Below are positions 1 to 64,000 of a stretch of DNA of 64,000 nt, in pieces. How positions within the stretch are numbered: position 1 is the first letter of the stretch; the number at the start of each line of letters is the position of its first letter. The position numbers and the translations under genes are program-made. Origin of the DNA: Aristolochia californica. Its lineage: Eukaryota > Streptophyta > Magnoliopsida > Piperales > Aristolochiaceae. The notes under the pieces were generated by a model. That model saw nothing but the letters and a program-made list of their open reading frames with translations. It was not told where the DNA came from and made no database searches. The stretch spans positions 7,275,931 to 7,339,930 of the forward strand of contig JARWKL010000010.1 of the NCBI GenBank assembly GCA_029961685.1. The letters run 5' to 3'.

Positions 1-466
1 ACTGCAAGCGATTTGTGTATATCAAACAAGTTTTGAGAAAACTTAAGTGGTGAGTTTAACAAAGATACCGTTTGTGTGATTACAACTTAAAAACCACTTG
101 GTATTTTGTATATGGTGCATCTCCAACATAAAAATTTGATATTTAGAGCTGTAAAATTCTTTTCAAAAAAATAACTAAGTATGCTGCAAGTTTATTGGAA
201 TATTAACGTCACAGATTAATTGCAGCACATTATCTGAAAAAAGACAGCAAAATTTGTTTACTGCATTTGTCTTTAGAGATGCAGGTGGAATAGCTATTAT
301 TATTTCTGTAGACTTTCTAAATAAAAGCTAAATAAGACAGTCTTGTGGTAATTTCCTGTTTAATACAATAATGCCAAGTGCCTATCTTTTTCTTATTTGT
401 TGTGAATGATCATTGGTAAAATTTAATTATGATGTATTTCTGAAAGAATAGTGATCCTTATGACAG
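1..466 (+). other. Intron sequence upstream of the first visible MCAT exon
   Basis: No exon was recognised here. The stretch is AT-rich and ends in an acceptor-like TTATGACAG just before the first MCAT codons at 467, so it is most simply the intron preceding that exon. The exons for the transit peptide and N-terminal third of the enzyme must lie outside the window. Confidence 0.6.
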
Positions 467-2483
467 CCAGCCATCTATGTCACAAGTCTAGCTGCAGTGG
501 AGGTTCTGCGTGCTCGTGAGGGGGGTCAACAGATAATTGATTCTGTTGATGTCACATGTGGTCTGAGCTTGGGAGAATATACTGCCCTTGCCTTTGCTGG
601 AGCTTTCAGGTATCCAAAGAAGCACCTTCAGTGTGACGACTTAGTAATCATATTTCCAAAGCTCAAATTTTTAGTGCTTTTGTATTGATTCTACATTCTG
701 GTTTCAATATCTTGATGATTTTTTCTTTTCAAACAAAATTACACTACTCCATAGCACATCATTGGACATAAAATGCAATTTGGTACCAGTATACCAAATT
801 GTTTGTCAATGTTCATTATTCATTAAGTGAGACCAACTTGAGATGCCATGCCTCGTATTTGTCCCCAGTAAATTGTACCATCATTAGATTGTTGGGTTTA
901 CCAAATTGAAATTTAGAGAAAAGAATGCTCAGTGTTTCACAACAATTTCACATTTGAAAGATCTATACAATCTCATGGGAACCAATGTGCATATGCATGG
1001 GTGTGCTTTGTCCACCTTGTTGCCATAAATTTCTGATTATATGCACTGATTCTATTGAAATTAATGAAAAATTGTTTCTGAGTTCTGTTAGATATCTTTA
1101 CACTGATTATATTTTCAAAAGTTATACTCTAATTCTTATTTACTCTTTGTGATTTAAGCTTTGAGGATGGGCTCAAGCTTGTCAAGCTAAGAGGAGAAGC
1201 TATGCAGGTTGGACATGCAAAACTGGCTTCAGTTTCTTCTTTAGTCACTGGCATTTGTTGGTCCAATAAACTTTTTTTTTTCTGCTACAAGTTTGGTGTT
1301 CTTTCTTTCAGGAAGCTGCAGATGCTGCTAGTAGTGCTATGGTGAGTGTTATAGGGCTGGATTCAGAAAAGGTCCAGCAATTATGTGATGCAGCTAATGA
1401 AGAAGTGGAAGAGAAAGATAGAGTCCAGATTGCAAACTTTCTGTGTGCAGTAAGCTTTCCCCTGGAGTAAACATTTGACTATACATTTTTAAATTCTTTT
1501 TTATTTCCATTGTTATTTCTTCTGAGAGCTGAAAATGAAATATGTCTCATAATATTAGGGAAATTATGCTGTCTCAGGAGGTGTAAAAGGCATTGAAGCA
1601 GTGGAAGCTAAGGCTAAGTCATTTAAGGCTCGCATGGCAGTTAATATTCTCATTTCCTCTTGTGTATTTTCTTCGCAGCCACCAAGGGTGTAGGGAGTTT
1701 GTTGGCGTGCAATCAACATTCAAATAAAAAATTAAAAATAAAAGGAAGAAAAAAGGCTGGAGTTATTACTTGATGTACTGTGTTAGGACTGCTTTACTTG
1801 GATTCTATATAATCTTTGATTGCTAGCTGTTGTATTTATTTATTTTTTTAAATGAAGGCTTGGTTTTTGCTATGTGTGTTTCTTTGCAGGTTAGACTAGC
1901 TGTTGCTGGTGCTTTCCATACCCGATTCATGGACCCCGCTGTTTCAAGATTAGAAACAGCCTTGGCTGCAACTGAAATCAGGAGCCCAAGGATACCAGTG
2001 ATATCCAACGTGGATGCTCAGCCACATGCAGACCCTGAGACAATTAAGAATATTTTAGCACGCCAGGTAGTAAACGAAATCAGCTTAGTCAATCTTGATA
2101 TCTTTCAAGTTTTCATAGGCTTTTGAGTTTAAATAATTTTTATGTCCAAAAAAAGAAAAAGAAAGATAAAGGCGTTCAAATTAGAAAAAACATTGGTGTG
2201 GAATTGTGATATCTTATTAATCTTGTCTGATCTAATAGGTGACTTCACCGGTTCAATGGGAGACTACAGTGAAAACTCTATTAAACAAGGGCCTCAAGAA
2301 AAGCTATGAATTGGGACCTGGGAAGGTAGAAAACTGTTCTTTAACCTGCTTTAACCTCAGGGTTTAAATCGATTTGCACAGTGGAAAAGCTCAGTTTGTT
2401 TGCATCTTGGTGGTGTGCAGGTCATTGCCGGTATAGTGAAGAGAATGGACAAGGGAGCTGACCTTGAAAATATTGGCGCTTGA
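467..2483 (+). CDS. MCAT: Malonyl-CoA:ACP transacylase, plastid type, last seven exons
   Basis: The enzyme moves malonyl from CoA to acyl carrier protein, supplying plastid fatty acid synthase. Exons are read at 467-609, 1159-1207, 1312-1449, 1559-1639, 1890-2066, 2239-2325 and 2421-2483. All introns are GT-AG, and the exons sum to 738 nt (245 codons plus stop) with no break. The nucleophile motif GLSLGEYTALAFAGAF straddles the end of exon 1, and the catalytic His lies in VAGAFHTRFM in exon 5. The C-terminus is GIVKRMDKGADLENIGA followed by TGA. FabD has His before the nucleophilic Ser (GHSLGE); Leu here fits my recollection of plant MCATs. A full-length plant MCAT is near 390 residues, so about 145 N-terminal residues lie off-window. 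The reading frame is open, so the gene looks functional. It is the only recognisable intact host gene here. Confidence 0.93.
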
Positions 2484-3290
2484 GTTGATATACACGTTTA
2501 TGGAGGACTCACGGCCTCCATTGTTGGCTTGAGAATGCAATCCTAATATGTGCATTTTTGCTGTTCACTGCGGAGGCTTGGAGCCCTGGTGCTGAAATTT
2601 TTTTTTTTTTTGCCTGTTTGGACAAACTTGAACCCACAACCAGCCCACCGACCTAATCGGATAAACTGCCGAGGCATTTGCTTGTAATTTACAAGACTAC
2701 CATTTAGCAGTCCTTTCCCATTATAGTTCATTAGACCAGGACCTGGTCATGTGATCAGGCCTATTTTTCTTCAAAGTTTCTTTGTTAGGCATTTATTTTT
2801 GTCCAAGATGCTTAAATTTCTGATGACCACTATGGGTAGGACTATTCGAGTTTACTAAAAAGACATTAACTCTTAGCTTTACATTAAGTATACTGCATTC
2901 TATAGCAGTTTAGATATATTTTTGTAGAATTCTTAGAACTCGGAGCTGAACTTTGCATTCAGAAATGACTTAAGAACTCAGCATTTGAAAACTTTCTTCT
3001 TTGTGGCATGATTTTCATTGGTATAATTAGACAAAGAAGTTCAAGCTATATTTTTTTGCAGGAGTTGGTAGTTCTACTAGTTTTACTCCCAGAATAGCCC
3101 AGTGTGCTTATCTTTTTATTATATATTACGTTCTATGTTTTGTGTATGTTATTCTTTTATGAAGTGGTATAATGCATTCATGTGCTTTCTTTGTAAAGAT
3201 GGATTGCAATGAAGAAACAACCATAGGTGAAGAATTATCAGAGGGAGGCAATTTGAACGGTAGAAAGGGGGCAGTGTATGGAATCTAATT
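2484..3290 (+). other. MCAT 3' UTR and downstream flank
   Basis: Non-coding sequence after the MCAT stop. It holds an oligo-T tract near 2599-2611 and no recognisable ORF. The polyadenylation site cannot be fixed from sequence alone. No transposon end was recognised before about 3.3 kb. Confidence 0.5.
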
Positions 3291-4771
3291 ATAATATAAT
3301 ATTTTTGCTTCCTAAATTGAGTAAAAAAACATACCTACTCTAGCCATGGACATTCAATAATTTTGAGACAGGCCTCGATGCTTGCCCAAATGTGTGCCCT
3401 TGTTCCTCTTCCTCGACCTAGAGGAAAGCCAAATCCCTGCCGTCATGGAGAGCTCATTACCTAGCGCTCCCCCCCTTCAAATGATCTTGAAGGTAAGTTC
3501 CCATCCTCTCTTCTTCTTCTCTTTTTTGTTTTTTCTTTCATGTCTCATTTTTTCACTCATCGCCCTACTGTGCCTAAGTTAGCCTTTGGTTTAAAGCCCT
3601 TTCACTCCACCTTTCTCTCGAGCACCATGTCATTTGCCCATTCTCAAACACAAACTTACATGTCAAAAACATAAAAGGAGGACATTTTCCAGTTTCTCAT
3701 GCCACCTCCAACTACATCTCTTTTGCAGCTAGTATCCATCACTCACTTAGCGTCTCAAATGACAAAAAATGCAATTACTTGATTTTTATTCAGTTTTTGA
3801 ACAAACATACGAGTATTTCCTATTATTCTTTATGGGTTTGTTAGTGCACTTTGGTTCAAGTTCACTAGAAAATATTTTTTATTGTTACTGTCCCAAAATG
3901 AAAAATATGATGTAAACAAGATAATGAGTAATTTTTTATAATATACTTAAATAGAACATATACCTAAACAGATAATTAACCAAAACAAACATGGTTGTTA
4001 CACTAATAAGTAATTTAATGTAGAATTAAAAAATATTAATTAATTAAAGAAGATATTATATTAATTAATGATTGCAGTTTATTTTACATTAATAAAATAA
4101 TTATATGTGACAATTAACTTTGTACTAATTAATTATAATAAATAAATAAATAAATAAAAATAAAAAATAACATAAATAAATATAATAAATAAATATATTA
4201 ATTTATTAATAACATAAGATATATTTTAACATAAAAATGGAATAATTAAACAAAAATAATTGATCAAATGCTAACTTTAATAATATTTTAATTACCACTC
4301 TTAAATCACTAATTTAATACAGTAATAAAAAATAAATATATTATTTTATCAATAACACTAGATATATTTTTACGTAGTATTAATTAATAATATATTTCCA
4401 TAAAATTAAAAACTATTAGTTTAATTAATTATAAAAATGGAATAATTAAAAAATAATAATTGATCAAATGCTTACTTTAACAATATTTTAATTACAAGTC
4501 TTAAATTACTAATTAAATTAATAAATATGATAAATAAATAAATATACTATTTTATTAATAACATAAGATAGATTATTAATAATATATATAATTAATAATT
4601 AAAAAGTGCTTGATAATGAACTGAGTTACTAGTAAAAGTCCACAATTTACAACATAAAAGCAAAAGTTTAGATAACAACGAGTTTGTGCCTTTAATATTA
4701 AAACCATCAAGTTACTCATTTAGTACATATGAAAGACAATATACATGTTCAAAAGCAGTAAGATATAACAA
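3291..4771. repeat. AT-rich flank and left part of a Harbinger-type element
   Basis: From about 3895 to 4600 the sequence is extremely AT-rich, with many ATAAATAA-type strings. Its start (AATGAAAAATATGAT, then AATAGAACATATACCTAAAC) recurs almost unchanged at 27300-27380 inside another Harbinger-type insertion. This links the 3.9-kb region to the transposase remnant that follows. A clear terminal inverted repeat on this side was not found. The C-rich bit at 3382-3500 could be an exon remnant but matches nothing I recognise. Confidence 0.5.
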
Positions 4772-5930
4772 TCAATAATCATTCCACATACAACTATCTT
4801 CATCCACAAGACCATCGCTATCATCGCTATCTTCATCATCATTTACACCTAATTCGACCTCATCACCTCCACCAAGCTCATCACCCGAATCATCATCTTC
4901 TGCTTCAAACATATAACTGTAATCCTCTCTACATATATAATTATGTAATATGCAACAAACAATTACAATTTTTATCTGGATCTCAAAAGAAAATGGAGTG
5001 CCTTTCAACATTTGAAATCAAGCTTTTAAAGCACCAAATGTTCGCTCAATAGTATTCATCAAAGATGAGTGCCTTTGGTTGAATAATTCTTTATCATTTC
5101 TAGGAAGATTGTCTCCAAATTCTTGCAAATGGCAATGAGTTCCTCATGGAACCAAAAATCCTGGAAGATTTGCATAACCAACATTGACTAGATAATATTC
5201 AATGCGTTCTTCAGTACACGGGAATCAGCTATTGATCCCTCCCATCCAGCAAGTATATAAGTGAATTGCATGTCAAATACACATGCTGCCATTACATTTT
5301 GTGAGAGATAACCCTTCCTGTTCTAGAACCTTTCTTGCTGCTCAAGTGGGATGTTTGTTTTAATATGAGTTCCATCAATAGCCCCAAATACAATTCTAAT
5401 TATACCATTTCAATTAATACAAACATAAATTTGTATATTAACCTAAAATTGTTCATTAGAGGGCAAGTGAAGTTACCTTAAAGTACGGATAAAATATTGG
5501 ATTGTTTAAAATCTTCGAGTGATATAATCAGAGTGAAGTTTGAGAATAACATCTAACATTTTATTGAAATATCTACTTATGGTCCAGTTCAATCTATCAA
5601 ATATCTCTATTGTGACACTATATGATTGTTGTTGATTAATAGTGAGGAGAAAATAAGCAAGTGCTTCTTCCACTAAGATAGTTTTTGTGGCCGATAAAAA
5701 TCCTCTACTCTCATCCAATTTGTGAAATACAGTTTGATTCATCTAGTAATTGAAATTTAATTGGTGATTTTTCTAGTGCCTTTTGCAAATACAATAGACC
5801 ACCAATCCCATTAGAACATGGTACATGTGTATTGGAATGGAATAGATAGTATCTTCTTATGGTGAACATAATACTTGTGAAGGTAAACATAATTGCAATC
5901 TTTTCTTTGTTTGTAATATTATCCATGGAA
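4772..5930 (-). pseudogene. PIF/Harbinger DDE transposase, decayed
   Basis: Three pieces read on the - strand. The N-terminal part (5930 to 5506) includes SRYFNKMLDVILKLHSDY. An 81-bp GT-AG intron lies at about 5396-5476. The catalytic part has the first Asp in GAIDGTHIKTNIP, the second Asp in GSIADSRVL and the Glu in MNTIERTFGALK, and the C-terminus contains CCILHNYI and an acidic tail. All three DDE residues are still readable. However there are stop codons (for example in the QQERF region and after LVNVGYANLPGFLVP) and frame changes near 5740 and 5500, so it is a pseudogene. It belongs with the Myb/SANT-type ORF upstream on the same strand (6669-7040). Confidence 0.85.
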
Positions 5931-6640
5931 ACCTACAAATACAATATCCACAAGCACAATCACAACTACAAAAATAATTTTTGTTTCTTCCGAAAAGTCA
6001 TAAACACAAACACACCTCTATCTTCAATCATAAACTATTTTCAATCACACCTCTACACACCCACAAACACACCCCTATTTCCAATTACAACCTATCTTCA
6101 ATCATATCATATCTTCAAATCATTTCCCTTACAAGTATGAGATATATTCATCAACATCCATTTTCATCCACATCCACACATCTTATCTTTATCCACAAAA
6201 CCATTTTCATCCACAATTTTATCTTTATCCACAAAACCGTTTTCATCCACATTCCCACATTCCTTACCTTCATTCACACATCCTACCTTCCTTTAGAACC
6301 CTACACAACCATATCCATTCACACCCATATTCTCCACATCCATACTCATCCACATGACCATATTCATCAACACAATAACAACACAACAATCACGAAAACA
6401 AATCTTAGCCATAATAATGACATTCATAAAAGATCAATAATAAGTCTTACAATGTCATAATTAAAAAACATCATTAAAATACAAACCATTTGTCCCAAAG
6501 AATGTAGTGTACTTAAAACTCATTCCTACAATTCACGACAAAATTTAAGCCAATTGAACCGCTCTTCCACTGTCATCTTGATAAACGTGACCTTATTTTT
6601 TGGCGTCTCCAACCATTCGGGAGCACGATACTTCAACTCT
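5931..6640. other. Spacer between the two Harbinger ORFs
   Basis: Low-complexity sequence rich in CAC/CAT words (many Ile, His, Thr codons if translated on the + strand). No protein family is recognisable. It lies between the transposase and its partner ORF and is probably decayed intergenic or UTR sequence of the Harbinger element. Confidence 0.45.
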
Positions 6641-6668
6641 ATCAACAGGACCAAGATTTTCAGAAGGG

Positions 6669-7040
6669 CTATGTACCAATCATTGTATTGACATCTTTAG
6701 ACTTGAAGACCTCCCTAGACGCCTCAACAATATCCTTCATTGCATCAATGAATCTGCTAGTGTCATCAGTGGACATTTTGGTTCTCTTTCTACAGCGAGT
6801 TGAAGGTGATGGGTTACCACTTCGAGGCTGCTCAAGTGCTGACTCATTCCCACTAAGGAATGGTGATGAAATGTCCCTAACTACATCGATATCCTCGAGC
6901 TCGTCCATTTATGACCCTTCTAGCTCACAAAGGAGATCATCACCCAGATTTATGCAAGTTTGACTTGTTGTCCCCATGGCTATTGAGTTTTCCACAACCA
7001 AAGACAATTTATTGTAAAGTGCACACCCTTCACGTCTATA
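6669..7040 (-). pseudogene. Harbinger ORF1 (Myb/SANT-type partner protein), C-terminal part
   Basis: The - strand reads REGCALYNKLSLVVENSIA, then an acidic and Ser-rich linker, then a C-terminal tail with FIDAMKDIVEASREVFKSKD. This is the usual layout of the plant Harbinger DNA-binding partner, in which an N-terminal Myb/SANT-like domain is followed by a charged C-terminus. The protein reads across the hAT insertion: to the right of it, just beyond 9355, the - strand gives EHNDVEK after a possible AG acceptor, and this joins in phase to YRREGC. The Myb/SANT domain itself was not identified. A stop lies just before the Met at 6908. Confidence 0.6.
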
Positions 7041-7048
7041 CTTCTCAG

Positions 7049-9347
7049 TAGAGGTGGCATCGAACTGAGCTGGTTTGTGAGTGGCTCGAGCTCAGCTAGG
7101 TTCTCGCTTGGCTTGATTCGATTTATCTGGATCTCGAAAGAAGGCTCATTTGAGTTAACGAGACAAGTTCGATCGAACCATGGTTCGGTTCGAAAGCTCA
7201 CCAGCTGGCTTATTAACTGGGCTTGGGAGTCATGACTGGGAGCCAGGAGTCGTCTTCGATTTATTCCTCCCCTCTTCTGTCTTCACAGATCCTAATCACC
7301 GCCGAGCCCCTCCCATCCAGAGTTGTGGCCACCTCCGTCGCCGTCGACAACTGCTCACCAGTCGCCTTCACCGCCACTTGGTTTGATTTCTTCCTCCCCT
7401 CGTTCGCTTTCGCCGCTGCTTCTATCGCCGTCGCCTCCGTCACAGTCATCAGCCCTGACAATAACTCACTCCCTCCCCCTGGCGCGCAAAAACATCTTAC
7501 AAAATGCAAGATCACAAGCACGTGAACAAAAAAACTATTTCTTGAACTCTGGCTGTCTCTTCCTCATGGCTCTTGAAGAGACTCAAATTGTTTGAGGTAC
7601 TCTCTTAAAGCTAACTCCACTCAACTTTTTCAGAAGAATTGTTGAATTTATGTAAAAGATAAAAATACTTCATTGACTTCATTAACTTATTATAATCAGA
7701 GTACATGAACCTCTATTTATAATAGAGGAAGGTAGTAGCGTCCAATTACAATAAAACTACTTGTGTCCCAATTAAACCCAAACTCTAACACTTAAAGATA
7801 AGTCCTAGCATAATTAAATAACTCAATATAGATAAAAGATACACATAACACAAACTAGAACTCTTCTAGGACGTGACCATAAGATAACAATACCTTTGTG
7901 AGTCCTTCTAGATCTTCCAAGTTATGTGATAAGGATACCAATTTGTCATAATCATGATGGGTCCTACTTCTTATGTGTTTGGGCCATCTTGTGGGCCTTC
8001 GTTAGTTATGTGGCCCATCTTATAATACTTTTAGATATGTGGGCCTTCCTTGGTCATGTGGGCTTGGGCCTATCTTCCAACACTCCCCCTCAAGTTGCGG
8101 GGTGAGAGAGCAACATGAACTCCCAGCTCGCTGCAAATGATGTATAAAATCTTTTTGTATAAAATGGCACATCTTCCAATATGCCTTCATCTTTCAACAC
8201 TCCCCCTCAATCTGTTGCGTCCTTCCATGAGGCCCTACTGGCATAATATAAATGAGAGTAAAAATCACTCCTAGCCGGTAAGACATTGCTCCATAGTCCT
8301 GTCCTAATTTTGGATGTAGGGTACACTCCACCTTCTGTAGGTAGTGTGTCTATCGGCATTGCTCTAAAGTGTCCACCACTGTGTCCCTCATCAAGATAAC
8401 GACTCTCAAGTGGTAGGAGTAATAAAAGCCATTACAGGTGGGTTTATTTATAATGGTGTTTCAATCTAGACACCGACACTCATGGTATCCCAACCATGAT
8501 ATTTTTGAGAATTAAATTTATCATGGTGTCCCAATCTAGGCACCAACTCTCATGGTGTCCCAACCATGATATTTTTTAGAGTAAAATAAATTATGGTATG
8601 AGAAAAGGTACTGAGGCCACCTCTTCTTCAATAATAATGTCTCATCCAAAGAGACATAGTAGCAACAACTGTAATGTAACACGACCATCTTCCAACATAT
8701 ATAACACGGACCAAATAATAAATTTTGTAAAAGAACCCATGAAATAATCCAATATAAAAATTTCTTCTTAGATGCACAAGCTTCATTTGTGCTCCCCCTC
8801 TCTTTAATATTTTGGTCACATAAACTTTATCCACAATATTTGGAATAAAATACCTCTTTCTTGTACTTCTTCTACATCTCCCCCTCAAGCTAGGAGGTAA
8901 TGGCAGTGATCCCAGCTTAAACCAAATATCATAAATGTAGTAATAAGCCAAAATAATGTAGATGTAGTAATAAGCCCTTAAAATAGGGAGAAGTGAGACA
9001 TTTTTCTGATATAGCAGCTCAAATAGTGAGGCAAAACAATAGGCTTAAACATAGGCAGGTAATGTCCAATTTTAAGTAGAAGTTATGCCCAATTTTATGT
9101 AAAATGTATGCATAATTTTATATACAATTTATTTGACTTGTATTTTATGCAAAGTTTTATATGTAGGTTGGAGCTTGAACCTGGCTTGAGCTCGAGTTTG
9201 AACTCGGTTAAAATTATTGGGCTCGAGCTAGATTAAAATTTTAGGCTTGAGGTTAGGCTCGGCTCGAGCTCGAGTTCGAAATATTTAAATCAAGCTCGAC
9301 TCGAACATAGGCAAGTTCGGTCTCGGCTCGGCTCTATTCCACCCCTA
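7049..9347. mobile_element. hAT-like non-autonomous element with 8-bp target duplication
   Basis: The left end reads TAGAGGTGGCATCGAACTGAG and the right end, in reverse complement, reads TAGGGGTGGAATAGAGCCGAG. Both ends are followed by GAGCTCGAGCT-rich subterminal sequence. Flanks are CTTCTCAG (7041-7048) and CTTCTCAA (9348-9355), an 8-bp duplication with one mismatch, as expected for hAT. No transposase was found. 7200-7600 is GC-rich and could be a captured exon, but I do not recognise it; 9050-9347 is AT-rich then Ser/Leu-poor repeat sequence with no gene. The element sits inside Harbinger ORF1 and was itself hit by LTR element A1. Confidence 0.75.
7640..9049 (-). mobile_element. Family A LTR element, copy A1, truncated
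   Basis: The complete 3' LTR is at 7640-8082 (443 bp, TGTTGG...CAACA on the - strand), followed leftward-to-rightward by the polypurine tract complement CTCCCCCTCAAG and about 970 bp of internal sequence matching A2, A3, A5 and A6. It stops abruptly at about 9049, before the internal 188-bp repeats, the PBS and the 5' LTR. There is no gag or pol, only a degraded copia pol C-terminus near the tract. It lies inside the hAT-like element. Confidence 0.8.
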
Positions 9348-9569
9348 CTTCTCAACATCATTATGCTCCTACAAGAAAATAACATCTTTTAGAAGTCTTG
9401 GAATAAAGTTTAGTATTGCGAAAAATATAAGAAATGTTTTGCAGTACAACATGATTTATTGACCTTAAATGTAGTCTTGCCATACAAAATGACTTGCAGT
9501 AACTCGTTGTGTGGTTGCATACCAGTTCTGGGTTTCAGTGGAGATCAAGATTTTGTTGTCCACAATGTC

Positions 9570-9836
9570 TTGCAGTTGGTTTTTAGTGCTTGCGCTCATG
9601 ATGGTTGAGTACATGATGCTTGCCACTTCTTCGAGTCCCTTGATGAATATGGACTGGCTCTAAGGATTGAACACTATGTTTACATGGTTGATGTTCTCAG
9701 TCGAGCAGGTCAATTACATGAGGCGCTTAAGTTTATTGAGACAATGCCAGTAGAGCCAATTGCCTCCATGTAAGGAGCTATACTTACTGGACGCAATAAT
9801 TACGGAACAGTGGAGCTTGCTGCACATAATGATCGG
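9570..9836 (+). pseudogene. PPR protein fragment (C-terminal PPR and E motifs)
   Basis: One + frame reads SACAHDG, a stop, then ESLDEYGLALRIEHYVYMVD, LSRAGQLHEALKFIETMP and, after another stop, GAILTGRNNYGTVELAA. This is the characteristic end of a PLS-class pentatricopeptide protein (organelle RNA binding), where the broken spot would normally be Trp in the M-W-G motif. It is a fragment of about 85 codons with at least two stops. It is in the same orientation as the three other gene fragments and the gypsy tail that follow. PPR genes are often intronless, so it says nothing on its own about a DNA or RNA origin. Confidence 0.8.
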
Positions 9837-9995
9837 TGTACCTTCACACTTCAGTGCCTGGTACTCGGGTGTTTTTCTAGAGTCAAAGTAGTTCACACTT
9901 CAGATAAGATACATGGCCAAGTCTATATTACTGATATTAACTGCATCTTACTACTCCTCTGGCTTTCCATCACTATTGTTCTCAAAAATATTTGA

Positions 9996-10310
9996 CACAT
10001 TGGAAATGCAGTAGGTCTTGCCATAATCACTGGGATGCTTGCAATAACTTGTATCGTGTCACTCATCATTTCTAGAGCCGTAGAAGCTATGAATTTTTTA
10101 GCTTGTGTGCTAAATCTTCATGAAAGTTTAGGGTTTTTCATCTTCTTTGCGGTTGTTCTCATGGTAGTTACGTGGACATGGCACCATGGAACCATAAAAA
10201 AGTATGAGTTTGATTTACATAACAGGGTTTGCATGGATTAGCAAACTGATCCAGGTCCAAGTCTTGGAGTTGCTCATGTCATAGGAATTGGATTTATATA
10301 CACATAATTA
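9996..10310 (+). pseudogene. HAK/KUP potassium transporter fragment
   Basis: The frame reads IGNAVGLAIITGMLAITCIV, then two hydrophobic stretches, then WHHGTIKKYEFDLHNRVCMD, a stop, and GPSLGVAHVIGIGFIYT. This corresponds to the last membrane helices and the start of the cytosolic tail of plant HAK/KUP/KT K+ transporters (family pattern WHYGT-KKYEFD and GPSLG-VRV-GIG-I-TEL). The fragment spans about 100 codons with in-frame stops. It ends near 10310 and is followed after a short unassigned stretch by the copine fragment. Confidence 0.82.
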
Positions 10311-10364
10311 GTCAGAGTCTTAACCAGTACTGTTGCGGCTGCTTGTGGATTTCACAAGGATATG

Positions 10365-10766
10365 CATCGTGATCCTAGGGCAGCAGTTTATGCAAAGAAA
10401 AGATATGGTACACAGGAAGAACTTGGGTGGATAGAAGTAAGTACGAATCAGTTGAATCCTGTTTGGATTTGAAAAATTGGAGTTGTGTCTCAATTTGAAA
10501 TTGCCCAACCACTGCTAGGTATTGTGTATGATGTTGCTACCCAGTTTCATGACATGCCTGTCAAGGCACTTAAGGTAGATGCGCAAGATTTTCTTGGTGA
10601 AGGTACTTGTGTAATGTCAGAGATAGTAACTAAACAAAGTAAGAGTTTAACCCTCCATCTTCAAGTGTGCAATTATGTGCATGATTGTGTCAAGTACATG
10701 GGAACATTTAAAATCCAAGCTGAAGAAACAGTTGCTACAAGGAAGGTTGTAGACATGAATGTGCAG
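10365..10766 (+). pseudogene. Copine (BONZAI-type) C2 domain fragment
   Basis: The frame reads DPRAAVYAKKRYGTQEELG, STNQLNPVWI, a stop, then VSQFEIAQPLLGIVYDVATQ, DFLGEGTCVMSEIVTKQSKS and GTFKIQAEETVATRKVVDM. These are successive parts of the first C2 domain and C2-C2 linker of plant copines, calcium-dependent membrane binding proteins such as BON1. About 134 codons run without an intron, although copine genes are intron-rich, which suggests origin from a spliced transcript. There is one stop after NPVWI. At about 10767 the same frame passes directly into DUF1771/SMR sequence. Confidence 0.83.
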
Positions 10767-11120
10767 CTTTTGACAGCAATGGAGAATCCTCAGAATGATG
10801 CACTGAGGATGATGAGGTCAGCAACCCAACACTCTCGAGATGCTAATAATGTTTATATAAGAGGTGATCATTTTTTTGCTTAGCAGCTTTCCCTAAAGGC
10901 TCGAGAGGAATTATTAGTTGCAGAGGAGTTGAATGGACAGGCAGCTACAAAAATTTTATATATTCAGAACCATAAACATGGCCAATGGCAACTAGATTTG
11001 CATGGCCAGCCTGCATCTGAAGCTATTTCTGCACTCAAAGACCCTCTTCACAGGATTGAAACCAACATGCCTTATATTCATTCTATACCAATGCTTTCTC
11101 CTACCTATCGAGATGGAGTG
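10767..11120 (+). pseudogene. DUF1771-SMR domain protein fragment
   Basis: The frame reads MENPQNDALRMMRSATQHSR, YIRGDHFFA, a stop (TAG where Gln is expected), QLSLKAREELLVAEELNGQA, then WQLDLHGQPASEAISALKD. The first part is the helical DUF1771 region and the second is the start of a Smr (small MutS-related) nuclease-like domain with its conserved LDLHG motif. Only the N-terminal third of Smr is present before the sequence changes to unassigned and then gypsy-derived protein. It continues the copine frame without a gap. Confidence 0.82.
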
Positions 11121-11543
11121 AGTATGTCTTCTTCATCAAAATCTGTTGTGTGTCCAGACATGAAGGAAGAGCTTCAAGAAGTAAAGAGACAGCAGCAATG
11201 GCTCACTCAAACCAAACCATCCTCTGAAAACTTGCAACGTGAAGACCAGCACCTTTCTCTAGCTTCTGTATTGTGTGCCCGACTTATTAATGCCCTGTTG
11301 GAGATTCTAGTCCAATGGACTGACACAGAACCAGCAGTAGCTACAGATAAACACTTTAAGGGTACAACACCACCTCCACCTCCGCTCTTACCTTCAGTGA
11401 TAGAGGGGTGCGTTATTCTCTCTCTAGCCACAAGTTTGCAAGCCCGACAAACTCATAATAGGTGGGAGATCCTCATCTGGTGGGCTGACATAGATAAAGT
11501 TGCTGCCACATGGGAAGATGTGGAGACATTCTGCCTAGCCTAG
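10929..11543 (+). CDS. Chimeric ORF: SMR fragment fused to gypsy polyprotein tail
   Basis: A 204-codon ORF with no stop. Residues 1-47 are SMR-like (LDLHGQ at 22-27). Residues about 55-110 are Ser/Gln/Lys-rich with no family assigned. Residues 121-140 (LLEILVQWTDTEPAVAT) and 176-204 (NRWEILIWWADIDKVAATWE) are two copies of the short gypsy C-terminal motif that ends the gypsy polyprotein at 50815-50950, separated by a Pro run. A gypsy-style ELEDKLFL, a stop, GG and the LTR follow. The junction between host-like and retroelement protein is therefore inside one open frame. Whether it is expressed is unknown. Confidence 0.7.
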   Translation: MNGQAATKILYIQNHKHGQWQLDLHGQPASEAISALKDPLHRIETNMPYIHSIPMLSPTYRDGVSMSSSSKSVVCPDMKEELQEVKRQQQWLTQTKPSSENLQREDQHLSLASVLCARLINALLEILVQWTDTEPAVATDKHFKGTTPPPPPLLPSVIEGCVILSLATSLQARQTHNRWEILIWWADIDKVAATWEDVETFCLA

Positions 11544-11590
11544 CCTACCTTCGAGCTTGAGGACAAGCTCTTTCTCTAGGGAGGAAGTGA

Positions 11591-11989
11591 TGTTATGGAC
11601 TCAATAGCTGGCCGAATCATTCAGAGGCACCATGGCTGAGTCATTGAGTTATTCAGTTAATTTTTTTCTTTCAATTTCCTTCTACTTCATTTTTATTTCA
11701 ATTGATGAGTTAGTATGCCATAGGGGCATTATTTTCTTCTCTTGAACTCTTGTTGGCATCAACCCTACTTAAGGGGGAGAAGAAATGAGAAAGGACAAGT
11801 CTTGATTTTAAACAAGGGATTTGGAGTTATCCGCCATGAGCTCTGGGGTGTGCGTTCTCCTCAACGAACCTAAGGATGTGCATTCTCCCCAATGAACCTA
11901 GGGTTTCAAGTTCCCCTTCGAGCTTGGTTTTCTCCTCCTCCTCCTCTTTCTTCCCTACGAATCGTTGTGTGAGATCCGGGATCGTAACA
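11591..11989 (+). mobile_element. Gypsy 3' LTR (family D-like)
   Basis: 399 bp, starting TGTTATGGACTCAATAGCTG and ending GATCCGGGATCGTAACA. It is preceded by the gypsy 3' signature GAGCTTGAGGACAAGCTC and a purine tract. Its last bases nearly match the D LTR ends at 32103-32119 and, on the - strand, at 63715-63731. No 5' LTR was found upstream, so the element is truncated or rearranged. It directly abuts copia H coding sequence at 11990, which it interrupts or truncates. Confidence 0.8.
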
Positions 11990-13485
11990 TAGGATGCATT
12001 AGCTGATCCAAAATGGAGAAAGCCGATGAACGAAGAGATGGAGGCTCTACAAAAAAAATGCCACTTGGAAACTTGTTCCACAACCTAAAGTAGTGAAGAT
12101 AGTTGGATGTCGATGGGTATTCACGATGAAACTCAAACCGGATGGAAGCATTGAAAGATATAAAGCTTGACTAGTTGCGAAGGGATATACCCAAAGGTAT
12201 GGGGTAAACTACCAGGATACTTTTGCACCAATTGCTAAGATCAATACAAATCACATTCTTATATATATAGTAGCAAATCGAGATTGGCCTCTACAACAAT
12301 TTGATGCTAAAAATGTCTTTCTCAATGGAGACTTAGAAGAAGAAGTCTTCATGGAGCTACCACCCAGAGTTAAAAGTAGTTCTTTGTGTCAAGGTGAAGT
12401 CTGTAAATTGAAGAAGTCAATGTACAGGCTGAAACAGTCACCTAGAGCGTGGTTTGGGAGATTCTCGGCTACAATGGAGTTTGGCTATAAGCAAAGTAAC
12501 TCAGATCATACTTTGTTTATAAAACACAAAGAAGGTAAAGTAATAGATTTAATTGTGTATGTTCATGATATGGTCTTGACAAGAGATGACCCAGGTAAAA
12601 TGCAAGCTTTAAAGGAGTATTTAGTCACGGAATTCAAAATGAAGGATCTCGGACAGGTTAAATATTTTCTTGGAATTGAGGTAGCAAGATTGAAACATGG
12701 AGTCTCCCTTTCATAGCAAAAATATGTGTTAGATCTTCTAGCCGAAACTGGAATACTTGATTGTAAACCAGTAGAGATCCCTATAGAAATGAATCATAAG
12801 CTTGGAATTCTCCTAGATCAAACCCCAGTAGACAAGGGGCGTTATCAGTGGTTGGTTAGAAGATTAATCTACCTATCACACACAAGGCTAGATGTAGCAT
12901 ATGCGGTGAGCGTTGTGAGTCAATTCATACATGCACCAAGCGAAGAACATATGGAAACGGTCTATCGGATCTTAAGATACTTAAAAAGTGCTACAGGAAA
13001 AATGTTTGTTATTCGCAAAAAAAAAGGGTATCTCTAACATTGAAGGATACACAGATTCTGATTGGGTAGGTGATCAGACAACCAGAAGATCCATGTCTGG
13101 TTACTTTACTTTTCTGGAAGGTAATTTTGTCACGTGGAAAAGCAAAAAATAGAAATTAGTATCAATATCAAGTGTTGAAGCTGAATTTTGAGGCATAGAA
13201 CATGGTGTATGTGAATTTTTATGGATAAGAAATATACTGAGGGACTTAGGGATTGAATATGCTAAACCTATGAATCTCCACTACAACCATCGAAATTGCA
13301 AGAAATCCTATTCAACATGACACTAAACATGTTGAAGTTGATCGTCATTTCATTAAGGAAACCCTCGATGCAAAGATTATAAAATATCCTTTTATTCCAT
13401 TTGAGAGTCAATTGGCTGATATGCTCATGAAGGGAGTATTAGGGAAGGTGTTTCATGGTATAATTGACAAGTTGGTCATGATCGA
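11990..13485 (+). pseudogene. Copia element H: reverse transcriptase and RNase H, broken
   Basis: The sequence opens inside reverse transcriptase (PMNEEMEALQ, GCRWVFTMKLKPDGSIERYK) and runs through LQQFDAKNVFLNGDLEEEV and LKKSMYRLKQSPRAW to the active-site region, where YVDD has become YVHD. RNase H follows (TDSDWVGDQTTRRSMSGY, VEAEF, KHVEVDRHFIKE). There are several stops (after ERYKA, before QKYVLDL, after TWKSKK). The last codons are cut by A2 at 13485 and resume at 16208, ending at a stop before a GAGGGGGAG tract. Gag, protease, integrase and the 5' LTR are absent, replaced by the gypsy tail. Confidence 0.88.
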
Positions 13486-16202
13486 TGTTGAATTTATGGA
13501 AAATAAAAATACTTCATTGACTTCATTAACTTCTTATAATCAGAATACAGGAACCTCTATTTATAATAGAGGAAGGTAGTAGAGTCCAATTACAATAAAA
13601 CTACCTTTGTCCCAATTACACACAAACTCTAACACTTAAAGATAAGTCCTAGCATAATTAAATATCTCAATATAGATAAAAGACAAACATAACTCAAACT
13701 AGAACTCTTCTAGGATGTGACCATAAGATAAAGATGCCTTTGTGCGTCCTTCTTGATCTTCCAACTTATGTAATAAAGATGCCAACTCGTGGTAATCATG
13801 GTGGGTCCTACTTCTTGTGTGCTTTGGTCCATCTTGTGGGCCTTTCTTGGTGGCGTGACCCATCTTATAATAATCTTAGATATGTGGGTCTTCCCTGGTC
13901 GTGTGGGCTCTGACCTATCTTCCAGCACTCCCCCTCAAGCTGGGGGTGAGAGAACAACATGAACTCCTAGCTTGCTGCAAATGATGTATAGAATCTTTTT
14001 GTATAAAATGGCACATCTTCCAATATGCCTTCACCTTCCAACACTCCCCCTCATGCTATTCTGTCATTCCATGAGGCCATGCTGGCATAATATAAGTGAG
14101 AGTAAAAATTACTCCTAGCCAGTAAGACATTGCTCCATACTCTTCTTTAGGTAGTGTCTCTATCGGCATTTCTCTGAAGTGTCCACCATCGTGCCCCTCT
14201 ACAGGACTACGTCTCTCAAGTGGTAGGAGTAATAAAAGCCATTACGGGGGGTTAGTGGGTTTATTTATAATGGTGTCCCAATCCGGACACCGACTCTCAT
14301 GGTATCCCAACTGTGATATTTTTAGAGTTAAATTTATCATGGTGTCCCAATCTGGGCACCGAATCTCATGGTGTCCCAACCATGATATTTTTTAGAGTAA
14401 AATAAATTATGGTATGAGAAAGGGTACTGAGGCCACCTCTTCTTCAATAATAATGTCTCATCCAGAGAGACATAATAACAGTAGCTGTAATGTAACACAA
14501 CCATCTTCTAATACATATAACACAAACCAAAATAATAAACCATGTAGAAGGACCCATGAAATAATCATGATCCAATATAAATATTTTTTCTTAGATGCAT
14601 AAGTTTCATCTTTTGTGCTGCCCCTTTCTTGAATATTTTGGTCACATAAACTTATCCACAACATATGGAATAAAATACCTGTTTCTCGTACTTCTTCTAC
14701 TTCTCCCCCTCAATCTGGGATGTAATGACAACGATCCCAGCTTGAACCAAATATCATAGATGTAACAATAAGCCCAAATAAAAAAATGTAGTAATAATCC
14801 CTTAAACCATGGAGAAGTGAGATATTTTCCTGATATAGCAACTCAAACAGTGACGCAAAATAATCGGCTTAAATTCGGATTTTTCAGTACAACAGAATAC
14901 CAACAAGACCTTTGATTCTTCCAACGTGAATATATCTTTAAATATAGATCAGATTGTTATGAAATTTTATCCTTCTGAAACTAGAGTTTAATAAATTTCA
15001 TCCAAGTATAACTTAACTTCATAAAATATAATTATCAGATGATAAATAATCTGATAGATTTCAGTCCTTTCATTTGGTTGAACTAAGTACTGTTTCTTCT
15101 TTTTTTTCTGCATGACCATTGAATCTCAATATCTCCTTATAAAAAACTCATACCAAGAATTAATTGAATAGGTAAGAAAATAGACTTACATATATTTATT
15201 TTGATGTATAATTCTCCATATAAAGTCTCTTTCTTGATAGCATAAAATACCTCAAAATTTGAAGCTTTTCTGGTCAAACCTCTTTTGTAATCTGACATTT
15301 GCTGCTTCAAATATCGATTTCTCTTTGTAGACAACTCAAATAAAAAATTGGTTGTATAGGTAAAAGAATAGACTTACAGATATTTGTTTTGATATATATT
15401 TCTCCATATAAAGTCTAGTTCTTGAGAGCATAAAATACCTCAAAAGCTTAAGCTTTCTGTTGCAGCTCGAACCTCTTTTGTAATCTAACCTTCGATCATT
15501 AAAATATTGATATCTCTCTGAATATAACTCCGATTGGAACAAATCATTTTAATTTGGAAAGTAGAATCAAATATATTTCAAGAAATATATAATTTTCAAT
15601 ATGAAAATCATATTATAGAGATGAGAGCGCAAATAAAACTACTAGTGTAGGGACTGAAAAAAAAATAACTATGAACCTAGACTTAGGGTTAAGGGTTTAG
15701 TGAAAAGGATTTCATTATCTCTGTGGGTTGACCAAGTCAACTCACAGAACCTGCTTTGATACCATGTTGAATTTATAGAAAAGAAAAATACTTCATTGAA
15801 TTCATTAACTTCTTATCATCAGAGTACATGAACCTCTATTTATAATAGAGGAAGGTAATAGAGTCCAATTACAATAAAACTACCTTTGTCCCAATTAAAC
15901 TCAAACTCTAACAATTAAAGATAAGTCCTAGTATAATTAAATAACTCAATATAGATAAAAGAAAAACATAACTCAAACTGGAACTCTTCTAGGACGTGAC
16001 CATAAGATAAAGATGCCTTTGTGAGTCCTTGATCTTCCAACTTACACGATAAGGATGCCAACTCATGGTAATCATGGTGGGTCCTACTTCTTGATTGCTT
16101 GGGCCCATCTTGTGGGCTTTCCTTGGTCATGTGGCCCATTTTATAATAATCTTAGATATGTGGGACTTCCTTGGTTGCGTGGGCTTGGGCCTACTTCCAA
16201 CC
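13486..16202 (-). mobile_element. Family A LTR element, copy A2, complete
   Basis: The 3' LTR is 13486-13927 and the 5' LTR is 15765-16202. The target duplication is ATCGA at 13481-13485 and 16203-16207, so it is one insertion into copia H. The PBS complement (CTTTGATACCA, initiator-Met type) lies just left of 15765, and the polypurine complement CTCCCCCTCAAGC lies just right of 13927. The 1.8-kb interior has no gag or pol frame. It holds a degraded copia pol C-terminus next to the tract, 62-bp TCATGGTGTCCCAA repeats near 14270-14400 and two to three copies of a roughly 188-bp repeat at 15120-15680. It is a non-autonomous element. Confidence 0.88.
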
Positions 16203-16233
16203 ATCGACATCTATGCACCAATTTGAGGGGGAG

Positions 16234-16660
16234 TGTTGCAATGAGCTACAAATACCATAATTTTAGCATCTAAATGATTTTTTCCCTAATTTTACAATTT
16301 GATTTGGATCTATCTTTAGGGTGTCATTGTATCATTAAATACCTTCGTTTGAGAGAAGAATACATATATGAAAATTATTCTTTGAAACCTCTGTTTTACA
16401 GAAGTCAGGCCTCTGGACGGAAGTAGAGGACGTGATTCTCATAGGATTGTCGGATTGGAATGGCGAACGGGAGAATGGGTTCTCTGTCTAGCCGGTGAAA
16501 GAGAAACGATAGAATGAAAGAGTGTATTGAGTGAAAATAAAACCTGACCGTTGATCAAGAAAATGCAATGATCGAATGCTTGAAATTGAATTTTTGTATT
16601 TTTTGCACCAAACTGTTCTTACTTGATTATCCCTCTATATATTTAAAATTATAGCATGGG
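16234..16660 (+). mobile_element. Copia H 3' LTR (start; interrupted by a solo LTR)
   Basis: It begins TGTTGCAATGAGC immediately after a GAGGGGGAG tract that follows the copia H stop. It is interrupted at 16661 by a solo C' LTR and resumes at 17095. Its 3' end is not certain, because the 5' LTR is missing from the window; an end at or before about 17143 is possible. 17144-17354 shows no gene. Confidence 0.6.
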
Positions 16661-17089
16661 TGTTAAAAGATAGGGCCCAAGCCCACATGACCAAGGAAGG
16701 CCTACATATCCAAGTATGTAGGAAGATGGGCCCAAGCCCATAAAACCAAGGAAGACCCACATATCCAAGGGTGTTAGAAGATGGGCTCAAGGCCCATAGA
16801 TCAAGGAAAAGGCCCATAGGCCCACATACAATGATGGCAGGATGGTAAATAAAGGGTCATTTCATAAAGATGACACTAATGTAATTAGGTTAAATTTCCA
16901 GGGTTAAAATTATAAACCCTAAACCTAGGTTCAGGGCTAAATACAATAGTTTCATTAATCTATAAATTGAGCCATAGGGGAAGGGTTAGGACATCAAGTC
17001 CATAACCTCTTCTTCCTCCAGTTTTCTCCCAATGGGTGTCTCTCCCTTTTTCTCCATGAGCTAAATCCATGGAGTCCTGAGAATCAACA
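16661..17089 (+). mobile_element. Solo LTR of family C'
   Basis: 429 bp from TGTTAAAAGATAGGGCCC to GAGAATCAACA, matching the C' 5' LTR at 25837-26255 along its length. The flanks are ATGGG at 16656-16660 and 17090-17094, a perfect 5-bp duplication. No internal sequence adjoins it, so it is the product of LTR-LTR recombination. Confidence 0.88.
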
Positions 17090-17354
17090 ATGGGAATTGA
17101 GGCTCATGATTCCTCTAAGTAACCATACTTTGATGATAACAAACTAAGACATTTAACTATGGTATATAAATGAATTTTTTTATAGAAATCAATGGCATAA
17201 AAGTTATTTTTGAAAGAGGTGTCAACCCTTTAGTAGTGGAGTTGAGTCCACCTGCTACAAACAACAAAAAATGGAGATGAATCCAACTTATAGTATGTTT
17301 TAAATTAAAAAGTGAAGTCAACCCCAGTACCAAAGCTACAAAAAGAGTCAAGCT

Positions 17355-20300
17355 TGTTAAAACAGGACTCCATGATGTATAATTAAAGTAGAAGAGGATT
17401 GAGGGATGAGAAGAAGAAGGAGAGTTATAGAGAGAAGGTTTAGGAGGAGAAGAAGAAGAGTGATGAATTTGGAGAAGGAGAAAGAAGCTAGAGAATTAGG
17501 ATTGTGGAATTTTCTAACCCCCCCCCCCCCCCCCCCCCCCCCTAAAGCTTTATATTGAATTTATGGAAAAGAAAAACACTTCATTGACCTCATTAACTTA
17601 TTATAATTAGAGTACATGAACATCTATTTATAATAGAGGAAGGTAGTAGAGTCCAATTAAAATAAAACTATATTTGTCCCAATTACACCCAAACTCTAAC
17701 ATTTAAAGATAAGTCATGGCATAATTAAATAACTCAATAAAGATAAAAGACAAACATAACTCAAACTAGAACTCTTCTAGGACGTGACCATAAGATAAAG
17801 ATGTCTTTGTGAGTCCTTCTTGATCTTCCAACTTATGTGATAAGGATGCCAGATCGTGGTAATCATGGTGGGTCCTACTTCTTGTGTGCTTGGGTCCATC
17901 TTGTGGACCTTCCTAGATTGTGTGGCCCATCTTATAATACTCTTAGATATGTGGGTCTTCCTTGGTCTGTGGGCTTGGGCCTATATTCCAATACTCCCCC
18001 TCATGCTGGGGGTGAGAGAACAACATGAACTCCCAGCTTGCTGCAAATGATATATAAAATCTTTTTCTGTAAAATGGTACATCTTCCAATATGCCTTCAT
18101 CTTCCAACACTCCCCCTCACACTGTTGCATCCTTCCATGAGGCCTTGTTGGCATAATATAAGTGAGAGTAAAAATCACTCCTAGCCAGTATGACATTGCT
18201 CCATACTCCAGTCCTAATGCTAGATGTAGGGTACACTCCGTCTTCTATAGGTAGTGTGTCTATCGGTATTGCTCTGAAGTGTCCACCACCGTGTCCCTCC
18301 ACAGGACAACGACTCTTAAGTGGCAGGAGTAATAAAAGCCATTATAGGGGGTAGTGGGTTTATTTATAATGGTGTTCCAATCCGGACACTGACTCTCATG
18401 GTATCCCAACCATGATATCCGGGCACCGACTCTCATGGTGTTCTAACTTTGATATTTTTTAGAGTCAAATAAATTATGGTATGAGAAAAGGTATTGAGGC
18501 CACCTATTTTTTAATAATAATGTCTCATCCAAAGAGATATAATAATAATAGTTGTAATGTAACATGACCATCTTCCAATACATATAACATAAACCAAAAT
18601 AATAAACCTTGCAGAAGGGCCTATGAAATAATCATAATCCGATATAAATATTTTTTCTTAGATGCATAAGTTCCATATTTTGTGCTCCCCCTTTCTTAAA
18701 TATTTTGGCCACATAAAACTTATCCACAACATATGGAATAATATTCCTCTTCCTTGTACTTCTTCTACTGCTCCCCCTCAAGCTAGGAGGTAATGACAGT
18801 GATCCCAACTTGAACCAAATATCATAGATGTAGCAATAAGCCCAAATAATAGAGATGTATAAATAAGCATTCAAACCATGGAGAATTGAGATATTTTTCT
18901 GATATAGCAACTCAAATAGTGACACAAAACAAAGGGCATAAATTCGGATTTTTCAATACAATAGAATACCAACATGACCATTGATTCTTCCAATGCGAAT
19001 ATATATATTTAAATATAAATCAGATTGACATGAAAGTTTATCCTTCTGAAAATAGACTTATATAAATTTCATCCAAGTGTAACTTTACTTCATAAAATAT
19101 AATTATTAGAAGATAAATAATCTGATAGAGTTCGGTCTTTGTCATCTGGCCGAACTAAGCATTGTTTCTCCTTTTTTCCTGTATGACCATTGACTGTTCC
19201 AAGATCAATATCTCCTTATAAAAAAATCATACCGAGAATTGGTTGAATAGGTAAGAAAATAGATTTACATATATTTATTTTGATATATATTTCTACATAT
19301 AAAGTCTCTTTATTGATAGCATAAATACCTCAGAAATTGAAGATTTTTGTTGCTGCTCGAACCTCTTTTACAATCTGACATTTGCTGCTTCAAATATCGA
19401 TTTCTCTTTGTAGATAATTCAAATAAAAAATTGGTTGAATAGGTAAAAGAATAGACTTATAGATATTTCTTTTGATATATATTTCTCCATATAAAGTCTA
19501 TTTCTTGAGAGCATAAAATACCTTAGAATCAGAAGCTTTTTGGTGCTTCTCGAACCTCTATTTCAATCTGACCTTCAATCATTCAAACATCGATATCTCT
19601 TTGTAGATAACTCCGATTGGAAAAAAAATTTCATTGGAAATTAGACTCAAATATATTTTCTTTAATATATATTTTAAAATATTAAAATCTCATTATAGAT
19701 GTGAAAAACTCAAAGAAAAATACAAGTTTAGGGACTGAAAAAAAATAACTACAAACCTAGATTTAGGGTTTAGGGTTTAGTGAAAGGGATCTCATTATCT
19801 CTGTGAGTTGACCAAGTCAACTCATAGAACCTTATCTGATCCCATGTTGAATTTATGGAAAATAAAAATGTTTCATTGACCTCATTAACTTATTATAATC
19901 AGAGTACACATGACCCTCTATTTATAATAAAGAAAGCTAGTAGAGTCCAATTACAATAAAACTACCTTTGTCCCATTTACACTCAAACTCTAACACTTAC
20001 AGATAAGTCCTAGCATAATTAAATAACTCAATATGGATAAAAGATAAACATAACTCAAACTAGAACTCTTCTAGGACGTGACCATAAGATAAAAATGCCT
20101 TTGTGAGTCCTTGATCTTCCAACTTATGTGATAAGGATGCCAGCTCATGGTAATCATGGTGGGTCCTACTTCTTGAGTGATTGGGCCCATCTTGTGGGCC
20201 TTCCATGGTTGTCTGGTCTTGGGCCTATCTTCCAACACTTTATTTATAGATGCTAAAAGCACCAATATTACAAATATACCCTTCACCCTAGTAAGAGTAA

Positions 20301-21748
20301 AGAAGGGGCAAAAATTATAAAATAATTACATCAATGACACTCCACTCAAGCTGGGAAGTAATGGTAGTGATCCCAGCTTGAAATAAATAAAATAGATGTT
20401 GTAATGATCTCCTCCATCACGGTGTCCCAAGGATAAGTACGACACAAACTCTCAAAAGGTAGAAATGGGAGATAAAACAAAAGTTGAAACCATGCTCAAA
20501 GGATTTCAAACTAATAATAATCACTAAAGTGGGTAATGCGTGTCATTCACAAGACAACGATAAGAAACCCAAGGGTACCAATAAAAAGTCTCAATGGAAT
20601 TAAAAACACCCATATATAAAAAAGGACCAACCATAACATTGCAACAAAAAAGGTTGGCCAAAGGGGATAAACAAGAGTCAAACAAATGATGGTTGGAGAA
20701 AGGCTGCTGAATAATAAAGGTGTAATGGGGAATCGATAGGAAGATAAGATGAAGATGTTGGAGCAATCATGTGCTTTATTTTCCAAAGTAATTCAAATTC
20801 TTCATCATACGAACCAATGCCGACAAAGGTCAATAAATAATGAACCCAAGGCAAGCAACCGAGAAGTTCTTCCTCAATAATAATGTCTCAATCAAAGAGA
20901 CGCACTAGCGGTTGTGGTAATGAGCCAATGCCCAAATAACACATACCAAATATGCTGTTATATAGTAGCGGATATCCGGTAAATAGTAAAGGTCCTTAAG
21001 AGTAATAAGGATACATGAAATAATATGCAACAAGTCCATCCTTGAATAAGGAAGACGTGCACCAAATAATAAGTTGGAATCGAGTAATAAGCTGCAAATA
21101 AGTTGAACCAAGTGCTACTAATCTTCTTAAAAAGAATAGTTGAACTGAGTGATGCTGGTTCCGAGAGCAGTTGCAAGGTCTTCTAAAAAATAGAGAAGCA
21201 TGAATAAAACAATACTAAATGTTTCTTTCATGATTAAAATATTTTATTTGATAAGTCTCGTTCTTGATGGCATAAAATGGCTCAAAAGTTGAAGTTTTCT
21301 ACTGGTGCATGAAATATTTCTATTGCTTGTAATTTATTGCTTAAGATGTCAGTTTCTCTTTCTAGAAAAATCTTATTTCAAAGATTATTTTTTAGTTGGA
21401 AACTAGACTCAAATATCTTTCCAACAGTATATAAATTTCTATATGAAACATAGGGTAAGAGAGTTAAAACGTCTAATGCAAAATAGGAATTGGAAAAGAA
21501 AGACTTAAGGAATTTTTTTTTTCTTCTTGTTCTCCATCTTCTTCTCCTTTTCCAACTCAGAGCTTTCCCCGCTCGGATACCATGTTAAAATGTAGGATTC
21601 CATAATGTAAATCAAAGTAGAAGAGGATTAAGGGATGGGAAGAAGAAGGAGAAGTGTGGAGAGAAGGTGTAGGAGGAGAAGAAGAAGAGTGACGAATTTG
21701 ATGAAGGAGAAAGAGGCTGGAGAATTAGGATTATGGAATTTTATAACA
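17355..21748 (-). mobile_element. Non-autonomous LTR element G, split by A3
   Basis: Short LTRs lie at about 17355-17518 (3') and 21583-21748 (5', 166 bp, TGTTAAAATGTAGG...TATAACA). The PBS complement CTCGGATACCAT ends at 21582. Where CTCCCCC should follow the 3' LTR there is a run of about 25 C. The interior (17519-17552 and 20243-21582) resembles in reverse the 3' interior of element C at 51400-51970 and has no pol. After 21748 a second partial unit begins (CTCCCCCTAAAGC and on to 21861), as if two G units shared one LTR; A4 cuts it off. No target duplication was identified. Confidence 0.7.
17553..20237 (-). mobile_element. Family A LTR element, copy A3, complete, inside G
   Basis: The LTRs are 17553-17993 and 19845-20237, with target duplication CTTTA at 17548-17552 and 20238-20242. 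The outermost base pair is worn (TATTGAATT instead of TGTTGAATT at the left). The interior is as in A2, including the 188-bp repeats at about 19200-19700, and has no gag or pol. It is inserted into G next to the C-run that replaces the polypurine tract. Confidence 0.87.
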
Positions 21749-21861
21749 CTCCCCCTAAAGCTTTATGTATGGATGCTAAAAGTACCAATATTACAAGTAT
21801 ACCATTCAGCCTAGTAAAAGTGAAGAAGAGACACAAATCATAAACTAATCAAAATAACGAT

Positions 21862-22304
21862 TGTTGAATTATTGGCAAAGAGAAATACTTCATTGACCTC
21901 ATTAACTTATTATAATCAGAGTAAATGAATCTTTATTTATAATAGAGGAAGGCAGTAGAGTCCAATTACAATAAAACTACCTTTGTCCCAATTACACACA
22001 AACTCTAACACTTAAATATAAGTCTTAGCATAATTAAATAACTCAATATTGATAAAAGACAAACATAACTCAAACTAAAACTCTTATAGGACGTGACCAT
22101 AAGATAAAGATGCCTTTGTGAGTCCTTCTTGATCTTCCAACTTATGAGATAAGGATGCCAACTCATGGTAATCATGGTGGGTCCTACTTCTTATGGGCTT
22201 GGGCCCATCTTGTGGACCTTCCTTGGTCGTGTGACCCATCTTATAATAATCTTAGATATGTGGGCCTTCCTTGGTCGTGTGGGCTTGGGCCCTATCTTTC
22301 AACA
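21862..22304 (-). mobile_element. Family A LTR, copy A4, with rearranged remainder to 22830
   Basis: A full LTR (443 bp) is followed by only about 27 bp of A interior. 22332-22761 is unrelated sequence with no recognisable gene. 22762-22830 is the outer 69 bp of another A LTR, ending TCTTCCAACA. The two LTR pieces may be the ends of one A copy whose interior was replaced or deleted. The flanks (ACGAT and ATTAT) do not match. Confidence 0.65.
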
Positions 22305-22862
22305 CTCCCCCTCAAGTTGGGGGTGAGAGAACTGTAAAACAGAGTAAGCTAAACCTAGGAACATCTTAACATCAATCAAGAAGAAAGCCAAAGCTGAAAC
22401 TTATTTCAATACAAACACTAATTTTGTCCCACCTCATCCTCTTAGAAGAGCTTCAATGGCTTCTAGACTTACAGAAGAAGAAACTAAAAAAGAAAACGAA
22501 CAGGGAATAGGTATTACTCTGGATGCCCATTGCTGCTGAAGAATACCTCAATTTATAGGTGATTTGCAGCACTGAATCGAGGAAGACAACTGCAGAAATG
22601 AGAGATAGGAAGCTTCCTATCTCTTCCGACGCCAATGGAGGCCTCTGACCCCTACGACGGTCAGTATAGAGTTTGCCTTTGTTTCCCACTGCTTCCATTA
22701 ATTCCCTTTCACACTTGGTCTTTTAATTTCCGTTCATTTTTTATCTCCCATTCGTGACTAAGGGCATCTTATAATACTCTTAGATATGTGGGCCTCCTTG
22801 TTCGTGTGGGCTTGGCCCTATCTTCCAACAATTATACTCCAATTTGTTCATATCTTCCAACA

Positions 22863-25736
22863 TTTTTGAATTTAGAATCCCATGATTAGATCCGCAAGCA
22901 AAGTAAGGGATGGAGAGGAGAAGAAAAAGAGAAAATAATAGAAGAAGGGAATGGAAGGCAAAGAGAGAACAGAGGTAGAAAAGACAGAAAGGGAGATAGA
23001 GAGAGCCTTTAGGCTAAGAGACAACTTGGACGAATTGAGAGAAGGGGAGAGAGCTTGGTACTCTACCCCAATCTAAGGGCCTCTATTTATAGTTTTTGAG
23101 AGGATGTTACAATGTCTATAATGTCGTTAGGACTATAAACTTTACATAAGAAAAGACGTAAGTAGACTTTTTATCCTTGACTAATTACATCCTTGTGCCA
23201 TCTTTATGGGATGACTTCTTATTTACCATCATGCTACATCTCTTGGACGTGAGCCTTCTCCTTGGTCGTGTAGGCTTGAGGTCATCTTCTAACACTCCCC
23301 CTCAAGCTAGGGGGGTGAGAAAACATCATAAATACCCAACTTGCTGCAAATGGTGGATAAGATCTTGTGAGTCATTGGCTTTGTAAGGATGTCTGCAACT
23401 TGTTCTTGTGATATAAGTTTGACGGATAATATGCCCGTTTGGATTTTTTCCCGTATTGTTACAATATGGGACCCACCATGAGGACGTGTGATGCCAAGAA
23501 GAATCCTCACCCAAGCTAAGAGATAAGAGGCACAAACTGGAATAAGTTAGAAGACTTGAAGATCAAGTGGGACCCACAAAGATACCATGAGCTGGTAATC
23601 TTATCAATATGAGCTGGAAGATCATGTGGGACCCACAAAGATAAGACCACCAACCGGCCTCCTCTCTTATGTCACGTGATTGAAGAAGAGTTAAGAGTTC
23701 AAGTTATATTAGACCTCTAGTAGATTGTGTTATCTTTTCATGATAGACTTACCTTAGAGAGTTAGAGTTGGAATGTAATTAGAAGACTTAAAGGTTAATT
23801 GTATAAGGACTCTATCACTTCCTCTACTATAAATAGAGGTGTTGTAATTTGGAATTAATCAAGTTCTACAATTATTTCTTGAGAAAATCTCTCTCTCTCT
23901 CTCTCTCTTTGCTTCGTGCACGCCCTTCTTCTCTTCTTCTCTTCTCTCTACCAGAGAGCTTTCCTCCCTTTTCTTATTCTTCTTTCTCTCTTATCTTACT
24001 CAGAATATTGGGAAAGGGATCCAAAATCCAACATGTATAAAGTGACAATCTACCTCAATATATTTTGTTCTTTCATGGAAGATCGGATTCAAAGTGATAT
24101 GGATAGCCGCTTGATTATTGCAATGTAGATCCATAGAAGCTCCTATATAGAATCCCATTTCTATGAAAAGGGATCTGATCCATAAAAAACTCACTAACTG
24201 TGTGTGCCATGACTATGTATTCTACTTCTGCACTGAACCTTACCACCACATTTTGCTTCTTGGTTCTCCATATAACCAAGTTTCCTCCAACCATTGTATA
24301 GTACCTAGAAGTGGACTTTCTATAATCCGGGGATCCAGCCTAGTCTATATCCGAGAGCCCTTCTATGTTGAAGTGACCATGTTTTTAATAGAGAAGCCCT
24401 ATTCCTGGAGCTTCTTTCAAATATCATAATATTCTTTCCAAAACTTGCCAATGAGTAAGTTGTAGTTTGTGTATGTATTGACCTACCACACTTACTGCAT
24501 GATATATCCAGTCTTGTTATACAGAGGTAAATAAGTTTTCCTACATATCTTTGATATTTCCCAATATCCACGTTTTCTCCAAAGCTTGTAGATAGCATGG
24601 TATTGAATCCGTAGGGGTGTTTGCTGGTCTACACCCTATCATTCATGTCTGTTCAAGTAGATCAATGACATATTTTTTCTGAGATAGTATGATCTCATGC
24701 TTGGACTGTAAGACCTCTATACCTAGAAAATATTTTAGTAGTCCAATGACTTTTTTTTTAACTCTTCACACACCTTCTTTTTGGCCTCTTGAATGCCATA
24801 TGAATCGCTAGTGGTTAAGACAATATCATCTACCTAGACTGCCAGAAGTACTTTTCCTCTGGGAGTGTCTTTAAAAATACAGAGTGATCTTCTTAGCATC
24901 TATGAAATCCATCCCATATCAGTGCTTAGCTAAATTTATCAATCCACCCACGAGGAGACTATTTCAGATCAAATAGAGATTTTCTCAATCTTCATACCGA
25001 CTCCCACTCAACCAAAAATCTAAGTGGTTGTTGCATATATATTTCTTATTTTAGGTCCCCATTTCAAGAAAGCATTTTTCTGATCAAGTTGATATATTGG
25101 CTAGGAGGAATTAGTAGCAAGGGATAACAATATACGTACCAAGTTCAATTTGGCCACCGAAGAGAATGTTTCTTCATAATCAATTCCATGGCATTGAGTA
25201 TAGCCTTTGGCAATGAGGCATGCCTTAAGGTGAGCAGTCGATCCATCAGGATTTTATTTAATAGTATATACCCACTTATAACCAATGAATTTCTTTTCTG
25301 AAGGAAGAGGAGCTAGACTCTATGTTTGATTCTCATATAGTGCTTGTGTTCTTCTTCCATTGTCACCTTCCATCCTACATGCCTCGGAGCCTCATAATAG
25401 GACTGTGATACAGAGAAGGAAGACTAGATGCAAGAAATTGACAACATGAAGAGGAAAAATAATGGTGAGACACAAAATTAGATATGGGGTGAGAAGTAGA
25501 GGGCCTACTACAAGTCCTAGGTTATTTCCTTAAGGTTATAGAGAAAGTAACATATTGTGGTCCAAATGGAACAAGAGTAGGTGGAGATGGACTTACCTTG
25601 GTGGGATCCATAAACTCCGCAGGTATGGTATCTACCAATGCTTCAAGGGAATGAAGAGTATCCGTAACACGAGGCACAACTGGTCGAGGACAGGCTTGTA
25701 CATAGGAGAGACCCAGAGGGAAAAAAGTCAACACTA
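22863..25736 (-). pseudogene. Copia element F: 3' LTR and broken RT-RNase H
   Basis: The 3' LTR is about 22863-23294 (- strand TGTTAGAAGATGACC), with CTCCCCCTCAAGC beside it. On the - strand, pol then reads from reverse transcriptase (active site region with VDDIVLT kept but a stop one codon before) through GENVDIGKYQRYVGKLIYLC to RNase H (CNNQAAIHITLNPIFHERTK, ADILTKPMTHKI) and ends CSKLGIYDVFSPP. It has many stops and frame changes. RNase H is interrupted by a solo B LTR at 23457. Sequence upstream of RT, and the 5' LTR, are missing; 25737-25836 holds nothing recognisable. Confidence 0.82.
23457..24033 (+). mobile_element. Solo LTR of copia B
   Basis: 577 bp from TGTTACAATATGGGACCC to CCAAAATCCAACA, matching the B1 and B3 LTRs, including the CT repeat (23890-23910) and the CTACTATAAATAGAGG promoter motif. 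The flanks are CGTAT and TGTAT, a 5-bp duplication with one change. It sits inside the RNase H sequence of copia F, which resumes in the same sense on both sides. Confidence 0.85.
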
Positions 25737-26655
25737 ACTTAATAGTAATTTTTTTATTAATAACTAGTTTTTAGAATATTGGAAAATGTGCTATATATAC
25801 TCAACTTGATCCAAACTTGAAGACATGCTTGCTCATTGTTGGAAGACAAGGCCCAAACCCACACGATCAAGGAAAGCCCATATATTCAAGTGCATTAGAA
25901 GATGGGCCCAAACCCATAAGACCAAGGAAGACCAATGCAACCAAGAGATGTAGAAGATGGGCTCAAGGCCCACATATAAAAGAGAAGGCCCATAGGTCCA
26001 CATACAAGATGATAGGATGGTAAATAAAGGGTCATCTTATAAAGATGACATTGATGTAATTAATTTAAAGTTCCATGGTTAAAACCCTAAGTTCAAGGGT
26101 ATTATTGTAATTTAGTAGTTTCATTAATCAATAAATAGAGCTTTAGGGGGAGGGTTAAGAATATGTCCATAACCCTTCTTCCTCCAGTTTTCTCCTAATG
26201 GGTTTCTTTCCCTTTTTCTCCATGAGCTAAATTAATGGAATCCTGAAAATCAACATGGTATTATAGCTTTGATTTTTAGGACTTGGAGTATGGTTTTTAC
26301 AGATTCAGAAACATATTATTTTTATTTTTTCATATTTTTTTAGTTGGTGAAATTCGTGGTTTATTTTATTGGTATTGTTTTCTTTCTTCGGTTTATTTGT
26401 CTGCTAGAGTATGATGAGATCGAGTTCACTTTTTTTCTCTCATTAATCTGCCGCTGGTATTGTTTGCTTCCCACCTTGATAAACTGCCTTACCCTCTAGT
26501 GAGTCCATATTGCGCCAGCGTTTATGTTATCCTCCAATTGTTTACCAGCAAAGATAAGCCTCTGCTGGTCCGTAGTCAGCCCAACTACTTAGCCTTTGCA
26601 GTAATGGGGGTTGACAGCGCCGCCATGAAGAAAAAAAGATGTCTGCTTTGATCCC

Positions 26656-26754
26656 ATGGATCCCTTCTTGAAGGAAGGGCTTCAGAACCCTCGTCATCGC
26701 CTCACTGCTTTACGAATGGAGTTGGATATTCAGAAGTTCATGCATGGTTTCCCT
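26656..26754 (+). pseudogene. R3H-domain protein fragment captured in C'
   Basis: The frame reads DPFLKEGLQNPRHRLTALRM, ELDIQKFMHGF. In plant R3H (and R3H-SUZ) proteins, which bind single-stranded nucleic acid, the equivalent start of the domain is DPFLVEALQNPRHRLT-LRMELDIQ-F. The match ends after about 31 residues. The ORF stays open for 168 codons to 27162, but the rest (Gly/Arg-rich, ending at the C' palindrome and Harbinger insertion) is not recognisable. This is a fragment, not a working gene. Confidence 0.78.
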
Positions 26755-27932
26755 CGGAGGACGATGACGCCGAATTATGCAAGGAGTTGCCGTTTCTGGA
26801 TGGTTTCCGCCGAGAGTCCATCGGTGCCAAAAAAAATGATTAGTTCTGTCAAAGATTTTCCTCCCGAAGAGAAGGTTTTTTGTCGTTCTCTGTTCGGCAC
26901 CCAGGGAGGAAGACGACCGCTTTGTTCGGACGTTGCCGGGTTAGGAAACTCGAATCCAGCATCGTTGCCGGGTTGGTTGTCATCCCTAGCTGGAAAGCTC
27001 CTCAGCTGCTTCTCTGGGATTTATCTCTGCTCTATTTGGAAAGTTGTCGTTGCCGGAGTTGCCGTTGTAGAAGAGCTGAGCTCTGTTTCCGCCGAAGAAA
27101 CCGGGGAGGAAGATACTGTAGATATATCAAGTTTCCTAAGGGGGGGGGGGGGGGGGGAGTAACGTCCACAATGAACTTAAATTGAAGTGAAGAATTGAAT
27201 TGAAGTAAAATGAATTGATTCAAGTTCAACTCATGTTTGGGTGTTAGTATAGACGAGTTTAAGTGGCTGAAAAACAGATTCCAGTGTTAGTGCCCCCAAA
27301 TGAAAAATATGATATAAAAAAGAGAATAAGTAACATTTTATAATATACTTAAATAGAACATATACCTAAACATATAATTAACAAAAATAAACGTGGTTAC
27401 TACACTTATAAGTTATTTAACGTGTAGTATTAGAATATATTAATATCCTAATTAATGAAAAACTATATTATATTACTTAATGATTATAATTTATTATAAA
27501 TTAAAACGATAATTATGTGTGACTAGAATAAATTATACAAAGTTAATAAAAAAATAAAAAAATAACACAAGAGAATATAATAAATAAACCTAATGGTTTA
27601 ATTAATTATAAAAATTGGATAATTAAACAAATTAATGAATATAATTTATTATAAATTAATATACTAATTACGTGTGACTAGAATAAATTATTTAAAATAA
27701 ATAAAAAAGTTAAAAATAACATAAGTAAATATAATAAATAAATAAATTATTCTGTAATAACATAAGATATAGTTTAACATTAAAACTCACTATTTTAATA
27801 AAAAAATACATAATAAATAAATAAATATATTAATTTATCAATAAATTAATATACATTTAAATATTATTAATTAATAATATATTAAAAAATAAAAAATAAT
27901 GGTTTAATTAATTGGATAATTAAACCAATTAT

Positions 27933-27978
27933 GACGATGGTTTAATTTTTCCTAACTTAGGAAAAATTAAACATCGTC
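27933..27978. repeat. 46-bp near-perfect palindrome inside the Harbinger-type element
   Basis: The left arm GACGATGGTTTAATTTTTCC and its continuation pair with the right arm ending AACATCGTC, with one unpaired G and a single central C. The core CCTAACTTAGG is the same motif as the insertion site of the host element. It marks the boundary between the AT-rich and GC-rich halves. Confidence 0.85.
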
Positions 27979-28159
27979 TTCGTCTTCCTCTGCGGCGGGC
28001 TTGGCAACGGCGACGCTCCGACGGTACTCCGAGATGGAGAAAATAGGGAGGCCGAGAGAGAAGAGAGGCCGAGGGACTTTGGCCTCCCGTGCTCTACGAC
28101 TGAGGTCGAGAGAGGGAGGAAGGAGGGGGGGGGGGGAGGGGAGGGGGAGGGGAAAGAGA

Positions 28160-28560
28160 GAGAGGCCGAGGGGCTCTGCGACAGAGGCTCGACCTCCCGT
28201 GCTCTGCGACGGAGGTGGGGGCAGAGGGAGGAAAAAATACTTTGCTGAACGATCGCGGAGGGGAGGGTGGAGGGGGGGAGGTAGAGGGACTCTGCGACAG
28301 AGGCTCGGCCTCCCGTGCTCTGCGACGGAGGTGGGAGCAGAGGGAGGACGACCGACTGGGGTGGGGGCAGAGGGAGGAAAAAATACTTGGCTGAACGATC
28401 GTGGAGGGGAGGGGGGGAGGCAGAGGGACTCTGCGACAAAGGCTCGGCCTCCCGTGCTCTGCGACGGAGGTGGGAGTAGAGGGAGGACGACCGACTGGGG
28501 TGGGGGCAGAGGGAGGAAAAAATACTTCACGGAGGGAGCAGAGATCGTCTGGAGAGGCCG
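28160..28560. repeat. GC-rich tandem array, unit about 126-139 bp
   Basis: Three units begin near 28162, 28288 and 28427 with CTCTGCGACAGAGGCTCGGC or a one-base variant. Each runs through GTGCTCTGCGACGGAGGTGG and GGGAGGAAAAAATACTT. Units two and three share an extra GACGACCGACTGGGGTGGG block. The array gives spurious Arg/Gly-rich and Pro/Ser-rich reading frames on opposite strands. Confidence 0.85.
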
Positions 28561-29229
28561 ACGAGAGGGAGAGCAGAATAGCGAGGGGGGGGGGGGGGGG
28601 GGGATGCAAACGCGCGTCGCGCGTGGAAAGCTGATGATTCGCAAAATAGGTAGGAAACAGCTTTCCCCCGTTTTTGCCTGAGCGAATGAAATGGTGTAAT
28701 CTCACTTCAATTCAAGTCTTTCTACACTAACGCTATTTTTTAATGAACTAAGTAATGCGGGGAGAATTCGTTCCACTTCATTGTAGACTAACCCCCCCTA
28801 AGTTAGGAAACTTGATTTATTTGAGCGCCAGTTCAGCGCATGAGTTCTCTTGCAACCCGGACCGACTTGACTCGCTTTCCAACCAACCGTGACTTCTATT
28901 CCAAACCGAGTCAACTCGGTCAGGGTCAACTCGGGTACGGGTCAACCTGACATGGTCCACTTATTTTTTGCATTGGTATACTTGCCCAAGTTTATACATA
29001 TTTTGGCATGACTGGATTATTATTTTTGAAGCATTGATAGATTATTCCTTGGTCAGAATATTATTTAGAATAGATATGTGCATTAGATTATTTCATAGGT
29101 CATTTTACAAGGATTATTTTGGTTCATGTTAAATGGGCCCAAACCCATTTCAGTTGCTGCTATTGTGTCTCTTTTGATGAGACATTATTATTGAAGAAGA
29201 GGTAGTCTCGTACCATTATTTATTTTTTC

Positions 29230-29750
29230 CCGTAAAAAAATATAAAAATTATTTGTGGTTGGGAGTCCATGACGGAGGAACTTCATCCACGTCAAAAATA
29301 TCAAAATTATTTTTGGTTTGGAGTCCATGACGGAGGAACTTCATCCTCGTAAAAAATATCAAAAATATTTGTGGTTGGGAGTCCATAGTGGAGGAACTTC
29401 ATCCTCGTAAAGAATATCAAAAATATTTGTGGTTGGGAGTCCATAGTGGAGGAACTTCATCCCCATAAAAAATATCAAAATTTTTGTGCTTGGGAGTCCA
29501 TGACATATGAACTTCATCTCCGTAAAAAAATATCCAATTTTTTTGTGGTTGGGAGTCCATGACGGAGGAACTTCATCTCCGTCAAAAATATAAAAAATAT
29601 TTATGGTTGGGAGTCCATGACGGAGGAACTTCATCCCTGTCAAAAATATCAAAATTATTTGTGGTTGGGAGTCCATGATGGAGGAACTTCATCCCCATAA
29701 AAAATATAAAAAATATTTGTAGTTGGAAGTCCATGAAGGAGGAACTTATT
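29230..29750. repeat. 61-bp tandem array, about nine units, inside C'
   Basis: Each unit contains TGGTTGGGAGTCCATGACGG followed by AGGAACTTCAT and an A/T-rich spacer. Units recur every 58-62 bp from about 29250 to 29730. Family A interiors hold a two-unit version (TCATGGTATCCCAACCATGAT, read in reverse, near 8460-8590 and 14290-14400), so C' appears to have expanded a motif shared by both families. Confidence 0.85.
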
Positions 29751-30167
29751 ATTATATTTATGTTATTTCCCCCCATTAATATCATATATTACTCTACCAC
29801 TTGAGAGTCGTTGTCCTGTGGAGGGACACGGTGGTGGAGGTGACACTTCAGAGCAATGTCTTAGCGGCTAGGAGTGATTTACTTTCAATGATATTATACC
29901 AGCTGGGCTTCATAAACAAGAGAACCAACGTGAGGGGGAGTGTTGGAAGATGAAGGCATATTATACAAAAACGATTTTATACATCATTTGCAACAAGCTG
30001 GGAGTTCATACTGTTCTTTCACCCCCAACTTGAGGGGGAGTGTTGGAAGACAGGGCCCAGGCCCACACGACCAACGAAGACCCACATGTCCAAGTGTATT
30101 GGAAGATGGGCCCAAGCCCATAAGACCAAGGAAGACCCATGCAACCAAAGATGTAGAAGATGGGCTT

Positions 30168-30565
30168 TGTTAAGCACCTAGCCAATACATCCCAAAAGAC
30201 AGGCATAGTAGTAGCGGAAGACATAGGTACTTAACCCCTGGACCATAACATCACACCCCACCTTTGTGAGCCGACGTCCACGGTAGCCCACTCTAGCGAC
30301 AACCTACTCTAGCGACGGCCCACTCTAGCGACACTGGCCGGATCCGGGTTAAGTTCCTACGGCCTACCAGTAATTTTAATCTGGCCTTGAGGTCGCCCCC
30401 TCCGCTAGGTCGCCCCCTCCGCTAGGTTGCCCCCTCCAGGATTTGAATGTATGACGTGGGAGCCCGCTCTGATACCAAATGTTAAACACCTAGCCAATAT
30501 ATCCCAAAAGACCGGCCTAGTACGTGCAGAAGACATAAGTACTTAACCCCTGGACCATAATATAT
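30168..30565 (-). mobile_element. TRIM (terminal-repeat retrotransposon in miniature)
   Basis: Two direct repeats of about 86-88 bp, 30168-30255 and 30480-30565, both start TGTTAA(G/A)CACCTAGCCAAT and contain TACTTAACCCCTGGACCATAA. On the - strand a PBS TTGGTATCAGAG follows the right-hand repeat (complement at 30468-30479), and a purine tract (complement CCCCACC) precedes the left-hand one. Interior about 224 bp, non-coding, with repeated GGTCGCCCCCTCCGCTA. The flanks do not match: C' LTR is on the left and copia B2 pol on the right, so the insertion was followed by, or accompanied, a deletion or recombination. Confidence 0.78.
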
Positions 30566-31532
30566 AGCCCCCCTTGTTCACAGCCTCCACCAATCATCTG
30601 CTTCGTTATAAGATCCTGAAATACACATGAAGTGGGTGAGAAGGTGATAGAGCAATTAAAATACTTTGTCAACTGACTAACAGATAACAAATTCAAAGAG
30701 AAGGTAAGAACAAATAGAATATCAGTGAACGAAAGTGATGGTGTAACAGAGTGTTATGGACTCAATAACACTGAGTCATTTACTTTACTTTTATTATTTA
30801 TGTTGCTTTTAATTTCAAATTTTATTGATTTGTAATAAGACTTAAAGGTAGGGGTAGAATTGGGTTTTATAACCCTAACCTATGTTGATGTTAATTACCC
30901 TATTTAAGGGGTAAGGATGGAGAAATAAAGCAAGTTCAGAATTAGCATAATCTAGGGTAATTTAGGTTCCTTCTAGGCTCTCTATTCTAGGGTTCTTGGT
31001 GTGAACTCTCTTGGGGGTTTGCTGCATCCATTGGGGAGTCTTTGAGGAGATCTTGGAAGGAAAAGGAGAAGGAATCAGCCTTCTCTTCCATGCTACAATA
31101 GTCATCCATCTCTTTCACGAACTAGCAGTGAGGGAAGGAGGATTTGCGTGAGCCTTAGTATCAAGAAAGGGATTTTTGAGTTGCTGAATTGAAGGAGGTC
31201 TTCAAGAGATATTTTTATCTATCTTTTCCGAGTTTAGAAGAGCTAGAGATTACCCTCTTTACATTCAGCATTGGTAGTTGCATGAATTCAGAAACCCTAT
31301 TCATTGACATGAGGAATAAAGTGGGGTTTCATAATTGGATCCTTAAAACAGTCTCTTGATTGAATTGGTGCATCTATAATTGAGAAAAGGAAACTCCTTT
31401 TCAATTAGAACGTGAAAGGAGAAGTATAAGAGAGTTCTTTTCACAAAAAACGTGATAAGAAACCCTCAAACAGTGCTGGATTCATATTCAACTCGCCAAG
31501 TTACTAGATCCATGGCTAGGGACCATAACAAC

Positions 31533-31874
31533 TTGGTATCAGAGAAGGGTAACCCAGCAGAGAGAAGCACCAATGAATACTTTGAATTACTTAAAAGAAA
31601 ATTTAATATTGTCCTAGAGAGGTTCTCAAAAATTGATATCGATATGGAGACCTTGAAGGGAAGGATGGATAGCATGGAGAATGGTCTAACTACTGGCAAG
31701 AAATTTGCTGCATTGGAGGAGAAGTTCACTCTCAGTTTGGAAACTTTGAAAGGAAGGATGGATAGCATGGAGACTGGTCTGAGCACTGGCAAGAACCCAA
31801 TTCTGGGAGACCATTCGCAGATCAGAGGGGAGGATGAGTTTACTAGACACACGAGTTTCTTTGGTCAGCAATGA
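31533..31874 (+). pseudogene. Gypsy E gag N-terminal region
   Basis: An open frame from the PBS to 31874 with a duplicated segment: ETLKGRMDSME occurs twice about 37 residues apart, each followed by GL(S/T)TGK. This is the coiled, charged N-terminal region seen in gag of several plant gypsy elements, and no capsid core or zinc knuckle is present. It ends at a TGA just before the D LTR fragment, so it is a remnant. Confidence 0.5.
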
Positions 31875-31889
31875 CCCTTCATTCCGGGC

Positions 31890-33235
31890 TAAGAGTAATG
31901 AGAAACGAAAGCATTGAAGTATTAAGAATTAGGTTAAATCTAGCGTAAAGAGGCTTAGAGTTCTCCTCAACGAGCTCTAGGGTTTTCAAGCTTCCCTTTG
32001 GCTTGATCTTTCGTTTTCGTTCTCCATGTCTTCCTTCAATCCTTACTATCCGTACGGTAATCCATGGCAGATTGTAGATTCCCCCAAAGAATCCATGTGT
32101 CAGATCCGGGACCGTAACAACTGGTATCAGAGTGGGAACACATTAATATCAAAGCAGGGTTCTCCAACGAAAATCAGCAAAAGTGAATTACTGGAGTTGA
32201 TCCTCAGATGTCAAGCAAATAATGACAAAAAAATTGATGAGATGTTTGAAAGGTTCTCTAAATTTAATCTCGATATAGAGAGGTTGAATGGGAGGATGGA
32301 CAACATAACAAGTTTAACGAGTGGAAGGAACATGACACCGGCCCAAAACGGAGGGGGAGATGAGTTTGCTGCGAGAGAGAAACTCGCTACTGAAGTCGCT
32401 TGACATGTCTTGGAAGGGCAGGAGACGCAAGAAATCAGAGCGCCCCCTGTCTCTTCAGCGGCGATGAAATCCGAAATTGGGGACACAAATATGAAATTGG
32501 ACTCCAAATTTCCAAAATTTGATGGCAGAGACCCGGCAAATCCAAAATCGGAGGGGTTTTCTGCTAACACCTCGTCGGCATTGGACAAATTGGGTGAGAC
32601 CTCAAATCCGAATTCACACCAATAAGGTTCACGGCAAGCAAAACACCTTGTCAAACAGGAGAAGGTAATATTTCCGGTGCTTCTTCCGATCGGGATGTGT
32701 TTCGGAGAGCACTCTGTATTGGAAAAATTCAAAGCGGCGATGCCTCAGAGGACTTCTCTTTGTCACCGGAGAAGCAGGAGATCTCATCGGTGCCGTAGGC
32801 AAAATTTCCGCAAGGGGTCTCTGTTCCAGGGGGGCCAACGGGCTGCGATTCGCCACCGGAGTAGCAGGAGACTCCGTCAGAGAAATTTTTGCCCTGTTCG
32901 GGGCCGTGAGGACGGAAGGTGACCGTCGCCCACCTTCGTCGGTGCCGTGAGGGAAGGAGTAGCTATCGAAAAGGTTTCTGCACTTACCAACGGCCGCTAT
33001 GTTCGGGATCGGCAGGAGGATACGGTAAGTTTCCGATTTCCGCAGAAGACTCGTCGGCGAAATTTTCGCCGAAGGAAGAAGATGGGTTTCGATTCAAATT
33101 TTCCTAAGTTAGGAAAATTTGATGAGCGCAGGAAACAGAGTCGCACGCCGGACCGGGTTTCTTGAAACGAGTCAACCCAGGCCAACTCGGACAGGGCCAC
33201 CCAAAACACAAAAAAAAAAAAAAATACAAAAAAAA
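31890..33235 (+). mobile_element. Gypsy D fragment: LTR end, PBS and gag, then palindrome region
   Basis: 31890-32119 is the 3' two-thirds of a D LTR, matching the complement of 63715-63950, ending GATCCGGGACCGTAACA. PBS TGGTATCAGAG follows at 32122. Gag reads ELLELILRCQANNDKKIDEM, FSKFNLDIERLNGRMDNI, then after a stop SKFPKFDGRDPAN, which resembles the conserved start of gypsy capsid. Beyond 32630 the sequence is GC-rich, has no recognisable family, and contains the palindrome TTTCCTAAGTTAGGAAA at 33102-33118. Confidence 0.7.
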
Positions 33236-33569
33236 AAAGAAGGTAATTCCTCTTCTTTTTCCTTCCAAGATCTCCTCAAAGACTCCCCAATGGATGCAGC
33301 AAACCCCCAAGAGAGTTCACACCAAGAACCCTAGAATAGAGAGCCTAGAAGGAACCTAAATTACCCTAGTTTATGCTAATTCCGAACTTGCTTTATTTCT
33401 CCATCCTTACCCCTTAAATAGGGTAATTAACATCAACATAGGTTAGGGTTATAAAACCCAATTCTACCCCTACCTTTAAGTCTTATTACAAATCAATAAA
33501 ATTCAAAATTAAAAGCAACATAAATAATAAAAGTAAAGTAGATGACTCAGTGTTATTGAGTCAATAACA
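33236..33569 (-). mobile_element. Gypsy E LTR piece, inverted
   Basis: On the - strand it starts TGTTATTGACTCAATAACAC and matches the first 330 or so bases of the E LTR at 30752-31085, then ends at A/T homopolymer runs near 33210-33236. The sequence to its right, again on the - strand, is the gypsy polyprotein end and polypurine tract. It is therefore a 3' LTR lying in the opposite sense to the E LTR 2.5 kb to the left. Confidence 0.8.
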
Positions 33570-33623
33570 TCTGCCCCCCCTTGGAGATCGAGCTTGTCCT
33601 CAAGCTCAGAAGCTGGGTAGACC

Positions 33624-34250
33624 TGGTGTAACAAAGGTGGCTCATTTTCCTTGAACCTTGGTTTGAGAACCATCAACTATAGTAACAAACTTATGTGAAA
33701 TACACGGAGATACAAAATGTAATAAATGTCTGTTACAGTAAGATGCTCGAAAGCTCCTGAGTCAATTATCTAGGATGAAGATGAGGCAGATAGCATACCT
33801 GAAGCAGTGGTAGCAGCGGTATTTAATGAGGAACTTGGAGAAGAACCCATCATTTTTTGAAACAACTCATATTCTTCGTCAATAAAAAATTTCTTTTTAG
33901 TTGATTTTGTGGGCTAATCCTCCTTTGTCTAACCTACCAAGGCTTGATTAGCCTTTGTCAAGTCTGAGTTGTCATTGGCATTATAATATATTTCTCCGTA
34001 GTGACCATTTTTTTCACAGTAACTCCTTTCCTTGTAATAGCATGTATCGATAGTGTGGCCATATCTCCCACAATGAGTGCATTTTTTCCAGAATTTTACC
34101 ATGTTTTTGATTAGCCAACTAATCACAATGGTATCTTTTTTTAACCATTTGTTATAAAAAATGTCTTCTTCATCAAAGGTGGTCCACGGTTGGTGAGATG
34201 ACGAAGTCAATCCTTTGTTATAAGAAACCTCCAAACCGATGTGGACCAAC
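33624..34250 (-). pseudogene. Copia B2 gag and protease, broken
   Basis: On the - strand gag reads FDEEDIFYNKWLKKDTIVIS, then jumps to a zinc knuckle CTHCGRYGHTIDTC, showing an internal deletion relative to B3 (about 180 codons of gag between these points are missing). A second knuckle-like motif and DEEYELFQKM follow, then the protease motif IDSGAFEHLT. There are stops in the linker and protease. Pol continues across the gypsy block at 30751. Confidence 0.8.
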
Positions 34251-35820
34251 TCATAAAATTTGATACCCTTCGTAAGGGTATTGTGGTAATTCTGAGTATA
34301 TCACCTTTGCTACTCATATTTTATTTAGCCATAATAGGCACTTCAATGAAAATAATTCCCCAAAAAATTCTAATCAAAATATCCAAGTAGTATTCTTAAA
34401 ACAATTTGGTGCATAGAGAAATTTAGCATTGACGCTAAAAAATCATTATTCTGAATTTTTTCTAAGTAAATAACCATTCATAATAGACTCAATATCAATC
34501 TTCTATATAAGGGGAATCTTGTGCCCATGAAAAAAAATTCAACAATCTGATCATGGACTGGTCTCGTTTAACAGAAATTCCAAACCGACAAAACTTCTTT
34601 GATAGCTTCTTCTAGATCGAGGTATTCATATCCACAATCTCATAAGATGAAAAAAAATTCACATACTCATCTTTAAATCATCTTCTAAATCTGGAAACCA
34701 GTAACATGAAGTAATAAAAAAATAATGAGGGAACTTATCTCACGCTTGTTTATCTTCCTTCACAAGGAGCCTTCTATGAGTGGTGTTGATCATATCTTCT
34801 TAGATCATTCCTTTTGATGTAGGGATAAAAAATTTAATGCTCTAATACCATTTTGAATTTAGGATCCCTTTTCCAATAATCAGAGCAAGGGAAGAGAGAA
34901 AGAAACAAGAGAAAAGGGGAAGAAGGCTCTCGAGTAAAAAGAAGAAGAGAAGAGGAACAAGGTGTGAGCAAAGCAAAGAGAGAGAGATATACTCAAGAGA
35001 GAATTGTAGAAATTTATTAATTTCGAATTAAAACACCTATATTTATAGTAGATGTTGGAATATATGATGTAATTAGGGTGGCACTGATGTAATTAGTTTA
35101 CATTTTCTGTTTCTTCTTCACTCTTATTAAGGTGAAGGGTATACTTATAATATTGGTAGTTTTGATATCTATAAATATACCTTATGGGGGAAGGTTTGGA
35201 TCAAGTCCATAACCTCTAGATTTCTCCTAATGGTGTCGCTCTCATTTTTCTCCATGACCTAAATCATGAAGTCCTGAACAACATTGATTTTCAGGACTCC
35301 ATCTATGGTTTTTCAGGATTGAAAAAGACCCATTATTTCTTTTATTTGCTCATATTCTGTTTTGTTTGTCGTCATTACTGAAGTCCCCTTTTGTTGCTGA
35401 GTTTTTTTATATTTCTGGTGTTCGGTTGTTACAATGTGGGACCCACCATGGTGCTCGAGTTGGTGGGACCCACCATGAGGAAGTGGGACACCAAGAAGAG
35501 TCCTCACCCAAGCTAGCACGAGTTAAGGAGTTAAGAAGTACAAGCTGAATTGAGTTAGAAGACTTGAAGATCAAGTGGGACCCACAAATATCCCACAAGT
35601 TGGCAACCTTATCAAGATAAGCTGGAAGATCATGAGGGACCCACAAGGATAAGGCCACTAGCTGGCCTCCTCCCTTATATTCACGTGATTGAAGAAAGAG
35701 TTCTAGTTCAACTCATATTAGTCTTCTAGTTGATTGGTTTAAATAGACTTATCTTACAGAGTTAGAGTTGGAATGTAATTAGGAGATTGAAAGGCTAATT
35801 GTATAAGGACTCTATCTCTT

Positions 35821-35839
35821 CCTCTACTATAAATAGAGG
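35821..35839. promoter_or_regulatory. Palindromic TATA motif in copia B LTR
   Basis: CCTCTACTATAAATAGAGG is a near-perfect palindrome holding the TATA box. It recurs in every B LTR seen (about 23822, 40985, 57014, 62262). Family A LTRs have the perfect form CCTCTATTTATAATAGAGG. It is probably the LTR promoter core. Confidence 0.65.
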
Positions 35840-36520
35840 TGTTGTAATTCCAAATTAATCAAGTTACACATCTCCTTCTTGAGTTAATCTCTCTCTCTCT
35901 CTCTCTCTTTTATTGGCACCACCTCTCTTTTCTCTTTTCTTTTTTCTTCTCTCTACTCTAGATCTCTTCTTCCCTTTTCTTCTTTCTCTTTCTTGGAATT
36001 GTGGAAAAGGGATCCTAAATTCAACATGGTATCAAAGCATCAAATATAGGATCCCTCGTCAAAGGAATGCTCTAAAGAAGTGATGATCAACACCAATCAA
36101 AGAATGCTCTTTTGTAAAGGAAGATCACAAGTCGTGAGATAAGTGCTTAAATTTTTTTTCTTCATGTTACAGATTTCTAAATTTAGAAGATGATTTAAAA
36201 ATGAGTATGTGAATGCTTTCATATTATTATATTATGGATATGCATGCCTCTCTATCTAGAAAAAGCTATCAAAACAATTTTGTCAGTTTGGAAATTCAGT
36301 TAAACGAGACCAGTCCAAGATCAGATTGTTGGAATGGTTTTTTTTGTGGGAACAAGAGTCCCCTGATATGGAAGATTATTATTGAGTCTCTTATGAGTGG
36401 TATTAGAGAAAAAAAATCATAATGATAATTTAGCATCAATGCTAAAATTCTCCATACATCGAGTTGTTTGAAGAATACTACTTGGTGTTATTATTAGAAT
36501 TTTTTGAAGAAGGGCCTATC

Positions 36521-39500
36521 ATGGCTGAAGAGAATATGAATATCAAAAGTGATATACTGAGAATTACCACCATACCCTTACATGGGGTACCAAATTTTAT
36601 GAGTTAGTCCACATCGGTTCGGAGGTTCCTTATAACAAAAAACCTACTTTGTCACCAGACCACCCGAGGACCACCTATTGATGAAGATGATATTTTTTAT
36701 AACAAATGGTTAAAAAATGATACTTTGTTGATTAGTTGGCTAATCATTAGCATGGAAGAACACGTCTCAAACAGTGTTATTCATCTTGACACTGCTAAAC
36801 AAATTTGGGAGACATGTGCTAAACTGTACTCTTGCCCAGATACTCTACATAGACCATATGACATTCTCCAAAGAATGTTGAATACTAAACAAGGAGAAAA
36901 TATCCATGAGTACTTGGCCCGCTTTAGAGGCTTTCTTCAAGAGTGAAAGTTAGCTGAGTCTTCAACCACATATATTTCTATCCAAGACAAGCAGAAGGAA
37001 GCCTTAATTACTGCTTTTTTCCTTGAAAATGTTAAACCCCATCTTGAGATTGCCAAGAGTCAATTATTGAGTGCTTCTGTTGTCCCCAAGTTTGATGATG
37101 TATGTGCAAAAATACTTCGCATTCTACACACCTCTTCCTCCACTATTGAAGTATCATCCGCTATGTATTCCGATCATAGAGGATCATCATCTGACAGCGA
37201 GCGAGGACGAGGAAGAGGTTATAGAGAAGGCAGAGGAAGAGGTGGGAGGACAAGATGGCCATTATAAAGAGATATGCTACAAAGCCAATGGATAGTTAGA
37301 ATTGACAAGGGCTAATCAAGCTTTTGTAAGTCATACAAAAGAAGAACAACCCACAAAATCAGCAGCACAGAATTTTTTTACTGATGAAGAGTATGAGCTA
37401 TTTCAGAAAATGAAGACAATGTTGGGTTCTTCTCCTAGTTCCTCCGCAACTACTGCTGCCACTACCGCTTCAGGTATGCTATTTGCCTCATCTTCATCCT
37501 GCATAATTGACTTAGGAGCCTCCGAGCATCTTACAGGTAACAAAAATTTGTTACATTCTCCATCTGCGAGTCTTTCACATAAGTTTGTTACCATCGCTGA
37601 CGGTTCTCAAACAAAAGTCCAAGGGAAATGTTCCACTTCTGTCACACCATCACTTCCACTCACTAATATTCTTTTCATTCCTACTTTCCCTTTCAATCTA
37701 TTATCTGTTAGTCAGCTAACAAAATATTTTAATTGCTCAGTTACCCTCTCACCCACTTCATGTGTGTTTCCGGATCTTATAACGAAGCAGGTGATTGGTG
37801 GTTGCCATGGACAAGGGGGGCTTTACTACTTGAACGTGCCCAAAATGAATATGGTTTCCACTACTAAAAATGAGACACGGTTATGACACAATCGGTTGGG
37901 ACATCCATCTGCACAGTCTCTTCATTATATGTTTCCTTCTCTTAAAGCAAGGTCAAAATTTCATTGTGAGGTTTGTCAATTGAGTAAACATCAAAGGAGT
38001 ACATACTCTCCTCATCCAGAAGTCAAAAGTGTAACTCCATTTTCTTTAATTCATACTGATGTTTAGGGGTCCTTGAGTGTCTCCAACATTTCTCAAGAAA
38101 AATATTTTATTACATTTATTGATGATTTCACTCGCACAACTTGGTTGTTTATATTTAAGGAGTGTTCTGAGATACCATTTATTTTTAAGTCATTTCATGC
38201 TATGGTACTCACACAATTTTGTCAGAAAATAAAAATTGTCTGGTCTGATAATGCCAAAGAATATGTTTCCAAAGACCTTGACTCTTTTTGTTAAGAACAT
38301 GGCATTATCCATCAAACATTATGCGTCTATACTTCTCAACAAAATGGTGTGGCCAAAAGGAAAAATCATCATATTCTTGAGGTAGCTTGAGGTTTATTAT
38401 ATCCATGAAAGTTCCATACTTTTATTGGCCTCATGCAGTCCTTATGGCTTGCTTTCTTATAAATCGTCTACCATCTTCCATTCTTGGTAATAATTCTCCT
38501 TACTCTAGATTATTACCAAATCATGATCCATTTTCACTAGCTTTGAAAGTCTTCGGATGTCAATGTTTTGTTCATAATTCATTTCCTAGACACAACAAAC
38601 TTGATTCTAAATCTATCAAGTGTACCTTCTTGGGGTACTCTAGCACACAAAAGGGTTATGTTTGTTATAGTCCCACGCTTCAACGTTTATTTGTGTCTAG
38701 GGATGTAACATTTTTTGAAGACTCCTCATTTTTTTATGATAGTGCTCTTCCTAGTTTGTCCTCAGTACCAGGTTCTCCTCGACCGGTTGTGCCTCGTGAT
38801 ACAGAAATTATTCAACCGCCAGAGCAAGTGGCTGACACCACACCTTCCGAGTTAATAGACCAAACAAAGGTAAGTCCTTCATCACTAGTTATTTTTGGCC
38901 CTCAATATGATACCCGTCCTATTGCTATAAGGAAAGAACCTTGATCATGCATTAGACCTTCTACTTCTCATCCCATTTCAAAATTTGTGTTTCATCATCT
39001 CCTCCCTAAATAACTTCTTGGGATACTCTCGCACACAAAAGGGTTATGTTTGTTATAGTCCAACGCTTCAATGTTTATTTGTGTCTAGGGATGTAACATT
39101 TTTTGAAGACTCCTCATTTTTTTTTGATAGTGCTCCTCTTGGTTTGTCCTCAGTACCAGGTTCTCCTCGACCGGTTATGCCTCATGATACAGATATTATT
39201 CACCCCCCGGAGCAAGTGGCCAACACAACACCTGCCGAGTTAATAGATCCAACAGAGGTAAGTCCTTCATCACCAGTTATTTTTGGCTCTCAATATGATA
39301 CTCGTCCTATTGCTATAAGGAAAGAACCTAGATCATGCACTAGACCTTCTACTTCTCACCCCATTTCAAATTTTGTGTCTCATCATCACCTCTCACCTTT
39401 ATGTTGTCAATTTCTTTCTTCTATTTCTTCCATATCTATTCCACAGTCCTATCAGGAGGCTCTACAACATCCAGGGTGGAAGGCAGCAATGGATGAACAA

Positions 39501-40612
39501 ATGAAGGCACTTAATGACAATCATACATGGTCACTGGTTCCTCTTCCAATAAATAAAAAACCCATTGGTTGCAAGTGGGTTTATACTATCAAACATAATC
39601 CAGATGAGTCAATTGCACGACTAAAGGCTCGACTGGTTGCCAAAGTTTATACTCAGTGTTATGGAATTGGTTATGAAGAAACCTTCTCTCTAGTGGAAAA
39701 AATGAACTCGGTACGTTTATTATTATCTCTGGCGGCTAATTCATCATGGCTGATATATCAACTTGATGTGAAAATGCATTTCTTAATGGTGATATTAAAA
39801 AATAAATTTATATGCAACAACCACCTGGGTATGTGGTTGAGGGGGAGTTAGTATGGCGCTAAAAACCAGTAGACACTCCTATGGACTCAAATACAAAATT
39901 ATGTGGAGGCATTGGAGAAGATGTAGATATTGGAAAATATCTAAGACTAGTTGGAAGACTTATTTACCTGTGTGTAACAAGGCCGGATACTTCATATGCA
40001 GTAAGTGTGGTAAGTCAATACATGCACAAGCCACAACTTAATCATTGGCAAGCACTTGAAAGGATACTACGATATCTGAAAGAAGCTCCAGGAAGAGGGC
40101 TTCTCTATAAAAACCATGGTCAATTCAACATCAAAGGATTCTCAGATGCAGACTAGGTCGGATCCCCGGATGATAGAAAATCTACTTCGGGATTTTTTAC
40201 GATGGTTGGAGGGAGTTTGGTTACATGGAAAAGCAAGAAGCAAAATATAGTAGCACGGTCTAGTGCAGAAGCAGAATACAGAGCCATGGCACACCCTGTT
40301 AGTGAAATCCTATGGATAAAATCTCTTCTCACTAAATTGGGATTCTACAAAGAAGCTCTGATAGATCTATACTATGATAATCAAGCAACAATACACATTA
40401 CATCGAATCCAGTCTTCCATAAAAGAACAAAGCATATTGAAGTGGATTGCCATTTTATATGAGAAAAGTTCCAAGCAGGTTTCTTATCTCTAAAGCATAT
40501 ATCATCACAAAGTCAAGTTGCAGATATTCTCACCAAGCCGGTCACTCACAAGATTATGTCAACCATATGCAGCAAGCTGGACATTTATGATGTCTTCTCA
40601 CCCTCAGTTTGA
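36521..40612 (+). pseudogene. Copia B1 gag-pol, broken
   Basis: Domains in order: gag (NSVIHLDTAKQIWETCAKLY; the zinc knuckles are deleted near 37250), protease (DLGAS, where B3 has DSGAS), GAG-pre-integrase, integrase with SDNAKEY, reverse transcriptase, RNase H (SSAEAEYRAM), ending CSKLDIYDVFSPSV. Defects: several stops; a direct duplication of about 389 bp in the integrase-RT linker (copies at about 38600-38980 and 38990-39370); and a deletion at about 39845 that removes the RT active-site YVDD region and joins to PVDTPMDSNTKLCGG. It cannot encode a working polyprotein. Confidence 0.9.
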
Positions 40613-41207
40613 GGGGGAGTGTTACAATGTGGGACCCACCATGAGGATGTGGGACACCAAGAAGAATCCTCACCCACGCTAGCACGAGTTGAGTTAAGAA
40701 GTACAAGCTGAATTAAGTTAGAAGACTTAAAGATCAAGTGAGACCCACAAATATCTCACGAACAGGCAAACTTATCAAGATAAGCTGGAAGATCATGAGG
40801 GACCCACAAGGATAAGGCCACAAGCTGGCCTCCTCCCTTATATTCACATGATTGAAGAAAGAGTTCTAGTTCAACTCATATTAGTCTTCTAGTAGATTGG
40901 TTTAAATAGACTTATCTTAGAGAGTTAGAGTTGGAATGTAATTAGGAGATTGAAAAGCTAATTGTATAAGGACTCTATCTCTTCCTCTACTATAAATAGA
41001 GGTGTTGTGATTCAGAATTGATCAAGTTACACATCTCCTTCTTGATTTAATCTCTCTCTCTCTCTCTCTCTTTGCATGGCGCCACCTCTCTTTTCTCTTT
41101 TCTTTTTTCTTCTCTCTACACAAGAGCTCTTCTTCCCTTTTCTTCTTTTTCTTTCTTCTTTCTCTTGCTCAGAATTATGGAAAAGGGATTCTAAATTCAA
41201 CATCGGT

Positions 41208-42754
41208 GAATGAGTTTGTAAAGCATAATCAGACTCTTCATTGGTGTGTTTAGTGTTGCTCGAGTTTGTAAAGCACATCCCTTGTTACCAGAAGAGAAGA
41301 AGACGTCGTTGCTCTAGTGTTTGTTTCTCTCTGCGATTGTGCCTCATTACTATATTTGGGTCTGTTACATAAGATGAAACGAATTCTCCATGGAGGGAAG
41401 AAGGAAATTACAAAACTTAATTGTCTATTGGTAAGTTTTTTTCCGTTCTAGAACTTCTGCCTGTTTCTATAAGTTCTGGGACTTAGACACTGTAACGTCT
41501 TGTTTCATTCATGCAAGCTTCAAAAGAAAGCATAAACAACATAGTTTCCAATTTGGAAACAATGTTCAAAAAGAATGAAGAAGGAAAGCCTTTCTGAACT
41601 TGGGAAGGTTCTATTTTTCTGAAAATTTTATATGCGTACAACCATTGGGGTTCTTCAATTCTGGATTTAAGAATGAAAAGGGTTTGTTGCTAAAATATGT
41701 TGGTTTTGTTGAAAACTATTGTGGCTCAAGCTAGACAATGAGAGTCTCTGGTCATATTGGCTAGTCGTTAATCTTCGTCCTCTAGTATACTGTAGACATG
41801 GCTGATTTACTGAAAGATCCAGTAAGGTGTATTCAATCTACCAAAGGATCAGGCCACACCTCTATCATCGAGAATTTTTGGTCATTTCTAGAATTCTTTT
41901 TGTTGGTACTTCTATTATCCTGCACCCTCATAGAGCTCTCTAATTCTGCCAAGGGCTAGTCTCCTATCTGTTCCGTTGTTACAACCTTAATGATGATGCA
42001 TTTGACGTCCTTGACAAAAGCTCGAGTCGGATCCATTAGCAAAGATGAAGACTCACTGGGCCTTTGCATCGCCCGTCGACAGCGTGATCGATTCAGCTAA
42101 CCAAAGGGAAAATAAGAGAACTCACGGAGGAAACTCAATGGAATCAATAGCTAGCACTCAAATGGATGTCCGTCGAGAAAATAGTGAACCAGACAACCAC
42201 GGTTCATATTCTTACCTAATAGCTCACGTAATCTGTTCGCTACTACTTCTCTGGGAGATATCTCAACTTCTATTTTCAGAAACTCCTCTGCTGATTTATC
42301 TTTCATCCACTGCTTCTTTGAGATCCTGCTGTGATTGTCGCCTGAGATCTCCCAATCTCTTTGGCTCCGAGAAGGATGCACTGTTGCGATCGAAAAGTAC
42401 TCCTTTTGTTGTCGAGATTAAGTTTTTTGTCCTGCTCTATTCGGAAGCGGGGATGACGACTGCCTTATTTCTGCCTCTGCTGGATTTGAGCTATCTCTGC
42501 TAAGAATCATGGTCCTGTTGAGTCTGCCAAAAGGTTCTCTTCACTGGAACTGGTTGTCACCTCTAATACTGCCTATCTTAGCTAGTTGTATTAAATTGAA
42601 TTCCAAAGAATCATCCAATAGTTCTAGCTTGTCGATGATTTCACCTTGGCCATTGATCATGGTCTGATTACAACTGAAGGTTTCGTTGAACTCTGGCGTG
42701 GCCTCTATCGTCTATGGCTGGATTAAAATATCTAGTAAGATGCATCCTTTATCT
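41208..42754 (+). other. Interior of element C, unassigned
   Basis: Non-pol sequence of element C between B1 and A5. A 152-codon open frame at 42045-42503 begins with a polar region and turns hydrophobic and Ser/Leu-rich. Neither it nor the antisense frame resembles a family I know. By analogy with the R3H fragment in C' it could be a captured gene piece, but nothing in it proves that. Confidence 0.4.
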
Positions 42755-45340
42755 TGTTGAATTTATGGAAAAGGAAAATACTTCATTGACATCAATAACT
42801 TACTATAATCAGAGTACATGAACCTCTATTTATAATAGAGGAAGGTAGTAGAGTCTAATTACAATAAAACTACCCTTATCCCAATTACACCGAAACTCTA
42901 CCACTTAAAGATAAGTCCTAGCATAATTAAATAACTCAATATTGATAAAAGACAAACATAATTCAAACTAAAAATCTTCTTGGTTGTGACCCTAAGATAA
43001 AGATACTTTTGTGAGTCCTTCTTGGTCTTCCAACTGATGTATAAGGATGTCAGCTCATGGTAATCATTGTGGGTCCTACTTCTTATGGGTTTGAGCCCAT
43101 CTTGTGGACCTTCCTTGGTTGTGTGACCCATATAATAATCTTACATATGTGGGCTTTCCTTGGTCATGTGGGCTTGAGCTTATCTTCCAACACTCCCCCT
43201 CAAGCTGGGGGTGAGAGAACAACATGAACTCCCAGCTTGCTGCAAATGATGTATAGAATATTTTTGTATACAATGGCACATCTTTCAATATGCCTTCATC
43301 TTCCAACATTCCCCCTCATGCTGTTGCATCCTTCCATGAAGCCCTGCGGCATTATATAAGTGAGAGTAAAAATCACTCCTAGCGGTAAGCCATTGGTTCA
43401 TACTACAGTCCTAATGCTGGTTGTAGGGCACACTCCGTCTTCTATCGGTAGTGTGTCTATCGGCATTGCTCTGAAGTGTTCACCACCGTGTAACTCCACA
43501 GGACAACGACTCTCAAGTGGTAGGAGACATCAAAGCCATTACAGGGGGGGATAACATAGGTGTAATAATAAGTTTCTCTGTCATGGTTTCCCAAAGTGAT
43601 ATATAACATGAAAGAGAACCCAAGAAATAATGTCCCCAAAGAGACATAATAGCAGCAACTGTATATAACACGACCATCTTCCAACACATATAACATGAAC
43701 CAAATAAAAAACTTAGTAAAAGAACCCATGAAATAATTTGATATAAAAATTTCTTCTTAGATGCACAAGCTTCATCTTTTGTGCTCCCCTTTTCTTGAAT
43801 ATTTTGGTCACATAAACTTATTCACAACATATAAAATAAAATACCTCTTTCTTGTGCTTATTCTACTTCTCCCCCTCAAGCAGAGAGGCAATAAGCCCAA
43901 ATAACAGAGATGTATAAATAAGCCCTCAAACCAGGGATAAGTGAGATATTTTCCTAATATATCAACTCAAAAAGTGACACAAAAAAATCGGCTTAAATTC
44001 GGATTTTCCACGTAACAAAATACCAACATGACCTTTGATTCTTCCAATGCATAATATTTTTAAATATAGATCAGATTGACATGAAATTTTCTTCATATGA
44101 AACTAGAATTAAATACCTTTCATCCAAATATAACATCTCTTCATAAAATAAAATTATCAGAAGATAAATAATCTGATAGTTTTCGGTCTCTGTCATCTAG
44201 CCGAACTAAGTACTGTTTCTCCTTTTTTTCCAGAGTGACCATCGACTCTTCCAAGAAAATATCTCCTTATAAAAAAAATCATAACAAGAATTGGTTGAAT
44301 AGGTAAGAAAATAGACTTAATTATATTTCTTTTGATATATAATTCTCCATATAAAGTCTCTTTCTTGATAGCATAAAATACCTCGGAATTTGAAGCTTTC
44401 TTCTGCCGCTCGAACCTCTTTTTCAATCTAACCATTGGTGCTTCAAATATCGATTTCTCTTTCTAGATAACTCAGATAAAAGTTTATTGAATAGGTAAAA
44501 GAATAAACTTACATATCTTTCTTTTTATATATATTTCTCTATATAAAGTCTAGTTATTGATAGCAAACAATACCTCGGAATCTGAAGATTGTTGCTGCTT
44601 CTCGAACCTTTTTGAAATCTGACCTTCACTCATTAAAATATCAATATCTCTCCGTAGATAACTCCGATTGGAAAAACTCATTTTTATTTGGAAATTAGAC
44701 TCAAATATCTTTCCGTCAATATATATTTTTCAATATTAAAAACTCATTATATAGATTAAAAATGCAAAAAAACCTACCGGTATAGGGACTGAAAAAAATA
44801 ACTACGAACCTAGACTTAAGATGTAGGGTTTAGAGAAAACGATCACATTACCTTTGTGAGTTAACCAAGTCAACTCATAGATTCCGGCTCTGATACCATG
44901 TTGAATTTATGGAAAAGCAAAATACTTCATTGACATCAATAACTTATTGTAATTAGAGTACATGAACCTCTATTTATAATAGAGGAAGGTAGTAGAGTCC
45001 AATTACAATAAAACTACCCTTGTCCAAATTACACCCAAATTCTAACACTTAAAGATAAGTCTTAGCATAATTAAATAACTCAATATTGATAAAAGACAAA
45101 CATAACTCAAACTAAAACTCTTCTTGGTCGTGACCCTAAGATAAAGATACTTTTGTGAGTCCTTCTTAATCTTCCAACTGATGTGATAAGGATGCTGGCT
45201 CATGGTAATCATTGTGGGTCCTACTTCTTATGGGTTTTGGCCCATCTTGTGGGCCTTCCTTGGTCGTGTGACCCATCTTATAATAATCTTAGATATGTGG
45301 ACCTTCCTTGGTCATGTGGGCTTAAGCTTATCTTCCAACA
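42755..45340 (-). mobile_element. Family A LTR element, copy A5, complete
   Basis: The LTRs are 42755-43192 (3') and 44899-45340 (5'). The target duplication is TATCT at 42750-42754 and 45341-45345. The PBS complement CTGATACCA ends at 44898. The interior is as in A2: no gag or pol, a copia pol C-terminal remnant beside CTCCCCCTCAAGC, and 188-bp repeats at about 44260-44760. It is inserted into element C. Confidence 0.9.
42823..42841. promoter_or_regulatory. Palindromic TATA motif in family A LTR
   Basis: CCTCTATTTATAATAGAGG is a perfect 19-bp palindrome about 70 bp inside the LTR's 3' edge, with TATA at its centre. It recurs at the same place in the A1, A2, A4 and A5 LTRs; A3 right and A6 3' copies are mutated. 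Confidence 0.65.
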
Positions 45341-46102
45341 TATCTCATTAGCTGGATTAAGTTTTATACGTCATGATATGTTTTAACCAGCTGAAGGATA
45401 AGTTCTCGGAAGTTTTGGTACCTGTTTTTGATATCTTGAAAGATAATGCATTCATTAATTCTGGTAGGAAAATAGAACAGGACAGTAACTTCTGAATTTA
45501 GAACTCTTGTCTTGTTAGCTCTCCATCTGTTCTGGTGAACTCCTATGATGTTGTCTTCATCTCTTCCGTTGAGGGGGGGAAGCTCTGTTTGGTCGAGAAG
45601 AGCAAAACGGAAGCTCGGTTCGGCCACGGGAGGAAGACGAAGGACTATTGATAAATTTTTCCTAAGTTAGGAAAAATTAAACCCGCTAGTTCAACGCTTA
45701 AGTCAAGCCATCTTGGACCGGGGTGAGTTCACCCAGTGACGGGTCAGCACTTGCACTTGTTCTTCTGAGTTAACTCAGCTCAACTCGGACTGAGTCAACC
45801 CGGCTCGGGTCAAATTGACTCGGCCCCCAAAAAATGCCTTGGTATACGTGTCTGGGTCCCGAGTTCTATGCTGAATCCTCCCACAACTCGGCTATATTGG
45901 TTTATTATTTGACTCAGTTCTCGATCTCCAACTGAATTATTATCTTGGATTTTTACTCAGATTTGGTGCAACTTCCTTCTTTACTGATGGACTCGTTGTG
46001 GACTATTTCATGTATCCTTATTATTCTTAAGGAAATCTATTATTAATCGGTTATCCACTCCTATAAAATTTCACATATGGTGCATGTTATTTTGGCATTG
46101 AC

Positions 46103-49100
46103 TGTTATGGACTCCATAGCATCACGAGTTATCAACAGGCATAGGAATTAAATTATGTCAATTTCCTTTTAATGTAATTCCATTTGGTTTGGTTTGATTT
46201 AGATGTAATATGGCATGAACCAATTGACCCATGGGTCTATTTTGTATTTTCGTCCTCAACCCTATTTATGGGGACGTCAAGGTGAAGGAAAGTAAGTATT
46301 GAGAAAATTAGAATTAAATAGGTCAGATTCTCCCTCAGAGGGCTAGGTCGGATTCTCCCTCTGAGGTCCAAGTCGAGCTTCCTTGAAAGCTCAATCATTC
46401 CATTCCAAATTCCACCATTCCACGTTCCAGAAACAAGAATCCTCTTCCAACGTCAAGATTCAATATGGAGGGAAGAGAGGAAAGAAGGGTGACTCAATCC
46501 ATGGCTCTGGAAGAACCTAACATCTTGGTGTCAGATAGGTCCACCCTTGGGGATTCCTCTTACCCTGAGGATTTGCGGTAATTAATTGAGGACAATCATC
46601 AGAGGACAGACGTTCAAGCTCAATCCCTGGAAGAAGTGCGTCAGACCACATCTGATCCATGAGGCAATCAAATCCATGGACGCAACAATCCAAACCCTGC
46701 TCCGGTGACAAGACGACAGTGGTCTTCGAGTGCCACCATCGGCAGTCTACTGTCCATTGACCGACCACCATGACTTCCAGCCACTACCACCTCCTCCACC
46801 ACCAATGCACCATAACAATCCCCATTTGGGGCCTGCCGCATAGGGGCCAAATACGGTTCTCGAGTATTTCAAAATCGATTTTCCTACAGATGATGGGTCT
46901 AAGGACCCCTTGATTTGGTTAACCAAGTGTGACCAATTATTTTATCATAAAAAAACACAGACAGATGAGAAGGTTTATTTGGTCACATACCATATGCTCA
47001 ATGAAGTGCTCCTATGGTACCACCAATTTCGAAATGACCAATTGGTTAAGGATTGGGCAATCTTTAGACTATCATGCATGATGAGGTTTGGTCCTCCAGC
47101 TAGTAGCAATCCATTGGGAGAATTAATCAATTATAAACAGAATGGATCACTAGAGGTGTACCAAAAGACCTTCCAGGAATGTTTGGCCCGCGCTAGTGAG
47201 TTTGTCAGTCACTCCCAGTATGTTCACATCTTTGCTACTGGTTTGACAGAAGCTCTATGACTGGAAGTTGAATTACATGATCCTAAAGATTTGGACCACG
47301 CTATGAATTTAACCAAGTTAATTGAGCACAAGCAATGAGTTCTGAAGGATTCACTGGTCAGAAAACCAGCTTCACTAGGAAGGCACACTACCACTGCGCC
47401 AACATCATATTCTGGGCCTCCACATTCTAGAGCCAGTGCAGCACCGCGACCAGAAAGTTCTAACTTTATGCCACCAGCTCCTTACTTCAAAAAGCTGAAT
47501 AGACAGGAGATGGAACAGAGAAAGGCCAAGGGCCTTTGTTTTAACTGTGATGACCAGTATGTCTAGGGTCATATATGCAAACGATTATTCAGTGTGTGTC
47601 TGTGGGAGGATTGTGAGGACATACTACCAGAGGAAGAGATTGTGGAGACAGACCAAGAGGGTCCAGAGATTTCACTTCATGTCATGACTGGCCTGCACAG
47701 CTCTAACACCATGCAAGTTAAAGCCCAGTTACATCATCTACAATTACTTGCTTTAGTTGACTCTGGCAGCAAGCATAATTTCATCAGTCAGCCAGTGGCC
47801 GAACAACTTGGGTTAGTCATCCAGCAGCAAACATGCCTTTCTGTCTCAGTAGCCAATGGGGCTAAAGTTACCAGTGTGGGCATATCTCCAGCCACCCACT
47901 TTGATATTGAGGGACACTCCTTTATTGCAGATTTTTCCTGGTGATTCCACTGTCTGAATTTGACTTGGTCCTTGAAGTTAAATGGCTACAACTATTGGGG
48001 CCTATTTTATGGGATTTTTAGGCTCATGACCTTCACAGAGGACCACCATCAGATCACATTGCATGGCACCCATGCACCAGTGCCCTGCACACTTCAGACT
48101 GTTCGGGTCCATAGCACCAAAAATTGTAAGTTATCTTGATTACTTACAAACTTTGAGGATATATTTCATGTTTTATTTCATGAACCTACTGCTCTTGCGC
48201 CTATTCGGCACTGTGATCACCACATCCAATTGAAAATGGGCACTGAACCTGTAGTGGTGCGGCCTTATCGTTACCCCCACTTATAGAAGGATGAAATTGA
48301 AAGGCAATGCCAAATTATGCTCGCCCAGGGAATTATTCAGCCCAGCAAGTCTCCTTTCTCCTCCCCGGTATTACTGGTCCGCAAGCATGATAAGTCGTGG
48401 AGGTTTTGTGTGGATTACTGGAAACTCAACGCTTACACCATTAAAGACAAATTTCCCATCCCAGTGGTGGACGAGTTGCTAGATGAGTTACACGGTGCTT
48501 CTATATTTACCAAGCTGGATTTGAAGTTTAGCTATCATCAAATCCACGTTCATCCATCAGATGTGGAGAAAACAGCGTTTCGCACGCACCATGGTCATTT
48601 CGAGTTCCTCGTGATGCCATTTGGTCTATCAAATGCACCTTCCACATTCCAGGCCCTCATGAATGAGGTATTTTCCTCTCTATTGAGGAAATATGTTCTG
48701 ATATTTTTATATGACATTTTGGTGTATAGCAACAATTGGGAAGAGCATCTTCAACACCTTCACCAGGTATTTACTCTTCGCCGCTCGCATCATTTGGTTT
48801 TAAATCAGTCCAAATGTTCTATGGGTACCTCAGAAGTGGCATACTTGGGCCACGTTATTTCAGCAGTAGGGGTGAAGGTTGACTAGAGTAAGATTCAGGC
48901 CGTCACAAATTGGCCTCCTCCCACCTCCATTACAGCGTTAAGGGGATTTTTGGGCCTTGCTGAGTATTACAAGAAATTTATCTGCAACTATGGCCAGATT
49001 GCAACACCGCTCAATAACCTACTCAAGAAAAATGCCTTTACCTGGTCCAAGACAGTTGCTCATTCCTTTAAGCAGTTGAAAGAGGCATTATCATCCGCAC

Positions 49101-51381
49101 CAATTTTCCTGTTACCGGACTTTGATGAGTCCTTTTTGGTGGCATGTGATGCTTTGGGGGGCGGTATTGGTGTAATGTTACACCCACAAGGACACCCAAT
49201 CGCTTATTTTAGCCGCCAACTTGGCCAACACCGTACAAGTTAGCAGCTTATGAGAGGGAACTGATCGGTTAAGCTAAAGCAATACAGCATTGTCGGCCTT
49301 ATCTCTGGGGGCGCCCATTTCTGATTCGCACCGATCATTGCAGCCTCAAGTATCTTCTTGAGTAGCGCCTCACTACCTCACCTCAGCAGTACTGGTTAAG
49401 TAAACTTATGGGGTTTGACTTTACCATGGAGTATAAACCTGGGAGTTTGAATGTGGGGGCTGATGCTTTATCTCGTTGGGACATTCTAGAGCCGCAATTA
49501 CATGCCATCAGTTAGCCCAGAGCTCTCTTGTTGGATTCTATTCGGGAGGAAACACAACAGTATCCAAAAATTATTGCCTTATATCATGACATTCAGTAGG
49601 GGAAATTGGAGAAACATTGGACGGTTCAGGATCGTCTTGTCCTCTTCAAAAACCGGATTTTTCTACACCACATGTCACCACTTATTCACAACTTTCTAGC
49701 CTTGTTCCATGATAGTACACATGAGGGCTGACAAAAAAACATATTTCTAGATCAGTTGGGATTTTTATTGGAGGGGTATGAAGCATAGTATAGCCGATTA
49801 TGTGGCGGCTTGTCAGATTTGTCAACGGAATAAAGCTGAATCATTAAGTCCAGCAGGTTTGCTCCAACCACTTCAGCTACCGTCATAGGTCTGGTCAGAT
49901 ATTTCCATGGACTTCATAGATAGCCTTCCCTTGTCGTCCGGCAAATTCGTTATATTTGTAGTGGTTGCTCGTTTCTCAAAGTATGGCCATTTCCTCCCTC
50001 TGGCGCATCCTTACACTGCCGCTCATGTAGCTCAGCTCTTTATGGATAATATTGTCCCGTTACATGGGATGCCTATCTCCATTACCAGTGACAGAGATGC
50101 CATCTTTACCAGTATATTCTGGAAAGAACTATTCAAGATGAAAGGCACAATGTTAGCATTCTCTTCCGCCTACCATCTACAGACTGATGGTCAGACCGAG
50201 GTCATCAACCGGACTATTGAGATGTATTTTCGTTGTTTCGTGAGGGACTCACCTAAACGGTGGGTTAAATGGCTCGCCTCAGCTGAATTCTGTTACAACA
50301 CCTCCTACCATTGCGCACTTGCAACTACCCCATTCAAGGTAGTATATGGCAGAGACCTGCCTCGACTTTTATCGTATGAACCTGGTGCCTCCAAGGTAGC
50401 CACTTTGGACCAAGCGATAGCAGAAAGAGACACCATGCTCACTGAGGTGCGCACTCATCTCCAGGAGGCCCAGAATACTATGAAATTTTATTATGACAAG
50501 AAGCACTGAGAAGTCTTGTTTTCTCTAGGAGATTATGTATGGTTGTGTCTCCAACATTACAGGCAGTTGTCACTGACAGCCTCCAAATACCACATGCTCT
50601 CTCCGAAGTATTATGGTCCCTTTCAGGTGATGGACCACATTGGCACTGTTGTCTACCGCTTGCAGCTTCCGCCAGAGGCAATGATTCACAATGTGTTTCA
50701 CGTCTCCCAATTGAATGCCTTCCAAGGCGACTCTCCCTTGCTGCACACCCCTCTGACCCCAGTACATGAGGGACGTGTCCTTTCTACTCCAGCACAAGTG
50801 TCATAGGCTGATCGCATTCAGGGTAATTGGGAGATACTAGTGCAATGGGCTAATGCTGACCCCAGTGACACTACATGGGACCCCTTACCAACTTTCAGAG
50901 CCCTCTACCCCTATTTCGAGCTTGAGGACAAGCTCTTTCTCCAGGAGGGGGGGTGATGTTATGGACTCCATAGCATCACAAGTTATCAACAGGCATAGGA
51001 ATTAAATTATGTCAATTTCCTTTTAATTTAATTCCATTTGGTTTGGTTTGGTTTGGTTTAGATGTAATATGGCATGAACCAATTGACCCATGGGTCTATT
51101 TTGTATTCTCGTCCTCAACCCTATTTATGGGGACATCAAGGTGAAGGAAAGTAAGTATTGAGAAAATTAGAATTAAATAGGTCAGATTCTCCCTCAGTGG
51201 TCTAGTTCGGTTTCTCCCTCTGAGGTCCAGGTCGAGCTTACTTCAAAGCTCAATCATTCCATTCTGAATTCCACCATTCCACGTTCCAGAAATAAGAATC
51301 ATCTTCCTGCGTCAAGATTCAATATGGAGGGAAGAGAGGAAAGAAGGGTGACTCGATCCATGGCTCGGGAAGAACCTAACA
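46103..51381 (+). mobile_element. Ty3/gypsy element, complete structure, inside C
   Basis: The LTRs are 46103-46522 (420 bp) and 50957-51381 (425 bp), TGTTATGGACTCCATAGC...CCTAACA, closely matching each other. The flanks TTGAC and TTGGC are a 5-bp duplication with one change. A PBS-like TTGGTGTCAGATAGG follows the 5' LTR, and AGGAGGGGGGG precedes the 3' LTR. C interior sequence is continuous across it (CATGTTATTTTGG to GCCCATTTTCG). Confidence 0.88.
46850..50955 (+). pseudogene. Gypsy gag-pol, broken
   Basis: Domains in order: gag (LIWLTKCDQLFYHKKTQTDE), a worn CCHC knuckle (CFNCDDQYV, stop, GHICK), protease (LVDSGSKHNFIS), reverse transcriptase (FCVDYWKLNAYTIKDKFPIP; TKLDLKFSYHQI), RNase H, integrase (DFIDSLP, SDRDAIFTS, TDGQTEVINRTIE) and a C-terminal PKYYGPF-type module ending ELEDKLFLQEGG. 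The RT catalytic pair normally written FDD reads LYD here, so one catalytic Asp is lost. There are at least ten stops or frame changes. The large open stretches (48317-48886, 49907-50509) show it is relatively young. Confidence 0.9.
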
Positions 51382-52614
51382 TTGGCCCATTTTCGCTGCG
51401 GCTATTATGTCTTTTTGATTGAGACATTATTTCTGAAGAAGAGTTCCTCGATTGCTTGCCTTGGGTTCATTATTTGTTGACTATTGTTGGTATTGGTTCT
51501 TTTGATGCAAAATTTGAATTTCTTAGAAAAATAAATCACATGGTGGCCTTAGCATCGTATTTTATCTTTACCCATTACCCATTACTCTTTGGCAGTCTTT
51601 CTCCTACCATCTTTTATTTGACTCTCACTTACCCTTATTAGCCAACCCTTTGTAAAGCAATGATTTGGTTGTCCCTTTTATTCATATGGGTGTTTTAAGT
51701 CCATTGAGACTTTTTATTGGTACCCGTGGGTATTTTATCGTCTCCTTGTGAATGATAGGCATTACCCACTTTAGTGATTATTGTCACTATATTCGTTCGA
51801 AATCCTTCGAGTTTGGTTTTGACTGATGTTTTATCACCCATTTTTACCTTTTGAGAGTTTGTGTCCAGTTTTGTACTTATCCTTGGGACACCGTGATGGA
51901 GGAGATTATTATTACATTTAGGTTATTTGGTTCAAACTAGGATCACAGCCATTACCTCCCAGCTTGAGGGGATGTTGGAATATATGATGTAATTAGGGTG
52001 GCATTGATGTAATTAGTTTACATTTTCTTTCTCTTCTTCACTCTTATTAGGGTGAAGGGTATACTTTTAATATTGGTAGTTTTGATATCTATAAAATACT
52101 TTATGGGGGAGGGTTTGGATCAAGTCCATAACCAGTTTTCTCCCAATGGTGTCCCTCTCATTTTTCTCCATAACCTAAATCATGGAGTCCTGAAAATCAA
52201 CAGTAGAGGAAGTGATAGAGTCCTTATACAATTAACCTTTAAATCTCCTAATTACATTCCAACTCTAACCCTCTAAGATAAGTCTATCATGAAAGGATAG
52301 CACAACCTAATAAAGTTCTAATATAAGTTGAACTATAACTCTTCTTCAATAACGTGGAAATAAAGGAGGAGGCCAGTTCGAGGCCTTATCATTGTGGGTC
52401 CCATATGATATTCCAGCTCATATTGATAAGATTCCAGTTCGTGGTATCTTTGTGAGTCCCACTAGATCTTCAAGTCTTCTAACTCATTTCAGCTTGTGCT
52501 TCTTATCTTCTTAACTCATGCTAGCTTGGGTGAGGACTCTTCTTGGCATCCCACGTCCTCATGGTAGGTCCCACCAGCTCGTGACCAAGGTGGGTCCCAC
52601 ATTGTAACAAAAAC

Positions 52615-53890
52615 TAACTCAACTGAATAACTTAGGTGCCTTCTCCATTACTCTATCTATGCCATCACAACAACCACAAATATCTTGACTAACTTCATAA
52701 GCTTCTTCAAGGACAGGATATTGAGCTTCCAAACAAGCTTTCCATTCAAGATCCCCATAATGATCTTCAACATTCTCCGACAAGCATTAGTTGCATCAAT
52801 GGATGAAGTCACGTGAGGGACACTTGGATCCAAATTCCGTTGAATAGCTGAGCCTCTCAAGCTTGCAAACTCATTCACGAAATCCTTCTCTATGGGAGAG
52901 AGAAAAAATTCACAAAAAACCCACTGCAAGTGAAGCTAGCCAAACTTCAGTAGAATCTTCCCCTGGAGAATTAGACTGCAAAGAATCTTTTAGAAAGGAA
53001 CATTGCTTTTCTTTCATGTGTTGCTTGGGTTTGGGTTGTTCACTTGGAAACTTGACTGAAGAGTGAGTAGGACAAAGCATTAGGAATTTATCATTATCCC
53101 GCCGGCAACCTTCTATGTAAATTGAACATGGAACATGATAGCTCTGCCCATAGCTCTTAGCATAGCATAAAAGGGCTGCCACCTTCTTCCCACATTCACT
53201 GCACTTGATGTTTGCACCCCTGGCAACTTCTGTTGCTAAATTCAGGACGGTGTCCTTAACAAAATATACTTGCGGAGTCTATTCAACACATCGTGTATGA
53301 ACCTATACAACATTAATACCCTAAGCTTGATCTGCCACAATTGCTTCCCCATTGGCTTAAGGCAGCATGGCCCCAGTAACCTTAGAAGCCTTCGGAGACT
53401 GGCATAATGCACATTCAACAACTAGATTTGCCGCCACCAAATTTGGTTTGTTTGATGACAAAACTTGGCATTCAAGTTTTAACTTCTGTCTCTTTGATTC
53501 ATGAACAAAGTGCGTTGTAGCTGGAGACAAAGAGTGTTTATTGACATTAGCTTTGGAGCTTTCCACATTTGCAGTATCACAAGTTGAAATATCAGTGTTT
53601 GGGGATGAAGGCGTTACAGTAGATGCTTCCAAGTTCATCCCAGGATGAGTCTCTGTACGGCTCAAAATCCTCTTTTCCAATTCCTCTGTTCCATGTATAA
53701 TTCCATGATTATGACTATCATCATCAGAATCCTTACTATCACATAATGGAGGAGGGCTGCCAAGAGATGTGTGTTCTTGATGGCACACCTTGTTGTGCCG
53801 AGTTGAACACTCGTGTCCCGGAAGGTTCTCTAACCAAAAAATTAGTGACACCGTGGGATCCTTATCACTTGTGGAAGCATCTTTAGTGTC
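52615..53890 (-). pseudogene. BRCA1/BARD1-like fragment: extended PHD and first BRCT
   Basis: On the - strand, 53880-53400 is a polar Ser-rich region ending VVECALCQSPKASKVTGAML, the start of the extended PHD-like zinc module of plant BRCA1 and BARD1. The module continues VHTRCVE, a stop where Trp is expected, TPQVYFVKDTVLNLATEVAR, then SYHVPCSIYIEG and KFLMLCPTHSSVKFPSE. A BRCT start follows (EKDFVNEFASLRGSAIQRN, GILNGKLVWKLN) and it ends near EKAPKLFS. It runs with no intron from linker through PHD to BRCT, yet has stops and a lost zinc Cys, so it is a processed or captured pseudogene. The RING side lies at 62592-62790. Confidence 0.82.
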
Positions 53891-53895
53891 ATAAT

Positions 53896-56612
53896 TGCTG
53901 GAAGATAGGACCAAACCCACACAACCAAGGAATGCCCACATATCTAAGAGTATTATAAGTTGGGTCACACGACCAAGGAAGGCCCACAAGACTACCACGA
54001 GCTGGCATCCTTATCACATAAGTTGGAAGATCAAGAAGGACTCACGAAGGCATCTATATCTTATGGTCACGTCCTATAAGAGTTCTAGTTTGAGTTATGT
54101 TTGTCTTTTATCTATATTGAGTTATTTAATTATGCTAGGACTTATCTTTAAGTGTTAGAGTTTGGGTCTAATTGGGACAAAGGTAGTTTTATTGTGATTG
54201 GACTCTACTACCTTCCTCTATTATAAATAGAGGTTCATGTACTCGAATTATAATAGGTCAATGAAGTATTTCTCTTTTCAACAAATTCAACATGGTATCA
54301 AAGCAGGCTATGTGAGTTGACTTGGTTAACCCACAGAGATAATGAGATCTTTTTCTCTAAACCCTAAACCCATAGTCTAGGTTTGTAGTTATTTTTTTCA
54401 GTCCCTACACATGTAATTTTCTTTGTATTTTTCACCTCTTTACTAAAATTTTCATATTGAAAATTATATATTGAAGGAAAGACATTTAAGACCAATTTCC
54501 AATGAAAAATTATTTTTTCAATCGGAGTTATCTACAAAGAGAAATCGATATTTGAATGTACGAAGGTCAAATTATGAAAGAGGTTCTAGAAACAGCAGAA
54601 AACTTCAATTTTTAGCTATTTTATGCTATAAAGAATGAGAATTTATATATATATATATATATATATATAATGAAATATACGTAAGTCTATCCTCTAACAT
54701 ATTCAACCAATTTTCAATTGGATTAATCGACAAAGATAAATCGATATTTGAATCAGCAACGGTCAGATTAAAAAAAATGTTCGAGTAGCAACAGAAAGCT
54801 TCAACTTCTGAGGTATTTTATGCTATCAAGAACGAGGCTTCATATGGAGAATTATATATAAAAATAAATAAATGTAAGTATATTTTCTTACCTATTCAAC
54901 CAAATCTCGATCTGAGTTTTTATTAAGGAGATATTGATTTTGGAAGAGTCAATGGTCTTGTTGGAAAAAAGGGGAAACAATGCTTAGTTCGGCCAGATGA
55001 CAAAGACCAAAATTTATCAGATTACAATAATAATATTTTATGAATTGAAGTTATACTTAGATGAAATTTATTTAAGTCTATTTTTAGAAGGAGAAAATTT
55101 CATGTTAGTCTAATCTATATTTAAAGATATATTCACATTGGAAGAATCAAAGGTCATGCTGGTATTTTGTTGTATTGAAAAATCCGAATTTATGCCCTTT
55201 GTTTTGTGTCACTGTTTGAGTTGCTATATCAAGAAAATATCTCACTTCTCCCTGGTTTGAGGGATTATTTATACATTTCTATTATTTGGGCTTATTTTAG
55301 ATCTTTGTTATTTGGGCTTATTGCTACATCTATGATATTTGGTTCAAGCTGGGATCACTGCCATTACCTCCCAACTTGAGAGGGAGAAGTACAAGAAGTA
55401 AAAGAAAGAGGTATTTTATTCCATATGTTGTCGATAAGTTTATGTGACCAAAATATTCAAGAAAGGAGGAGTACAAAAGATGAAGCTTCTGCATCTAAGA
55501 AAAACTATATATATCAGATTATGATTATTTCATGGGTCTGTCTACAAGGTTTATTATTTTGGTTCATGTTATATATGTTGGAAGATGGTCGTGTTACATT
55601 ATAGCTACTGCTATTACGTCTCTTTGGATGAGACATTATTATTGAAGAACAGGTGGCCTCAATACCTTTTCTCATACCAAAATTTATTTGACTCTAAAAA
55701 ATATCACGGTTGGGACACCATGAGAGTCGGTGCCTGAATTGGGACACCATGATAAATTTAACTTTCAAAATATCATGGTTGGGATACCATGAGAGTCGGT
55801 GTCCAAATTGGGACACCCTTATAAATAAACCCACTACCCCCCCTATAATGGATTTTATTACTCCTACCACTTGAGAGTCATTGTCCTGTGGAGGGACACG
55901 GTGGTGGACACTTCAGAGCAATGTCGATAGACACACTACCAACAGAGGATGGAGTGTGCCCTATATCCAGCATTAGGACTGGAGTATGGAGCAATGTCTT
56001 ACCGGCTAGGAGTGACTTTTAGTCTCACCTATATTATGCCAGTAGGGCCTCATGGAATGACACAACAATGGAAGGGGGAGTGTTGGAAGATGAAGGCATA
56101 TTGGAATATGTGCCATTTTATACAAAAATATTCTATACATTATTTGCAGCAAGCTGGGAGTTTATGTTGTTCTCGCACCTCCAGCTTGAGGGGGAGTGTT
56201 GGAAGATAGGCCCAAGCCCACACGACCAAGTAAGGTCCGCATATCTAAGAGTATTATAAGATGGGTCACATGACCAAGGAAGGCCCACAAACACATAAGA
56301 AGTAGGACCCACCATGATTACCACAAGCAGGCATCCTTATCACATAAGTTAGATGATCAATGATTCACGAGGGCATCTTTATCTTATGGTCACATCCAAG
56401 AAGAGTTCTAGTTTGAATTATGTTTGTCTTTTATCTATATTGAGTTATTTAATTATGCTAGGACTTATCTTTAAGTTTTAGAGTTTGGGTGTAATTGGGA
56501 CAAAGGTAGTTTTATTGTAATTCGACTCTAAAACCTTCCTCTATTATAAATTGAGGTTCATGTACTCTAATTATAATAGGTCAATGAAGTATTTCTCTTT
56601 TCCACATATTCA
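53896..56612 (+). mobile_element. Family A LTR element, copy A6, complete, + strand
   Basis: The 5' LTR is 53896-54292 and the 3' LTR 56197-56612, with PBS TGGTATCAAAGC at 54293-54304. The target duplication is ATAAT at 53891-53895 and 56613-56617. The interior shows the 188-bp repeats (about 54480-54960), an (AT)n run near 54647-54669, and the two GGGGGAGTGTTGGAAGAT strings (56074 and 56191). Just before the second string, CSKLGVYVVLAPPA is a remnant of a copia pol C-terminus. It is the only A copy in + sense. It interrupts the BRCA1/BARD1-like pseudogene. Confidence 0.87.
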
Positions 56613-56617
56613 ATAAT

Positions 56618-59600
56618 TGTTACAATCTGGGACCCACCATGGTGCTAGAGCTGGTGGGACCCACCATGAGGACATAGGTCATCAAGAAGAATCCTCAACC
56701 CAAAGCAAGTACGAGTTAAGGAAGCAAGAAGCACAAGCTGAATTGATTTAGAAGACTTGAAGATCAAGTGTGACCCACAAATATCTCACGAGTTGGCACT
56801 CTTAACAAGGTGCACTGGGAGATCATGAGAGGCCCACAAGGATAAGGCTATGAGCTGGCTTATCCATTACATTCACGTTAATAATGAAGGACTCCTAGTT
56901 CTACTCAAGTTAGGCTTCTAGTAGTTTAGTTTGAATAGACTTACTTATATTGAAGAGTTAGAGTTGGAATGTAATTAGGATTGAAGGATAAGTTGTATAA
57001 GGACTCTACCTCCTCCTCTACTATAAATAGAGGCATCATAAGTCGAAATTAATCAAGGCAATACATTCAATCCCGAGTTGGTTTCTCTCTATCTCTCTCT
57101 TTGCTTGGCACAACCTCCTCTTCTCTTTTTATTTTTTTCTTCTCTCTACCTGAGAGCGTTCCTTCTCTTTTTTCCTTTTATTTTCTTCTTTCTCTTGTTC
57201 GTGATCATGGAAAAGGGACTATAATTCATCATGGTCTCAGAGCAATACATTTAGGATCCCTCGACAAAGGAATGCTCTAGAAAAGTGATGATCAACACCA
57301 CTCAAAGAAGGCTCCTGTATGAAAGAAGAACACTAGACAAGAGATAAGTGTTCAAAAATATTTTTTTATGCTATTGGTTTTTGAATTTAGATGATGATTC
57401 ATGGATGAATATGTGAATGCTTTCATCTTATTATGTTATGGATATGCATGCTCCTCTATCTAGAAGAAGCTATCAAAATAGTTTTATCGGTTTGGAAATT
57501 CTGTTTGCCGAGACCAGTCCATATTCAGATTATTGAATTTTTTTTTCGTAGGATAAGAGTTCCCTGATATAGAAGATTTCTATTGAACCTCTTATGAGTG
57601 TTTTTTTAAAAAAATTATAATTTAGCATTGATGCTATATTCACATATACCGAGTTTTTTGTAGTAGTGCTACTTGGTGTTATTAGTAGTTTTTTGAAGAA
57701 GAGCCTATCATGGCTGATGATAATATGAATATCAAAGGTGATATACTGAGAATCACCACCATACCCTTACGTGGGGTATCAAACTTTATGAGTTGGTCCA
57801 CCTCGGTTAGGAGGTTTCTCATAACCAAAGACCTTCTAGGTCACATCACTACCCGAGGACCACCTGTTGATGAAGAAGATATTTTTTATATGAAATGGCT
57901 GAAACATGATACTTTGGTAATTGGTTGGCTAATAAATAGCATGGAAGAACATGTCTCTAGTAATGTTATTCATCTTGACACTGCTAAACAAATTTGGGAG
58001 ACATGTACTAAACTATATTCATGCCCTGATACACTGCATAGACCCTATGATATTCTCCATTGAATGTTGAATACTAAACAAGGAGAAAATATTCATGAGT
58101 ACTTGGCACGGTTTAGAGGCTTTCTTCAAGAGTGGAAGTTAGCTCAGCCCTCCACCACTGATATTTCTATCCAAGATAAACAAAAGGAGGCACTCATTAC
58201 TGCTATCTGTCATGCCAATGTTAAACCTTATCTTGGGATTGCCAAGAGGCAACTGTTAAGTGCTTCTGCTGTCCCAAAATTTGATGATGTGTGTGCAACA
58301 TTACTCCGTATACCAGACACTTCTTCCCCCACTACTGATGTGTCATCCGCTATGTATTCTGATCATAGAGGATCATCCTCTGACCGCGGCCGAGGCCGAG
58401 GAAGAGGTTATAGAGGGGGCCGAGGAAGAGGTGGAAGGACTAGTACTAGCAGAACAGATGATATTAAATGTACTCATTCCAAATTTCCTGGCCACACTAT
58501 AGACCAGTGCCGTTATAGGGCATGCACTTACTGTGGTAGATATGGCCACTATAAAGAAATATGCTATAAAGCTACTGACAAGTCAGAATCGACAAGGAAT
58601 AATCAAGCCCTTATTATTGATGCACAAGAAGATCATCCCACAACAACAGCCGCACAGAAGATTATTACTGATGAAGAGTATGAACTATTTCAGAAAATGA
58701 AGACCATGCTAGGTCTTCTCCTAGTCCCTCTGCAACTACTGCTGCCACTATTGCTTCAAGTATGTTATCTGCCTCATCTTCATCCTGGATAAGTGATTCA
58801 GGAGCCTCCGAGCATCTTACTAGTAACAAAACTTTATTGCATTCTTTATCTCCGAGTCTTTCACACAAGTTTGTTACCATAGCTGATGGTTCTCAAACCA
58901 AATTTCAAGGAAAATGTTCCACTTCTATCACCCCATCACTTTCGCTCACTGATATTCTTTTTGTTCCTTCTTTTCCTTTAAACTTAATCTTTGTGAGTCA
59001 GCTTACAAAATATTTTAATTGCTCGGTTACCTTCTCCCCTACTTCATGTGTTTTTTAGGATCTTATAACGAAGCAGGTGATTGGTGGAGGCCATGAACAA
59101 GGGGGGCTCTACTACTTGGACATGCCAAAGATCAATATGGTGTCTACTACTGAGAATGAGACACGATTATGGCATAATCGGTTGGGACATCCTTCCATAC
59201 AGTCTCTTCATCATATGTTTCCGTCTCTTAAGATAAAGTCAGAATTCAGTTGTGAGGTGTGTCAATTAAGTAAACATAAAAGGAGTACATACTCTCCTCG
59301 TCCAGAAGTCAAAAGTGACATTCCTTTTTCGTTGATTCATACTGATGTATGGGGGCCTATGAGTGTCTCTAATATTTCTCAAGCCAAATATTTTATCACT
59401 TTTATTGATGATTTCACTCACACAACTTGGTTGTTTATTTTTAAGGAGAGTTCTGAGATACCATCTATTTTTAAATCTTTTTATGCGATGGTACTCACAC
59501 AATTTGGTCAGAAGATAAAAATCCTCTAGTTTGAAAATGCCAAAGAGTATATTTCAAAAGACCTTGAATCATTTTGTCAAGAGAATGACATTATCCATCA

Positions 59601-62481
59601 GACAACATGTGCCTACACTCCTCAACAAAACGGTGTAGCTGAACGAAAAAACCGTCATATTCTTGAGGTAACTCAAGGTCTATTATATGCCATGAAAGTT
59701 CCATACTTTTATTGGCCCCATGCTGTCCTTACAACTTGTTTCCTTATAAAACATCTACCGTCTACCATTTTTGGGAATAAATCCCCCTACTCTAAACTAT
59801 TACCACATGATGATCCGTTTGCATTACCATTGAAAGTCTTCGGTTGTCAATGTTTTGTTCATAATACATTGCCTAGACACAACAAACCTGACCCTAAATC
59901 TATCAAATGTATTTTTTTGGTATACTTTCGCACACAAAAGGGTTATGTTTGTTATAGTTCTCCTTTGCAACGTTTTTTTGTGTCCAGGGATGTAACATTC
60001 TTTGAAGACTCCTCATATTATTCTGATAGCGCTCCACCTGGTATGTCATCAGTACCAAGTTCTCCTCAACCAGTTGTGCCTCGTGATACAAAGATTGTTC
60101 AACCCCCAAAGACAATGGCCGATACCACACCTGCCAAGTTGTCGGATCCACCAGAGGTAAGTCCTTCATCTCCAGTCATTTTTGGTCCTCAATTTGATAC
60201 TCATCCTATTGCTATAAGAAAAGAACCTCGATCATGCACTCAACCTTCTACTTCTCATCCTATTTCCAATTTTGTGTCTCATCATCGCCTCTCACCAGTA
60301 TATTGTCAGTTTCTTTCTTCTATTTCCTCCATATGTGTTCCGCAGTCATATCAGGAGGCTCTACAACATCGAGGGTGGAAGGTAGCAATGGATGAAGAAA
60401 TGAAGGCACTCTATGATAATCACACACGGTCCTTGGTTCCTCTACCTACAGATAAAAAACCCGTTGGTTGCAAGTGGGTCTATACAGTTAAACATAATCC
60501 GGATGGGACTATTGCACGACTGAAGGCATGTCTAGTTGCAAAAGGTTACACTCAATGCTATGGCATTGATTATGATGAGACACACTCTCCAGTGGCAAAA
60601 ATGACCTCGGTATGTATTTTATTATCCTTGGCTGCTAATTCTTCATGGCCAATATATCAACTGGATGTTAAAAATGCATTTCTCAATGGTAATATCAAAG
60701 AAGAGATTTATATGCTACAACCACCTGGATATGTGGTTGAGGGGGAATCCGTATGTCACCTTAAAAAATCTCTATATGGACTAAAGCAGTCCCCACAGGC
60801 ATGGTTTGAGAAATTTAGTCAAACCATCATACGGGCAGGTTTTTACAGATGACTCAATATTTGTTGAGAACACAACACGAGGTAAGATGATTCTAGTTGT
60901 TTATGTTGATGACATTATTTTAACTGGGAGTGATTCTGAGGGCATTCAGAAAATAAAAGAAAGAATATGTGCTGAATTCAAGACGAAGGATCTTGGATTA
61001 CTGAAATATTTTTTGGGTATTGTGGTCTTACAATCCAGACATGGGATTGTTCTATCCCAAAGAAAATATGTCCTTGATCTACTAGAAGAAACATGTATGA
61101 TGGGATGCAAACCGGTAGACACTCTTATGGATGCAAATACAAAATTATGTGGAGGCCTTGGAGAAGATGTAGATATTGGCAAATATCAAAGGTTGGTGGA
61201 ATGACTTATTTACCTATGTGTAACAAGGCCAGATATTTCATATGCATTAAGTGTTGTAAGTCAGTATATGCACAAGCCACAACTTAGTCATTGGCAAACA
61301 CTTGAGAGGATACTACGTTATCTAAAAGGAGCTCTTGGAAAAAGGGCTCCTCTGTAAAAAAACATGAACACTTCAACATTGAGGGATTCACGGATGCAGA
61401 CTAGGCCGGATCCCCATATGATAGAAAATCTACTTCTAGATTTAGCATGATGGTTGGAGGAAATCTGGTTATGTGGAAAAGCAAAAAATAAAATGTAGTA
61501 GCACGGTCAAGTGCAGAAGCAGAATACAGAGCCATGGCACACACTGTAAGTGAACTCTTATGGATAAGATCTCTTCTCACTGAATTGGGATTCTATAAAG
61601 AACTCCAATGGATCTATACTGTGATAATCAAGCAGCAATACATATTGCATCGAATCCAGACTTCCATGAGAGGACAAAGCAAATTGAGGTAGATTGCCAC
61701 TTTATACGAGAAAAATTCCAAGCTGGTCTCTTATCCCTTAAGCACATATCATCACAAAATCAAGCAGCAGACATTCTCACCAAACCAATCACTCACAAGA
61801 TTATGTTCACCATATGCTGCAAGTTGGGCGTTTATGATGTCTTCTCACCCCTAGCTTGAGGGGAAGTGTTACAATGTGGGACCCACCATGAGGACGTAAG
61901 TCATCAAGAAGAGTCCTAGAGGACGTGGGACACCAAGAAGAGTTCTCACCCAAAGCAAGCACGAGTTAAGAAGCAAGAAGCACAAGCTGAATTGATTTAG
62001 AAGACTTGAAGATCAAGTGGGACCCACAAATATCTCACGAGCTGGCACTCTTATCAAGGTGCACTGGGAGATCATGAGGGGCCCACAAGGATAAGGCTAC
62101 GAGCTGGCTTATCCATTACATTCACATTAATAATGAAGGACTCCTAGTTCTACACAAGTTTGGCTTCTAGTGGTTTAGTTTGAATAGACTTACTCATATT
62201 GAAGAGTTAGAGTTGGAATGTAATTAGGCTTGAAGGACAAGTTGTATAAGGACTCTACCTCCTCCTCTACTATAAATAGAGGCATTTTAAGTCGAAATTA
62301 ATCAAGGCAATACATTCAATCCTGAGTTGGTTTATCTCTATCTCTCTCCTTGCTTGGCGCAACCTCCTCTTCTCTTTTTATTTTTTTCTTCTCTCTACAC
62401 GAGAGCTTTCCTTCCCTTTTCTCCTTTTTCTTTCTTCTTTCTCTTGTTCGTGATCATGGACAAGGGATCCTAAATTCAACA
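56618..62481 (+). mobile_element. Copia B3, full-length but defective
   Basis: The LTRs are 56618-57231 (614 bp) and 61867-62481 (615 bp). The target duplication is ATAAT at 56613-56617 and 62482-62486. PBS TGGTCTCAGAGC is at 57232-57243, and the purine tract GAGGGGAAG precedes the 3' LTR. It landed on the copy of ATAAT made by A6, so the two elements are back to back with a shared duplication. Confidence 0.92.
57710..61859 (+). pseudogene. Copia B3 gag-pol, nearly complete but broken
   Basis: Domains in order: gag (FMSWSTSVRRFLITKDLLGH), an RG-rich stretch, CCHC knuckles (CRYRACTYCGRYGHYKEIC), protease (SDSGASEHL), GAG-pre-integrase (RLWHNRLGHPSIQSLHHM), integrase (HTDVWGP; TPQQNGVAERKNRHILEV), RT (WKVAMDEEMKALYDNHTRS; QLDVKNAFLNGNIKEEIYM; VYVDDIILTG intact) and RNase H ([23 protein letters not shown]). 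Breaks: stop at 58061, frameshift near 58710, stop near 59057, stop near 59527 with the integrase SDN motif changed to FEN, a frameshift in RT near 60840 and later stops. It is the best-preserved copia here. Confidence 0.92.
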
Positions 62482-62591
62482 ATAATAACAAATAGAAGAT
62501 TGAAAACTCACTCCCAAAACTATCAATTTCTATATCATTTCTAAGCTCACCAAAGCTTGGAGGTCTTTCAAGCAGATCCTTTTCATGAAAA

Positions 62592-63209
62592 TTATTTAGG
62601 GATTTCAAATGAAAAAGGATAGGCATGAAAATCAGACTTCAAGCTCTTGTAGATGTTTGTCATGTTTTCAATAAAAGGGGCAGCCCTTACATCTTGTGAT
62701 GGATAAGGTAACTTGCAAATTGTACCTTTTAATGTGAATTCCACTAGTCTTGACAAACAAGAATTGCATCGACAGCAGTTGCCATCTTTGACATAACCAT
62801 CAGTCCAAGCACTCCACGATACAACAGCTCGTTTAGGCATTAAGTTGAACAACTCCCTTGCAAATGGCATATCACCATACTTTGCATAACTGTCCACAAT
62901 AGAGTTCAAAGAACCCATTGTAGTAGTTGTTCTTGGAACACCCAACTTGTCCACAATAGAATATTTGAAGCGAGATGGAGTATCCATGTGCATCTTCACT
63001 TTGTTAACTTCAACGTTTGGTTCAAGAGAAGGTTCCTGTCCAACCACCTCGTTCTCCTCATCTTCTAATGGTGAAATAACATGGGATTGTTGTATTACTT
63101 CAGTCAAGTTGTTCATAACTGCCTGCCTGCCGTTGGCCTTTCTCCCCATCAGGAACATAACAGCTCTTTGGACAAGAAACGGCCGATTTTGTATTTCCAT
63201 GCTCCACAA
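62592..63209 (-). CDS. Chimeric ORF: unassigned N-part, PPR repeats, RING half
   Basis: A 205-codon open frame on the - strand. Residues 1-90 are polar and unassigned (possibly gypsy gag-derived). Residues 101-143 are PPR repeats (LNSIVDSYAKYGDMPFAREL; MPKRAVVSWSAWTDGYVKDG). Residues 145-192 match the second half of the BRCA1/BARD1 RING finger and its tail (CNSCL, TICKLPYPSQDVRAAPFIEN, MTNIYKSLKS). The frame stops at FEIPK; further BRCA1/BARD1-side sequence (LLERPPSFGELRNDIE) follows to 62487, then B3 and A6 intervene and the same gene resumes at 53890. Two unrelated host proteins are thus joined without introns in one open frame. Confidence 0.72.
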   Translation of the reverse strand: MWSMEIQNRPFLVQRAVMFLMGRKANGRQAVMNNLTEVIQQSHVISPLEDEENEVVGQEPSLEPNVEVNKVKMHMDTPSRFKYSIVDKLGVPRTTTTMGSLNSIVDSYAKYGDMPFARELFNLMPKRAVVSWSAWTDGYVKDGNCCRCNSCLSRLVEFTLKGTICKLPYPSQDVRAAPFIENMTNIYKSLKSDFHAYPFSFEIPK

Positions 63210-63244
63210 CTTTGGATTTCCAGGCTCTGGAGTTCGACTCTAGA

Positions 63245-63714
63245 ATTCCAAGCTCAAAGAATTTAGGTTGACCCATTTTGGGACAGCGAAAATTATTCGC
63301 CGAGACAGAGGCAGCTCAGAAATTTTCAGTATCCACGACTTCGGATTTCCAGACTCTGGGCTTGTCTTCCCCCCTTTTGTCTGGGGTTGGATCTTCCAGC
63401 CAAAAAGTTCAAAACCCTACCTGAGTATTTGTCGAGTTTTTGGTTGACTCTTTTCATTCATGCCTCAATTTCTACTCGCATTGCTGCCATTCGCACCTCC
63501 CTTTCGAGTCAATTGAGTTGCTGGTCGATTCTTTTCAATCATGCCTCAGTTTCTACCCTCATTGCTGCCATTCGCACCTCCCATTCGAGTTTGTAAGAGT
63601 TATCTTCCATCCTTCGTGTGATGTCCGGGGGCCTATTTAATCCAACGACAATCTTAGAAACTTTACTCGTGATCTGCTTCATTTGCTATTTGAACCTCTG
63701 CTCGAATCTTGTCT
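63245..63714 (-). pseudogene. Gypsy D gag N-terminal remnant
   Basis: On the - strand a frame reads KQITSKVSKIVVGLNRPPD, then two near-identical heptad-like repeats containing EVRMAAMRVE(T/I)EA, each broken by a TGA where Trp is likely, followed by LKRIDQQLN and MKRVNQKLDKYSG. This is the coiled-coil region typical of plant gypsy gag. It lies directly between the D LTR and the chimeric ORF, all in the same sense. A normal PBS beside the LTR is not evident. Confidence 0.6.
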
Positions 63715-64000
63715 TGTTACAGTCCCGGATCTGACACGTGGATTCTTTGGGAGGATCTGTGGTCTGCCACGGGTTACGGGTCTTCCAAGCATTACCATAG
63801 GGGTAGTAGGAAGACATGGGGAAGACGAAAACGGAGATCAAGCCAAAGGGAAGTTTGATGCCCTAGAGCTTGTTGAGGAGAACTCTAAGCCTCTCTACGC
63901 TAGATTTAACCTAATTCTTAATACTTCAATGCTTTCTTTTCTCATTACTCTTACCCCTTAAATAGGGTTCACCCTGTTAGGGTTTAATAAAATATTACAA
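63715..64000 (-). mobile_element. Gypsy D LTR, continues past the window
   Basis: On the - strand it ends CAGATCCGGGACTGTAACA at 63715, matching the D LTR fragment at 31890-32119 base for base over long stretches (including GTATTAAGAATTAGGTTAAA). A CCCTATTTAAGGGG box lies near 63950 as in the E LTR. Its start is off-window. Being upstream of gag on the - strand it is the 5' LTR of that element. Confidence 0.82.

Follow-up and report, generated by a model that had tools for sequence, protein, structure and literature searches.

How pieces of four unrelated host genes came to lie head to tail against the end of a gypsy-type retrotransposon is the question raised by one locus of Aristolochia californica. 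The window analysed here comprises 64,000 nucleotides of contig JARWKL010000010.1 (positions 7,275,931 to 7,339,930), in which the host-derived pieces and the gypsy end, all on the + strand, occupy positions 9519–11989. This window copy belongs to a non-autonomous LTR family of the Ty3/gypsy type that is present in many copies, and it is truncated at its 5′ end. The interior of the family is a mosaic of host gene pieces, very probably taken from spliced mRNA by template switching.

Structure of the chimeric copy

The left edge of the chimera, at 9519, is where homology with copies L011 and L015 begins. The PPR-derived segment (9519–9850) matches PF01535 over 9609–9770 with E = 0.001 and 19.6 bits, under the Pfam cut-off of 25; it has an internal deletion at 9582 relative to L015, which by eye carries additional PPR-like coding sequence at that point. 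The next segment (9851–10316) derives from a KUP6-like potassium transporter: residues 261–432 of the KUP protein P0002 match 9852–10316 at 69%, PF02705 is found in 9774–9992 (E = 9.8e-9), and one parental intron is absent. A bridge (10317–10367) between KUP and copine stems from a longer captured module, as its CGFHKD stretch is common to L013/L014 and L045, where the module is longer and runs into different sequence; the bridge module matches no Pfam family at E ≤ 1 and none in NCBIfam.

In the copine (BONZAI 3) C2 segment (10368–10753), parent exons 2–5 are fused, and residues 49–185 of the copine P0005 match 10347–10757 at 69% without a gap. The DUF1771-SMR segment (10768–11171) corresponds to parent residues ~130–137 and 203–331, again without one parental intron; the match to the SMR protein P0004 starts with residue 203 at 10785, and DUF1771 itself scores weakly in Pfam (E = 0.09 and 0.06). 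The missing residues 138–202 were considered as a splice variant, which we rejected since the ends of the gap do not conform to GT..AG. An in-frame stretch (11172–11252) follows, with a similar one 3′ of SMR in L008 and L015; no Pfam family reaches its gathering score in 11091–11270.

Next comes the C-terminal tail of a Ty3/gypsy pol (11253–11577), which is partly duplicated internally (11253–11329 versus 11418–11494, 64%). The same tail, with the same LTR, occurs in L018/L020, there preceded by a translation that looks integrase-like by eye. The SMR-pol tail piece used as a protein query gave no match at E ≤ 10. The polypurine tract region (~11578–11590), equivalent to the tract before the 3′ LTR of the complete copies, leads into a 3′ LTR of 399 bp, TGTTATGG...GATCGTAACA (11591–11989; 11592–11989 was the query in most LTR searches). 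A BLAST search against the window found no 5′ LTR for this copy. Copia sequences, likewise on the + strand, lie on both sides: a separate element to the left has a copia-family LTR at 7640–9051 (right end set by eye), which matches 13486–14498 at 86%; another copia-family LTR lies to the right of the chimera (13486–14873), and a copia reverse transcriptase remnant at ~12000–13485 was named by eye from its translation.

The preliminary description is confirmed in that the four host pieces and the gypsy end, with pol tail, purine tract and LTR, are all present. That description also placed copine and SMR in one frame, which holds but is incomplete: all five window segments share it, with 7 stops in 562 codons over 9570–11255 as against 39 and 44 stops in 561 codons for the other two frames. 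The stop-free frame that runs from SMR into the pol tail exists as well, with a length of 219 codons (10884–11540) rather than 204.

A multicopy family of varying composition

A search of the genome (659.6 Mb) with 9570–11989 gave 56 matches, a figure in which the window and hits confined to the pol tail or LTR are included, and the best other copies align over 2.4 kb at 87%; with 56 matches, the chimera is not a product of chance. The preliminary description proposed a search for further copies that have this fragment order and this LTR, and such copies do occur. In a copine protein search, 63 of 81 match rows, a minority of which were inspected, lie inside the captured residues 46–188; by our count, eight of the remaining 18 come from the parent gene, six from a processed copy and four from other genes of the copine family.

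LTR sequence stands at both ends in six of the eight other copies for which flanks were retrieved (E14, E16, E17, L047, L068 and, partially, L046); in the retrieved DNA, L048 has a 3′ LTR and no 5′ LTR, whereas L045 retains just a portion of a 5′ LTR. The LTRs of complete copies have TG...CA ends, the first bases being decayed in E16. Five LTR pairs were tested for a target duplication, which is perfect and 5 bp long in E17 (TTTGC), E14 (GATTG) and L047 (AAATC) and absent from E16 and L068. E14, E16 and E17 have a TGGTATCAGAGC-like primer site after the 5′ LTR, which presumably pairs with tRNA-iMet, and a purine tract before the 3′ LTR. No reverse transcriptase or integrase was seen by eye in the translations of E14 and E16, and Pfam reported neither when 10 stop-free pieces taken from E14, E16, E17 and L068 were scanned. 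Because LTRs, primer site and polypurine tract are present, such chimeras could be mobilised in trans, presumably by a gypsy polymerase. The LTRs would date to 4.5–14.5 My at 7e-9 or 10.5–33.8 My at 3e-9 substitutions per site and year, rough ages under assumed rates.

Whereas the window copy alone holds four host pieces and the bridge, other members carry pieces of PFP, beta-galactosidase, TMEM87, H+-pyrophosphatase and UPF0004 genes. The family draws on at least nine donor families, with modules reshuffled such that copies differ in composition; for four of them (KUP, copine, SMR and TMEM87) the parent gene was found in the genome. A putative CAMTA-like ankyrin piece of L008, weakly matched in Pfam (E = 0.002), was left out of the donor count.

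The common frame is not peculiar to the window copy. L001 and L005 likewise have KUP, copine and SMR in a single frame, and in L068 a frame of 550 codons between two LTRs comprises TMEM87, copine, beta-galactosidase and PPR. Other long open frames measure 463 codons (L048) and 403 codons; the former is credited with three families, a PPR piece being too weak to add (phmmer against PDB, E = 0.008; absent in Pfam at 0.1). The joins seen are mostly in-frame, in a sample partly biased toward open frames. The PPR and copine pieces of L010 now lie in different frames, and many copies have frameshifts or stops. The kept frame suggests that a long open frame helps an element to spread.

Intron loss, fragment edges and the route of capture

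Eight parental introns of four donors fall inside captured stretches, and all are absent from the compared copies that span them. The preliminary description had remarked that the copine codons run without an intron; in fact, three parent introns of 142, 1152 and 908 bp are missing, and window positions 10369–10753 match the spliced parent exons over 385 gapless bases (88.8%). The 435-bp SMR intron is missing in five of five copies compared (the segment is 87.96% identical to parent exon 2 over 357 gapless bases), the 94-bp KUP intron in all seven spanning copies among 11 compared, and the TMEM87 introns of ~220, 109 and 417 bp in L048. This loss of introns shows that the pieces passed through spliced RNA.

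The preliminary description argued for RNA-level capture by template switching, as proposed for maize Bs1, a reading that the results support, and suggested a comparison of fragment edges with parental exon boundaries. Five of the six KUP, copine and SMR edges lie mid-exon; the sixth, the copine 5′ edge, falls ~2 nt or less from the boundary between exons 1 and 2, which a 5.5-kb intron separates, and is a slight point against this reading. The TMEM87-copine join in L068 is mid-exon in TMEM87 and falls within a 6–8-nt microhomology (TMEM87 parent TGGCAGAGTG; copine edge of the element ATGCAGAGTGATCC; fused copy TGGCAGAGTGATCC). It is conceivable that intron-bearing genomic pieces entered at the DNA level, by breaks in introns, and lost their introns later through reverse-transcribed spliced element RNA, as the copine piece beginning where exon 2 begins would allow. 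We consider this very unlikely, given the mid-exon position of the other five edges and of the TMEM87 join with its microhomology, the fact that the compared copies spanning a junction are all without the intron, and the LTRs that end the complete copies, three with 5-bp duplications, which would also speak against Helitron or MULE ends.

Slightly less likely again is that elements beside processed, intron-free retrocopies were co-transcribed with them and carried them along. Intron-free donors do occur in the genome: a processed copine copy (residues 1–507) lies at C68:719930-721466. We rejected it as a donor, for it is 97.7% like the gene and resembles the chimeras no more closely than the gene does (identity of L005 to the copy 89.8%, to the gene 90.2%), and most chimeras side with the gene at most differing sites and with the C68 copy at three. 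Each of the many donors would moreover need a neighbouring retrocopy, and the short homology at the TMEM87-copine join is typical of switching.

Least likely of all is that the chimeric frames represent host genes, domesticated or not, to which LTR pieces lie close by chance. In favour of this, one copy stands in databases as the BONZAI 3-like protein P0001, frames of 463, 403 and 550 codons are open, and SMR nonsynonymous/synonymous ratios are 0.29–0.69. Against it, the frames lie between paired LTRs, and stops or frameshifts are found in many copies. In addition, two of the three genes have ratios close to 1 or higher, which speaks against constraint on a protein function (copine 1.05–1.84, with frameshifted L004 left out; KUP 1.22 and 1.45 against the parent, with 0.58 for L002–L003 on very few changes).

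The best supported explanation is that template switching captured the pieces from mature mRNA: intron absence, LTR ends and mid-exon edges favour an RNA route, and the microhomology at one join favours switching, which we infer from these sequence features. Spliced host mRNAs were probably packaged together with element RNA. The reverse transcriptase would then jump between templates at short shared sequences, so that sense-strand stretches of mRNA would come to lie downstream of the element's start and upstream of its pol tail. Such chimeras may subsequently have been amplified, lost parts by deletion and taken up more mRNA pieces.

Relation to known gene-capturing elements and implications

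The captured pieces of the maize LTR element Bs1 form one hybrid frame without introns. The family described here is like Bs1 in being an LTR element with pieces of at least two host genes from which parental introns are absent, and unlike it in that one copy contains a bridge as well as four host pieces, while at least nine donor families are represented in the family as a whole, in varying composition. Bs1 has segments from three host genes and gave a chimeric gene and, in the part of the review consulted, is the one plant LTR element with several host genes (PMC13317346). For maize, the consulted part of a survey gives 425 LTR elements with gene pieces, none with more than one standard nuclear gene under the conditions used (PMC2774510), and that of a rice and sorghum survey gives 672 and 1343 captured genes and mentions no mosaic (PMC3726574). 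Our family resembles these elements in having host gene pieces within full-length LTR elements, and differs from those of the maize survey in combining several host genes per element. Abnormal template switching is the explanation given, in the parts consulted, for Veju, BARE-2 and complex Triticeae insertions (PMC13317346; PMC1950507). In those hybrids an element is joined to another element or to sequence of unknown origin, whereas the partners here would be host mRNAs. Pieces captured by Pack-MULEs and Helitrons, which are DNA transposons, usually keep their introns, unlike the stretches tested here, which have none and lie within LTR ends. Some of those pieces occur in expressed chimeric transcripts, according to the part of the review consulted (PMC13317346).

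The principle is therefore known from Bs1; new are the number of donors, the number of copies and the reshuffling. At least one database protein, P0001, is a retrotransposon chimera. One genome now offers a succession of captures for study, in which edges, microhomologies, acquisition order and frame retention can be measured. We would give even chances to the wider proposal that one retrotransposon lineage is a standing exon-shuffling engine, in which its RNA recombines again and again with spliced mRNAs of the host where the two share short homologies, which produces in-frame joins and hybrid frames that spread to scores of sites, the lineage evolving by swapping host-derived modules and not by point mutation alone. 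If joining is indeed in-frame, an open frame would be selected at the level of the RNA or the element even without protein constraint. Such a family of mobile elements would amount to natural gene shuffling, in which host messages are fused into long reading frames.

Composition and copies of the chimera

The chimera in the window (G000:C2:7275931–7339930; the assembly G000 comprises 659.6 Mb in 521 contigs) has its left homology edge at 9519 and ends with a 399-bp LTR (11591–11989; earlier LTR queries ran with 11592–11989). One frame traverses 9300–11640 and contains, in order, PPR, KUP, a short bridge module, copine, DUF1771-SMR, a further stretch and a gypsy pol tail. Over 9570–11255, this frame has seven stops in 562 codons, as compared to 39 and 44 in 561 for the other two frames; the Poisson chance of at most seven stops at a mean of 41.5, taken from those two frames, is about 5e-11. 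The host identities come from Pfam and from Aristolochia proteins found by search: the KUP6-like P0002, the BONZAI 3-like P0005 and P0004 (in which DUF1771 is a database annotation). By eye, the same pol tail can be recognised behind an integrase-like translation in loci L018 and L020. The preliminary description had placed host pieces and a gypsy end at one locus, which Pfam, the Aristolochia proteins, the pol tail and the LTR bear out; the single frame it had proposed for copine and SMR holds and also takes in PPR, KUP and the pol tail.

Sequence search found no 5′ LTR of this copy within the window, and copia LTRs flank the copy on both sides. Between the two LTRs of this copia pair (7640–14873) lie the chimera and a remnant of copia RT; inspection by eye of the frames listed across 7000–14000 showed no gag, protease or integrase of copia. 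More LTRs of the same copia family occur at ~17552–18942 and ~55189–56613. Gypsy pol tails or LTR starts akin to those of the chimera are also present at 50748–51132, 46094–46302 and 33554–33617; nine frames from other copies, used as queries, gave no host-piece match near them.

A DNA search of the 659.6-Mb assembly with 9570–11989 yielded 56 matches, a count that includes the window itself, numerous hits confined to pol tail and LTR, and several places represented by two or three rows. The best other copies match over 2.4 kb at 87%. Copies with the same fragment order do occur elsewhere: KUP–copine–SMR is common to them, with individual blocks gained or missing. With the copine protein, at least 81 rows were matched among the best-scoring candidates, at least 63 of which are confined to residues 46–188, leaving out the parent gene (8 rows), a processed copy on contig C68 (6) and other copine genes (4). 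This processed BONZAI 3 copy (G000:C68:719930–721466; L034–L036, L038) is intron-free, spans residues 1–507, agrees with the gene at 97.7% of 384 compared bases, and is separate from the chimeras. Copy L007 codes for P0001, an A. californica protein (100% over 189 residues) made up of a KUP end, copine and a DUF1771 start; judged by its sequence, P0001 represents part of a retrotransposon chimera, despite its database name, BONZAI 3-like.

Two copies in inverted relative orientation, L002 (C13:28863598) and L003 (C13:28925933), are 99% identical over 5.4 kb, flanks included, which points to segmental duplication more than to two separate insertion events. Related gypsy copies on C329 and C500 have identical match ranges and scores (e.g., L018/L019 and L020/L021), which gives the appearance of large duplicated segments shared by these contigs.

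LTR retrotransposon structure

We examined the flanks of eight copies. In each of E17, E16 and E14, two LTRs are accompanied by a primer site and purine tract; E17 and E14 have a perfect 5-bp target duplication, and none was found at the LTR ends of E16. The LTRs of L047 match at 82.8%, and its target duplication, AAATC, sits inside sequence resembling the copia LTR of the window. The LTR pair of L068 (83.2%) lacks a target duplication. L046 carries LTR sequence on both sides, the 5′ one being cut by the edge of the stretch examined. L048 has its 3′ LTR, with no 5′ LTR in 2.5 kb further upstream, and L045 only part of a 5′ LTR; because these two of the eight carry LTR sequence at one end only, our confidence in the overall reading is slightly lower, though still high. 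LTR divergence (K2P) is 0.104 in E17, 0.063 in E16, 0.118 in E14 and 0.203 in L047.

In E14 and E16, an ATG past the primer site starts a short coding stretch that is gag-like by eye. Among the 5′ pieces tested, those of E14 and E17 matched no Pfam family, and the two of E16 gave only a weak PPR match. Neither reverse transcriptase nor integrase was seen in the translations of E14 and E16 (by eye) or in the Pfam-tested pieces.

Introns, fragment edges and joins

In the copine parent gene (C111:4694535–4707467), introns follow residues 55 (5521 bp), 104 (142 bp), 121 (1152 bp) and 140 (908 bp), and another follows residue 201. Its spliced exons 2–5 align with the copies straight across the inner junctions. 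The alignment is gapless for L005, L006 and the window copy and, over shorter stretches, for L010, L012 and L013. The gaps in other copies (1–3 bases in L002, L003, L004 and L014; 12 in L016 and L017; 27 in L007) are all far below intron lengths. A 435-bp intron inside the captured stretch of the SMR gene is absent in all five copies compared, and the 94-bp KUP intron in all seven that span its site (four of the 11 compared begin beyond it). Three TMEM87 introns (~220, 109 and 417 bp) are absent in L048. In sum, eight introns of four donors are absent in the individually examined copies that span them.

Comparison of fragment edges with exon boundaries placed five of six edges inside exons: the KUP edges (residues ~258–261 and 432), the SMR edges (~127–131 and 331) and the copine 3′ edge (~186) are mid-exon, whereas the copine 5′ edge lies at most ~2 nt from the exon 1/2 boundary. 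The partner at or near this last edge varies between the bridge module, TMEM87 (L048 and L068) and PPR (L047, ~3 bases further in). At the TMEM87–copine join, the TMEM87 gene reads GATGGCAGAGTGCTTGG, L068 AATGGCAGAGTGATCC, L048 GATGGCGAAGTGATCC and the bridge–copine copies ATATGCAGAGTGATCC; the switch sits in 6–8 shared nucleotides. Since L048 and L068 have CCTAGAGCAG in common with L012, L016 and L017, and not the gene's CCTATGGCAG, TMEM87 was probably joined to element RNA already carrying copine. Clear microhomology was absent at the other joins inspected. The shared frame at the joins is striking, although some in-frame joins came to light through examining open frames, and one join in L010 is out of frame.

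Intron loss, the edges and the one clear microhomology support the earlier reading that the captured pieces came in at the RNA level, as proposed for maize Bs1, and from the same evidence we infer template switching as the mechanism.

Donor genes and comparison with known elements

Further donors occur in individual copies. L014 carries pieces of pyrophosphate-fructose-6-phosphate phosphotransferase (PFP; TIGR02477, 1.1e-43 and 5.1e-28, both partial matches under the whole-protein cut-off), L012 a beta-galactosidase domain (PF17834, 3.1e-19) and L010 a 227-codon PPR stretch (PF13041, 3.5e-24). A single 463-codon frame in L048 joins UPF0004 (9.7e-10), a TMEM87-type GOST domain (8.6e-45) and BONZAI (phmmer, 2.7e-9), with beta-galactosidase (2.6e-11) and H+-pyrophosphatase (2.5e-25) further down. 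Between its two LTRs, L068 has a 550-codon frame with a GOST end (1.5e-6), beta-galactosidase (1e-14), PPR (1.4e-10) and a copine match. The donor families thus number nine: PPR, KUP, copine, SMR, PFP, beta-galactosidase, TMEM87, H+-pyrophosphatase and UPF0004.

On a single contig (C511, ~8.5–12.1 Mb), residues 1–165 of the L048 frame, comprising its PPR-like start and the UPF0004 part, have numerous similar matches within a few Mb, which suggests local amplification. A weak match to that start in the window (62820–62945 (−); 43% over 42 residues) is possibly a PPR-like stretch.

Nonsynonymous/synonymous ratios are 1.05–1.84 for copine (six pairs among parent, window, L005 and L006; L004 was left out for a frameshift) and 1.22 and 1.45 for KUP against the parent, with 0.58 on very few changes for L002–L003; these small samples give no sign of constraint on either piece. 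The SMR ratios, likewise from small samples, are 0.29–0.58 against the parent and 0.45–0.69 between copies.

Bs1 contains segments of three host genes according to the excerpted text of a 2026 review, which handles template switching of elements apart from Bs1 (PMC13317346), whereas the A. californica family draws on nine donor families. A maize survey, as excerpted, reports no LTR element combining pieces from two or more standard nuclear genes (PMC2774510). Among the literature matches listed, no title concerned such an Aristolochia family or an LTR family with so many donors, and the words "captured" and "retrogene" are absent from the main text of the A. fimbriata genome paper (PMC8445822). 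Elements of this kind are already known; this family is new in its scale, its reshuffling and its multicopy spread.
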